DNA of 64,000 nucleotides from positions 84,975,447-85,039,446 of the forward strand of contig CM055265.1 of assembly GCA_029237695.1 (NCBI GenBank), given 5' to 3'. The translations under genes were made by a program, and so were the position numbers. Within the stretch, counting starts at the first letter, position 1; each line of letters opens with the position of its first letter. The notes under the pieces are model-generated. The model was not told where the DNA came from, did not search any database, and worked only from the letters and a program-made list of their open reading frames with translations. The stretch is from Conchocele bisecta. Taxonomy: Eukaryota > Mollusca > Bivalvia > Lucinida > Thyasiridae. Below, in pieces: positions 1-64,000 of the stretch.

Positions 1-178
1 TTTTTGGGTTGGGAGAAGTAAATATCGCGTGGTCTAAAACAATAAAAGAACTCCGGTTACATACACATAATTAACCTGTCCTGCATGGCGCCCCCGTAGT
101 TTCCCGGGTGTAGTTTAAACATATCAAAAGTCCAGCATAAGGCCTTTATATACGAATTAATTCCAACAGAGTGACTAC

Positions 179-347
179 CTGAAGTCGTTCTCTTGGAGAG
201 AATTGGGCGTGTTTCCCAGGTGCAGTTTAAACATCACGGAGCGGGCTGGGGCCTCTGGAAGGGGGATATGGATTCTCTTCTCAAACAGTCGGCGTATAGC
301 CGAGTCCAGCACCCAGGGGATGCTTGTAGCTCCCAGCACAAGGATAC
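179..347 (-). CDS. VPS4: VPS4 exon: [11 protein letters not shown]...LQENDF segment
   Basis: Read on the minus strand, the exon follows an attacag acceptor (348-354) and ends at a GT donor (171-178). It encodes the sensor/arginine-finger part of the AAA domain: [20 protein letters not shown] and then [10 protein letters not shown]. Where VPS4 proteins normally have IRRRF this copy has IRRLF. A degenerate 30-bp echo of the same exon lies downstream at about 82-122. Confidence 0.88.
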
Positions 348-3300
348 CTGTAATAAGGAAGCAATTTAATGACGTTCAACATCAAGTTACAGGCACTGGG
401 CAGGGCTCAAGATAAGGAATTAGTAATTGAGTATTGTCACTCCATCATTTCTGAAGCATTTTGTGTATTTCAACATTTTTTAATTGGGTAAAACAAAATC
501 ACACAATTGTTTACACATCAACAGACAGCAATTATTGAATAGTTTGCTTCGAAATGAAAACATGGCTTAGCATTTCATTAGAATTGTCTCCTTGGAGATA
601 ATTCTAATGAAATACCAAGATGCGTTTTTATGGAAAATAAGGAAAATATGCTATATTTGTGGTCTGTTTATTGTGTTCTGCAGCATGATAAAGATACCAC
701 AAATTTTGTATTGCTTTTTGATACTCACTACTTCTGATTTAAATTGGGTTTTTGGCAATTTTAATTGGGTATTTAAGCCAATATACAGCTTATCTGAAGC
801 GCTGACTGGGATCTCAAATATACCTAGAAAGTGATGTAACAGAGAAGGGACAAGAGTGGGGAAGTTCACAATATACGCCCGTCGAGGCATGGCCAGTAAA
901 TAAGGGGAGATAACTAACTGGACGTCAATAGGGTTCTTCCTCTTGCTATGATGAACATGTGTACCGAATTTGGTTACGATCCGTTAAATAGAATTCGGGT
1001 TATTGCGAGGACAAGTATACAGGGGAAAAGCTAAATATGGCCGCCAAGGGGAGGTAAGTAATCAGAAAATTTTACAATCAACAGACTTCTTCATCTTGCC
1101 CTGATTAACATGCATACCAACTTTGGATATGCTCTGTCAAGTAGAACCCAGGTTATTGCCCGGACAAGGAAAATGAATGTGAAAATCAATAGCCTCCTTC
1201 GTCTTGCTGTGTGATATATATATCGAATTTGATTACAATCCATCACGTATAACTTGAGTTATTGCAAAGACAAGGATATATGTGACACGGGAAATGGGGC
1301 TTATGGGTTATGCGACCAGTGTAGATCCAGATTAGCCTGTGCATCCGCACAGTCTGATCAAGATCTGCACTCTTCGTTATTCCATCAATGAAACACCCGT
1401 CATCCTTGTAACAAGCAATAGATATCATTATCAAGCTATAGGACTGGTGATATTTATCAGAATCTACACTGGTCACAAATCCCATAAGCCCAATTTCTCC
1501 AGTCACGGCCACGTACATGTATCTCAATGTGATACGACACAAGACTACCTACCATCATTATTCACACCAACCCCCTGCATCTGCACAAGGAATTCCGTCT
1601 GGGAACTACACAACGCGTCCACCTCATCTATGAAGATTATACTCGGCTTGTGCTCCCGGGCCAGACTGAACAGACTTTTGACTAATCTGTAAACAGGTGT
1701 CAGAAAGAAGAAGGCGTTATTGCGTTACTATTACCCAACTCACTATATAAGTTGATATTCCATAGTTTTAACTAATTCCCTGTGGTTTGACGCACCTGGG
1801 AAATAGTTTCACATGCCCGGTCAATAGTCAAAACTATTTTCACCCCAGAAAATCATGACGTCATGATTTTTATTGAACATTACATAATACAATTCAACGT
1901 AGATAGGTCAGTCGACACGCCCCACGCCAAATTTACGTTCATTGTTTCAAATACACTGTTGCAGGTTGAGTAATAAAACAGTTATTTCATGGTAATTCGG
2001 GGGACATTCAAAACATATTGCCCCTCAGTGTTGTGGACCCGATGCAATATTGCCCAAAAAGTGTAGATCCTGATGAGATAGCTCATCACTAGCCGGCTCA
2101 TCTGTATCTACACTGTTTACCAATACCACTATACAGGTATGTGGTGTTGGAAGGGTAAACAGGACCTTAATGTGGCTGTGACTGGAGAAATGGGGCTTAT
2201 AAGATTTGTGACCAATGTAGCTCTTATTAAAATAGCACGCTCCTGTAGCCTGATAACGATCTATATTGCTTTGAAAAGCATGACAGGTGTTTCATCGATG
2301 GAATGGCGAGTGCAGATCCTGATCAGACTGTGCTGGTGCACAGGCTGATCTGGATCTACACTGGTCGGAAAACACATAAGCCTCATTTCTCCAGTCACAG
2401 CCACAAATTACAAACATCAAAATATTTATTTAAGAACTTATTTAAAGGGAGATAATTGCATATCCGTAGATTTACATACTTTTCGCTTTCTCCGAGCCAC
2501 TTGGAGACGAGATCGGACGATGAAACGGAGAAGAACGTCGAGTTGTCAGCCTCTGTGGCCACGGCCTTGGCTAGATACGATTTTCCTGTACCCGGGGGCT
2601 GTATACATAATTGATTGATTGGTGTTTAACGTCTCACCAAGGTCATAAACAGGTGTGAAGGAACATGTATGGGGAGAACTGTACATACAGCACTGACATT
2701 ACAATATCAGCTTTTGGAAATGAAAGACAGTGTCCTGATCCGGTGTCAGACACCTCTAGTGCAACACAATGCGTGTATGACTGCTGTCAAAACAGGGAAT
2801 CCGTGTGAATTTATTCATCACAAAAATACGCACAGTTTCCCATCCTCGGGCTCTTTTCAATTGGCTCTGTAGCCTATTTCACAACAAGAGGGCCATGATG
2901 GCCCTAACTCGCTCACCTGACTCCATGAACACCAGGGGAGAATGTGACATTGAGTTCATGTGTTTTAAAAAAAATTGTGCTATTTTTAGACGGCGGCCAT
3001 CTTGGATTAGCGATGACCTCCGTTTTAACAACTGAAAAGGCTTCACCCATGGACCATAACTGTGAAGTTTGGCCACCATGGGTCAAGCGGTTCGTGTGAA
3101 GAAGAATTTTGAAATCTCTAATAAAATAACGACATTTTGACCTTTCGGCGGCCATCTTGGATGACATCACCATTCAATTTCAACAAAAAATGTACCAGAG
3201 TGATCGCCTCTCTGATACCTTCAATTTGATATAGACATGACCATATTTGGTCAAAAATAAAATTTGACCCCAATTTGACACCACGGGTCAGGCCCATTTT

Positions 3301-6300
3301 TGACCCCGGGGTCACCATTTTAACATCTTTGAAAGAGCATTGTACATCGATCATTCCTACCAAGATTCGTCGAAATCCGGCTGGCGGTTCATGAGAAGAA
3401 GATTTTTTAAGAATTTGTGCTATTTTCAGACAGCGGCCATCTTGGATTAGCGACGACCTCCGTTTTAACAAATCTGAAAAGGCTTCACCCAAGGACCATA
3501 ACTGTGAAGTTTGGCCACCATGGACCAAGCGGTTCGTGTGAAGAAGAATTTTGAAATCTCTAATAAAAGAACGACCTTTTGACCTTTTGGCGGCCATCTT
3601 GGATGACATGACCATCTAATTTCGACAAAAAATGTACCAGAGTGATCGCCTGATTGATACCTTCGATTTGATATATAACATGACCATATTCGGTCAAAAA
3701 TAAAATTTGACCCCACGGGCCACGCCCATTTTTGACTCCGGGGTCACCATTTTAACAACTTTGAAAGAGCATTGTACATCGATCATTCCTACCAAGTTTC
3801 GTCGAAATCCGGCCAGCGGTTCATGAGAAGAAGATTTTTTAAGAATTTATGCTATTTTTAGACGGCGGCCATCTTGGATAAGCGATGACCTCCATTTTAA
3901 AAAATCTGAAAATGCTTCACCCATGGACCATAACTTTTAAGTTTGGCTACCATGGGCCAAGCGGTTCATGTGAAGAAGAATTTTGAAATCTCTAATAAAA
4001 GAACGACCTTTTGACATTTCGGCGGCCATCTTGGATGATATAGCAATCCGATTTCGACAAAAAATGCACCAGAGTGATCGCCTCATTGATACCTTCAATT
4101 TTATATATGACATAACCATATTCAGTCAAAAATAAAATTTGACCCCAATTTGACCCCACGGGCCACGCCCATTTTTGACCCTGGGGTCACCATTTTAGCA
4201 ACTTTGAAAGAGCAATGTACATCACTCATTCCTACCAAGTTTTGTCGAAATCCGGTTGGCGGTTCTTGAGAAGAAGATTTTTTAAGAATTTGTGCTATTT
4301 TTAGACGGCGGCCGTCTTGGATTACGTAATGACGTCATTTTAACAATTTTGTAATCCCCCTACCTAAGGACCATGACCATGAAGTTTGGTGACTATAAAC
4401 CCAATGATTACCGAGGAGAAGACGTTTGAAAATGTTCACGGACGACGACGGACGACGGACGAGACGGACGACGACGGACACATTGCGGTAACAATAGCTC
4501 ACATGAGCTTCGCTCAGGTCAGCTAAAAATTGCAAAGTCTACTTGCCTTGCTAAGTACACTTTGAGGGAGACATTTTCAATTTAAGGATAACCTTATTAG
4601 TTTGTATTATACTGACTTTATTACATAATCAAAGCCATTTTGGCTGTGATAATGTAAGAAAGTCAGTATAACAATTCTGCATGATTTTAATCATCAGATA
4701 TATATGCAGTCGTTAGTTCTATATGAAGTAATGCATTTCGGTGAAAAATAAATGATTACTCCCTCAAAGTACACTTTGCTAGATAAGTATGCTTTGCAAT
4801 TTTGGTGAAATATGATACAGAAGTCAAATCTGGCTGTAATGCAACAAACATTTGTGACAGTGACTGGAGAAAGGGGCTTATGATATTGTGGCCAGTGTAG
4901 CTCCTGATTAAATAACACTCCTGTAGCCAGATAGCACTACATTGCTTGTCATAAGCATGACAGGTGTTTCACTGATGGAATGGCGAACAGTGTAGATCCT
5001 GATCAGACTGTGCTGGATCTACACTGGCCGCAAAACACATAAGCCCCATTTTTCCAGTCCCAGCCACAAATATTGCACCATAACTAAATATGTTTCTTGT
5101 CAGATTGAATCTGAGCACCGCACCATGCATATACAGAATACTCATTTGTGGCGCATGTATTGTTGACTAAATGGTTGGATGTCATCATATCTATCAGTCA
5201 GCACAGATTATTCAGAGCTCCAGATAAGCTTTGTGTCTAAAGCGTACTATACCCCCTGATTTCAAAAGCATTGTGTATTTTACTTGCACAAATGGATTAT
5301 TGATTTTCTTCATTACTAAATAGGGAAAAAAGGATAAAAAAATTATAAAACATTTAAACATTCACTTATTTGAGCTGCAAAAAGCAAACACTGTTTGATT
5401 TGTGCAGCTCAACTAAGTGAATTTTCAACTTTATGACAGTATTTTCACTACTCAATCAAAAAATCAATGCATATTCTCACATTGCTGTGCGTATTTTGTA
5501 CTCTCACTTTTGATAATCAATGCGTATTCAGCTAAAATAATTGCATACAATACGCCAATATGCACCTTATCTGGAGCTCTGATTATTTAGTACTTACCCC
5601 AAACAGAAGAATTCCTCGCCAAGGTTTTCTGTTGCCTGGAAACAGTGTAATATTATGTATGCATCAGTACAATAAACAATAACAACTTTTAAATGTTTTT
5701 CTTCACTTTGTTTAGGAAAATTGGGTGCGTCTTATATTCCCATGTAGACATTTCCCCAGAGTTTGGACTGACAATAGGGGTGCGCCTTATACACTTTTGT
5801 GACATATACACGGTAAAATATGGCAGAAAATTATGTTTGTGATATAGATAGTTCCCACATGTGTCAATATTTCATATATTTAATAAAATGAAATGGTACA
5901 TTTGAAAACAAAACAGTGGCAAATGTGGGCATAGCTCTGAAAATGTGTAGACCGAGAGAACATTATTCACATTACGCATTGTGACCCTTGATGGTGATCA
6001 GTGAAACTGAGCATGAACTGGTTTGACTGCATAGCGAATTAGTTTGGCAGACATACAAAAAATAACTGATGAATCACAGGTTGTGAGAGTTACCTGTGAA
6101 GAGATGGGGGAACTTGACGGGCATGATGACAGCTTCCTTCAGGGCCTCCTTGGCCAGCTCCAGGCCCGCCACGTCCTCCCACTTCACGTTCGGCTTCTCC
6201 ATCACGATCATGTAATACACGGTACTCGTAACAATACACTCTCCTCCATGGCTTCTCCATCACGATCGCTGAATGTATACACTACATACATCTCACACAT

Positions 6301-8989
6301 GCTATCGATCATATTCACACGATACACGGTAAACAATAACACATCCTCCCACCCTTCACATTTTGCTTCTCCATCACGATCGCCCCTGTATACACACGAT
6401 ACAGGTAAACAATACACATCCTCCCACTTCACATTTGGCTTCTCCATCACGATCGCCCCTGTAATACACACGATACACGGTAAACAATACACATCCTCCC
6501 ACTTCACATTTGGCTTCTCCATCACGATCACCCCGTTAATACAACACGGTCACGTAAAACAATACACATCCACACTTCACATTTGGTTTACCATCACGAT
6601 CGCCCCTGTAATTACACACGATAACACGGTAAACAATAACATCCTCCCTTCTTCACAATGGCTTCCTCCATCGCATCGCCCCTGTAATAACACCACGATA
6701 CACGGTAAGCAATACACATCCTCCCACTTCACATTGGCTTCTCCATCACGATCGCCCCTGTAATACACACGATACACGGTAAACAATACACATCCTCCCA
6801 CTTCACATTTGGCTTCTCCATCACGATCACCCCTGTAATACACACGATACACGGTAAACAATACACATCCTCCCACTTCACATTTGGCTTCTCCATCACG
6901 ATCACCCCAGTAATACACACGATACACGGTAAACAATACACATCCTCCCACTTCACATTTGGCTTCTCCATCACGATCACCCCTGTAATACACACGATAC
7001 ACGGTAAACAATACACATCCTCCCACTTCACATTTGGCTTCTCCATCACGATCACCCCTGTAATACACACGATACACGGTAAACAATACACATCCTCCCA
7101 CTTCACATTTGGCTTCTCCATCACGATCACCCCTGTAATACACACGATACACGGTAAACAATACACATCCATCCCACTTCACATTTGGCTTCTCCATCAC
7201 GATCGCCCCTGTAATACACACGATACACGGTAAACAATACACATCCTCCCACTTCACATTTGACTTCTCCATCACGATCGCCCCTGTAATACACACGATA
7301 CACGGTAAACAATACACATCCTCCCACTTCACATTTGGCTTCTCCATCACGATCACCCCTGTAATACACACGATACACGGTAAACAATACACATCCTCCC
7401 ACTTCACATTTGGCTTCTCCATCACGATCGCCCCTGTAATACACACGATACACGGTAAACAATACACATCTTCACATTTGGCTTCTCCATCACGATCGCC
7501 CCTGTAATACACACGATACACGGTAAATAATACACGATACACGGTAAACAATACAAAATGTACCTATAACTAAAGCATTTTTTGGAGACACTGTGTTTTA
7601 ATTACATATGTTGACAGTATAATATTCTTACAACCAGGGCAGTTGGTTATATTATAGATGTTGTGAAACGGAACCATGGAGAACTTCAGTGTGCATTAAT
7701 TTTTACATCGTAATTGCAACAGTTCGTTTGTTTATTAGTGTTATCAACAGCTAAGGTCATGTAAGGCCGTGCAAACGGGTTCGATCCCGTTTTAACCTGC
7801 TGCATTGGGGGGGGAGGGGATCCCAAAATCAGAACGGATTATTTACATAGAGAAAAAATATCTTCAGTCCTGAAATTAGAATAACCTGACCTGGTGCCAG
7901 GTACATACCACATCAAAGTCACTTGGCCCCTTCCCCTAAAATAGGGTTACAAATAGTACTAATACTCATATATTAAGGGGTATAACCAGATTCAACAGTC
8001 ACACACAAAATGCCAAAGACGTATGTGAGGACCAAACCGTAATTGCAACAGATATGAATCTCACAGATTCATTATTGAGATACACATGCCGGTACCCGTA
8101 CAACTTCCTGTGATCGATCAATGAATCAGGTGTGGTTATTACCTATGATAACTTCCACACTTTGACTGAGAACGGGAACCAACCTGATATGGCGCTTTCA
8201 AATTTCTTCTTGTCGGGATCTTTGTCCTCGTCGCTACTGTCATCGGAATTTCCCCTGTAAGCATAAGCATTCATACACATGGCTGTGTTATGGCAAAACT
8301 GTGCATTTCACCATTATGACTCGTTGTTACACAGTGCTCCAGATAAGGAATTAATAATTGAGTATTGTTACACCATCATTTCTGTAGCAATTGGGTATTT
8401 CAAATTTTAATTGTGTAAAATAGAATCACACTACTGTTTACACATCAGCAGACAGCAATTATTGAATAGTTTGCTTGAAAAATGAAAACACATCTTGGTA
8501 TTTCATTAGAATTGTCTCCTTGGAGACAATTCTAATGAAATACCAAGATGTGTTTTCATGGAAAAATAATAAAATATGCTATATTTGTGGTCTGTTTATT
8601 GTTTTCTGTACCACAAATTTTGCATTGCTTTTTGATACTTCTGATTTCAATTGTGTTGTTGGCAATTTTAATTGAGTATTTACGTAAATACGCAGCTTAT
8701 CTGGAGCTCTGATTACAGATATATATATATTCATATTAAAGGTACATGCCCACTCAGCAGGCACAAGATGTTTTATAGTAATTAAATAAGTGTATTATTG
8801 TGTCACTATTCCGCCACTTCTAAAAATTAAAAAATTACGAGTGCCCTATATACAGATATAATCATTTAGTAATATCTTGACAGGCTTTTTACTCGTGCCT
8901 TTCTTGAGGTACGTCTTCAGCTTCTCCGCACGTTCCAAATACTGAATACACTTGGTACGGATACTTTCCTTGGCCTTGTCACTCTGGGC
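179..8989 (-). CDS. VPS4: VPS4 AAA-ATPase, partial spliced gene (seven exons seen)
   Basis: VPS4 is the AAA ATPase that disassembles ESCRT-III filaments on endosomes and during cytokinesis. Seven exons in order on the minus strand encode the end of the MIT domain, an acidic linker, the start of the AAA domain ([15 protein letters not shown]), a short WRGILLFG exon, Walker A (PPGTGKSY), Walker B (IIFIDEVD) and the DSAIRR segment. Phases agree across most junctions with GT/AG sites. The MIT start and the C-terminal exons are not seen and may lie outside the window or beyond E2. Oddities: about 15 residues corresponding to pore loop 2 are missing after DALCSS, IRRRF reads IRRLF, and the exon at 6,094 has lost its acceptor AG. 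It may be a decaying or duplicated locus; intron structure argues against a processed pseudogene. The family call is secure, functionality is not. Confidence 0.88.
402..805. repeat. Palindromic MITE, family A, copy 1
   Basis: The ends read GGGCTCAAGATAAG and CTTATCTGAAGCGC in inverted orientation, and the interior folds back around the TTGTCTCCTTGGAGATAA centre near 587-603. Two better preserved copies lie at 5,212 and 8,331. No coding capacity, so this is a non-autonomous DNA element. Confidence 0.7.
806..1277. other. Non-coding intron sequence of VPS4
   Basis: I see no exon here. Short repeats with a GGGGAGATAA-like core (about 840-1,180) recur near 18,880-19,020 and 21,890-22,290, so this is part of a dispersed repeat family. 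Confidence 0.5.
1278..1512. repeat. Palindromic MITE, family B, copy 1
   Basis: The left end has GGAAATGGGGCTTATGGG and the right end has CCCATAAGCCCAATTTCTCC in inverted orientation. Copies lie at 2,165 and 4,846. Confidence 0.65.
1553..1686 (-). CDS. VPS4: VPS4 exon: Walker B segment
   Basis: A minus-strand exon between an acceptor (cag at 1,687-1,689) and a donor (gtaggt, read in reverse from 1,552). It encodes [15 protein letters not shown], the Walker B box [11 protein letters not shown] and then [14 protein letters not shown]4 relatives carry about 15 extra residues (pore loop 2, acidic and ending in RRIK) between DALC and TEFL; here they are absent with the frame kept. Confidence 0.9.
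2165..2409. repeat. Palindromic MITE, family B, copy 2
   Basis: The best-preserved copy: GTGGCTGTGACTGGAGAAAT near 2,171 and its complement ending at about 2,404 enclose a fold-back of about 235 bp. Non-coding. Confidence 0.75.
2480..2598 (-). CDS. VPS4: VPS4 exon: Walker A segment
   Basis: A minus-strand exon from acceptor tatacag to donor gtatgt. It encodes [17 protein letters not shown] and then [14 protein letters not shown]. The Walker A lysine and the SDLVSKW stretch (pore loop 1) are intact. Splice phase joins cleanly to the exon at 1,553-1,686. Confidence 0.93.
2599..2879. other. Intron with a bivalve-type dispersed repeat
   Basis: The short GATTGGTGTTTAACG motif at about 2,616-2,632 is typical of bivalve dispersed repeats (prior knowledge, not checked). 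No exon is visible. Confidence 0.4.
2880..4535. repeat. Tandem repeat of about 435 bp units, roughly 3.5 copies
   Basis: The phrase GGCGGCCATCTTGGAT recurs at about 2,992, 3,149, 3,432, 3,588, 3,865, 4,021 and 4,308, twice per unit of about 435 bp. The block is bounded by CTCGCTCACCTGA-like sequence on the left and by the near inverse on the right (about 4,497-4,525). A GACGGACGACG run (4,437-4,480) closes the right end. Long minus-strand open frames inside are by-products of the repeat. Confidence 0.8.
4536..4800. repeat. Palindromic MITE, family C
   Basis: TACACTTTGAGGGAG near 4,557 and CTCCCTCAAAGTACACTTTG near 4,759 are inverted. The centre has CAGCCATTTTGGCTGTG. Related sequence is at about 60,990-61,200 and 63,110-63,300. 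Confidence 0.65.
4846..5070. repeat. Palindromic MITE, family B, copy 3
   Basis: GTGACTGGAGAAAGGGGCTT at about 4,860 and AAGCCCCATTTTTCCAGTC at about 5,041 are the inverted ends of a fold-back of about 225 bp. Confidence 0.65.
5212..5585. repeat. Palindromic MITE, family A, copy 2
   Basis: CAGAGCTCCAGATAAG at the left and CTTATCTGGAGCTCTG at the right form a clean inverted pair. Non-coding interior. Confidence 0.75.
5598..5635 (-). CDS. VPS4: VPS4 short exon (PWRGILLFG)
   Basis: A 38-bp minus-strand exon between acceptor tttccag and donor gtaagt. It supplies [12 protein letters not shown], the beta-strand just before Walker A. Phase is correct on both sides (from the exon at 6,094 and into the exon at 2,598). 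Confidence 0.88.
5640..6090. other. VPS4 intron, nothing recognised
   Basis: AT-rich intron sequence. I see no exon, RNA gene or clear repeat. Confidence 0.4.
6094..6206 (-). CDS. VPS4: VPS4 exon: start of the AAA domain
   Basis: The minus strand encodes [20 protein letters not shown] and then [14 protein letters not shown], ending at donor gtaact (read back from 6,093). The upstream edge is abnormal: where the neighbouring tandem units have attacag followed by GGGCGATCGTG, this copy reads attacatgatcgtg, so the acceptor AG and the first codon are gone. Splicing would have to use an acceptor inside the tandem array. Confidence 0.88.
6180..7550 (-). repeat. 75-bp minisatellite made of VPS4 exon start plus splice acceptor, about 18 units
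   Basis: Each 75-bp unit, read on the minus strand, contains a pyrimidine/GT-rich lead, TATTACAG, and then the exon start GGGCGATCGTGATGGAGAAG through GTGGGAGGATG, followed by the lead of the next unit. Units at 6,737-7,480 are almost identical; those at 6,240-6,700 carry indels. As 75 is a multiple of three, the VPS4 frame stays open as a 25-residue repeat ([19 protein letters not shown] plus linker), which explains the long open frames on this strand. Confidence 0.93.
7551..8183. other. VPS4 intron with a SINE-like dispersed repeat
   Basis: About 7,761-8,040 matches a dispersed family also seen at 37,267, 38,195, 60,530, 62,260 and 62,590. It has GGGTTCGATCCC (Pol III B-box-like) near 7,779, TAACCTGACCTGGTGCCAGG at about 7,883 and GGGGTATAACCAGATTCA at about 7,977. 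The rest shows nothing. Confidence 0.55.
8184..8254 (-). CDS. VPS4: VPS4 linker exon
   Basis: A 71-bp minus-strand exon from acceptor cttacag to donor gttggt. It encodes an acidic linker, [20 protein letters not shown], as found between the MIT and AAA domains of VPS4. It ends in a phase that fits the GGGCGATCG exon start preserved in the minisatellite units. Confidence 0.8.
8331..8711. repeat. Palindromic MITE, family A, copy 3
   Basis: GTGCTCCAGATAAGG at the left and CTTATCTGGAGCTCTG at the right, with a strong central fold-back (TTGTCTCCTTGGAGACAA at about 8,511-8,528). Confidence 0.78.
8882..8989 (-). CDS. VPS4: VPS4 exon: end of the MIT domain
   Basis: The minus strand encodes [20 protein letters not shown], then [16 protein letters not shown], matching the third helix of the VPS4 MIT domain, which binds ESCRT-III tails. 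Edges are approximate: the acceptor is taken as the AG before GCCCAGAGT, but the donor phase does not fit the next exon cleanly, so a small exon may be missing. E2 begins about 100 bp upstream. Confidence 0.82.
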
Positions 8990-9085
8990 CTCGTTTGGAA
9001 AACGGTAACATTGAAATAGATAACATTGCCGCAGAACTACTGTCTGTTTCACGAAACCTGCCCAGATTTTACGGCTATGTTATGA

Positions 9086-9207
9086 AGTAGTAGTAAGGGA
9101 GTCAAAATGATACCACCTACGATGGTATCGTTTCCACCCCTCTACACTACCCCCACTACCCCCGAACAATCAAAAATTGGTTAACGAGGAAATTGTCCCC
9201 CACCACC
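9086..9207 (+). repeat. E2 left terminal inverted repeat
   Basis: It matches the right end (16,135-16,256) over about 122 bp with few mismatches. It contains AAAATTGGTTAACGAGGAAA, a block that is tandem in the E1 termini. Confidence 0.9.
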
Positions 9208-9286
9208 CACGAAAAATCCAAAATTGGTCGTGAAAAAAAACATAATGTTTTTCCGACAGCCAATTTATGAATTTTTGAGAAAATAA

Positions 9287-9703
9287 TTAATGCAATACCA
9301 ATTCACGATTGGATGTGCCCACGAGTGATAGTTTATATTCCAACACCCCATTTTTCTCCTCCAATATAGCTAATTTATTTCGCAGATCAGCAACTAATTC
9401 TACCAGCTCTAGTCTACAACGTTCACCTGTAGCCACCTGACAGCGTAGTTGCTTATGTCTACAAAGAGTTTGGGCACTAACGAATTTACAAGGGCATCTG
9501 GGGCATTGAAATTGCGGGGGGACACAAGGAATTTTTCTACGTCTCGCTAGATGCCTTCGTAGATAGTCTTTACGCGTAAACGTCTTACAACAAGTCTCAC
9601 ACTCCATTATATATGTATAGAAAGCGGATTTTTGGTCGAGGCTACCAAGATCTAGGCTACTTTTTTTAATTTTTTTCGATTTTTCTGAATTCTCGACTTC
9701 CAA
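9287..9703 (-). CDS. Zinc-finger / leucine-zipper-like protein of E2
   Basis: The 138-residue protein has two cysteine/histidine clusters: CETCCKTF..HLARRRKIPC at about 34-60 and CPRCPCKF..HKQLRC at about 67-88. A heptad-like leucine segment follows (LELVELVADLRNKLAILEEK, 98-117). This suggests a small DNA-binding dimer, perhaps an element regulator; no function is proven. It is transcribed toward the left TIR. From about residue 35 on it matches the E1 ORF at 39,108-39,407 almost exactly; the first 30 residues come from the palindrome arm, so the fusion point at about 9,617 lies inside this frame. Confidence 0.6.
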   Translation of the reverse strand: MEVENSEKSKKIKKSSLDLGSLDQKSAFYTYIMECETCCKTFTRKDYLRRHLARRRKIPCVPPQFQCPRCPCKFVSAQTLCRHKQLRCQVATGERCRLELVELVADLRNKLAILEEKNGVLEYKLSLVGTSNRELVLH

Positions 9704-12138
9704 AATTTATGTCAAATTTATTTTCTATTTTTTCCAAAATATTCTAGAGTAGCGAACGCCCAATTGAACATAAAAAAACGTAGTAGAATAGCAAAGCTAC
9801 TTCGCAAAAATGGCAGTACAAGCTACTTTCCAAAGCATGGGAATTCGGACGGAAAAAGCTGTTTCCGGACACATTCTACTGGAGAACGCGCACGACAGCA
9901 ATCTACTCCCGGACATCTCTGGAGTGGACTACCTACTGGGGCACGAGGGTCGGACACATTTGCAACCTCTTTTGGGGCTTCCACCCTTCGTCGACGACGT
10001 CTACATCTTCGGGTACCTTCGTCGCGAGGATTATGTGGCGAGAGGTGGGCGCATCTTCTGTACACGGATCTGCGAAGGAGGTGCTGCGTGCGGTTTCGAT
10101 GGCTGTTCGAAAAAGCATGAGTAGAACTAGAATTGGCACGTCCATCGCGCAGACCATTTCTACCGGGGACAATGCGGGCGGTACGATTCGAGCAACAATT
10201 CGTCGGATCGAGCGAGACACCGGGTACGACGCGCGGAAGAGATGGTCGGCGATCTACCCTTCCGCGGAGGTTGGTGGGTACTTCGTCGCCAAGGCCGCAG
10301 TCTCGGACATTCCGATGGACGAGTTGCAAGAGAACCTTCCAGCACTCGTACGCCAATTGCAAACTTTTGGGTACGGGATCTACTCCATCGACTACACGCA
10401 AGATTTCACCGGGGTACTAGATCGCGCGACTCTCGTTCGACACCTCTGCGACAACGAGGGATTTCGGGAGCAAGGGGAAATTGCGGATGCGATGCAGGAC
10501 CCCGACACACCAACCATTCTCGCCAACACTTCCACCGTCGGTAGGAACGTCTGCACTTGGATTCGCACCACCGACGACTACACCGTCCGCACCAAACTCT
10601 ACAACAAAGTTGTCTCGAATTTCGAAGCCGGCGAGATCCGGGAGCCGGTTGGTGGACATCTAGCAGCGTACGCGGATTGCCCCTTCGAACATCTACGAAA
10701 GACATTCCAACACCCCGACGTGCAAAGCCGCGGTTGCACTCGCATCGAGATCTCTCTCTACGCGTGCCGGGGAAAGAAGCTCTCGACATCGACAGCAAAG
10801 GAAGTTCTAGGCGATGCTCTGGACTTGGTCTCTCCGAAGGAAGGTCTCGTTGTCGTACAACCTCCAGCAAAACAATGGGAAAATCTGGCGAGTGTTCTAG
10901 ATCGGTGTCTAGTTCTAGCCGATCGTCCATCCGGTACGATCTTCGTGGCTTGGTACGCGCACACAGAAACCGGTAGAATCTCGGGGATTCGAGTTCGGCC
11001 AACCCCAGCTAGGGTAGAGCAAGATTCTGTTTGGGAGCGCGCTGTCTGCTGGGCAATGGCGGATTTTGGATTTCGTTCGTGTCCAATCTTCCGCGTGGAT
11101 GTGCTAGTCTCCGACCAGGACGGTGTGGAGATGGGTCCTCTGCGCTGCTACACGAAAGGGGAAGAAACACAAACCATTCTCTCCGCTAGCAAACATCCAA
11201 CGCAAACGCATCCAGATGCACCGGACCCCTCCATTCTGCTACCCTCGAACCGAGTAGTCTCTTGGGTTTGGCGAAGGGAGAAATGCAGCCCGATCGGGAG
11301 CGAGACCTCGAAGTACCAGATCCGCGAGATCCCGGAAATTGCGGAGGAGAGGGAGATTTCCACGCTTTCTACTAGAAATCGGGAAAGTCGCCTTCTAGAG
11401 ATTCGAGAAGCGGAGGAGGTGGAGCTCTGGAAACGCAATGCGTGGGAAAGAATCGAGAAAGAGAAGATGGAGAACGAGGGGAGAAGAGAGAAGGAAATTG
11501 CGAGACTCGCCGAGCTAGCGAATCTGCACCAGAAGCACGAAGAGAAATCCGCGCGCACTCTAGAGAAAGTGGTGGGAGCATTGGGAGGGCGCACCGGAAA
11601 AATCTCCGAAATCGAGAAAAAGAGCAAGCTCCTCGTTCTAGGGTACAGAAAAACTCCAAACAAGTCGACAGCGCGCAGAGTCGTTCTGCGGTACAAAGAT
11701 GGAGGGAGGGTGGAAACCGTCTGGGGGACCAAGGGGTTGGAGAAGTTGTTGGACGCGTGCAGAGTTCTTTCCAATTCGTTCCAGACAAGTACGGAAACAC
11801 GACGTACTGGATTCCTCCAGCATGCGGGGTTCTGCGTGGGCTCCAAATTCTAGTCGAACCAACTAGAGTCTTTTCGAACGGGGAGGGTGTAGAGATCGCG
11901 TGGAACCCAATTCGCGTACTTTCCACACCGGATCCGGAGAGGTTGGAACACATCCAGAAGATGGTGGACGACTTGGAGGAATGCTCCCAAAATACAGTAG
12001 TGGTGGGTTTGGTGCGAACGGAGGCCCCACAGCCAACTCTTTGTAGGAACATCTTGGAGATGGATCTGGAGAGTACATCGTACGTAGGTACGCAACTACC
12101 AACTACAGAGGGGCGAACCGAACGATCCTTTTTCTTCT
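9617..12138 (+). repeat. Left arm of the E2 palindrome
   Basis: This 2.52-kb stretch is repeated in inverted orientation at 13,264-15,803. The outer join is TATAGAAAGCGGATTTTTGG here against its complement at 15,784-15,803. The inner join is GATCCTTTTTCTTCT followed by CGAAAC here, but by GGGTTC in the other copy. Arms differ by scattered substitutions and small indels. Confidence 0.92.
9810..10124 (+). CDS. Arm ORF of 104 residues, unknown
   Basis: Begins MAVQATFQSMGIRTEK and contains LLPDISGVDYLLGHEGRTHL and PPFVDDVYIFGYL. I do not recognise it. It overlaps the start of the large ORF at 10,033 in another frame, so it may be either a separate small gene or the N-terminus of the larger protein separated by an indel. 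The two arms differ by several indels exactly here. The inverted copy has an early stop (TAA at 15,564-15,566). Codon use is GC-rich like the rest of the arm. Confidence 0.45.
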   Translation: MAVQATFQSMGIRTEKAVSGHILLENAHDSNLLPDISGVDYLLGHEGRTHLQPLLGLPPFVDDVYIFGYLRREDYVARGGRIFCTRICEGGAACGFDGCSKKHE

Positions 12139-12334
12139 CGAAACCAACGTAGATGGCGAACAAAAGACGGACATCGAGATTCCGGCGTACGGGTACTTCC
12201 TAGAACGCGAGATTGCAAATCTAGGAGGGGTGGAAATCCTCCAGAACAGAGCCAATCCAATCCGTTGCAGACTAGGAGGAAAACGTACTACCCCTACAAA
12301 GAAACCCGCGAGACTTGCCACTTTGGCTCTCTAG
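10033..12334 (+). CDS. Large arm protein, unrecognised; weak rolling-circle Rep resemblance; one frameshift
   Basis: An open frame of 606 codons runs to 11,853. Compared with the other arm, a single-base difference near 11,768 shifts the frame; the continuing frame stays open to a TAG at 12,332-12,334. N-terminal half: YSIDYTQDFTGVLDR at about 118-132, RTKLYNKVVSNFE at about 182-194 and GCTRIEISLYAC at about 227-238. The order acidic DYT, then LYNK, then RIE resembles initiators of the Rep_trans type, but this is a faint pattern match. A lysine/glutamate-rich coiled-coil stretch (about 440-520) follows, then a basic region. Start codon uncertain; any in-frame ATG from 10,033 is possible. Not seen in E1. 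Function unassigned. Confidence 0.5.
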
Positions 12335-12450
12335 AATCTGCAATTGTTGCAAAAAAAATTTAGAAAAAAAAGAAGAAGAAAACTCGCACACATTTTTTTC
12401 TCGCAACAATCTTGCACATTTTTCCCCAAGTTCGGAAGGAGTTGGAAAAT

Positions 12451-13013
12451 CTACTCCATGTAGAAAGGGTCGCGTTCTCCAGAGGGAATCTGTGTGGACT
12501 CGCTAGGAGTTTCTTTTTTTTCCTCAGGGTTTGCGGAGTGCACGAACTGGGAGTCGGAATCTGCATCCTTCCGGAGTCGATTGGTTTTTTGTACTAGTAG
12601 TTTGCAGATCGTGTACGACACCATCGCTGCACCCAGCCACCACTTCGCATTCTCTACATTTTTCCAGATGTCGTGCACCTCCCGCTCGTCTTTCTTCGAA
12701 CACTCGGAATCGACCGTGCTGGCATCGTCGGAAAGCGCGTCCAACAGTCTACGTTCCAGCGCGTCCAATCGTCTCTCCATGTCGGACAGGCGCGTCGATT
12801 TTTCGAACGAGCTGGCGTTTCGTACATCTTCGAGTAGATCCCGAGGGAACTCGGTGGGACCAAGCGCGGTCGCCCTTTGTACTACGGGGGTTTCTTCTTC
12901 TTCTTCGGGTTTTGTACTACGTTCCGCATCGACATCGTCCCAGATTTTTCGAAGTCTGACACTGCCGATTCCGTACTTCTTTTTTGTTTCGTCGGCCGTC
13001 GACTTTTCTATCT
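12451..13013 (-). CDS. Small membrane protein ending in RDPFYME
   Basis: The frame is open on the minus strand from just after a TAG (about 13,013) to 12,451, about 187 codons. The first ATG is only at 12,780 (109 residues), so the true start is unclear or lost. Features: KIWDDVD near the beginning, an EEEEE stretch, a coiled-coil-prone MERRLDALERRLLDAL, one membrane segment (WWLGAAMVSYTICKLLV) and a polar tail ending GERDPFYME. The last residues match the tail of the 134-residue membrane protein of E1 (44,455-44,859, ending RDPFYMQ), with the same order of helix, membrane segment and tail. Probably a virion-type membrane protein; inference. Confidence 0.55.
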
Positions 13014-15607
13014 AGAGAGGGGGACATTTGTCCAACATGGAATTCCCAAATCGTTCGAAATGGTCGAAATGCTTGCTCGGGGTGCTCGGGATGCTCGGAT
13101 TGCGCGCCAGATTGCTCGGATTGCGCGCCAGGAAATCCAGTCCGCTCGGGAAGGTCGAAATGCCTGCTCGCGATTCCCAGGGGGCTCGGGTTCTCCTTTT
13201 CTAGCCAACAAGGATAGCAAAAATAGAAATCCTGGGAAGCAAACTGGGTACCCAGAGAACCCAGAAGAAAAAGGATCGTTCGGTTCGCCCCTCTGTAGTT
13301 GGTAGTTGCGTACCTATGTACGATGTACTCTCCAGGATCCATCTCCAAGATGTTCCTACAAAGAGTTGGCTGTGGGGCCTCCGTTCGCACCAAACCCACC
13401 ACTACTGTATTTTGGGAGCATTCCTCTAAGTCGTCCACCATCTTCTGGATGTGTTCCAACCTCTCCGGATCCGGTGTGGAAAGTACGCGAATTGGGTTCC
13501 ACGCGATCTCTACACCCTCCCCATTCGAAAAGACTCTAGTTGGTTCGACTAGAATTTGGAGCCCACGCAGAACCCCGCATGCTGGAGGAATCCAGTACGT
13601 CGTGTTTCCGTACTTGTCTGGAACGAATTGGAAAGAACTCTCGCACGCGTCCAACAACTTCTCCAACCCCTTGGTCCCCCAGACGGTTTCCACCCTCCCT
13701 CCATCTTTGTACCGCAGAACGACTCTGCGCGCTGTCGACTTGTTTGGAGTTTTTCTGTACCCTAGAACGAGGAGCTTGCTCTTTTTCTCGATTTCGGAGA
13801 TTTTTCCGGTGCGCCCTCCCAATGCTCCCACCACTTCCTCTAGAGTGCGCGCGGATTTCTCTTCGTGCTTCTGGTGCAGATTCGCTAGCTCGGCGAGTCT
13901 CGCAATTTCCTTCTCTCTTCTCCCCTCGTTCTCCATCTTCTCTTTCTCGATTCTTTCCCACGCACTGCGTTTCCAGAGCTCCACCTCCTCCGCTTCTCGA
14001 ATCTCTAGAAGGCGACTTTCCAGATTTCTAGTAGAAAGCGTGGAAATCTCCCTCTCCTCCGCAATTTCCGGGATCTCGCGGATCTGGTACTTCGAGGTCT
14101 CGCTCCCGATCGGGCTGCATTTCTCCCTTCGCCAAACCCAAGAGACTACTCGGTTCGAGGGTAGCAGAATGGAGGGGTCCGGTGCATCTGGATGCGTTTG
14201 CGTTGGATGTTTGCTAGCGGAGAGAATGGTTTGTGTTTTTTTCTTCCCCTTTCGTGTAGCAGCGCAGAGGACCCATCTCCACACCGTCCTCGTCGGAGAC
14301 TAGCACATCCACGCGGAAAATTGGACACGAACGAAATCCAAAATCCGCCATTGCCCAGCAGACAGCGCACTCCCAAACAGAATCTTGCTCTACCCTAGCT
14401 GGGGTTGGCCGAACTCGAATCCCCGAGATTCTACCGGTTTCTGTGTGCGCGTACCAAGCCACGAAGATCGTACCGGATGGACGATCGGCTAGAACTAGAC
14501 ACCGATCTAGAACACTCGCCAGATTTTTCCCCATTGTCTTGCTGGAGGTTGTACGACAACGAGACCTTCCTTCGGAGAGACCAAGTCCAGAGCATCGACC
14601 TAGAACTTCCTTTGCTGTCGATGTCGAGAGCTTCTTTCCCCGGCACGCGTAGAGAGAGATCTCGATGCGAGTGCAACCGCGGCTTTGCACGTCGGGGTGT
14701 TGGAATGTCTTTCGTAGATGTTCGAAGGGGCAATCCGCGTACGCTGCTAGATGTCCACCAACCGGCTCCCGGATCTCGCCGGCTTCGAAATTCGAGACAA
14801 CTTTGTTGTAGAGTTTGGTGCGGACGGTGTAGTCGTCGGTGGTGCGAATCCAAGTGCAGACGTTCCTACCGAGGTGGAAGTGTTGGCGAGAATGGTTGGT
14901 GTGTCGGGGTCCTGCATCGCATCCGCAATTTCCCCTTGCTCCCGAAATCCCTCGTTGTCGCAGAGGTGTCGAACGAGAGTCGCGCGATCTAGTACCCCGG
15001 AGAAATCTTGCGTGTAGTCGATGGAGTAGATCCCGTACCCAAAAGTTTGCAATTGGCGTACGAGTGCTGGAAGGTTTCTCTTGCAACTCGTCCATCGGAA
15101 TGTCCGAGACTGCGGCCTTGGCGACGAAGTACCCACCAACCTCCGCGGAAGGGTAGATCGCCGACCATCTCTTCCGCGCGTCGTACCCGGTGTCTCGCTC
15201 GATCCGACGAATTGTTGCTCGAATCGTACCGCCCGCATTGTCCCGGTAGAAATGGTCTGCGCGATGGACGTGCCAATTCTAGTTCTACCCATGCTTTTTC
15301 GAACAGCCATCGAAACCGCACGCAGCACCTCCTTCGCAGATCCGTTTTCCCCAGATGTACAGAAGATGCGCCCACCTCTCGCACACAATCCTCGCGACGA
15401 GGTACCCGAAGATGTAGACGTCGTCGACGAAGGGTGGAAGCCCCAAAAGAGGTTGCAAATGTGTCCGACCCTCGTGCCCCAGTAGGTAGTCCACTCCAGA
15501 GATGTCCGGGAGTAGATTGCTGTCGTGCGCGTTCTCCAGTAGAATGTGTCCGGAAACAGCTTTTTACGTTCGAATTCCCATGCTTTGGAAAGTAGCTTGT
15601 ACTGCCA
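12917..15607 (-). pseudogene. Inverted copy of the arm genes, broken
   Basis: The right arm carries the same reading as the left arm on the minus strand, but split into several frames: 15,285-15,494, 14,747-15,388, 14,214-15,095 and 12,917-14,284. Breaks differ from those of the left arm: an early stop at 15,564-15,566, indels near 15,075, 14,870 and 14,600, and a frameshift near 14,235. The site where the left arm is shifted (near 11,768) is intact here. At the inner boundary (13,263) the frame runs on into loop sequence and into the upstream end of the membrane-protein gene, so its C-terminus differs from that of the left copy. Confidence 0.75.
13070..13195. repeat. Iteron-like GCTCGG repeats in the palindrome loop
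   Basis: GCTCGG occurs six times in about 120 bp, and the 18-mer GCTCGGATTGCGCGCCAG is perfectly repeated at 13,093 and 13,114 (21-bp spacing). Such clustered short direct repeats can be initiator-binding sites; here that is only a suggestion. Confidence 0.6.
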
Positions 15608-15803
15608 TTTTTGCGAAGTAGCTTTGCTATTCTACTACGTTTTTTTATGTTCAATTGGGCGTTCGCTACTCTAGAATATTTTGGAAAAAATATAAAATAA
15701 ATTTGACACAAATTTTGGAAGTCGAGAATTCAGAAAAATCGAAAAAAATTAAAAAAAGTAGCCTAGATCTTGGTAGCCTCGACCAAAAATCCACTTTCTA
15801 TAG
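13264..15803 (-). repeat. Right arm of the E2 palindrome
   Basis: The inverted partner of 9,617-12,138, about 2.54 kb. The length difference of about 18 bp reflects small indels. Confidence 0.92.
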
Positions 15804-16124
15804 ATCTTTTATTTGGTAATTGGTCACCTGTGTGTCTAATTTGAGACAAATTATTTTTGTGCTTGAAGGTAATTCTTTAGAATTAATTACACTAACCCTT
15901 AGCTCCGCAATACTTTCTTTTTGAATTCTGTTACCAACTTCCTCCGCTAGTGAGAGGTCTTTAAATGCCCCTCTTTTATAGGCGCGGGTAAACCGCTTCA
16001 TAAACGCCTCATTCTTTGTGGCATTTATCAGCTTTGTCAACCCCCTAACTCTCAACCGTGTACTATAAGTAATCCCTAGCGATTCGGCTTCTCTTCTCAA
16101 ACTTTCTATTTCTGGCGTTATCAT
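15798..16124 (-). pseudogene. Polymerase B start fragment of E2
   Basis: 108 residues, MITPEIESLRREAESLGITY onward. The first 80 or so match the start of the E1 polymerase (39,521) with about eight differences. After residue 80 the match stops and the frame ends within the arm boundary. None of the exonuclease or polymerase motifs are present, so it cannot polymerise. It begins right next to the TIR, without the zinc-finger gene that separates TIR and polymerase in E1, so a rearrangement joined TIR to the polymerase start. Confidence 0.85.
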
Positions 16125-16134
16125 ATTTTCTGGT

Positions 16135-16256
16135 GGTGGTGGGGGACAATTTCCTCGTTAACCAATTTTGGATTTTTCGGGGGTAGTGGGGGTAGTGTAG
16201 AGGGGTGGAAACGATACCATCGTAGGTGGTATCATTTTGACTCCCTTACTACTACT
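16135..16256 (-). repeat. E2 right terminal inverted repeat
   Basis: Inverse of 9,086-9,207. It ends ACTACTACT and is followed by TATGAA. Confidence 0.9.
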
Positions 16257-16485
16257 TATGAACTGGATTTTGGTCCGCCTCATACAGTAGCCAGCGGTGT
16301 AGGTCATTATGAGACTGCGCGGATGTGCAGGCTAATCTGGGTATGCACAGCTCGCAAAACAGTTGTGTTATTTAAGAGACAATCATTTAACAAAGATGTC
16401 AAATTTATAATTATTGGTCGATTTCGGTCAATATTCATATCAGAATGTTTGTTATTTTACATGGATTCTAACTATTGTATTTCTT
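16257..16485 (+). repeat. Direct repeat, copy 1 (flank of E2)
   Basis: About 229 bp starting TATGAACTGGATTTTGG, repeated at 18,009-18,229 with small indels. E2 is inserted at its left edge. Confidence 0.85.
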
Positions 16486-18008
16486 GTCTTAAATATGGCA
16501 TAATGAGGTATAAATCTTGAAATATAGATAATTCGTATACGTAAAATTATACACATTCATGTCGGATGCCAATGCTCATGCGAAGTTGGTCGGTGTTTGA
16601 GTCTGGATGCTGATGCATGCTATACATTCCTCGATAAATATGTCCAAATTATTTCAAGACAAAATGGAGTCGACACATGCAGAAAGATATCCGTTACTGT
16701 ATAAAATGATTAAGAAAAATATAATATGCATGAGCATCACGAAATACTGGATCTGAAATAGAAATGCATACCACACAGTAACAGGCAACACATCGTTATA
16801 GAATACAACACGGTCAATTATGCTATGAAATAACACGTCAGAATGACAAATACGTGTACAATTAACTGTAGCAAATTATGTTTCACAATGTCTAACAAAC
16901 AATAAAGTGTTTTGTTATCATATGCACGCTGGATATCCGTGTGTATATTAAGAATTTGATAAATTAGTGCGACCATTTTGAACAATGCAATCGTAAATAA
17001 TTTTATTTATTTATTTTTCAATGACATATAATACAATTATATTGCTATCTGGAATAACCAGGATAAAGCGGAAATGCCGCTAATATAGTATATTTAGCTG
17101 TTAATATGTTTGTTTGGAAAATCCATACTTAGAATTACTTTGATATGTGGAAATAAATACAAATTGTGTCGGATTTAATCCCGATACATTGCGTCTTTAC
17201 AGTCTGCTCTAGTGCATTTTTAATAAAAACATTCGAATTTAACGTAATGAAAGAAAAATCTGCATGTATTTAAAATTTTACAATACGTTTATATTTGATA
17301 CATTGTCAATGCCACCATGAACACGATTCTCACACTGTGTATATCATGCATTTATCATTATTGTGTATTTGCAAACAAGTCATGTGTTCACAAAATATTT
17401 CCCATTACATTTTGCAGAGGAAATTATTTCGTCCTTGGCAGAGAAATAACCATTCAATAAAGAGAGCATAACTCTGTCAATGCCAGTATAGGATTCATGG
17501 CAATATAGGATCCTTGTACATGTATATGGCAAATAATCATTCAGTAATTGCTGTCTGCATAAATTGGGAAAATACGGTATCCCAAATGCGCAAGATTATA
17601 TGTCTGTTGAGCGTTATCTCTGTATTCAATCCGCTACACAACATATATTGTCCTTGACATCAATCTTAGGCAAAATGCGATCTGGTTATTGATAATGTCA
17701 CTGCATCTGAACTATGGGTGAGATAAATCAAATAAATTGACAATAGTCACTATAAATATATATCAAATATATGTATGTTCCGCGGATGACTGTGTGAATT
17801 ATTATAATCAATACAGAGGTAACACTCACAACAATTACAAAATGAAACATGGTCTATCAAACCATATAGCAATGTCTATATCATAATTTTAAAAGAATAA
17901 TAGATGGTGGATTTAACCTCAATGTATGTACATTTAACAATATCCGTCAATTGGATGTGTATTTAGATTAATGCGGAGTCGCATTTAAAAGAAGACGGGG
18001 GAAATTGT
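16486..18008. other. AT-rich spacer between the direct repeats
   Basis: No coding capacity, RNA gene or internal repeat is recognised. Together with the flanking direct repeats it could be a small terminal-repeat element, but I see no primer-binding site or polypurine tract. Confidence 0.4.
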
Positions 18009-18229
18009 TATGAACTGGATTTTGGTCCGCCTCATACAGTAGCCAGCGGTGTAGGTCATTATGAGACTGCGCGGATGTGCAGGCTGATATGGGTCTGCAC
18101 AGCTCGCAAAACAGTTGTAAGAGACAATCATAACAAAGATGTCAAATGTATAATTATTGGTCGATTTCGGTCAATATTCATATCAGAATGTTTGTTATTT
18201 CACATGGATTCTAACTATTGTATTTATTT
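18009..18229 (+). repeat. Direct repeat, copy 2
   Basis: It matches 16,257-16,485. It keeps TGTTATGAACTGG uninterrupted, which resembles the E2 insertion site before insertion. Confidence 0.8.
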
Positions 18230-19029
18230 CAAAGTCAAGAATAATATTGAACTTTTATTTAAAGAATTGCGAAAGTTCTTTTAATTTGTACAGATATTAA
18301 AGTCGAAAATCTGCATATGGCATGGTCATTAATTCGTCTGTATGTTATGCAACGCTGTCAAGATTAATCCATAAACCGTCCAAGGTAAGAACCGATAAGT
18401 ACACACGTTTGATAAGTAATCTCATTCCAGAGATTGCAACAAAGAAAGTTTGAATCTTTGTCCATGGTGAGACCCGGGACCCTAAACCAATGTCATATGA
18501 CCAATATGTAAATGAGATAATACATTCTGATATCACGTGGTGCATAATAAACAATTGCATTGGTTAATCTAGTGTATCCAGTATGTTTACAAAATTGGAA
18601 ATATATTCCGAGAGTTGCAAAATGGTTATTCACAAGGAAACATAATGTAAAAGTAATACACGGACATACAGCCGCCGTTTGGTGCGCTGGCAGTGGGTTT
18701 GGAGATACATCTTCAACATGTTACATTTGTATTTGGTAATTTATTGACATGACAACAAACAAAAAACATACAAAATAAAACTTTTAAACGTGGTTATTTG
18801 TTAACTTCATTATTTGGACAGAATGAGCTAATTCCCCATATACAAAAAAAAGACAAAACAATGTCACAATATAAGCCCGTCGAGGCAAGGCCAGTCAATA
18901 AGGGGATACAACTCACTGGAAACCAATAGGATTCTTCATCTTGACATGATCAACATGTATACCGAATTTGGTTATGATCCGTCAAGTAGAACTTGAATTC
19001 TTGCGTGGACAAGTGTACAGTGCGAAAAT
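18230..19029. other. AT-rich non-coding sequence
   Basis: Nothing coding. From about 18,865 it carries a copy of the dispersed GTCGAGGCA/GGGGATA repeat also seen at 870-1,180. Confidence 0.4.
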
Positions 19030-21793
19030 TAACAAGAGTTGTCAGAAGACAACGAAGCTCGCCTGTTGGTAACCTTCACTCAAGCTTGGCACAGTTGTAT
19101 ACAAACACATGAATATTATATAACTTGACCTTGGGTTAAGGGGTGTGCGGTGGACCTTGACATTGGGGTCAGTGGTAGAAGGTGGTTCGTGGATTTGCTA
19201 TAGCATGATATAGCATATTAAGATGAATGCATGTATGAAATATAAATGCGCTCCCTGAAAACAGAAGTAAAACAAAATTTAACCCAACGTTAAGTTTATG
19301 AACGCACTAAGTTGGTGATTTTCTACAGCATGATATCATAGCTATTCACATGAGGAATGCATGTATGAATGTGCTAAATTTGTGACCTTGACATTGGGGA
19401 AAGGGGTGGGGTGGGTGGGTCATGCTGTAACACAATAGACAATCATCAGATGAATGCATGTATGAAATATCAAGGCGTTCCCTGTAAAGAAACAGAAGTT
19501 ATAAAAATACATTTACTCCAACGTTAAGGTTATGATGTTGATCTTGGGGAAAGGGGTGGGGGTGGGTCATGGATTTGATGTAGCACAATAGAGGATAATC
19601 AGATGAATGCATGTATGAAATATCAAAGCGTTGCCTGTAAAGAAACAGAAGTTACACAACATTTACCCCAAAATTAAGTTTATGAACATGCTAAGGTTGT
19701 GACCTTGACCTTGGGGTAAGGGTTGGGTGGTGGGTTGTGGGTTTGTTACAGCATGATAGAGGGTCATCTGAGGAGTGCATGTATGAAATATCAAGGCGTT
19801 CCATGATAGGAAACAGATGTTATAAGACATTAACCCCAACGTTATGTTTATGAATGTGCTAAGTTTCTGACCTTGACCTTGGGGTAAGGGATGGGCGGTG
19901 GGTCATGGATTTGCTATACCACGATAGATTATCATCAGATGAATGCATGTATGAAATATCAAGGCGTTCCGTGAAAGAAAACAGATGTTATAAGACATTT
20001 ATCCCAACGTTATGTTTATAAATGTGCTAAGTTTGTGACCTTGACCTTGGGGAAAGGGGTGGGGCATCATGGATTTGCTATAGCACGATAGAGTATCATC
20101 AGATGAATGCATTATGAAATATGAAGGCGTTCCCTGTAAATAAACAGAAGTTACACAATAATTCCACGGAATGAAATGGCTCGCCTTGTTCCGCCTTGAC
20201 AGTAACACGAACCGTAACACGAAAACTTAACATGATGACGCCGCCGATACCGCCGACGCCGCCGACGCCGCCAACACCGCATCCGGAAAAGCAAAACCTA
20301 TGTCTCGCTTTCCGCTTTCGCGGGCGAGACAATAACATTTACCCCAACGTTAAGTTTATGAACATGCTAAGTTTGTGACCTTGACCTTGGCGTAAGGGTT
20401 GGGTGGTGGGTCGTGGATTTGCTACATCACGAGAGAGAGTCATCTGAGGAATGCATGTATGGAATATAAATGCGTTCGATGAAAGGAAACAGATGTAATA
20501 AGACCTTTACTCCAACGTTAAGTTTATGAGTGTGCTAAGTTTGTAACCTTCACCTTGGGGTAAGGGATGGGCGGTGGGTCATAGATTTGCTATAGCACGA
20601 TAGAGTATCATCAGATGAATGCATTTATGAAATATCAATGCGTTCCATGAAAGGAAACAGAAGTTATAAGACATTTACCCCAACATTAAGATTATGAATG
20701 TGCTAAGTTTGTGACCTTAACCATGGGGAAAGGGATAGGAGTGGGTCATGGATTTGTTAGAGCACGATAGAGTGTCATCAGATGAATGCATGTATGAAAT
20801 ATGAAGGCGTTCCCTGTAAACAAACAGAAGTTACACAACATTTACCCCAACGTTAAGTTTATGAACATGCTAAGTTTTTGACCTTGACCTTGGGGAAAGG
20901 GTTGGGTGGTGGGTCGTGGACTTGCTACAGCATGATAGAGTGTCATCTGAGGAATCCATGTATGAAATAGCAAGGCATTCCATGAAAGGAAACAGATGTT
21001 ATAAGACATTTACCCCAACATTAAGATTATGAATGTGCTAAGTTTGTGACCTTAACCATGGGGAAAGGGATAGGAGTGGGTCATGGATTTGTTAGAGCAC
21101 GATAGAGTATCATCAGATGAATGCATGTATGAAATATGAAGGCGTTCCCTGTAAACAAACAGAAGTTACTCAACATTTACCCCAACGTTAAGTTTATGAA
21201 CATGCTAAGTTTTTTACCTTGACCTTGGGGAAAGGGTTGGGTGGTGGGTCGTGGATTTGCTACAGCATGATAGAGTGTCATCTGAGGAATCCATGAATGT
21301 GCTAAGTTTCTGACCTTGACCTTGGGGTAAGGGCTAGGCGGTGGGTCATAGATTTGCTATAGCACGATAGAGTATCATCAGATGAATGCATGTATGAAAT
21401 ATAAAGGCGTTCCATGAAACGAAACATGTTATAAGACATTTACCCCAAGGTTAAGTTTATGAATGTGTAAGTTTGTGACCTTGACCTTGGGGTAAGGGAT
21501 GGGCGGTGGGTCATGGATTTGCTATAGCACGATAGAGTATCATCAGATGAATGCATGTATTAAATATCAAGGCGTTCCATGAAAGGAAACAGATGTTATA
21601 AGACATTTACCACAACGTTAAGCTTATGAATGTGCTAAGTTTGTGACCTTGACCTTGGGTAAGGGCTGGGTGGTGGGTCATGGATTTGCTACAGCATGAT
21701 AGAGGGTCATCTGAGGAATGCATGTATGAAATAACAAGGTGTTCCATGAAAGGAAACAGAAGTTATAAGACATTTACCTAAACGTTAAGTTTG

Positions 21794-21826
<33 letters not shown>

Positions 21827-21890
21827 CAGACGACGCCGGGGGTATGCCATAAGCTCTTCTGCACTTCGTGCAGGCGAGCTAAAATGGCTG
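19030..21890. repeat. Satellite block, units of about 165 bp
   Basis: The phrase GTGACCTTGACCTTGGGG followed by GATGAATGCATGTATGAAAT recurs about 15 times with a period of about 165 bp, interrupted near 20,170-20,340 by a GCCGCCGACGCCGCC-rich insert. The block is capped by ACGCCGACGCCGACG runs (21,797-21,835) and by GCTCGCCTG/CAGGCGAGC inverted ends near 19,050 and 21,870, so it looks like the expanded interior of a transposable unit. Confidence 0.8.
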
Positions 21891-23050
21891 CCAAGGGGAG
21901 ATAAGTTATCGGATTTTTTTAAAATCAATACGCTTCTTCATCTTGCCATGATAAACATGTATACCAAATTTGGTTACGGTCGGTCAAGTAAAACTTTAGT
22001 TATTTCATGGACAATGATACAAAGTGCGAACATTAAAAATGGCCGATAAAGGGGGATAAGTCATCGGAAATGTTTGAGACTTCTTCGTCTTGCCGTGGTA
22101 ACATGTATACTGAATTTGTCTACGATCGATGATGTAGAGCTTGAGTTATTGCGTGGACAAGAATACATAGGTTGAAAAGTAAAAATGGCTGCCAAGGGGA
22201 GATAAGTTATCGAAAATCAATAGGCTTCTAAGTCTTGTCGTGCTAAATATGTGTACAAAAAATGGTTATGATCTGTCAAGTAGAACTCTAGTTATGGTGT
22301 AGACAAACTCTGCTCGCCTGCCCGTACGAGGTGAATACTTAATACGTCCCATTTTTTTCAAACGGGTGTGTAAAGATTTACGAGCAATACTAGAAAATAT
22401 GAATCCAATAAATATTCTATTGACTGGTGATCCCAATTAGTGATGGTCAAACCGTAATCCAGTATAGTATAATTAATGTTCAATACCAAAATTGCTGCAT
22501 CAGGGTAATAGGCCCCTCTGCCTTCAATATCTCGCTTTATATTTGCTAAAGCTCGACGTAAACGTTAGTCCCACAACACTGATATGAATAAAATTGGACT
22601 GGCTTGGCATAATATATCCTAAAACAAACAAAACATAGGCATATGATCAATAGTCCTGTGACATCTATAAATAGATATTAGTATGTATTACCAATAACAA
22701 GACTGCATAGAATGCGATATAAGTTGTTTATATATTAAACATGGAATGCACAATACCGGTAGATAATGAATAGTCAATACTTAAAACATCTGATACGCAG
22801 TTTTTCCCAAAACATGAAAAATGGCACAACTGTTAGACCGTGACTATCATTGTGCAATTGTTTTCCGAAACTTGAAAGGAATGGCAAGAATTTTATTGTA
22901 ACTCAATTTAACATATTCAGACATTATTTTAGAAGAATGCATTTGATTAGACTAACAACGTATGACTATTTTACATATATTCATGCGATTTCAGATGGGT
23001 GGGGTAATTTTTGTAGTAAACAATGGGCTATTCCAGTTTATATAAGAGTA
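21891..23050. other. Dispersed repeat and unique AT-rich sequence
   Basis: 21,891-22,300 holds more copies of the GGGGAGATAAGTTATCG-type repeat. The remainder to 23,050 shows nothing recognisable. Confidence 0.4.
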
Positions 23051-23059
23051 CCCCCCATA

Positions 23060-23187
23060 TGGAAGACAGAGGGGGGGGGGGGGGTAGCGGGAAGAAAAAA
23101 TTGAGGGGAGGGGGGGGGGTATCCGGAAAGAACAAATTGAGGAGGGGGGATGTCGTGGAAGATAATATAGAGGGGGGGGGGGGGGGG

Positions 23188-23225
<38 letters not shown>

Positions 23226-24230
23226 ATGGAAGAGACAAAATTGAGGGGGGGGGGGGGGGGGTTATCCGGGAAGAAAAAATTAATGGGGGTATCATAAAGA
23301 TAATATTGATGGGGGGGGGGTACGGAAGAGAGAATAAAATTGAGGGGGTGGGGGGTATCCGGGAAGAGAAAAAGTTGAGGCAGGGTGGGGGTATCCGGAA
23401 AGAATAAATTGAGGGCAGGGGGGGGGTGTAGTGGAAGTTAATATTGATGGGGGGGGTATGGAAGAGACAAAATGAGGGGGGGGGTTATCATAAAGATAAT
23501 ATTGAGGAGAGTATGGAAGAGAAAAAAACAAAATAAAAAGAGGGAGGGGGGGTGGTATCCAGGGAAGAAAAAAAGGGGGGGGGTATCTGGGAAGAAAACA
23601 TTGAGAGGGGGTATCAATCATAAAGATAACATTGAGGGGGTATGGAAGAGAGAAGAAAATTGAGGGGGGGGTATCGGAGAAAACATGTGAGGGGGTGTAT
23701 TCAGGAAGAGACGAATTTGAGGGGGGGTATCCGGAAAAAAAAAATAATTGAGGGGGGTGTCATGGAAGATAATATTGATGGGGGGGGTGGGTATGGAAGA
23801 GACAAAATTGAGGGGGGTGGGGTATCCGGGAAGAGAAAATTGAGGGGGGTATCATAAAGATAATATTGACGGGGGGGGTGGGGTATGGAACGAGTAGAAA
23901 CCAAATTGAGTGGGTGAGGGTAATCCTGGGAAGAAAAAATTGAGGCAGGGTCCTTGAGGAAGAAAAAAAAATGAGGAGGGGGATGGGTTATTCTGTGGAA
24001 AGATAACATTAATGAGGGGGTATGGAAGAGAAAATTTAGGGTGGGGGGGTATCTGGGAAGATAATATTGAAGGGTGGGGTATGAAACAAAAAATTTAGGG
24101 GGTGGTGGTATCTGGAAAGAGAAACTTGAGGGGGGTCATGGAAGAGAAAATTGAGGGGGTGGTATCCAGGAAGTAAAAGGGGGCGGATTTGTGCGGAAAG
24201 AGAAAATTTAGGTGGGGGTGTGTCCAATCA
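23060..24230 (+). repeat. G-run minisatellite
   Basis: Units of about 30 bp combine a run of 5-12 G with TATCCGGGAAGA, AAAATTGAGG or TCATAAAGATAATATTGA. One uninterrupted G tract of about 60 bases sits near 23,173-23,223 with few breaks. All open frames across it are repeat artefacts. Confidence 0.9.
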
Positions 24231-24908
24231 TGCATGCGTGTTACAGGTATGATGACATCACGCATGCAAATATTTCTGCCAGAATGTTCATGTAGCAAAA
24301 CTAGACCAGACCTATTTTCGATCTGTGGTGTTTCCCAAAATAAGGAAATTGCATAGAAATATGGCATATATTGGTGGAATAGATCAAACGCTATGAATAT
24401 TTTCACACTCGTATAATACTTGAAATTGGATACAAATTATCTCCAATTTCAAGACCATTTCTCAGGAAACCGAATAACCTCAGATACGCGTTTTAGTGCA
24501 GCGAAGATCTCTACAGCAAGCATAGAATATGCATTTACAACTGAAACCAATATCTTCATATGGTAAGTACCGCCACACATTAGCACTGAGTACTGACTGC
24601 ATATATATTTGACGTGTGTACTTCAAAATCCCCTTGGTCAAAACCCCGTCAAAAAAACCTCGGTAGAATTCCAAGGATAGTCATAGCCCCCTTTGGCAGA
24701 AATGACAGGGTATTCAAAAGCCCCTCAATATAATTAACAGGGTATACCGGAGTTTTACCATGTGGACATAACCCTCTCTGACAACTTTTGAATATTTGCA
24801 AAACAAAACATTTGTTTGCTGTTTATGATGTTTACAAGACAATATTCACATAATTTTACAACCCCTTCATGTGTGTCCATCAGGATACGGACAGAATCCC
24901 CCGGACAT
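24231..24908. other. Non-coding, nothing recognised
   Basis: Unique AT-rich sequence without supported exon, RNA or repeat. Confidence 0.4.
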
Positions 24909-24959
24909 AATCCGCCCCCCCCCCCACCCCCCCATGTTTTTTTGTTTCCCCCCCCCGAC

Positions 24960-24992
<33 letters not shown>

Positions 24993-25065
24993 ACCCCTGC
25001 CCCCCCCCACATCCCCCCCCCCCCCCCCCCATCTGCGCCCCCCCACCCCCCTCCACCCCTGCCAT
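24909..25065. repeat. C-rich tract
   Basis: Long C runs interrupted by single A, T or G bases, with more than 30 consecutive C at about 24,963-24,992. Low complexity and likely length-unstable. Confidence 0.9.
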
Positions 25066-26950
25066 TTTTTTTTGCTTTCTCAGACAGCATGCAAGTCCTA
25101 CGAGTCAGTATGGCCGTTAAACGCAAGCATCAATCAATCATTCTGCTTTTTCTGTATACATAGTTGGAAATTAAACAATCAAGGTGTCCGCATTCTTACT
25201 TGATTATACTCATTATATATGAATGTAATATACCCACTACATAAAATAAAAATAAAAATTCACTGCTACACACCATAAGGAAGCTACTCACCAAGTATTA
25301 ACCATCTACCTATTATGGTACAAATGTTTTACGACCAAACGTTGTAAAAAACATGACCAAGGGCTTGAATTTAAAACTCAAAATTGTCGTCTGCTGTTGC
25401 TTTTATAACTTGTATTATTTCTCAATAAAAACACGGTTTGACAGTACTTCAGAATAAATCAGTATATGACTGCCAACTGCCAGTTGGCAGGCCATGCCGC
25501 TATGTGGGCTGGCTGTACTAGTGTAGATATGGATCCAAAACGGACTAGGTACCGTCAGTATATGACTCTACCACCTCAAGTGGTCAGGCCGTGCCACAAA
25601 AAGAGCTGGCGGTACTCTGTCTGCTGATCATAACAGAGTTTTAGTAACAAAACCACAACATTTGATTATGAGATCTCATTTCTCTATGCCTCATTTATGA
25701 GACCACATTTCATGCTTACCAATCACAGTGAAATACACAATACAAAAAAAAACAACAGATAAAAAAGCACTGAAACTGTTCAGCAGGCATGTATTGAGAA
25801 GTAGCTGTATTTGCCACATCATTCTGTTCTACGTTGTATGTTGTTGTGACCAAACTGATCTGATATAATAAATAGCATGACCAGTGTAGATCATCATGAA
25901 CCGTTATGTTGTTGCATAATTAGTGTGTTTATTAATGTGGACATGTGTACTTGTGTCACCGTAAATGTGTGTAAATATGTAAATATGTAAATGTGTTAAT
26001 GTGTTAATGTGTAAATGTTTGTACGAGAGCGTATTTAAATCATTAAATGTTCTACAAATCATCGACACACCAAATATGGACAAACTGTATGTTTCAAGAA
26101 AATGTATATATGACCACAGCAGAGAAAATACAAATAAAGCAAACCTTTTTTTATGCAATTTTGCTTAGCAATGCAACCAACATGCATAATGTGATATCAT
26201 GCATTATACATGTATTGATTAAGATAACTTTGCCACAATTTCATGAGCCTGTCACGTGGTATTGTATCAAAGTATGAATCTTCACAAACATAGTTAAATC
26301 AGTTGCATACCTTATATACAAACAAGTTTAAACATGCATTTTGATGTATTTTGTATTTTGATGAATACAATATCCATATATGATCGTGAAAAAAAGCAAC
26401 CGAGACAGTTTTCCCAAATTCCCAAATGTAACAATGCCTGTTCTGTGCTGTTATGTATCTCATAGGTTAAGGTCAATTAATTGGTTTACACTTTGTCTGG
26501 TAGTTGTGTTCATTAATTATCCAGAATCTCTTGATCAATTGGTTGTATACCCTAGACATAAAATGTATATATAATAGGGGTATATAGGTTTACACATTCA
26601 ATCCGAACATTCGTCATTCCATCTTACCGTTTGTCTGTCCATAACACTTTGTCCGTTACTCACCAACATCAACCAAACTATGGATAAATAAACAGCTACA
26701 GCTATACACCAGAAACTGACTTTATAAACTATGACCTTTGTATGACCATGACATACCTTTTCCACTTAGACATTTGGATTTCATTATGCATTTAAATCTC
26801 CAGCCCATATAAATCATACCGACACCAAACGTTTATAAAATAACCAGCTACCATTCTCAATCACAAATTTACATCACATTGATATGACACATTTTACTCT
26901 TCAAATACCTTCAATCCAATTTGTTTATTTATATATCATATAATAAAATG
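25066..26950. other. AT-rich non-coding sequence
   Basis: No gene supported. Near 25,455-25,620 the phrases CAGTATATGACT and GGCAGGCC/GGTCAGGCC occur twice. A GTGTAAATGTG-like simple repeat lies at about 25,960-26,020. Confidence 0.4.
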
Positions 26951-27396
26951 GAGTATCATTCATCCATAAGGTTCCAAGTCGATCTGATACTATTGCTAAT
27001 ATGTCCTAATGTATTGTAAATTGTGAATGCTAACGAACTTGATTCGATTAAACTTGTGACCTTCACCAACCAATCAGCATTTAGTAAACCAAGTTGTCCG
27101 CCGGAAATTCGTCCGGCAAAGAAACTGGCTCACAGGAAGTGACTGTATACTTCCGCCGGAAATGACGTTTATATGGTGTTCCCAAGTCATACCATTAGAA
27201 AATGTAGATTTACACCGGTGTCGATGTGCGAGGATATGTGCAATTAATTTTGCGTGATAGGAACAGCGTGCCAACTTCAGCTTGGCGTTGTCAATAGGTA
27301 CGAAAACTGTAGCAGATGATGATGACATCATGTTGTATTTTGACCAAATTCTCGGCATTTTCTTTTGTAATTCTTGTACGAACACCGAGAAATTGA
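26951..27396. repeat. Direct repeat of about 445 bp, copy 1
   Basis: From ATCATTCATCCATAAGG to GAACACCGAGAAAT, nearly identical to 28,099-28,541. On the minus strand it holds an open frame of about 95 residues (KMPRIWS onward) in both copies, of unknown meaning. Confidence 0.85.
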
Positions 27397-27744
27397 GGAA
27401 TGTCATACGAGGAGCGCCTTACTGCATTTAATTTTCCGTCATTGGATTATCGGCGACGGCGTTTTGACATTATTGAAATTTATAAAATAATTCACCATAT
27501 TGACAACATTGACGCAAGTGTGTTTTTTACATTATCGGAAAATACATTAAACCTGAGAGGACACAACTACAAATTGACCAAACCGCGTGCCAACAAGTCT
27601 ATTCGCTTGAACTCTTTCGCTCATCGTGTTATCAACGTTTGGAATAGCTTACCATCTGAACTTGTGAATGCAGAGACAGTGATGTCCTTCAAGACAAACT
27701 TATTGTCTGTTCCACGAAATGCTGCCCAAGATTTATTGCTATAA
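27397..27744 (+). pseudogene. C-terminal tail of a non-LTR retrotransposon reverse transcriptase
   Basis: About 114 residues with MSYEERLTAFNFPSLDYRRR at the start, then a stretch ending RLNSFAHRVINVWNSLPSEL. This matches the conserved end of CR1/Jockey-type ORF2 proteins downstream of the polymerase domain. It lies on the opposite strand to the polymerase core at 28,847-29,515, whose end is the expected neighbour of this segment. Confidence 0.75.
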
Positions 27745-28098
27745 AAACACTCCAAACTGCTTTTTTTTTTATATAAAACAATGTAAAACTATTTTTTAGA
27801 AATGAGCCTACTTTTTATTTCAAGAAAATCCGTCTAATAACAAAGTTATTTCGAATAAACAGTCATGGATGGGCTTTTGCCTTATAAATTCATTTCACCG
27901 AATTTTGGTTGTTGACAATAAATCAAGAAACTGATATTGCAATAATCACTTCCGGTAAACAACAACAACAACTATTATTGCGAACTGAACACAAATTCTT
28001 AATAAATTTCTTTATTAACATCATTTTCTGGCATATAATTTAACAAATTTGCATTAAAATATATAAATTAATCATTTAATCTTCATATATTTAGCGAA
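27745..28098. other. Non-coding spacer
   Basis: AT-rich with a T run (27,762-27,771). Nothing else seen. Confidence 0.4.
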
Positions 28099-28541
28099 TA
28101 TCATTCATCCATAAGGTTCCAAGTCGATCTGATACTATTGCTAATACGTCCTAATGTATTGTAAATTGTGAATGCTAACGAACTTGATTCGATTAAACTC
28201 GTGACCTTCACCAACCAATCAGCATTTAGTAAACCAAGTTGTCGGCCGGAAATTCGTCCGGCAAAGAAACTGGCTCACAGGAAGTGACTGTATACTTCCG
28301 CCGGAAATGACGTTTATATGGTGTTCCCAAGTCATACCATTAGAAAATGTAGATTTACACCGGTGTCGATGTGCGAGGATATGTGCAATTAATTCTGCGT
28401 GGTAGGAACAGCGTGCCAACCTCAGCTTGGCGTTGTCAATAGGTACGAAAGCTGTAGCAGATGATGATGACATCATGTTGTAGTTTGACCAAATTCTCGG
28501 CATTTTCTTCTGGAATTCTTGTATGAACACCGAGAAATGGA
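28099..28541. repeat. Direct repeat of about 445 bp, copy 2
   Basis: Matches 26,951-27,396 with about 10-15 differences. Its right edge is followed by different sequence, so the repeat ends sharply at the reverse-transcriptase junction in copy 1. Confidence 0.85.
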
Positions 28542-28846
28542 GGCTCGATTCCTTTATTTTTCAACCTGGCAAGATTTGCTCTCATAAATACAAGGTTAGT
28601 GTCTTTTTTTTAATGATGAAATCCAGCAAGCAGTTCGATGCTAGAAAAATGTTGAAAATCTGATTGCACGTGACATTTTAGCATTGCAACCCTGCATTCA
28701 ATTCTTGATTTATGGCTATTACCTCATTATAGGACCGAATTTCAAAAAATAAAAAGATGGCTCATTGCTAAATTTTGCTGAAAAATGATTTTATGCCAAA
28801 CAATAAGAGTATTTGGGTGTTTAAATAGGTATAAAAGTTGGGCAGG

Positions 28847-30229
28847 TTAACGTGAAACAGATAGTAGTCTAGTAGCCCGACGCTGTTTATTTTCTACTAG
28901 TTGCTTATTTTTCTTTGTAATAGGATAATATATCAAATTACCATAGTCTAAGTGTGATCTCACTAACGCTTTGTACAGTGTTAAGAAACTATCCTTATCG
29001 ATATAAGCGAATTTCCTCTTATATAGACCAATGATTATGTTGACTTTGTTCACCACTGTACTTATATGTTCATCAAATTTCAAATTTGATTTAAATAAAA
29101 TTCCCAAATATTTTTCTGTGTCCTCAGTGTTTAAAGTTTGTATAGAAGTATTATCTTCAGTCATCATATAATCATGTGTTTGGATGTTGTTCCCGTAGCT
29201 AACTACTTTACACTTTTGGATGTTAAATCTCAAAAGCCACTCCTTACTGCAATGACAAAGCTTGTTGATATCTTCTTGTAGTTCTCTCCTGTCTTGTTCA
29301 GTTGAAATAGTTTTGTATAATTTACAATCATCTGCAAACAACTGACATGTGCTTCCTACAACTTTGGGTAGATCATTCACAAATATTATGAAAAGTATAG
29401 GTCCTAGTATAGATCCTTGCGATATTCCAGATATAACTGGAGTCCACTCAGAAGCACTTCCATTAATTACTACACGCTGCTTTCTATTATTTAGAAAGTC
29501 ACCAAGCCATTCCAATAGGTTTCCAGATATGCCATATCATTGAAGCTTCTGAACCAAACGGCTGTGAGTTTCCAGGTTCCGATGTGTTACCTTTCTTGAA
29601 TATACATGTAATATTTTCCAGTCCATAGGTACAATTCCACTTTTTAATGATTTGTTAAATATTTCACATAGTGGTAAGTATAGCTGCTCTGCACACTCCT
29701 TTAAGAATAATGGGTGGCTATTATCTGGACCACAACCCTTAGATATATCTAAGTTTCTCAGCTGTTTCTGACGTTTATCTTGTGAAATATTAATATCACT
29801 AATTCTATCTACACCTGCTATTTTCGGTTGAAAAGTAGGGAGGTCCGCATCACCGTTCACTGTGAATACTGATGCAAAGAATGAATTTAAAGTGTCTGCA
29901 TTTTCTTTACCACTAGTTTTCACATTACTGTCTTTGTCAATTAATTCTCCGATATTGCTTTTACTCTTTGTTTCATCTTTCACGTGGCTCCAAAATGATT
30001 TAGGAGAACGCTTTACACTCTCTGCCACTCCTTTATGATATTTTTTCTTTGAATATCTTTGAATATTTCGCTGTTTCAGTACAATAATCCTCATAATCAC
30101 TATAGCGATGCGAATATGAAAACTTTTTCCATGCATGGTATTTCTTTTTGACTTTTCTTCGGCAATAGTAGTCCATCCATTTTTGCTTTCGATTTTTACC
30201 TGCGTCACTACTGCGTTTCGTTGGTACAT
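28847..30229 (-). pseudogene. Non-LTR retrotransposon reverse transcriptase, broken
   Basis: Two frames on the minus strand. 30,229-29,537 encodes a linker to the early fingers (SKGCGPDNSHPLFLKECAEQ, then FNKSLKSGIVPMDWK). 29,515-28,847 encodes GISQGSILGPILFIIFVNDL and the catalytic box LFADDCKLY, then KYLGILF and YKALVRSHLDYGN. This is the classic LINE reverse transcriptase order. No endonuclease domain is seen upstream, and the two parts are separated by a frameshift or deletion at about 29,530. Inactive copy. Confidence 0.9.
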
Positions 30230-31215
30230 GTGTGTCGATACACTTATAGATATGATTAATGAAGAATTTCCAATATTATGTAACTACAATTTGCATCAAT
30301 GACATTGATTTATACACAATCGAACAAGAACAGCCGAGCGACTCTCACGATCTCATGACACCAGTTACAGTACTGTACCCGAGTACATATTCGTGAATCA
30401 CAGTCAACATTAAATATTACCCCACCCACTTGTAGCACACAGTAATGATGTTACAATGAATATTGACTTGCATTACAGTGGACTTATTTTAGTAGCCCTG
30501 TGTCATGACCGAGTCAGTGGAACTTGGAAGAAAGGGGAATTATCTCGAAACCTAGGCAATGGCAAATTAAAGAAAAACTAACAACGCTTCAATAATAATA
30601 ACTTTTCAGTTTTACACCGGTTTGATTGTACTCTTGATTGCGAATACTTGCCATTACTTGTGGTATACTATTGTCAATAATTATAAGTATTAGTTGTTAA
30701 ATTGTGCTTGATAATAAAGTGAACTTGCTGGAGATTTTGCTGACGCAAACAGGCAGCATAGAAATTCCTCAAACCTTCAAACGTGTAACTGTTAGCATAA
30801 TAAGCCATCTTCTTCAACAATCATTTAACGATCGGGTAAATGTCTCATAATTTCTTCATCCTTCGACCGATCTGCTTCATATTTCACATACACACTGCTC
30901 TAATGGTCCTATACCGCCCTGTGCCAAATCCACGTTCGTCCTGCCCCCGCCAAGCCCAGGGTCAAGGTCACATAATTGGTGCTTCAAAAACTTTAACGCT
31001 GAGGTAAAGAAAATTTGACTTCTAGTTTACACAGGGATGTTCGTTATTAATAATTTATTGATACAGTGTTGACTGTTTTGTATCGCTAACTTATCAATCG
31101 CGCTGGAAAAACGATTGCAAAAATCACTTTTCCATGTGTTACAAAGAAAGAATGGGACAGATTTGCTACCCTTGTGGACAGATATCGTAGCGGGTTAGCA
31201 ATTTTGTTTATACAG
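30230..31215. other. Intergenic or intron sequence
   Basis: No coding region supported. A 40-bp phrase around GACCGAGTCAGTGGAACTTG (30,508) recurs at 57,815, next to the LINE tail. Confidence 0.4.
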
Positions 31216-31280
31216 ACCACCCAGCCACACGCCCGTTACTACAGCAACCAGGCGATGGCGGCACACCCGTATGGCGCGAT
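31216..31280 (+). CDS. Iroquois-like exon before the homeobox
   Basis: A 65-bp exon from acceptor tatacag to donor gtaagt, encoding [20 protein letters not shown]. Tyrosine/alanine-rich sequence is usual N-terminal to the Iroquois homeodomain. Phase fits the next exon. Confidence 0.65.
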
Positions 31281-34200
31281 GTAAGTAGATATCTGGAGAG
31301 AAAATAAACACATATACAAATATGGTGATGATGTGTATATACATGTGCATGTGCACATGTATATATATATATTTCAATTGATACCAACGTCTCGGCGAGA
31401 CGGTTCAACCGAGCGATACATTTTTGGTGGATCGCGGGGAGCACCCACTAGATTCGCCGGACCAATCCTATGATGCTTCCGTCGCCCCTGTAACAATATG
31501 TCATATACAACCATAACCCATGCAAGATTCTCTATATTTTTAAACTTGTTTTCAGAAGAAACATGACATAGTTTTGTTTCTTACGACATTTATAGTTCAT
31601 CCTACTGTCTAAGCCAATCGCTGGACAGTATTGTGCTCCACTTATTTCACATATTGCAACGTCTAACCCCAATATGTTATGTATTATAAATTTAATGTCT
31701 AAATGTTCTGAACTATAAGTCAGTTATGGTTCACATACTGGACTTTTCAGGAACTAAATTCTGCGGTCGCTATAGCGCTCCCTCGCATTTAATTCCTTAA
31801 AAATATGTGAACAATAATTTATACAAATAGACTCGTTTAGTAAATAAATATATTAAATCACCACTCGTGTGACATCCTCTATTATTAAACTCTTCGAATG
31901 TCTTTAGAAACAACTCGACACAGTCTCGTTTCTTATGGCATCAGTAGACTCATTTAATAACCACTAATGTATAATCCTCTATATTGTATAAACAAACCTA
32001 TCTATTTCTGCAGTCACCCTGTGTACGATGTGACGGCGTTCCGACGAAAAGCGGCGACGAGCGAGACAACGAGCGCCATAAAGGCGTGGCTACGGGAGCA
32101 CAAGGCGAACCCCTACCCCACCAAAGGGGATAAAATCATGCTGGCCATGATCTCGCGCATGACATTGACCCAGATGTCCACGTGATTCGCCAACGCCAGG
32201 CGGCGCCTTAAGAAGGATACGACAACCTCGATAAACGTTAGTCTCAGTGATACGGAGGATGGTGAGTTATCTCTCTTTCTCTATGAAAAGTGCACAGTGG
32301 ATTTTATTTAGTTATCCTTTCACCTCGATTAATACAAAAGGAACAATGTTAAATACCTTAACAATAATGACACAAACTGCAGATCCTGGTGGGACTGCTC
32401 GTTACTAGGCGACACGTCTGGATCAACACATATGCGTTGGGGCCGCTGGGCTAACCTCAATGCTCTGTTAGTAACGCAGACTATATTCCGCATGTAAATT
32501 TGTGTCAACTTCTGACGTAATTTGCGGAAAATATACCATTTTCTGTAAATATATTTCATGAAATATCGCAGATGTTCTTAGGTACAAACTCGCATATCGT
32601 GGCTCGGTTGTTCCCTGTATAGGTACACATGTACTGTGAACAAGGCGACATCATTCGACAGTGCGTACTTGGTCAAAGGGAAACAACTCCAATATTTACT
32701 TCCGCCAATAGTGCGTGCATACCGTAATTTATTCCAAGACCGTGAAATAATGTAGTTTCATTTCTTTAATTTAAGTAAATGAACAGATAGGTAAAGGTAA
32801 AGCTATAGCGTTAGTCCATGTATGTACGTATGTGCGTCCGTGCGTTAGTAACAATGTGACCATTCATTGTTCACAACTATTAACCGCTTCACCGATGTTG
32901 ACAATATTTGGCCACAATGTGTGTCTAGGGGTGGTGCTTTGTTTTGCATACGGCCCAGGCTCGGACACTCAAGGTCACTGTGGACTTACGTTCACCTTGT
33001 TTGTAAGGCAATATTGCTAAACAAACATTATCAAGGCTGCCAGCGAGGGGATTAGCTAAGTGATAAAGGTTATTTGGCTCGGCTCGGCTCGGAAACGGTA
33101 ATTCCTCGTCGAACCTCGGAATTCCTACGTTTGTATCAAACTACTCTTGTATAGTATTCTCCTCTCCATGTATGAACCAGGGCACCGTTTTACTAAACTT
33201 CGTACGACTAAAAATGCTCGTAAGTGCAAATTTAGGATCGTCTGAAAATTCAAATTGATTGATTTACATTTATTAAACATAGGCTCAATAAATGTAAATC
33301 CAACAATTGTTGGAAACTTTGTTAATGTGAAATTTACAGACTATCATAATTTTCACTTACGAACATTTTAGTCGTACGAAGTTTAGTGAAACGGTCCCCA
33401 GGGAGTTAGGGTGCTATGTCTCTGGTATGAATTCTCCGATACTTGGGACCGTTTCACTAAAGTTAGTTATTATGATAGTCCAGGCTGTCCATTCACTTTC
33501 GGTTCCAAATATATAGAAGGAATACATGTATATGGATTTTTTTCAAAAATATATAGAAAAATATAGGGATTTTTGTAAAAGAAATAGGGATTTATAGGGA
33601 CAAAACTCAATATTTTCCAATTTTATTTGTGTACGTAAATGATTTGTTTCAGTTAAAGATCTGGAGTAATGGCCTCCTCTCGGTATAGCCATTTCGAATC
33701 CTCTCGTATGTTTTTTTAAATGGTTTACACTTATGTTCTTGATTAAATTTGTTTTCTAGAACACGTTGAGCCACTGCCTGAAAAAGGTACCGCTTGGCCT
33801 TGTATACCCAGCTCACTGAGCTCAGGCTGACTATCTATGCAGTCATATCATGATATGCCCTGATATACAATGATTGCTAAGTGACAACATAATACGTATG
33901 CTTCTGACAGTGTAGATTCACCTGGGGACTTATCCAGAAAAAACAAGGAGGTAATTGGACCTACATGTGTAATTACATTTCTGGGTGTTCAAAAATAATT
34001 TCAATTCTGGGGGTGGGAGATATGTGCAGATATATGGCCCATACATTTACCTGATTAAAATTAATTGGGGATGGGGCAAAAATCATTTAAATTCTGGGGG
34101 TGCGAGCTCTACAAAAGCCATGCCCTAGCCCAGCTTAAATTTTTCCGGAAAAGCACTGACCATATGTGCAGGTGCCCCTGTCCAGATTTGGAGTTTTCTG

Positions 34201-36095
34201 CATTTTAAAATTATCCATTTGAAATTGTTACAGTATTGTGTCCAAACTGAAGCTGAATTGGTCTGTGCAGCGCATGGTACTACACGAATGTACCCTGACA
34301 TCATATTCTAGAAATGACGTCAACACATCGCATATTTATTGATTGATTGATATCCATTTTTCAGCCGGATGACTGTTTACTGTGCAATTTCATTAAAGCC
34401 CAATCTAGTAAAGTGATGGTAACTTTCAGTTTTATATTATGTAACGACCTTTACGTGCTCTGTGAATCTAAATTATTCAAGGTACTTTGATGTAGAACCA
34501 CACGTAGACAACTTCAGCCTAGTGGAAGCCAAATATAAGCATCATAATCATAACAGCTGTTTCCTTTCATGTAATTACAACTTCAAAACTGTCAAATTCT
34601 CCTATCCTAAAAAAGATACAAGGATTTGTAGCAACAAGTTGCTTTATGAGTATTTGTCACATGACATTTAACCATTTTAACCATTTTCTAATTTACTTAT
34701 TTTGTTATTCTCAAATTGGCTAACCGATACAATCTTTTAACACAAGTAAACTAGGAAAACTGAAACATAGGAGATACCAAAAAGTTCTTTAGTGCCACAT
34801 GTGTAGTTACAATGTTTTAATATTTCAACGACGAGGAGCTGTTTAACGTCATGCTCAGGACGGTCCTTTCAGTACAAAAAGAAATGTTTCCTGTTACCAG
34901 GTTACAAAGACAACTCACAGAATTAAAATACAATGTTACATCAGCTACCGGTAAACTCAAGATGGCAAACTTCGGAAATATTTGCTGAAAATACAGAATT
35001 ACAAATCTTGAAATGAGATAAAAACTGATCCAAACATCCAAAGCAGCACAACTCATATAGGAACAAAGTATACACGATCATAATTTAGTCAAATGCATCT
35101 CTAACCTTGTACTGTGTTTAGAAACAAACCAGTAAGTTGAATATCGGACTTGTTTTTTACCATTTTACAAAAATAAGTTACTGATTTTTTTAAAAATATA
35201 GGGATTTATAGGGATTTTGGGAAAACATAGGGATTGCCAAATTGATAAGAATTTACAGATAATGGACAGCCTGAATTAGTCTGTAAATTTCATATTAACA
35301 ATGTTTGTTGGTAAACAGTTAGTGGATTTACATTTATTGAGCATAGGCTGCATATGCATATGCATATCACTTGAAATTTCCAGAGTATCCTAAATTTGCA
35401 CTTACGAACATTTTTGTCGTACGAAGTTTAGTGAAACGGGCCCCTGTTGACCAAGTTTGCAATAACTAATGTATACCTGACTTTTCCAGACAAACCCGAC
35501 AACAGACAAGACACGCGCTCCAGCCGAGTGCCGAACTATTACGGCGGGCGAACATGCGAAACCGACGATAGAGGTCGCCACCAAACCACGTGCTGATGAC
35601 ATCACACCGCCAACGAGACCCGCGAAGAAATGCGTACAGCGGTTGTTTTCTCCAGACGCACGGACGGACATCGCTATAGACAATTCCAGCTCGCCGGAAA
35701 GCAATTATGGAACAGAGATTATTTCCAATTCATTGAAAGCAAATTATGAGATAAAAGACGTTCGTCTTGCTCCCACTCAGTTGCCTCCCATATCAACAAT
35801 TACGCCGTATCATAGCAACGCGTACCATAGCAACGCCGCAAGTTCTACAAGTGCTATTTGTTCCAACGTCGGATCGCAAAATTCCAAAATCTGGTCCATC
35901 AATGAAATTATTGGCACTAAACCTGCGACGTCAGACAGCGAAGGCGATGACATAAACGTGTCACGTGATTCGGACAGTTACTACAGCGAGGAGTCGAGTT
36001 TTGTGTCACAAAGTTGTGTATGCTCAGATGACATGCAATTCAAAACATACAGACCCGGAAATTTCATATTTGTGATAATTGGTCTTATTGTTTAA
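31216..36095 (+). CDS. Iroquois-class TALE homeobox gene, three exons seen
   Basis: Iroquois proteins are TALE homeodomain transcription factors that pattern tissues. Exons at 31,216-31,280, 32,014-32,261 and about 35,490-36,095 lie in order on the plus strand. The middle exon has the homeodomain with the TALE signature ([13 protein letters not shown]) and [10 protein letters not shown]. The first two exons join in phase. Between homeodomain and last exon the phase does not fit the long open frame of the last exon, and the homeodomain has a TGA at its conserved tryptophan. Either a decayed paralogue or base errors in the assembly. Upstream exon(s) and start codon are not seen. Confidence 0.8.
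32014..32261 (+). CDS. Iroquois-like homeobox exon with TGA in helix 3
   Basis: From acceptor ttctgcag to donor gtgagt. It reads [53 protein letters not shown], then TGA at 32,183-32,185, then [11 protein letters not shown] and an acidic tail [12 protein letters not shown] homeodomains have an invariant tryptophan at the TGA position (TGG to TGA, one base). Confidence 0.9.
33180..33399. repeat. Palindromic MITE, family D, solo copy
   Basis: GGCACCGTTTTACTAAACTT at the left and its complement at 33,380-33,399. The CGTACGA core and the AAATGTAAATC fold-back also pair. Confidence 0.8.
33445..35444. mobile_element. Palindromic MITE, family D, split by a nested transposon
   Basis: The left end GGGACCGTTTCACTAAAG is at 33,445 and the right end TTTAGTGAAACGGGCCCC is at 35,427-35,444. 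Removing 33,481-35,273 leaves a unit about the size of the solo copy at 33,180. Confidence 0.75.
33481..35273. mobile_element. Nested 1.8-kb DNA transposon with CAGGCTGTCCATT ends
   Basis: CAGGCTGTCCATT (33,481) and AATGGACAGCCTG (35,261-35,273) are perfect inverted termini. Flanks GATAGTC and AATTAGTC are similar, suggesting an imperfect target duplication. Interior AATATAGGGATTTTT motifs occur near both ends. No transposase frame found, so non-autonomous. Confidence 0.75.
35490..36095 (+). CDS. Last exon of the Iroquois-like gene (putative)
   Basis: It follows the acceptor cttttccag. A frame of about 200 codons reads on to TAA at 36,095 and includes [20 protein letters not shown] and [14 protein letters not shown]; the KIWS phrase recalls the C-terminal region of Iroquois proteins. 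The phase predicted from the homeobox exon would instead give [11 protein letters not shown] and stop early, so there is a frame conflict in this copy or the exon join is different. Confidence 0.5.
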   Translation, partial: TNPTTDKTRAPAECRTITAGEHAKPTIEVATKPRADDITPPTRPAKKCVQRLFSPDARTDIAIDNSSSPESNYGTEIISNSLKANYEIKDVRLAPTQLPPISTITPYHSNAYHSNAASSTSAICSNVGSQNSKIWSINEIIGTKPATSDSEGDDINVSRDSDSYYSEESSFVSQSCVCSDDMQFKTYRPGNFIFVIIGLIV

Positions 36096-36212
36096 CATAA
36101 GAAGTAGAAGTATTCACATAATTACATGTACATGTATGTATCCATGGTGTCCGGTTTTAAGAGGTTACACTGTAATATTGGTATGCCTCTACGAGCACTG
36201 AAAAGCGCCTGT

Positions 36213-36640
36213 TTCAAGGTGTATGATCACGCGGTACTAACAACAACAACAAGTACTGAAACTTCCAGAATCCATCCGATTGAAAGTACGTATTCTTTTA
36301 TATAGTCCTTATTACGTATGTGTAACGGATTTTGAAGAAATATGGCGTATCAAACGCGTCTTGTTAAGCTGCATTTGGTGGTCTCTGTATTTTCGCCCAA
36401 ACTTCTGTCGTTTTGCGAAGAATCGATTTCCGTGTCTCCGACAGGGAAATCGATTCTTTGCAAATACGACATAAGTCTGTACCAAACTCCCTGGACCACC
36501 AAATGCATCTCATGAAGACGCGTTTACTTCGCCATATTTCATCAAAATCCGTTGCATATTAAGGAAAATATCAAATAATACTTACTTTGGAGTGGGCGAC
36601 GTTGTTGTTGTTGTAACCACGTGATCATGCACCTTGTGTT
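36213..36640. repeat. Large palindromic MITE
   Basis: CAAGGTGTATGATCACG at the left and CGTGATCATGCACCTTG at the right; AACAACAACAAC against GTTGTTGTTGTTG just inside; a fold-back continues to the CGATTTCCGTGTCTCCG centre. About 425 bp, non-coding. Confidence 0.85.
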
Positions 36641-38907
36641 TGTATGCTAACCATAAACGTACTATGCATTAGTATTACAGATACACAAAAATTAAACACA
36701 TGTGTGGTTATGGCCATCACTGGACGAATAGGGTCCATTGCCACTTGCGTCCAGTCTCCAACACATGTGAAAAACTCGGACCTCGGACCCTTGATCCCCA
36801 TCCCTACCCACCACCACGTCCCAAAAACAAACAACAGGTGGGTGGGTAATGCTATTTTTGAACATTCTTAGTTTGGCCATAGGTCCGATTCTTACACCTG
36901 TAATCTCAAGCTCATATTTGCAAACACATTCCCGGAACTTGAAAAACTTACATAGAGGAGCAACGTATAACATGTGTGTTAGAAGCGTAACATGGTTTCG
37001 CTAAATGGCGAACAGTACGTGTACTATGCATGTTGTGATCCATGTTACACTGCATTACATGTTTGTATCTGATAAATAAATTAAGTTAAACAGGACGTGT
37101 ACTAGTATTTATTGTGTACAGAGTGGTTTCCGAACGTGTCCGAACCTGATTTTCCAACGTGACGTAATCTGTGACGTCATTTTTACAGTAGATTTTCTAT
37201 AAAATCTTCCTAACAAACGAGCTTTTTATTTGTTTATGTATTGGTGTTTTGTTTATGTATTGATCATTTAAGGCCGGGCCAACGGGTTCGATCCCATATT
37301 TAACATGCTGCATTGGGGCGTGTCCCAAAATCAGAATGGAATATTTACATAAATATATATTATATATGCAGGCCTGAAATTATAATAACCTGAAATAGTG
37401 TCCGGTCCATACCACACCAAAGTCACTTGGCCCTTTTCCCTAAAGGTAATATAATAGGACTAGGGACAATCGACGTACTCTTATAAGGGGTATAACCAGA
37501 TTCAGCTCTCACTTACAATAATGCCAAAGACGTACTTGAACGAACATATTTTGATGATTTATTGTTTACCCCAGTTTCTTGACCAACGAAAGAACAGTAT
37601 TTTAATGAATTAATTTGCATATTAAAAAAAAAAATCACGTTTCGGGGCGGAGCTTCGCGACTGGGCTGCGTAAACAATAAGTAAGTTATAGTTTACATAT
37701 TTAAATTTTTTCATAAATAAAGTTTAAAGTTGACCAAATTTTCAGAGTACATACGGAACATAATTCAACAATATTGTCAACTTTTGAAGCCATTTACGGA
37801 AAATATTGTAAATTTTGTAAACGTATTTCATGAAATTACGCAGATGTACGAAGGTACAAAATCACATGGCGTGTCTCAGATGAGTACATACCACAAAGTG
37901 CATGTGAAAGTTGCATGCCGTGTGGATATTAGGGTCATGTTGGAGCGGCATAGTGCTCGTGTCGTGTGACTCGTATATGTACTTACACGCTGGTGTGTGG
38001 TTGGTCGGGCGAACGTGAAGGTGTAAATTAACGGTAGGGGTTCCTCCTTATAGGAATCACGATTTGCCTGGTTTGGCCCTCGGGTACGTTTTTATCTTTG
38101 GCTCTTTTGTTACCAGGGAGTTGAATTGGGTTACTCAGTATTGCCCATTATAAAAGTTTTAAGATTATTACTGATCCTACTGCTGTTGGCCAAGTGGGGG
38201 GGGGGGGGAGGGGGGGGGGGGGGGGGGAATCCCAAAATCAGAACGGAATATTTACTTCGAGAACAAATATATTCAGCCCTGAAATTAGAATAGCCTGACC
38301 TGGTGCCAGGTTCATACCACACCAAGTCACTTGGCCCCTTACCCTAAAATAGTATTACGAATATCGTTATACTCACATAAGGGGTATAACCAGATTCATC
38401 TGGCACATACAAAATGCCAAAGACGTATGTGAGGGCCAAACCAGGTCTCCAGTCGGGATTCCGGTAAGGATGAACCCCCATCGTTAAATTATCCATCGCG
38501 TGCTCCCACCTGCCACCCACGGGGGCCAAGTGATTCTGGTGTGGCGAGGATCTGGCATCTTTTTTATTGTCAATATCCAGTTCTGATTTTGGGATTTCCC
38601 CCTTATTTGTACATGTACTTGAACATGTAGATGTACATGTACTTGTACAGGTAATATATGGGATGTATTACTAAAACCATTGACACGGCTTTATATGACC
38701 TTATCTGTTGATATGCCGTTAAACCCCAATAAACAAACACAAACAAACTTATACGATGACCCGGATGTATACTGCAGTACTGTATATACAATAAATTGCG
38801 GTTCTGCGATATAAACATTTTTCTTGCTTAGAAAATAGCAATTCTAAGCAATTTGTAAGTCACGGCTTAGCTAAACAATAAGCAATTTTAAGCAATTTGT
38901 AAGTCAC
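36641..38907. other. Intergenic sequence with SINE-like repeats
   Basis: 37,267-37,535 and 38,195-38,425 belong to the dispersed family with GGTTCGATCCC and GGGGTATAACCAGATTCA. A G run is at 38,198-38,227. 37,769-37,880 resembles 32,507-32,610 (ATTTCATGAAAT and CGCAGATGT). No gene supported. Just before E1, two copies of AAGCAATTTGTAAGTCACGG occur (38,848 and 38,890). Confidence 0.5.
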
Positions 38908-38912
38908 GGCTT

Positions 38913-39100
38913 AGTAGTATATAGGGAGTCAAAATGATACCACCTACTGTGATATCATTTACAACCCTCTATAATACCCCCACCACGCCCGAAAAATCAA
39001 AAATTGGTTAACGAGGAAATTGTCCCCCACCACCCCCGAAAAATCAAAAATTGGTTAACGAGGAAATTGTCTCCCGACAGCAAATTTATGAATTTTTGAG
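38913..39100 (+). repeat. E1 left terminal inverted repeat
   Basis: 188 bp, matching 52,687-52,873 with only a few differences. It includes two tandem copies of a block of about 47 bp, each with AAAATTGGTTAACGAGGAAA. GTTAAC is a palindrome and a plausible protein-binding core. Confidence 0.95.
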
Positions 39101-39107
39101 AAAATAA

Positions 39108-39407
39108 TTAATGCAATTTCAATGTGCCCACGAGTGATAGTTTATATTCCAACACACCATTTTTATCCTCCAATATAGCTAATTTATTTCGCAGATCAGC
39201 AACTAATTCTACCAGCTCTAGTCTACCACGTTCACCTTTAGTCACAGGGCAGCGTAATTGCTTATGTCTACAAAGAGTTTGGGCACTAACGAATTTACAA
39301 GGGCATCTGGGGCATTGAAATTGCGGGGGGACACAAGGAATTTTTCTACGTCTCGCTAGATGCCTTCGTAGATAGTCTTTACGCGTAAACGTCTTACAAG
39401 GTCTCAC
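39108..39407 (-). pseudogene. Zinc-finger / leucine-zipper-like protein of E1, N-terminus shifted
   Basis: About 99 residues with CPRCPCKF..HKQLRC and the heptad-like LELVELVADLRNKLAILEDK. Compared with the E2 copy, a two-base deletion near 39,403 breaks the frame in the first finger, so the upstream ATG (MDCETL) leads straight to a stop. Probably a DNA-binding regulator once; it reads toward the TIR, divergently from the polymerase. Confidence 0.65.
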
Positions 39408-39441
39408 AATCCATTATATATGTATATGTATATGTTTATAT

Positions 39442-39485
39442 TCAATTGGTCGTGAAAAAAACATAATGTTTTCACGACCAATTGA
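39442..39485. promoter_or_regulatory. Perfect hairpin between the zinc-finger and polymerase genes
   Basis: TCAATTGGTCGTGAAAA pairs with TTTTCACGACCAATTGA across a 10-base loop. It sits in the divergent intergenic space, so an operator or replication role is possible. E2 keeps only part of one arm (about 9,221-9,252). Confidence 0.65.
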
Positions 39486-39520
39486 ACAGATAAATTTCAT
39501 AGGTTATAACAATAGAAAAT

Positions 39521-42392
39521 ATGATAACGCCAGAAATCGAAAGTTTGAGAAGAGAAGCCGAATATCTAGGGATTACTTATAGTAAACGGTTGAGAGTTAG
39601 GGGGTTGACAAATCTGATAAACGCCACAAAGAATGAGGCGTTTATGAAGCGGTTTACCCGCGCCCACAAACGAGGAGCCTTTAAAGACCTCTCACTAGCA
39701 GAGGAAGTTGGTAACAGAATTCAAAAAGAAAGTATTGCGGGGTTAAGGGCTAGTGTAATAAAACCTTTAAGCACCAATAATTTGCCCCAAATTAGACACC
39801 CAATACCAAATAATAATAAAAGATCTATAGTTCGTGCGATAGTGGAAAAAACAGGTAACAGACCCGACAGATGTACGGACAAAGCGAGAGAATTTGGTAA
39901 GCAATATTTCGCTAGTAATGTGGTTTCACCAATTCCTTTTTCAGACCTGAAAAAGGTTGAAGAGTTTTTTAAAATCGGTATAGAAGTATATCAACCGACC
40001 GAATGTGACGTATGGTGGTTGAAAAAGGTACCAGCACACTACAAGGAAATAGGTAATAAACCAATGACAATAGGACTGTTTAATAAAAATTTACGCCTGC
40101 GATAATTGCAAACAGAAATTCAGGAAAGCGAGTAATATGAAGAGACACGGACCAAAATGTATGAAAGGTGAGACAAAAATAGTATGTGATGGTAATTATT
40201 TAGAGCGCCCGCGTTCGTCGTTCGAGAAAGCGTTTTACCCAAAAAGTTCTAACAGTTATGGGGCGATCGATTGGATGTATTCTGTGGAAAACCGGGAGGG
40301 AATTCACATTCACCACGAACAGTGCGGACACGGGGGTGAAAGAAAGATGGATTTTAGGAGCTCCAGTAGATGGATACTGCCAAGAAAACAATACCGTATA
40401 TCAATATCACGGCTGTTACTGGCACGGGTGCGAGATTCATGCAAAGCATAGAAAAAAAGAACGCCCATCCACTATGAGAAGAGATACATTTATTAGAAGA
40501 AGCAAAGAATTCAACCTAGTAGTTATGTGGGAATGCGAATTCCAAAGAACGGATAAAGATATAAAGATCGGTTGCGACACTACTCTTTATCCATATTAGT
40601 ATATGATTTTGAGGCGTATCTCAACCCAGAATTTAAAACTCTAGGTAATAGTTTAGAGTACGAAGCTGAGCACGTTCCGGTAAGTGTTAGTATATGAGAT
40701 AATTTCTCAAGAACAGTAACTCATATTTGTGATAAAGATCCTGCAAAACTTATAGAAAAATTCGTAGAAGATTTGAAAGTCAGGGGAAAAGCTATAAGAG
40801 AAGAAGTATGGTTGAGATATGGGTTTAATACAGAACATTTACATAAAAACCAAATCGCCAAGATCGAACAGTGGATAGAGCAAGTACCGGTTATAGGTTT
40901 TAACAGCAGTAAGCACGATATAAACTTAATAAAGAAATATTTAGTAGGCGAATTGGCATCAACAACAAAGAAAGTAATGGTCGGAAAACGGGCAAACGCA
41001 ACAATATTTCTATTTACTCCGGAGTTTAGATTCCTTGATGTAATACTTTACCTAGGACCGGGTGTAAGTTACGATAGTTGGATAAAAGCCTACGACTGCA
41101 AAGGACAGAAATCTTTCTTTCCTTACGAGTGGTTCGATTCTCCAGACAAACTTGATATCCCAGGACTGCCTGATATAGAGAATTGGTATTCCAAACTATC
41201 GGGGAAAATGTTACTAGATGAAACAGAATTAAGTAAATGTCGTAGTATTTTCGAAGAAAAGAATATGAAAACTTTCAGAGATTGGTTGAAATATTATAAC
41301 GATTTAGATGTAGCACCGTTCCTAGAATCGGTGGAAAAAATGTGTGAATTTTATAAACACAGAGATGTGGATATTTTCAAAGATGCGGTAACACTACCGG
41401 GTGTGGCTATACAATATTTATTGAGAGGAAGCATTAAAGAACAAAAATCTATAAAGGTGGTTATACCGGAGGGGGCTCTATATGCACAAAAAGAAGAAAC
41501 ATACGAAATGATGAATCGTGTTATAGATTATATTAGTGGTAAACCCTTCGAATGGTTCGCAAAAGAAGTTACAGCCGCAAGACGAACAGGCGATGTAGAA
41601 CCAAATAAGAAAACAGTAGCGAATATAATGAAATTATTAGGCAATTCGTGTTGTGGAAAAATGATAGAGGCAAAAGAGAGACATTTAAATACGACATATA
41701 CACAAGACGAAACCTGTGTTGACAAAGCGTTAAGATCTGCATTCTTTGATGATTTGGAAGAGATAGGAGATGCGTACGAAATATCTTCCCGAAAACCCCG
41801 GTGTGCAGTAAAGAGCCCCTTCCACTGTGGAATAGTGGTTTATCAACTAGCTAAATTGAGAATGTTGGAATTTTACTACGAATTTCTAGAAAAATACGTA
41901 AAAAGAGAAGACTTTGAATTAATACAGATGTACACGGATAGTATGTATATAGGAGTTAGTGGAAAAACGATAGAGGAATTGATTAGACCTAACTTACTAG
42001 ACGAGTTTGAAAAAGAAAAAAATAAATGGTTGGCTTGGGATAAATGGAGCGAAAGAGAGCCAGGACTTTTCAAAATGGAGTTCAGCGGAGATAGGGCGAT
42101 AGCGTTATCTAGTAAGTGTTATTTCGTAGAAAAATTTAATTCAATTAATAAAAACTATGCGAAAGGAATGTCCAAGAGAACTAACAATTTAAACTGGGAT
42201 AGATATAAACGAGTACTAAGTGAAACTACAGAAGATGGAAAACACATTATAGATGTAGCACAAAATAGAGGATTTAAAATGAAAGACAGCGTTATGAAAA
42301 CGTACTGTCAACAAAAAATAGGACTCTCGGCGTACTACGATAAAAGACGCGTGTTACCAGACGGAATACATACAGAACCTCTCTTGATTTAA
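39521..42392 (+). pseudogene. Protein-primed DNA polymerase B, broken and lacking motif A
   Basis: Replicates the element from its termini using a protein primer in Polintons. Read in three frames: 39,521-40,105, 40,110-40,451, 40,258-40,599, and then 40,602-42,392 with a TGA at 40,695-40,697. Visible: a cysteine/histidine cluster near 40,110-40,160, YQYHGCYWHGC (40,399), exonuclease motifs YDFEAY (40,602), IGFNSSKHD (about 40,895) and YYNDLD (about 41,300), motif B KTVANIMKLLGNSCCGKM (about 41,612) and motif C MYTDS (41,928-41,942). Between EETYEMMNR and VIDYISG (about 41,520) the segment that carries motif A (the DxxxLYP region) in the family is missing with the frame kept. Family normally about 1,000 residues or more. 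Confidence 0.93.
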
Positions 42393-43399
42393 GCAATCGG
42401 GGGCAGCTGGGTGTCAGAAGGTACCATAAGAAGTTCTTCGCGAACAAAACCGCGAGATGGACCATCAGCCAAATAATAGAGCACGGGCTCATCGGGTTTG
42501 GTAATAGAGCGATCCAGATGATATACATTCAGAGACCACACGGGATCAGTCGCGCGGCGGCTGCCACCTTCGAGCTCTCCCGGTTGATAGAGGTACCGGA
42601 CGTCAACATCCGATGGAAGTCGTTGCTCCTCTAAACCAACGGGTAGTCCGCGCGAGACGGTAGAGGGCTTGCTCGTCACCTTTTTAGACTTGATGACATT
42701 TACAGGCTTCTTACCTATCAATCTGGTCACCTCTCCGTTCAGTGTGGAGACCACGGCGGGCAGCCTGGCCACCCACTCGGTCGATCGCGAATGAGGGTCT
42801 ACAAGTTCTTTGGCATATTGGTGTCCGAACAGTCTCTCAGCCAGTGTTCGATTGAACCGCTCCACGATCCCCTGGTCCCGGTGGATGTTGACGCGGCCGC
42901 GTCTGATAGAAACTTTGTGCTTAGACAATAGATGAGAGACCGCGCCCATGAACTCGCGGCCGGGATCGACCTGGAGAAGATTCGGCCATTTGAGAGGACT
43001 CCTCTTATATATTCGGGAAAGAGCCTCGGCCACCTCCTTAGACTCTTTAGTGGCCAACGGCTCAGCCCCCTTATAACGACTCGCTACGTCAACGATTGTC
43101 AATGCGTACTTGTACGTTTTGCGACCGACGCGATCGTGAGGGAGAAACAGGAGATCCGCTTGGTGAACTTGGTTCGGCACCGGCACGTCGAATTTCGGGC
43201 GCGGAATATTGTGAGGCGCGGGTAAATAGATCTACCAGATGGCCTGCTTCTTGAGCCATTCCTTGACTGCGTTTTCTGAAACCTTGGTCGCCGCCGCGAG
43301 GTTCTTGATGGTCGTGAGTCCCTTCCAGTAGCCGCGTGGGCTATAGTATGTATTCGACAGCTTGCGCGTTAGTTTGGTATCAAGTTTGCGCGTGTTCAT
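42389..43399 (-). pseudogene. Retroviral-type integrase (DDE), one in-frame stop
   Basis: The enzyme that inserts the element into DNA. From ATG at 43,399 the frame is open for 55 codons (MNTRKLDTKL to KEWLKKQAIW), meets TAG at 43,232-43,234, then continues open to 42,389. Catalytic residues: D in QADLLFLP, D in LLQVDPGREF, E in QGIVERFNRT, with about 35 residues between the last two. The C-terminus has YLYQPGELEGGSR and YHLDRSITKP, as in Polinton integrases. Its stop overlaps the polymerase stop tail to tail at TTAA (42,389-42,392). Nearly intact except for that stop. Confidence 0.93.
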
Positions 43400-43712
43400 C
43401 GTATGCGAAGTATTCTAATATATCGGACAATCTCCAACATGCCCTCGCCAGTTCGTCCGGTAACTGCGTCGTTAATAATAAACCTTTGTTGGAAGTCCAA
43501 TCGCGATTGGTTTTGGAGGTTAAGTTCTGAAGGAACTCGGAGGAATCTAATTCATCGATTGGAGTTGAGGAGGATTCTAACAGCCGCTTTGCGAAAAGGG
43601 TGGCCGTTTTTTCATCCTCGCGCCACGTCTCGAGAGAATCTTGGGCCAGACGAATCATACTCTTTGCACCAGCTATACGATGTTTTTGGGCAGTGTAGCC
43701 TAAATCGATCAT
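43380..43712 (-). CDS. 110-residue protein, unknown
   Basis: Begins MIDLGYTAQKHRIAGAKSMI, alpha-helical in appearance, no membrane segment, no cysteines in a motif. It overlaps the integrase start by 20 bp, so the two are probably read from one transcript. I do not recognise the family. It has no histidine/cysteine pattern of an adenain protease. Confidence 0.6.
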   Translation of the reverse strand: MIDLGYTAQKHRIAGAKSMIRLAQDSLETWREDEKTATLFAKRLLESSSTPIDELDSSEFLQNLTSKTNRDWTSNKGLLLTTQLPDELARACWRLSDILEYFAYDEHAQT

Positions 43713-43780
43713 AGCGTAATAAAGTTCGTCAACAAACTCGTTCTATATATATATTTTTAAAAAAAATATTTTTTAAATAA

Positions 43781-44212
43781 TTAATTAATTTGTTCAATAT
43801 AGTAGCCGACGAGACCCACCACACCCATTCCCACGACGATGAACGCGATCTCGCGGTCTTTTTGGGCCTCTGACGGTACATAGAAATCTGAAAGTTGGGG
43901 CTCGGGATCCATTGGATCGAGACTTTTCTGCGGATATGCCAGCGCGTACTCGCGGTTGGCTTCTTCAACGTTCTGGAAAGTTTGCGTAGAGTGATTCTCA
44001 CGGCGAAGCTCTTCGTTGACCCAGTCCAGATGGGCGGTTCGTTTTTTCGACCACGCTTCCTTTGCACTATTGCGTTGTTCTACAGCTAAATCGTGACGCT
44101 TGCGCTCCTCATCCACGTTCGAGCTTCTCATTTTTGAGAATATAAAATTGCTACCGCTGAACGCCAATGCGTTTACAAGTGCACCACCTATCATTATTCC
44201 GATCGAAGCCAT
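43781..44212 (-). CDS. Two-membrane-segment virion-type protein of Polintons
   Basis: 143 residues. A hydrophobic N-terminus (ASIGIMIGGALVNALAFSG) and C-terminus (EIAFIVVGMGVVGLVGYYI) flank a charged helical middle (ERKRHDLAVEQRNSAKEAW) and a DPEPQLSDFY stretch. This architecture is recurrent in animal Polintons in my recollection; its role is not established, a membrane or capsid-associated protein being likely. It starts one base from the stop of the next gene (44,213), typical of a packed viral operon. Frame intact. Confidence 0.75.
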   Translation of the reverse strand: MASIGIMIGGALVNALAFSGSNFIFSKMRSSNVDEERKRHDLAVEQRNSAKEAWSKKRTAHLDWVNEELRRENHSTQTFQNVEEANREYALAYPQKSLDPMDPEPQLSDFYVPSEAQKDREIAFIVVGMGVVGLVGYYIEQIN

Positions 44213-44446
44213 TTATTTCCATATATTAGCAGGTAGAATTCCAACTTTAATTAGATAATATCGGGTCCAAACTGAGGCCGCTACATCTAAGGTCGCGAGC
44301 CCTGCGTCTCTCACAGTAAAGTCCAATTTGGGAGTGGACCCTCCTAGGGCCATCTTTGATAGTCGAGCATACCCGATACTGAAACCCGATATCACCACGG
44401 CGTGATAAAGCGCATTCACTATCATTTTACCATCTTGTTCAGCCAT
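44213..44446 (-). CDS. Small hydrophobic Polinton protein (77 residues)
   Basis: MAEQDGKMIVNALYHAVVIS at the start, with hydrophobic VISGFSIGYARL, then TLDVAASVWTRYYLIKVGIL at the end. Intact frame, directly abutting the 143-residue gene. Resembles the small conserved membrane proteins of Polintons; function unknown. Confidence 0.7.
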   Translation of the reverse strand: MAEQDGKMIVNALYHAVVISGFSIGYARLSKMALGGSTPKLDFTVRDAGLATLDVAASVWTRYYLIKVGILPANIWK

Positions 44447-44454
44447 TGTTATAA

Positions 44455-44859
44455 TTATTGCATATAAAATGGATCGCGATCAATGTTTAAATGGGGTGCA
44501 TCCAATCGTTTCGTAACTTTTTTAGGAACCGCCGTTGGAGTTGGGGTTCTGTTGTAGAGATGGTAAAGCACACTCAGGGTGACCACAACTGTCAGACCAC
44601 CACCAACAACCCACGGGGTCCAATCAGTTGGCGCAATCGGTTCCGGGGGTGTTGTTGCACTCGGAACCGATTGCTCTGTCTTCAGATGTTTTGCTGTCTC
44701 CGTCCCCAATCTCGATTGAAGTTTGGCCTCCCGAAGCTCGGCGAGTATTTTATCTTGTTTAACTTTTCGGGCGGCCAGCTGCCTGTCTTTTTGGGTTTTT
44801 ATGTCGTGCAACCCCCAACTCCAATTCCAACGGCGGTTGGTATTGGGTTGTAGGATCAA
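44455..44859 (-). CDS. Membrane protein ending in RDPFYMQ
   Basis: 134 residues: a helical, charged first half (LAARKVKQDKILAELREAKL), a proline/threonine-rich linker, one membrane segment (WVVGGGLTVVVTLSVLYHLY at about 83-102) and a tail ending NIDRDPFYMQ. The same tail closes the loop protein of E2 (12,451). The frame overlaps another at 44,759-45,031 whose last residues are similar in composition, so a frameshift may separate the true N-terminus. Likely virion membrane component; inference. Confidence 0.65.
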   Translation of the reverse strand: MILQPNTNRRWNWSWGLHDIKTQKDRQLAARKVKQDKILAELREAKLQSRLGTETAKHLKTEQSVPSATTPPEPIAPTDWTPWVVGGGLTVVVTLSVLYHLYNRTPTPTAVPKKVTKRLDAPHLNIDRDPFYMQ

Positions 44860-45031
44860 TCGGATTCAACAGTGTTGATGGAAGTGCTTTATCACACCGT
44901 GGTGATATCGGGTTAGAAATTGGAGTTGGAGCAATCCCCAACTCCAATCGCGATTGGGTTGGAGGTGCAATCGGGTTCAACAGTGTTGAGGGCTGTTCCG
45001 TCACTCTCGCGGGTGTGTCTTGTGTCATCAT
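44759..45031 (-). pseudogene. Proline-rich repeat segment, possible N-terminus of the neighbouring gene
   Basis: 90 residues with two copies of PSTLLNPI followed by PTQSRLELG or a similar phrase. At DNA level it holds TCAACAGTGTTGA (44,866 and 44,977) and CCAATCGCGATTGG (44,944). It overlaps both the 134-residue and the 188-residue frames, so it is either a separate disordered protein or a shifted part of one of them. Confidence 0.4.
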
Positions 45032-45583
45032 TTATAATATTAGAGCTTATAGTTCGTGGGCATATATGTCCAAATTGACAGTGTTTACTCGTGGTCAACG
45101 CGGTTGTCAGTGGAGCTAAGTACATTCCAAACTTGTGATAAATTGAGCAGCAGGCTGTTCTAAGAGTGTGTCCTATTAAAGGGTCAGTCTCTAGATCGTG
45201 AATCAACCCCTCGGTGTTTGGTATAGGGAGAAGTATATTAACGGCGGTAGCGTGCAAATGAATAGCCGCCGATCCAAGAGTTTTTGTCATCTCTGCCCCC
45301 AATTTGGATTCGTATCGCGCATACATTTTATCAATCTCCGCATCTGACATCTTATCCACCTGACAAACTGAGAGACGCCTACCGAGATAATGCTCCGATT
45401 GTCCCCCAGCAACCAGCGCAGCTAGCCGCTCGCGTCGCGCCGCATTTTCATTCGTATCGGCCCCAATCGCGATTGTCAACCCGATTGCTCTGTCGGAGTA
45501 GATGTTTCATTATCTTTCAGGATATCGGTAGTGGGAGTTGAGGTTTCTTCCATTAGTTGATCGAGAGGTTCGTCGCAGTTCAT
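44913..45583 (-). pseudogene. Conserved Polinton protein with YARYESKLGAEMTK, N-terminus shifted
   Basis: The main frame (45,479 down) contains RERLAALVAGGQSEHYLGRR, SDAEIDKMYARYESKLGAEM and GMYLAPLTTALTTSKHCQFG. This helical protein recurs among animal Polintons in my recollection; its role is unknown to me. The likely ATG at 45,583 (MNCDEPLDQLMEE) is in another frame that ends at about 45,480, so one base has been gained or lost near the CAATCGCGATTG palindrome (45,464). The end beyond CQFGH may also be off-frame. Confidence 0.6.
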
Positions 45584-45599
45584 TATTGCTAATTTTCTT

Positions 45600-45867
45600 A
45601 AAATTAATTTAATTATTCAAACAAGTCTCATCACTTTAACATATTGCCAAGCGCACCACCCGATACTTATGATCACCGTTATGCTCGCAACAAAGCTCGC
45701 AGCGGAGCACCAAATTGTTAACATTGTTAACCATTGTTCAGCATTTGTTCAACATTTGCTAAGCATTTCTTCAGCATTGTTCAGCAATTGCTAATTAATA
45801 ATTTTGAAAAAATTATAAAATTAATTGTTAAGCATTTACTCAGCAGTTACTAATTTTTTCAAAATTA
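45600..45867. promoter_or_regulatory. Intergenic region with TTCAGCA/TTGTTCA repeats
   Basis: At 45,716-45,860 short A/T-rich variants of GTTAACATTGTTAACC, TTCAGCATTTGTTCAAC and AAGCATTTCTTCAGC repeat, then TAATAATTTTGAAAA is mirrored by TTTTTCAAAATTATTA (45,796 and 45,851). It lies between two minus-strand genes and may hold a promoter or terminator; not proven. Confidence 0.45.
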
Positions 45868-46520
45868 TTAATTGATAACTTTATAAGCAGTTGGTTGATT
45901 AGTCTTTAGCAGAAGCTTGGCGTGCTTAGTTTCGGAAAGCATCTGTCGAACCTCCAGCCGCTCCTCGCGCGTTGGGATAACGTCATTCTCATGAGTCATG
46001 AGTCTCGGTCCTTGCAGTGAAAGAGGGCGACCCATTTCGTTTGCTCGCGCAGATCCTTGAGGACGGCGTTGTATTTTTGAGTGGAGATCCATACGCTTTG
46101 CCTCGCTTGGCAGCCAGAAAATGCGAGCTCGGAGAGCATGTCCTTCTTTTTGGTCATCGCCGCCTTGGCCGAGCAATCGTCAATCACATATAGGGTGGGC
46201 TCACCCTGGAATCTTTGGTATAAACCACGCAACCAATCGTGAAGCCTATCACCGGGGTCAATAACGTATACCTCAGGGTCGGTCCATATCCACGGGCGCC
46301 GCTGATAAGTATCGTTGTGCCGCACAGTGGGACATAGGATCACAATGTGACGAAAGGCATCGCGGTAGGACCCCTCGAGTAAGTCGAGGATGAAAACCGT
46401 TCTTCCATATCATGTCTGCCCACATATTATGGCAGAGTGGGCATCTCCAATCGTGAATTGGTATTGATTGCTAGATGATTTTTGTATTAAATCAGTAGAT
46501 CGCTGATACGTATCGGCCAT
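45868..46520 (-). pseudogene. Packaging ATPase (FtsK/HerA, A32-like), broken
   Basis: Motor that packs viral DNA into capsids. The frame starts at 46,520 (MADTYQRSTDLI). Walker B is TLYVIDDCSA and the following sensor is SVWISTQ. The Walker A region reads CGQT, then TGA (46,410-46,412), then YGRTVFILDLLEG: a stop sits in the loop and the catalytic lysine is an arginine. A second frameshift near 46,010 separates HCKDRDS from the terminal REERLEVRQML segment. Non-functional copy. Confidence 0.85.
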
Positions 46521-46567
46521 CTTCGATGTTCAGTTGTGCGTCTGTAGTTATATATAAGTACACGTTG

Positions 46568-46824
46568 AATGCGCCAGCTCCGTCCGCCTCTTTGGTTATC
46601 TGGATCGTCACACCCTCGCTAGCGTTCTCAACTTGACGTTGAAATTAGCTGGAAAGGCGGCTGCCGCACTACCTGGACTGATCGGAAGTATCGTTTCTTA
46701 CTTGTTATCTATATTATCAAAAACGGTCGGATGGCTCACCAATAATACTTGGGCTTTAATCGTGGCAATCGCCGGTCTCCTACTATTCTCCGCCAGAGAG
46801 TTCCTAAAACCAAAGCGCGAGTAG
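46568..46824 (+). pseudogene. Small hydrophobic virion-type protein, frameshifted
   Basis: The last 63 codons (LKLAGKAAAALPGLIGSIVS, TWALIVAIAGLLLFS, end REFLKPKRE) form an amphipathic/hydrophobic protein like the small core or membrane-lytic proteins of Polintons. There is no ATG in this frame. Upstream, another frame (LNAPAPSASLVIWIVTPSLA) stops at about 46,635, so the gene is split by a one-base shift. It is divergent from the ATPase and convergent with the capsid gene. Confidence 0.55.
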
Positions 46825-48254
46825 TCCGACCACTACGAGGGCGACGACGAGCCCTAATTTCTCCTCCTCGTGTGTTGTGCTTCCAATTTCAACATTGTTG
46901 ATGATTGGATTGGGGGAACTCGATGGTGCATCCAAATTGCGAATTGGGGGTACTGGGTTCAACGGAGGTGTATCCATTTTGTGTTTTATTCCACTTACAA
47001 CCTCAACACTGTTGAACCCGACCGTCTTGGGGTTCAATCGGGGATTGATTTTGATGATACCCGTGTTCACGTTTCCGTTGCGGCCGATTTTTTGATTGGT
47101 GGTTGCGACTACGATCTGATTATTGTAACCGTCAACCGGGTCGTCTCGTAGTATCATATTGCTCGGCGCCATATAAAGACCTATTCCAAATGCGTAGTCT
47201 ACCGGGGTGCGAGCAGTCTGCAAAACGTCTTGATAATTCTGGATCGCCTTCTGGAGGTCCACCTTAGCTGAGATGGCATCCTCGACAAGTGCCAAGAACT
47301 CTGTTTTTGTGCGTCAAAGGCCGTTCCCGTACCCAGTATAGCGCTGCGCGTTTGCTTCTGTGAGGCGAGTATTGCCCATACGTATATGCGAATGGAGTCG
47401 TTGAGGCGAATAACCCCGCCCTGTGTAAATCCAGTGCTTTTATCTAACATAAATGTGGTCCACGCATTTCGCATCTGTGGAGTATCACCCAGGTCTAGGT
47501 ATTCCACGTGGGCTACTTTAGTAGGTAGCCAATGACAATAACCGTCTTTACACGCAAGCCCCCCAAGCACTTCATCACCGAACGTCATCGTATTCAACTT
47601 ATAATTATATTTAGTCCATGTTGCCATTTTTCTAACTGGTGGTGGGGTAGCTCCGCGAACACTCCACAACCCTGAGAAATATGCGGGTACTTTATCAAGA
47701 TGCCCACCACTAACTAAGCCTTTAAGGTGAACTAACCCTAAACTGTTTTTTGGAGTATATACTTTCTGTCTCCAGTCCGCGTCTTTTGGTACCCCAAATT
47801 CGTTACACAATCTTTCGAACGCCTTACGGTCGTATGTGCTGGAAATGGGATCCCAGCCGTCGTCTTGAGGTAGTGGAATACCTAGTTCTTTGAGAATCCT
47901 CCTAATGGTGTAATACACGTGAAAGTTGTAGACACTTCGGAGCATGACATTCTTGGATGTCAGATGGTCTTGATGCGAAATTCCACATCCGGCCGTTGCA
48001 CACCATGCAGCGAAATTTAGCTGGTTCTGCCAGAAGTTCATATGGGAAAAATCCCATCTTAGTATTACATCTTGACTAGTAGTCTTTGGAACTACATATT
48101 TCTCAAACGTGTTAGGGAAATTGGTGGTAAAGCCACTTTTCGGTCTAACTGTTACAGTTGGGTGTACAAGGTGGTCAACAACGTCTTTTTGTGTGTATTT
48201 ACCTCCGACCGCGTACTTTGCATTAGAGTTAAATCTAAATGCTTTGGTATCCAT
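46804..48254 (-). pseudogene. Large virion protein, major capsid candidate, one frameshift
   Basis: Two frames: 48,254-47,199 (MDTKAFRFNSNAKYAVGGKY) and 47,295-46,804. They overlap where one base is off, near 47,300 (FDAQKQ). Combined length about 480-510 codons. Notable phrases: NFAAWCATAGCGISHQDHL, AWTTFMLDKSTGFTQGGVIR, then YAFGIGLYMAPSNMILRDD and a hydrophobic end LGLVVALVVVGLLALWF. Its size and position opposite the penton-like gene suggest the major capsid protein or another large virion protein; the double jelly-roll fold cannot be verified by eye. Confidence 0.55.
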
Positions 48255-48270
48255 TGAAAGATATTATTAT

Positions 48271-49020
48271 ATGTTTGCTACTATCACTAATGTTCAAAAA
48301 GAGAGTTGTGAACTTCAAAAGTCAATCGACAACTGCTGCGGAAAACGCCGGGTGGGCCTCAGATCAATCACCTTCACGGTCGGGTGGCAGCATGTGGGAA
48401 AGAGTGAAGGGTTTTACTATGTGAAGGATAAACAACAATTAGGTGTAAAGCTGCCTCACGGACTGTGGGGAATAAGACAGCTCAAAGATTTTGTCACCTC
48501 AGAGCTTGACGGTATAGTCAACCTCACAGTATCGAAGGCTACCGGGCTCGCAACAATGACCATCAGCCCTGATAATAAGGTAGTGGTCTCCCCGGGGTTG
48601 GGTATTCAACTCTGTTTTACAGAGACATACTCCGTAAATAAAGGAGTGTTTACCTCGGGTGAGTACGTCGGTGATAACCCGGTGGACTTCGCCTTCACGA
48701 AAACTCTCAGGGTGCACCTGGATCGGGTGAACACGTCGTACAACACGGTAGACGGATCCCCCAACACATTACTGAAAACCGTGCAAGCCAGCGACTGTTT
48801 CTTTGGGGATACGGTGACCTTAGACTTCCCACACCCCGAGATGAAAGTTTTGGAAACGGGACACATCCACGAATTTACGGTCTCTATTCTCGATGATCAA
48901 GCGAGAAAGTTGAATAACTATTACCCGATTTTCGGTAGTTCTCGAAATTTCCAATTGAGTATAGTGCCCCAATATTATAATTTTAATTTATTTTATTATG
49001 AGTATATACGGACCAGGTAG
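48271..49020 (+). CDS. Penton-like minor capsid protein candidate
   Basis: 249 residues from ATG at 48,271, intact. Beta-rich alternation throughout (GLRSITFTVGWQHVG, GIVNLTVSKATGLATMTISP, DTVTLDFPHPEMKV) and SILDDQARKLNNYYPIF near the end, consistent with a single jelly-roll capsid vertex protein. It is divergent from the large virion protein, with 16 bp between their starts, and overlaps the fibre start at its 3' end. The fold is inferred. Confidence 0.6.
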   Translation: MFATITNVQKESCELQKSIDNCCGKRRVGLRSITFTVGWQHVGKSEGFYYVKDKQQLGVKLPHGLWGIRQLKDFVTSELDGIVNLTVSKATGLATMTISPDNKVVVSPGLGIQLCFTETYSVNKGVFTSGEYVGDNPVDFAFTKTLRVHLDRVNTSYNTVDGSPNTLLKTVQASDCFFGDTVTLDFPHPEMKVLETGHIHEFTVSILDDQARKLNNYYPIFGSSRNFQLSIVPQYYNFNLFYYEYIRTR

Positions 49021-50725
49021 TTCTTCCGATTGGGTGACAAATTCAAAGAATTTGGAACCGGCAGAAGGGGGATTCATCCCGACAGAGGGCGACTTTTTAA
49101 CTACTGGAAAAACCAAGGCCCTGATCAATAAAACTATATCGAAGGTCACAAACGGGATTCACAGGAGTATATCAGATGTTAGAGTAGAAGTGCTGACGGC
49201 GACTGCACAAATTGAGGGAGTCCGAACGGATATTGAGAAAGATCAGGCGGCTTATAAGGTGTTGCGCTCAGAGGACTATCTCATCAGAGAAACGGAACTA
49301 AGCGAACTAGGTAAAAAAATAATCAAATTTCGAAAAGAGGCCCGGTTGGGGATTGACAAAGCCCGAGAAGACCACCAGGCGGACCTTACGGAGGCGTATG
49401 GGATGTTGCGCTCAGAGGACTCTCTCATCAGAGAAACGGAACTAAACGAACTAGGTAAAAAAAATAACCAAATTTCGAAAAGAGGCCCGGTTGGGGGTTG
49501 CGAAAGCCCGAGAAGACCACCAGACAGACCTTACGGAGGCATATGGAATGTTGTGCTCAGAGGACTCTCTCATCAGAGAAGCGGCACTTACCGAACTAGG
49601 AGAAAAAATAACAGAATTTCGAAAAGAGACCCGGTTGGATCTTGATGGAGTCCGAACGGGTAGGGTTGAGAAAGCCCGAGAAGACCACCAGGCGGACCTT
49701 ACGGAGGCTTATATGGTGTTGCGCTCAGAGGACTCTCCCAACAGAGAAGCAGCACTTACTGAACTAGGAGAAAAAATAACAGAATTTCGAAAAGAGGCCC
49801 GGTTGGGGGTTGAGAAAGCCCGAGAAGACCACCAGGCGGCCCTTACAGAGGTATATAGGGTGTTGCGCTCAGAAGACTCTCCCAACGGAGAAGCAGCACT
49901 TACTGAACTAGGAGAAAAAATAACAGAATTTCGGGAAGAGGCCCGAACGGTTATTGAGAAAGCCCGAGAAGACCACCAGGCGGACCTTACGGAGGCTTAT
50001 AGGGTGTTGCACTCAGAGGACTCTCTCATCAGAGAAGCGGCACTTACAGAACTAGGTGAACAAATAACAGAATTCCGGAAAGAGACCCGGTTGGATCTTG
50101 ATGGAGTCCGAACGGGTATTGAGGGAGTCCGAGAAGACCAACAGGCGGCCCTTACAGAGGTGTATGTGGTGTTGCGCTCAGACGACTCTGTAGTACTTAC
50201 TGAACTAGATGGAAAAATAACCGAAAAACTGAAACATGTTCGTAGAGCCGCGACCAAAGCGCTTGAGGAGGCCTCTGAAAAGATTCGTGCTGAGGCCCAT
50301 ACCTCTATCGGGGGGCTTGCCGGATTGTTGGAAACATTGAAAACACAAAAACGTGTCATCACAGTTTGGGCTGAGAAGCGGGACCTATTGAATGAGGGGC
50401 TCTATGAATATTCGTTCGGTGCCAAAGCGAGCAATAAATATGGGGGGTACGCCATGCCAGCTCCAGGTACACTTCTCCGAATGGCTGTCTGCTCAGTGCT
50501 AATGGTAAATCTATGGGCGCGGTCGTGATAAATCTTGTAGTGGATGGGGAAGAACGGAGGGTTGGAGTCACTAAACTCGCTGGAGATATTTCATCGGTGG
50601 TTTTGTTCGCCGTTGATGATCTAATTAGACTTTCCGAAGGTAGTATTATTAACTTTGTTACGAAAATCGCCGACCCCGCGAGTTCTTCCACTATTGTTAC
50701 ATTGTTAATTGAACTTAATTTGTAA
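48998..50725 (+). pseudogene. Fibre-like coiled-coil protein with tandem repeats, frameshifted
   Basis: Frame 1 (48,998-49,645) starts MSIYGPGSSSDWVTNSKNLE; frame 2 (49,491-50,528) and frame 3 (to 50,725) complete it. After about 75 residues come seven repeats of 48 residues, two with a 9-residue insert, each like KAREDHQADLTEAYGMLRSE, EAALTELGEKITEFRKE. The C-terminal part has VITVWAEKRDLLNEGLYEYS and a beta-rich end, like a small head domain. An attachment fibre is likely. Shifts: an A run at 49,461-49,467 and a site near 50,510. Overlaps the preceding gene by 23 bp. Confidence 0.65.
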
Positions 50726-50746
50726 AATACTAATATATTGAAAATC

Positions 50747-51385
50747 ATGAACGAATCACCGTATCCAATTCTCAATACCGCTCCATCAACACTGTATCCA
50801 ATTGTCAATACCACTCCATCAACACTGTATCCAATTAACGAAAGAAGTTCAGATTTTAGGTTGAATAATATCGTCGCTATGCAGGATATTTTAGTTAGAG
50901 AATGTGCAAATAGAAAAAGACACGCCAAAAAATATAGGCGCGCGGTGAACATAGCTGAAGCATCTAGCACGGCTCTGGCGAGTGTTTCTGTGTTGTGTGG
51001 GGCGGGGACAGCTGCAACTATATCCACCATTATAACAATTCCTGTAGCGGGGGTTTTAAGTGCGGTTGCGGCCGTTTCTGGGTTGTTGTGTATGGCGGGT
51101 GGAAAACTCGAGAAAAAAAGTAGAAAACATGATAGAATATCCGTTCTCGCTAGGTCTAAGAAAAATAGCATCGACGTTATGGTGTCCAAAGCGTTGGCCG
51201 ATAAGAAAATATCAATTTTAGAGTTTGAATCCGTGGTGGAAGAAATGGGGAGATATGAAGAATTAAAAAATGATATTAGAATCAAAGCGCGCGCCACCAT
51301 GCCCAAAATTGAGTGTACTGATTGGGATAAATTTAGGGTAAAACTTGGAAATAAAGTCGGAGGAAATGTTACAGCACCATTGTGA
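50747..51385 (+). CDS. Hydrophobic hairpin protein of Polintons
   Basis: 212 residues from ATG at 50,747 (MNESPYPILNTAPSTLYPI). A disordered repeated N-terminus (PSTLYPI twice), a basic helix (NRKRHAKKYRRAV), a glycine/alanine-rich double hydrophobic stretch (ATISTIITIPVAGVLSAV to GLLCMAGGK) and a helical C-terminus (KALADKKISILEFESVVEEM). Recurrent in animal Polintons in my recollection, function unknown; a membrane-inserting virion protein is plausible. Intact. The preceding TTG at 50,738 is in frame but ATG is preferred. Confidence 0.65.
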   Translation: MNESPYPILNTAPSTLYPIVNTTPSTLYPINERSSDFRLNNIVAMQDILVRECANRKRHAKKYRRAVNIAEASSTALASVSVLCGAGTAATISTIITIPVAGVLSAVAAVSGLLCMAGGKLEKKSRKHDRISVLARSKKNSIDVMVSKALADKKISILEFESVVEEMGRYEELKNDIRIKARATMPKIECTDWDKFRVKLGNKVGGNVTAPL

Positions 51386-51860
51386 TATTTTATAAAATAA
51401 TTTTTAAAAAATAATTAATTTTCTTGTAATTAATTATATTGGTGCAGTAAACAAATTTACATACCTATACAACATATGTTTCGCTGAGAATTACGCCGTA
51501 ATCGCATAACAAATTCAGTCGAGGATTACACTGTAATCGCCTGTGTACACACCGTCTGTGTAAATTGATACACTCGGCTATCAATTTACGCATGGTTCAT
51601 AACCCGTGTAATTGATACACTCGGCTCTGTTTACCTCGGCTATCAATTTACGCATGGTACATAACCCGTGTAATTGAAACATTGTCGTTACAACATAAAT
51701 TAATTACTATGTAATAATAGGGGGTATTCAGCTTTAAATTATTAAAAAAAATTAACAAAATTAATTATAAAATTAAAAAAATAACGAACCATCACATGTT
51801 TTCTTTCGCCAATAGGTATTAATAAATAATTATAATTTGCACACCATTTGTATGTTGTAT
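51386..51860. repeat. Non-coding repeats near the right end of E1
   Basis: CGGCTATCAATTTACGCATG with following ATAACCCGTGTAATTGA occurs twice (51,575 and 51,634), and GATACACTCGGCT occurs twice. ATTACGCCGTAATCGC and ATTACACTGTAATCGC (51,490 and 51,524) are near-palindromes. Position between the last capsid gene and the terminal gene suits a regulatory or origin-related role; inference only. Confidence 0.6.
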
Positions 51861-52271
51861 AGGAAAAAACTGATAACTATATATACGTTTGTTTGCCTTA
51901 CAACAGTTGGTCTCATCTCGTGCATGCCATGTTGTTGATCCGGTATGACGTCCGTCTCGTCTGTTTAATGGTAGCAGTCTATACATATGTGTGTATTTGG
52001 CGATGTAATTGCGTAGCTCAAAGGTGCCGGCCTGAAAGATTTCTGCCTAAGAGCTTTGCAATTTCGGAAACCAAATTCACACATAGGCTCGCCTTACTTC
52101 GCTGGTTTCTCTTAATAGAAGAATTGGCAATGGGGTTCAAGGCGTCCCGTAAAAATAGACTGTGAGCCAACAGATGCGTGGGCTTAAGAAAGGTCCCAAC
52201 AGCCTAGTGGCTGGGTGCCGGCTAGAAATCTGCCCAGTCGCTGGGGTGTTGTGCACGAGTGGAGGCTTTTG
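51861..52271. other. Unassigned segment within E1
   Basis: GC-richer than its surroundings, with complementary words CCCAACAGCCTAGTGGCTGGG and CTGCCCAGTCGCTGGGG (about 52,190-52,247) that could fold in RNA. A plus-strand frame at 51,893-52,165 has no ATG near its start and no recognisable content. Confidence 0.35.
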
Positions 52272-52630
52272 CTATTTTTTGTTCAATATATCTTTATAAG
52301 CGATATCGTAGAAATGTATATTCGTAAACGAATCGTTGGGTTTTAACAATTTTATATAATACACCTTAGTTTTATATCCGATACGCATTATCAGTCTTAA
52401 TGTTTGTATTTGCCTCTTGTATAGTTCACATAATTGTCGGTATAATATTGTAAATGCAACGTTTTTATCGGAGCGTAATAAATTTAACGCTGATATTTCA
52501 TGTATTCGATATCGCCTAGTGTTTTCATTTTATAGAATTTATATATAGGACTATAACCCCCGTATTCTTCGTAAACTTCTTCGACACAGGCATTATAAGC
52601 TTTCAATTCCAATTGTATTTTATTATCCAT
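52272..52630 (-). pseudogene. Right-end gene of E1, unknown, frameshifted
   Basis: From ATG at 52,630 (MDNKIQLELKAYNACVEEVY) through YSPIYKFYKMKTLGDIEYMK, stopping at 52,484. A shifted frame continues open to TAG at 52,272-52,274 with RSDKNVAFTILYRQLCELYK, IMRIGYKTKVYYIKLL and NIHFYDIAYKDIL. Probably one protein of about 120-140 residues. An in-frame ATG at 52,690 would start inside the TIR and is less likely. Reads inward from the right TIR; AT-rich like the polymerase side. Unknown family. Confidence 0.5.
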
Positions 52631-52686
52631 TTTCTCTAATAATTGGTATTGTTTTTTCTGTCCAATATAATTTTGACTCCCTCTTT

Positions 52687-52873
52687 TCAAAAATTCATAA
52701 ATTTACTGTCGGGAGATAATTTCCTCGTTAACCAATTTTTTATTTTTCGGGGGTGGTGGGGGACAATTTCCTCGTTAACCAATTTTTTATTTTTCGGGCG
52801 CGGTGGGGGTATTATAGAGGGTTGTAAATGATATCACAGTAGGTGGTATCATTTTGACTCCCTATATACTACT
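52687..52873 (-). repeat. E1 right terminal inverted repeat
   Basis: Inverse of 38,913-39,100 with the two tandem GTTAACGAGGAAA blocks. It is followed by GGCTTAGCTAAACAATACGC, matching the left flank duplication. Confidence 0.95.
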
Positions 52874-52879
52874 GGCTTA

Positions 52880-53650
52880 GCTAAACAATACGCAATGATA
52901 ACAATTTTTAAACCACGGCTTCGCTAAACTAAGCTGTGACGTAAAAATTTAGTTCAATTGTTTATTTTATATGAAAAAAATATTTAATTCGCAGAAATTT
53001 GGGTACACTGTATTGACATCTGCATATCAATTGTCATCGCTAACAAAAATAACAATAGTTAGAAAACAACGTGTTTCGATTTCCCATAAACAACATTTTG
53101 CCAGTATGTGTGGACATTGCATGCACATAATTCACATCCAATGGCATCATCTAATTGCTACCCCTTGGTATAGTTTACAGTCTATTTAATTCATATCTTT
53201 AACCCTTAAAGGCACAGTACGGCTCAGTATTCCAATTTTCATATTTTTTCAAACAAAAAAACATGTTTGGCAACTGATTTAGTACACCAAAACTACGTAT
53301 ACTGCCTAATATATATATCCCAAGTCTTGAGATTTATATCATAATATAAATCGCAATATGAAGACAACAAAAGGTAAACAAAAACTTGTTTTGTGTACCA
53401 CTCAGCGCATAATGTCAATATTGACACTTTTCATTTTCGGAATCCCGAGCGTTTCCGCGCTAGCGTACACGCTACTATAAATGACAGACGATAATAAGTT
53501 GCTGGAGGTCAATCGATGAGTCCAAATATAGGTAGATCAGGTGTATTATCATAGCATAGCCTCGTTTTCGTGCATAATTTATACATTATAAAGTGCACGT
53601 GCATGCATGTCAATATAATAGTGTAGATTGGAGCTCAAAATAGACATGTA
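52880..53650. other. AT-rich non-coding flank
   Basis: GGCTTCGCTAAAC/GGCTTAGCTAAAC variants near 52,918 echo the left flank of E1. Nothing else is recognised. Confidence 0.4.
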
Positions 53651-53651
53651 G

Positions 53652-53745
53652 TGTGTGGCTCAGTGGTATCGACGCGGGAGAAAATCCATACGTTTGCAGA
53701 ACTTTTGTTCATTTTATCTGGTCGAGAGTTCGAACCTCATAAAAT
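53652..53745 (+). repeat. tRNA-like SINE head, plus strand
   Basis: TGGCTCAGTGGTATCGACGC fits a Pol III A box and GAGAGTTCGAACCTC a B box, about 75 bases apart, more than in a plain tRNA. No paired acceptor stem is evident, so a SINE remnant is preferred over a tRNA gene. Confidence 0.5.
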
Positions 53746-54053
53746 GCATTACTTTTGTCAATAACATTCTGTTTTTTTATGACTGGTTGGTGGAGATGGA
53801 AATATGTGAAACGGCGAGGGTTATCACTATTTCTGACCTCAATTTGATATGGTCGGCGAGAACATCCTCCAGAATCTTCATGTACACACATATGAAATGT
53901 GCATTTAGTTATTAGTTTTCTTCAAAGTGAGACTAACGTTCTACATGTAATCTATATCTTGCTTAATTAATGCAATTTGTAAGAGGAACACACATAAAAA
54001 AAAAATATAATAAAACATAAACAAATCAAAATATATGTGCATGATAAGCTAAC

Positions 54054-54125
54054 ATTCGAACTCACTACCTACGGCATTGATATCCGTCACTCTTACCCCT
54101 CGACTACATAATACTTGATAACAAA
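54054..54125 (-). repeat. tRNA-like SINE head, minus strand
   Basis: Read on the minus strand: GTAGTCGAGGGGTAAGAGTG, then TAGTGAGTTCGAATGTTAGC, a degenerate A box and B box pair. Confidence 0.4.
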
Positions 54126-54379
54126 CCTCAAAATCAATATTGAAAAGGAATACTGACACGGGTATATTTACCTGTCTCACCTATTCTATGTTTTGTTTAT
54201 GACCGGTTTGTTTGTAAACAAGTAGCAAGTTATAAGTATACCAGCCTGACATGGCGTTGTTTACATGCTTTGTTTATATAAACATTGGTGTATAAACAAA
54301 CATGGAATTCCTGTAGGTATGTCCCTGTTTATTATGGCGCGTCGCTATAGTCATGATCGATATATTGCGATTGACAAAA

Positions 54380-54475
54380 CAGTTTCTCATACTGGAGCAG
54401 TGGGTAAACTGGCGGCCAACGGTGGCACTTGATTTTAATTTGGCACTGCATGCGTTCGATCCTCACTTTGGCCAT
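54380..54475 (+). repeat. tRNA-like SINE head, plus strand
   Basis: GGAGCAGTGGGTAAACTGG and later GCGTTCGATCCTCACT; weak A/B boxes. Followed by a TATATATATAT run. Confidence 0.35.
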
Positions 54476-54854
54476 TATATATATATATTATTCTTTTTTA
54501 AATATTGTTTTTATGTTTTCTTTTTCTTTTTAATGAATCTTTATTACATGTAACAACAATTGACATAGTAATTATGAACCACATGCATCCACGTTTATTT
54601 ATTTATTAGTTTATTATCTGAAGTGAGAGGTTTATTTTCGACATGGTGTTCTCCGTAACATATTTGCATTTGTAGTGAGTCGAGCTGGACTTTCATAATA
54701 ACACACGAATGTGCAGAATGCATTTCACAATGATTAGGTTCAAAGTGAAGTGTTTTATAATGTTGTGTACAAGTAAATGCACGACTGTTTCGGGATGTGT
54801 GCGTTACCTCTGGCGCCAAAATAGTAAAAGCGAGAGAAAAATGTATTCCTTTGG

Positions 54855-54920
54855 CAGGATTCGAACTCACGACCGTCCGATCACCAAACAGCAGATCTAC
54901 CCACTAGAGCACTAAACGAT
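54855..54920 (-). repeat. tRNA-like SINE head, minus strand
   Basis: Read on the minus strand: TAGTGCTCTAGTGGGTAGAT, then GTCGTGAGTTCGAATCCTGCC. The box spacing is close to a normal tRNA. It could be a tRNA pseudogene; the stem pairing is poor. Confidence 0.45.
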
Positions 54921-55269
54921 GTTACTATTATTCGCAATTCTATCGAATGTTAATGCGTTTGTGCTGGTATACAAATACCATGTCTACAACATATGACGTA
55001 AACTATTTAAAAATAGCACGTGTTTACAATAATATTTACAATAATAACGCGCCAGCTCAAAGCGGTACACCTTTATCGTCTGCGGGCTGTACTCGGGGAC
55101 ATGTCGGAAAACTGCTTACATACAAAACCATGACGTCACAAGCACGTGCGCGAAATTGAAGGAGAACAACAACAACAAGAAAGTAAACATTTGTAAACAT
55201 TTGTTTCTAGATTCAGACTAGCGAAGACGATATTATTTAACTAGGAAAACTGGGAAACATCTAGTATCA

Positions 55270-57790
55270 TCCCTAGCAAACCAAATGCCAAACACCACCA
55301 ACAACTTTTAGACCTAACTGCAGACCACTCTCTTACCCAAATTGTTGACAAACCCACCAGAAATGACAAAACTTTAGACTTAATACTGACAAATTACCCT
55401 TCCATAGTAGACCAACTTGAAACAATACCACCTATTGGAGAAGCAGACCATGATATTATATGTTTAACATGTTCCACTTCACTCAGACGCTGTAAATCTA
55501 AACCCAGAGAGATACTAAAATACTCTAAAGCAAACTGGGAAAAGATCAGAGAAGACTTGCAAACAACCCTCCAAACTATCAAATCTTTAGAAAATAACCA
55601 AAATATTGACATCATTTGGAATACATTTAAAGACAATCTACAAAAGTCAATAATGGAGAATATACCTACAAAACTAATAAAACATGACAATAAACTACCA
55701 TGGGTGTCAAACGAATTGAGAAAGAAAATGAATAAGTATAAAACGCAACCTACTCAAAAGCAGAAAATCACATAACCAAAAACACGAGAAACTCAAAAAA
55801 ACTTAAAAATGAAATCCAAAAAGAACAAAGGCAAGCTTATTGGCTATACATTGAAAATATTATCTGTGACATACCAATTCAGGAACAAGGAAACCCAAAA
55901 ACTACAAAACTACCCAAAAATCTTTGTTCATACATAAAAACGCAGAAAACTGAAAACCAAACTGTCCCACCACTGAGAGAAAATGGCATACTAAAATCAG
56001 ACCCACATAGCAAATCAAATATCCTAAATAACCAGTTCCAAAAAGCATTTACCCCCATAACAGACAACCCCATACCCGACAAGGGGCCCAGTCCACACCC
56101 TGCTATGCAAGATATATCTATCACTGAAAACGGCATTACCAAACTTCTTCGTAATCTTAAACCACATAAAGCTTCAGGACCTGATAAAATTCCAAGTAAA
56201 ATTTTAAAAGAATGTAGTGAATCAATATCTCCGATCCTTACCATAATCTTCCAAACCTCCCTGTCCTTAGGCAAAATCCCTAGTGATTGGAAACACGCAA
56301 ATGTATGTCCAGTATTTAAAAAAGGAGACAAGCACGATGCCATTAACTATCGGCCAATATCTCTGACATGCATTTGCTGTAAACTTCTAGAACATGTTGT
56401 ATCAAGTAATATGATGACACATTTGGAAAACAATAATATTTTATACGATTTACAACATGGCTTCAGATCATCCCGCTCTTGTGAAACCCAACTCATCTCT
56501 TTTCTCCAAAATCTTTGCCAATCAAATGACCGAAATATTCAAACTGACACCATCATTATGGATTTTGCCAAAGCTTTTGATAAAGTTGCCCCACAAACAC
56601 CTTCTCTACAAACTTAAATTCTACGGCATCAACTGCAACGCTCTTAACTGGATCTCCGACTTTCTTACTGATAGGACCCAGACAGTAGTCCTGGAGGGCG
56701 AAATGTCAAATAAGGCACCAGTCACTTCAGGCAGCTACCCCAGGGCACTGTCTTGGTGCCTATCCTCTTCCTCATCTACATAAATGATTTCCCAGACTAC
56801 CTACAATATAGCACCCTCAGACTTTTCGCAGACGACAGTATTATTTATAAAGAAATACACACAATCACAGATGCTGAGCTACTCCAATCAGACCTAAATT
56901 CTGCTGGTAGGTGGGAGCAAGACTGGCTCATGCACTTTCATCCAGATAAATGCAACATTCTCAGTGTAACTCAAAAAAGAAATCCGATAAAATTTACCTA
57001 CAAACTTCATGGCCATCAATTAGAAAATGTATCAAATGCAAATATTTAGGCCTCACACTCCAAAGTAATCTAAAATGGGACAAACACATAAACACAATTA
57101 CCAGTAAGGCCAACCAATCCTTGGGATTCCTAAAACGAAATTTGAAGATAAACTCCACCAAAGTTAAAGATCATGCATACAAAGCACTTGTTCGGCCCAA
57201 ACTTGAATATTCTTCTTCAGTTTGGGACCCTCACACAAAATCACAAATTAACCAGATAGAAAAAGTTCAAAGACGTGCAGCCAGGTTTGTTTCCCACCGT
57301 TACCATAACACCAGCTCAGTATCCAACATGTTACAAAATCTCAACTGGCCCTCTTGAAATTCGTAGAACACGCTGCCGATTAATTATGCTCTACAAAATC
57401 GTCCACCAAGTAGTTGCTATCAAACCCCCAATAAATTTACTTAACCCTGTTGATCGCCGAACTAGACAACTCAATATTCACTCATTTAGACACATTTCTA
57501 CAAACAAAGACTCATACAAATTTGCCTTCTACCCCCACACTATTACTCAATGGAACCTCCTGCCATCCTCTGTTCATGAAGCAGCCACAGTGGATGCTTT
57601 CAAAGCCCTTATCCCTGTGGCTGTCCTCACTCCAATCTACCACCAGTAAACTACTGCATGTGTATATAGTTTTACGACCCACTACCTCCCCCTACATCAC
57701 TGTATATTTATATTCACTCTAAATTAGGCGCCGGCACATAATCTTCAAATTTGAGGGAGTGTCGTTATCATCAAGAAGAAGAAGAAGAAC
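55270..57790 (+). pseudogene. CR1/Jockey-like LINE, frameshifted, with GAA tail
   Basis: Reading frames in order: an endonuclease end (DKPTRNDKTLDLILTNYP with GEADHDII at about 55,340-55,460), a linker, and a reverse transcriptase from 56,105 (LKPHKASGPDKIPSKIL, KHANVCPVFKKGD, NYRPISLTCICCKLLE, IIMDFAKAFDKV, LFADDSIIY at 56,820-56,846, KYLGLTLQSNLKW, YKALVRPKLEYSSSVWDPHT) and a tail ending RLNIHSFRH-like and AFYPHTITQWNLLPSSVH. At least six frame changes break it. The 3' end runs into CATCAAGAAGAAGAAGAAGA (57,769), a typical microsatellite LINE tail. The 5' part (most of the endonuclease and any ORF1) is missing. Confidence 0.92.
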
Positions 57791-57906
57791 TACAATTTAA
57801 CTACCTGTGTCGTGACCGAGTCAGTGGAACTTGGAAGAAAGGGGAAGAAGTGTGGCCGGATGCTATTCTTGGGCTTCTTATCCTTTTAATGCAGTAGTTA
57901 AAGTAG

Positions 57907-58322
57907 CTTAGAAAATCTTAGCTCTACAGATGTTTTTTACTATTTCATCTGTCTTTTGTATTTCCTGTATCCGTGAGAGCTGAGACCCTTATAGTGTACA
58001 ATTTTGTGACAATAACAGCCCAATTTGTCCTGGCGTTTTGCTACACAGTCTGACGAGTGAGAAGTTTTAACACTTCACAGTCATCACAGTCATGTTAAAA
58101 ACATTCATAGACTAATAATACACATGTAGGTATACATAGTTTGACATTGGTTATCCTTTTATTCCCATTTATGTAGCAAAACACCAGGACAAATTGGGCT
58201 GTTATTGTGACTAGATTTTACACTATAAGTATTTATAAGGGTCTCAGCTCTCACGGATACAGAAAATATAAAAGACAGATGAAATAGTAAAACACATCCG
58301 TAGAGCTGAGATTTTCTAAGCT
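57907..58322. repeat. Palindromic MITE
   Basis: TAGCTTAGAAAATCTTAGCT at the left and AGCTGAGATTTTCTAAGCTA at the right are inverted; inside, GTATCCGTGAGAGCTGAGAC and CCAATTTGTCCTGGCGTTTTG also pair with the other arm. About 415 bp, non-coding. Confidence 0.85.
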
Positions 58323-58389
58323 ATATTTAAGGACGTGCAGATGAGATGGTCATAATAGCATTTCAACTGCTGCACACTTTTAACTCAAC

Positions 58390-59880
58390 TTGACAGCACG
58401 ATCTATAGACCGCTTTCCTTTCCCCATCCGATAAGCCATTTTTGGACCGAACTGTTTCGGGTCATGGATTAACTCCCCCTTTTCCACTTAGAATTTTGCC
58501 TTGTAACTTGTAATTTTTTTAAACCGTAATAGCTAAATACCGGGGTCCTGAATTATCTCCCCCTTTTCGACTTTTCCAATTTTGGCTTGCAAGTCATAAA
58601 ACCTTTAAACCGTACTAACTACCTGAAACTTGGTATGTAGCTTGCTTATGATGATGTGATGCGCAAAATTTATTTCGAATTTTTATTTGACCCCGGGGTC
58701 ATGGATTATCTCCCCCTTATCGACTTTGAATTTTCCAATTTTGACTTGTAAGTCGTATTTTTTTTAAATTGTACTAGCTACACACCTGAAACCTTGTATA
58801 TTGCTTCTTTATTATGAGTCGATGCGCAACGTTTATTTCTATTTTTGATTTGACCCCCGGTCATGAATTATCTCCCCCTTTTTTACTTAGAATTTTTGAA
58901 TTTTGGCTTGTAAGTCTTAAAACTTTTAAACCGTACTAGCTACACACCTGAAACTTGGTATGTAGCTTCCTTATGATGAGTAGATACGCAAAGTTTATTT
59001 CAATGTTTGATATGTCCCCCGGGTCATGAATTATCTCCCCCTTTTTTATTTAGAATTTTCCAATTTTGATTTGTAACCCGTAAAACTTTGAAACCATAAT
59101 AGATATAGACCTGAAACTTGGTATGTAGCTTCCTTATGATGAGTAGATGTGCAAAGTTTATTTTCATTTTTTATTTGACCCTCGGGTCATGGATTATCTG
59201 CCTCTTTCAACTTAGAATTTTCCAATGTTGGCTTGTAAGTCGTAAGACTTTTAAATTGTACTAGCTACACATCTGAAACTTGGTATGTAGCTTCCTGTGA
59301 CATGATGTGTAGATGTGCAAAGTTTATTTAGATTTTTGATTCGACCCAGGGGTCATGGATTATCACCCCCCTTTTCCACTTAGAATTTTCCAAATTTGGC
59401 TTGCAAGTCGTAAAACTTTTAAACCGTACTATATACATACCTGAAACTTGGTATGTAGCTTCCTTATGACGAGTCGATGCGCAACATTTATTTTGATATT
59501 TTATTTGACCCCGGGGTCATGGATTATCTCCCCCTTTTCAACTTAGAATTTTCCAATTTTGGCTTGTAGTAAGTCGTAATTTTTTTAAATTGTACTAGCT
59601 ACACACCTGAAACTTGGTATGTAGCTTGCTTCTGATGAGTCGATGCCCAACATTTATTTTGATTTTTTATTTGACCCCGGGGTCATGGATTATCTCCCCC
59701 TTTTGGTACGTATCTTCCTTCTGATGAGTAGATGCACAAAATTTATTTTGATTTTTTATTTGACCCCGGGGTCATGGATTATCTCCCCCTTTTCGACTTT
59801 TCCAATTTTGATTTCAAGTCGTAACTTTGTATGTAGCTTCCTTATGATTAATCGATGCGCAACATTTATTTAGATTTTCG
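58390..59880. repeat. Satellite, units of about 160 bp, 8-9 copies
   Basis: GGGTCATGGATTATCTCCCC, CTTGTAAGTCGTAAAAC and CTGAAACTTGGTATGTAGCT recur in order with a period of about 160 bp. Later units are truncated. Confidence 0.88.
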
Positions 59881-61197
59881 ACAAGTTCATGATAATATTT
59901 TGTTCTCATATTGTACATTTGTCTCTCAATAACTATATAGCTATGAATGTCAATGCCCTGCAGATTATTGCTATATTTTAGTGAAACGTTATTCCGCATA
60001 ATTTATACCGTTGACTGTGGTGTTGCGATATAGTGCAACCTATTGCCTATAAAACGAAAAATGTGCAGCTATAGCAAAGGGTATAACCAGGTATTGTGAA
60101 CTATTTCAGTCTTTGTGAAGTTGTGTGCAGTGACAGTCCCACTCCATTATACAATCGACGGTAGGCGCCATCAACAATCAGTTTGTTCGTAACTCGGTCC
60201 GGGATGTAGCAGTCATTGAAGTTCTTGGAAGGGTAAGTTGATTATACTAACAAATGCCCCCACCCCATCCTGTTTGTTTCAATTTACCAATGTAGACAGC
60301 AGAATAATATCGTTGATTTCAATGCAATTTCTTACCATAAAACCACTTTTAGTCTCGCCCACGAAAGTTGAAAATAAGACCTAGCAGTCGCAATTCCGTC
60401 GTCCAAAAAAAACAACATTTTGGACGTAAGTAAAAAAAATGTGCATATCTCTCGATCCGTTAGTCGGATCATTAATTATCAAACTTCATCACTAACTTCC
60501 TCACAGGTGACCTTCACCTTTGTGTCAATACCACACGGAATATTTACATCGAGAACAAATATATTCAGCCCTGAAATTAGAATAGCCTGACCTGGTGCCA
60601 GGTCCATACCACACCAGTCACTTGGCCCCTTCCCCTAAAATAGGATTACGAATATCGTAATACTCACATAAGGGGTATAACCAGATTCAACTGTCACATA
60701 CAAAATGCCAAACCCAGTGTCATTGTGTGACCTTGACCTTCATATCAATAATTTTGGAATTCCTCATCTTGACCGACCTTGACCTTTGTGGTGATCGCCT
60801 TGTTTAGTGGGTGAGACACTTCCTGTCGTTCGCCTTGTTTTTGAAACGTCATCAGGTGATTTGTTTCTCACCAGCGATCACCTTGTATTATCAAAGCTGC
60901 CAGCCAGGGGATTAGCTTAGTGATAGCAATGCACGTATGGCATATGTGGGCAGTCTGACGCTTGTAGCTGATTTCATCAAAATCACTAACTACATTTATC
61001 TTGCTAAGTGTACTTTGAGGGAGAAATTTTCAAATTATGCATAAATTAATTGTTTTATTTAATGATAATGGAATAAATACAGTATAATACATGTACTTCT
61101 GCATAATTTTAATAATCAAGTACAAAGTTAGTTGTTATATATGAAATAATGCATTTCAGTACAAATAATAATTACTCCCACAATGTGCTAAGTGACA
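59881..61197. other. Non-coding with SINE-like and MITE pieces
   Basis: 60,530-60,710 is a member of the SINE-like family (TGACCTGGTGCCAGG, GGGGTATAACCAGATTCA). About 60,990-61,200 resembles MITE family C. No gene supported. Confidence 0.5.
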
Positions 61198-61660
61198 GTC
61201 TGACTCCTGATCTTTATATGTGGCTGGAAGATTGAATCTGATCTCTACATGTGGTTGGAGGATTGCGGTTTCTAGCAATTGTGGCCAGTCTGACTCCTGA
61301 TCTCTATATATGGCTGGAAAATTACGGCTTATGGCAATTGTGGCCAGTCTGACTCATGATCTCTATATGTCACTGCAGAATTGGTGCGTATCATGCTTAT
61401 GGCAAGTGTGGCCAGTGCTGATCTCTATGTCACTGTGGCTGGAGAATTGGCGCTTATGGAAATTGTGGCCAGTCTGACTCCTGATCTCTGTACATGTATG
61501 TGGCCTTTGTGAATGTCGTTATATGAATTGTGGCCTATCTGGCTCCTGGTCTCTATATGTGGCTGGATGATTGGGGCTTATGGCATTTGTGACCAGTCTG
61601 ACTCTTGATATACATGTGTGGCCTGGAGGATTGAGGCTTATGGCATTTGTAGCCAGTTTG
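61198..61660. repeat. Degenerate tandem repeat of about 60 bp units
   Basis: GTGGCCAGTCTGACTCCTGA, CTCTATATGTGGCTGGA and GCTTATGGCAATTG recur seven or eight times. Similar wording to MITE family B termini. A C-rich run (61,661-61,708) follows. Confidence 0.8.
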
Positions 61661-61708
61661 CCCCCCCCCCCACCCCCCACCCCCCTCCCCCCCCCCCCCC
61701 CACCCCCC

Positions 61709-64000
61709 GAGTTCTGTGACCGTGACTTTGTGTCTTCATACGTGTGGTGCTTGCAAAACCAATTACTATACCTATTAAAATCGATAGTGGTTCAGAAGTT
61801 ATTTAAGAAATTGAAAGGTGTTACTAACATGTATTACCGCTACATGCCTTTCGACAATGTCAAGGTCACTGAGGGCTCATGTTATTATTGTCAAGGCTGC
61901 CAGTCAGGGGATCTTGAAAATGTGCATGTTGTAATCATAATGGTTACTCCTGGCAAAGAAATATCAAATGTTGTTCTTGTGTATTTGCAAGAGTATTTGG
62001 TGCCGCTGAGGTGTCAACATAGTGTCATCGACCTAATGATGTGTAAAGTCAAGTTTTAACTGGTGTTGAGTTTCTTCACAAGCCATAACCCTCAACTCCG
62101 CAGAAGTCTGTTTCCCTTTGATGTCCTTGGGACGTGTGAAATAGGACAGGACTAATTGCCTGTTTAATTAATGGAGTTTATTGGGAAGTGGGAAATGGGA
62201 CAGGAATACTTGCCAGTTTAATTAATGGAGTTTAACGGCCTGTTAACAGCTATGGGCATTTTAGGCCAGGTTAACGGTCAAATCCCATATTTCACTTTCA
62301 TCGATGGGGAGAAAGTCACTGAAATATATATATTCAGGTGTGAAATAAGAAAAGAACCTGATCGGGTGCCAGGTTCTCGCCACACCAGTCACTTAGCCCC
62401 AGCTCCTAAAAGTAATGGGATTATTAGTATTTCTAATCCTACTACTTTTATGATGGGTATAACCTGATTCAACTCTCAAGTAACAAGAAAGGCAATCATG
62501 CACCCGAGGGTCAAACCAGGGATATTGGGATTCCAGTAAGGATGATTTGATCGAATGGTGTTTAATGGCCTGTCAACAACTAAGGTCATTTTAGGCCCGG
62601 TTAAAGACTTGTGATGGGGGTAAATCCCAAAATCAGAAACTAAATATTTAAAGATAAACGTATAACACAGTCCTAAAATTACATGTAGAATAACCTGACC
62701 TGGTGCCAGGTACTCGCCACACCGTCACTTGAACCCACTCCCCAAAAGCAATAGGATTAGTACTAACACACAACAATTGTCGTCTGCTGATGCTTTTATA
62801 TCTTGCCTTATTTCTCAATAAAAATATGGTTTGACAGCACTTCAGAATCATTTCCAATGGAAATGATTCTCAAGTACTGTCGAAGCATGTTGTAATTTAT
62901 TTTAAAGTTCTGTCAAATCGTGTTTTTGATGATAAAAATGGAAAATAGAAAATAAACAGCAGACGGCAAAAAATTAAGATAGCGGTGCAAGGGTCAATGG
63001 TGTCTCACTACCCGTCAACCATTAAGGTTATTCTAGTCTGGGTTAACGGGGTCAAATCCAGTATTTCACCTTTACGGATGGGGGAAATTCCAAAATCAGT
63101 AGCCAATTTCATCAAAATTGCAAAGTATACTTATCTAGCAAAGTATACTTTGAGGGAGTAATCATTTATTTTTCCCATTATTAACGACTGCATATATTTG
63201 CTTATTAAAAGTATGCAGAATTATTATACTGAATTTATTACATTATCACAGCCATTTTGGCTGTGATAATGTAATACATTCAGTATAACAAGAAACGAGA
63301 CAAAGCTACGAAGGCCAGGTTTTTTCCAAGCATAGACACTTGGATAACATAATTATACCCACTTTTTGTAGACTAGATGGCCGTGGCCTGCATGTCGCAC
63401 CTTGGGGCGAGGCATGGACACTAAAAAAAGAGATATAGTATATGGAAAAACTTTAACCGTACGGACGGACGTATGACAAAATGCCGACTTTCCGCAAGCG
63501 TGCGCGACAATGATGATAAACACCCATGTGAAGTATCAAGGTAATGGGTGAAGCAGTTGCAGAGATGTAGTACACTAAAAAACATTAACAAAAAATTCAA
63601 AGTAATTTGACCTTGACATTGGGCACATGGACCGCACGGTTGTGGGGTAGAATGAAAATATGGATGATGATAAACACCCATGTGTAGTTTCAAGGTAATT
63701 AATGGGCGAAGCAGTTGCAGAGATATAGTATAACGAAAAACTTTAACCAAAATACTTTAACCAGACGTATTTAAAAAGTTAACGTTGAAAATGGCTAAGT
63801 CAATTACGTAGAAATAATAGGTGAAGGTAAAAGAAATGGTCACATGTTTGATAGTTGTATGTGGTGGGCACCCCTTGGTTATGAAGTTTGGTGGTCCTAG
63901 GTGGTACAGTACCAAAGAAATGGACTTAAACACGAAAACTTAACATTGTAAACGCGAAAAGTTAACATTGAAAATGGCTAAGTCGACTGCGCTGAAAAAA
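61709..64000. other. Repeat-rich non-coding sequence to the window end
   Basis: 62,260-62,500, 62,590-62,790 and about 63,000-63,090 are SINE-like family copies. 62,820-62,880 and 63,107-63,300 are fold-back elements (family C at the latter). 63,470-63,800 repeats TTTAACC and TGATAAACACCCATGTG. No coding region supported. Confidence 0.5.

Follow-up and report, generated by a model that had tools for sequence, protein, structure and literature searches.

Foldback transposons such as FB and Galileo are built of very long inverted arms around a loop. Parvovirus and bidnavirus rolling-hairpin replicons carry terminal hairpins and form tail-to-tail dimer intermediates of a few kilobases, and transpovirons and virophages are small terminal-repeat elements dependent on a larger virus. 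Vierula and Bertrand (1992), cited in PMC11071308, name in their title a hairpin-forming deletion derivative of the kalilo linear plasmid. According to a passage of PMC4797284, the residue set of the Rep_trans endonucleases comprises a catalytic Tyr, a nearby Lys and three metal-binding acidic residues. According to PMC13107129, Rep_trans was apparently restricted to bacteria before its own archaeal report (2026). Here we describe E2 (positions 9086-16256), an element in which Polinton-type ends flank a palindromic core, found in a window of Conchocele bisecta DNA (the whole stretch analysed, 64,000 nucleotides). We propose, with a probability of about 0.58, that E2 is a worn member of a family of palindromic, Polinton-dependent satellites that replicate via a self-complementary form.

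Anatomy of E2 and its Polinton ends

E2 had been given a preliminary description as 2.5-kb inverted arms around a 1.1-kb loop. Self-comparison of the window confirmed this layout, and the pattern recurs at other loci. Setting arm identity against the identity of the terminal inverted repeats (TIRs), as had been proposed, gave 98.27% over 2547 columns for the arms (9613-12138 versus 15805-13263, inverted) and 98.4% over 123 bp for the TIRs (9085-9207 and 16257-16135). Between the arms (2.5 kb each, 98.3%) there are 19 substitutions, 13 of them transitions, and 11 indels. The inverted termini, first described as exact, are therefore near-exact, while the target duplication reported with them stands, as a 5-bp TATGA on each side.

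Both outer segments were said to match E1, a Polinton-like element in the same window and of the kind that we propose as helper. The alignments bear this out: E1 38912-39426 aligns with E2 9088-9619 at 89%, and E1 39830-39514 with E2 15798-16131 at 87%, with the right piece of E2 inverted. Since both outer pieces match the left end of E1, both come from the same, left, Polinton end. The zinc-finger side indeed matches a Polinton, with the correction that the zinc-finger reading frame extends into the core. The arms have no DNA-level match in E1, as originally noted. The description of the core as GC-richer holds for E2 (core 52%, end pieces 41%, E1 43%) but not for the whole family, the core of a second palindromic element, E3, having 44%. 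In DNA comparison with E1, the only Polinton genes in E2 were the zinc-finger gene and ~110 codons of a putative polymerase start. No Pfam domain of a protein-primed PolB, rve integrase, ATPase or capsid was found in the seven E2 ORFs; Pfam is also silent on the polymerase of E1 itself, so the absence of these genes from E2 rests on the DNA comparison.

E1 and its kin were labelled Polintons by their TIRs (the E1 pair is 96.8% identical over 190 bp), by a match to rve close to the threshold, and by motifs and the order of the genes. The putative E1 integrase scored 32.5 bits against rve, just below the cut-off of 32.6 (E 1.1e-7), and an ORF of locus L032 scored 29 bits. The E1-type polymerase and capsid candidates were left unnamed by Pfam, and a 623-aa ORF of the polymerase region gave no credible PDB or phage match; the labels putative polymerase and capsid come from motifs and gene order.

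Table 1. Positions of E2 and E1 features in the window
Feature	Position	Strand	Remark
Target duplication, left copy	9081..9085		TATGA
Left terminal inverted repeat	9086..9218	+	starts AGTAGTAGTAAGGGAGTCAAAATGAT...; identity drops past ~122 bp
Polinton left-end fragment	9086..9619		terminal repeat and C2H2 zinc-finger gene
Zinc-finger ORF	9287..9703	-	frame continues into core; zf-C2H2 25.4 bits (cut-off 25.2)
Palindromic core	9616..15802		both edges TATAGAAAG(C/T)GGATTTTTGG
Left arm	9613..12138	+	self-comparison
~870-aa arm gene, left copy	9810..12313	+	split among several frames
Loop, 1.1 kb	12139..13262		arm-gene 3' end, ORF2, spacer
ORF2	12451..12780	-	109 aa from first ATG, frame open further upstream; tail RDPFYME
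Right arm	13263..15805	-	self-comparison
Arm gene, right copy	13262..15608	-	codons 1 to ~803, with frame changes and stops
Polinton fragment	15798..16131	-	putative polymerase gene start fused directly onto terminal repeat
Right terminal inverted repeat	16124..16256	-	
Target duplication, right copy	16257..16261		TATGA
E1, Polinton-like element	38913..52873		target duplication GGCTT; kind proposed as helper
E1 134-aa gene	44455..44859	-	tail RDPFYMQ; one likely membrane span (by eye)

Searching for further copies in the host genome, which spans 1.89 Gb in 1196 contigs, had also been suggested at the outset; the matches scored included Polinton-end copies and another palindromic element. The best 40 of 2986 candidates scored with E2 9086-9620 were the window itself and 39 near-full-length copies (96-99%), plus one extra 36-base match. 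Loci of 10 kb were taken for 20 of these 39 copies. Nineteen were ordinary Polinton left ends, with ~95 bp from the zinc-finger gene to the putative polymerase gene; two of the nineteen, L023 and L029, belong to a single copy-back element, one at either end. The second palindromic element was the twentieth locus, L040. The right piece of E2 was 93-99% identical to the fetched Polinton ends, and the end pieces of E2 are nearer to another Polinton subfamily than to E1.

The left junction of E2 was spanned by one of 40 scored matches (best 40 of 2144 candidates), which was the window itself; the other 39 end at query positions 318-320, corresponding to 9617-9619. On this basis E2 as a multi-copy unit was rejected. 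With a left junction confined to the window among the scored matches, E2 has the look of a private chimera between two mobile families, yet one that integrated as a single unit. At the site corresponding to the junction of E2 with the core, native Polintons carry TATA or TATAG (six copies viewed, four on the polymerase side).

Copies, layout and termini of the palindromic core

Two protein searches of the host genome were merged, one giving 78 matches at 54 loci (best 72 of 1581 candidates) and the other 77 matches at 62 loci (best 75 of 1597). Together they comprise at least 96 distinct core loci. Among the loci listed, 68 have one gene copy and 28 have two, and the listed two-copy loci are convergent in 27 cases, mixed tandem in one and divergent in none. 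At the tandem locus, C12, an E3-type copy is followed by an E2-type copy; a second same-strand pair, at C17:49.2 Mb, consists of fragments of a single copy. L040 has one copy among the matches of the first search, yet is palindromic. Taking the best 72 and best 75 candidates accounts for the single-copy loci only in part.

The 27 listed convergent loci differ in size, and the core arm proteins diverge down to ~48% identity. In some members the frames are open throughout the region searched; others are interrupted by stops. The units consist of two tail-to-tail genes of ~870 aa with ORF2 near the centre and have core edges that are constant within a lineage; E2-type core edges are unchanged where the outer sequence varies. 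The palindromic core is thus a multi-copy family of its own, diverged and separate from the Polintons. The initial statement that no element of this layout had been described agrees with the literature searched, in which no match was found and among which the family looks new.

E3 corresponds to L040, with its right end in L041. It begins with the same Polinton left end as E2, which reaches roughly to the start of the zinc-finger gene, continues as a palindrome (1545-9963) and ends in a Polinton right end that matches E1 from 50311 on. One arm carries a ~1-kb insertion, the outer arms differ at 8 of 2100 aligned bases, and the unpaired central loop is ~56 nt (by eye). The target duplication is AATCC, and the arm protein is ~48% identical to that of E2. 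The core of E4 (L042) is ~97.8% identical to the E2 core but lacks E2-type ends. Instead, E4 has a terminal-repeat hairpin on each side and a GCCAG duplication, and by eye it seems to interrupt a packaging-ATPase gene that belongs to another Polinton. In the C17 element the outer ends, 211 bp each, are identical and the duplication is CCTTT; its outer flanks matched none of the reference elements. Folding of the C17 terminus gives a hairpin of 106 nt (-42 kcal/mol, z -17, none of 200 shuffles as good), a structure that is not present at the ends of E2. All four palindromic units with both termini read (E2, E3, E4 and C17) have a 5-bp target duplication.

A further 14 outer flanks from 11 loci were chosen from matches beginning near the protein start. 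A terminus of the type AGTAGTA...GAGTCA(T/A/C)AATGAT was present in nine of the 14 (shortened in L052) and absent from five (L044, L048, L049, L053 and L057). L049 and L053 are preceded by core pieces instead, the L057 flank includes a stretch resembling a Polinton right end, and the L048 flank has repeated ORF2-like pieces. The cores carry several kinds of Polinton-type end, and most flanks read have such termini.

The arm protein and ORF2

Homologues of the ~870-aa arm protein were found in marine invertebrates, Elysia among them. No Pfam family matched it, and IMG/VR, GTDB contigs and phages gave no confirmed relatives. Its N-terminal domain is predicted to form a TBP-like saddle, with modest fold scores, and is followed in the protein by a long helix and a further C-terminal part. 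In structure comparisons TBP ranks above Rep_trans. The near-invariant residues, however, follow by our own assignment the order of the Rep_trans endonucleases, D...D...T.(S)VG...KxYxK...RxE. The candidate active-site residues are Y276 and K278, together with D62/63, D206/210 and E325 as the acidic ones. The Rep_trans HMM (PF02486) had no match in the whole host genome, and a Bacillus subtilis control was positive. A PDB sequence search gave two weak matches, of which TBP (E 0.096) aligned to the long-helix region 514-596 and not to the saddle. The best PHROGs match was phrog_29300, of unknown function, in 3 of 34 A1 members, which are relatives of the arm protein (best E 0.0025), and a fold search against viral models gave 3 of 592 matches at E <= 0.001, with low TM-scores and to unnamed or uncharacterised proteins. 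No NS1 helicase or capsid Pfam domain was found in the E2 ORFs or the 34 A1 relatives (first 25 of 26 families), nor was an integrase or polymerase recognised in the E2 ORFs, ORF2 or the arm-protein relatives. Together, residue order and predicted fold suggest that the arm protein may resemble a bacterial DNA-nicking enzyme, nicking itself being a prediction. Xanthomonas phage Cf1c was dropped as a Rep_trans comparison, its replication ORF looking HUH-like by its motif.

In E3, one copy of ORF2 is open over 233 codons and has the tail GDPFYME; inspection by eye suggests that it contains a helix-turn-helix-like region and a membrane span. A single probable membrane span was likewise judged by eye in the ORF2 of E2, and the tail RDPFYME is present in both E2 and E4. 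The single metagenomic ORF2 relative found, P0121, has the tail RDSFYME. A similar tail, RDPFYMQ followed by a stop, ends a gene in E1 (134 aa) and in 10 of 19 Polinton-end loci. At one more locus, L022, the motif is present but no stop follows it; in the other eight it was not found, in some of them because the stretch taken is rearranged there. That proteins with little else in common share this tail suggests that they have the same partner, for example a virion or membrane component.

Origin of the palindrome and comparison with known systems

In the satellite proposal, the 870-aa protein would be an endonuclease of Rep_trans-like kind, nicking close to the core edge or the terminal hairpin. 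Replication would proceed via a single strand or a closed hairpin, and the tail-to-tail self-complementary form would then be a regular product. The Polinton termini may have been acquired through recombination at short homologies (TATA/TATAG) and, once captured, would let a Polinton-type integrase insert the satellite, and the satellite may be attached to the particle of the helper by the ORF2 tail, which also occurs in a Polinton gene. E2 itself would be a core joined to a Polinton left end and to a polymerase-start/terminus fragment, probably before integration as a single unit. The helper dependence through shared termini envisaged in the preliminary description is probable, and the termini are common to co-resident fuller elements. 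A broader proposal, which we put forward tentatively and at somewhat less than even odds, is that animals carry self-complementary rolling-hairpin Polinton satellites, with an initiator from a eukaryotic branch of the Rep_trans/TBP-fold endonucleases and with captured Polinton termini that serve packaging and integration.

Alternatively, the palindromes could be defective genomes made when protein-primed Polinton replication copies back, with the 870-aa protein a TBP-fold passenger or regulator lacking nuclease activity. Consistent with this, L023/L029 is a real copy-back Polinton: it measures ~10.55 kb, has a left end on each side, arms of 99% identity around a loop of 676 bp, and CTATT as its duplication; TBP scores above Rep_trans in the structure comparisons, and most termini read are Polinton-type. 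L023/L029, however, has no foreign core genes, whereas a convergent foreign core persists across lineages of ~48% identity with different ends. Repeated independent events are not expected to yield constant core edges, and a pure DNA binder would not need near-invariant residues in Rep_trans order. Polinton copy-back occurs in the host genome, as a different element, but does not account for the E2 core. The fold-back origin first suggested for the palindrome was rejected for the core, a separate diverged family with the same layout elsewhere and with other Polinton-type ends. For the family as a whole we consider copy-back by a helper unlikely.

Less probable still is a foldback-type DNA transposon, in which the 870-aa protein is a novel transposase that acts on the core edges and the core jumped into Polinton ends. 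The core edges (TATAGAAAG...) are constant where the outer sequence is variable, the long inverted arms recall Foldback elements, and one of 34 A1 members matches DDE_Tnp_4 (9.5e-4). That match is confined to the one member, a simple insertion should leave the Polinton middle, which E2 lacks, and all four units with both termini read have Polinton-type termini as well as 5-bp duplications. An assembly or read artefact (a hairpin read or chimeric contig) would account for the near-identity of the arms but was rejected as very unlikely, given the substitutions and indels between them, their ending in different outer sequence within one target duplication, and the 27 listed convergent loci of varied sizes.

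If the satellite proposal is correct, it would add a satellite layer to animal Polintons, supply a genome architecture that is self-complementary by nature and bring a replication-endonuclease fold into the eukaryotes. It also becomes testable whether animal Polintons form particles and serve as helpers, since a dependent satellite with a common protein tail would be indirect evidence for both.

Compared with Polintons/Mavericks, E2 has the same AGTAGTA...TACTACT terminal repeats and 5-bp duplication as E1, and end fragments that match at 87-99%. In contrast, its core has no DNA match to E1, no integrase, polymerase or capsid was recognised, and it carries two mirror-order copies of an unrelated gene. 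The arm protein may resemble the Rep_trans initiators (RepDE, RepSTK1 and the archaeal Rep-Arvir) in its predicted curved TBP-like domain and residue order, but is missed by PF02486, is found in animal genomes and is longer, at 870 aa, with its long helix and C-terminal part. Like parvoviruses and bidnaviruses, related core copies have a terminal hairpin (106 nt); unlike them, the E2 family has no recognised NS1 or capsid, the palindromic form is itself integrated, and the termini are Polinton-type. Long inverted arms, a loop and a target duplication are features that E2 shares with Foldback transposons, although each E2 arm encodes a conserved protein and the termini are of Polinton type. Transpovirons and virophages differ from the E2 family, which resides in an animal host, is palindromic and has other genes. 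Finally, the kalilo derivative, judging from its title, comes from one plasmid, whereas the E2 family is multi-copy and has its own genes.

Palindromic-core elements and arm genes

One arm of E3, a palindromic-core element of the host genome, is interrupted by an insertion of ~1 kb with 26-bp inverted ends, which is possibly a small DNA transposon. E4, another such element, lies within a gene of another Polinton that putatively encodes a packaging ATPase. The core edge of E4 carries an 82-bp direct duplication. Outside E4, the same locus has two oppositely oriented copies of an integrase-like region, which match at 98% over 816 bp. Among the two-copy arm-gene loci, a single one is non-convergent, with an E3-type and an E2-type copy in tandem.

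Coordinates of the features
Feature	Location
Insertion in E3 arm	L040 6865-7862
Site holding E4, with the inverted integrase-like region	L042 1-1325 and 7137-8601
E4 core-edge duplication	L042 1418-1577
Tandem arm genes	host C12:45490178-45494718 (flank L053)
Copy-back Polinton	host C1:28825524-28836079 (L023/L029)
Polinton copy with inverted repeat	L027 5169-8343 (match orientation)
Tandem-type repeats	window 6170-7535, 19153-21800, 58540-59878
Tandem-type repeats in E1	window 49246-50225

Repeats and Polinton copies with inverted arms

The tandem-type repeats of the window form long arrays, one of them within a fibre-like, coiled-coil-looking gene of the Polinton-like element E1. In a copy-back Polinton, where no foreign genes were seen, the left end is present at both sides; its arms are 99% identical around a 676-bp loop, with the duplication CTATT. 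Another Polinton copy contains an internal inverted repeat of ~0.92 kb whose arms are 100% identical.
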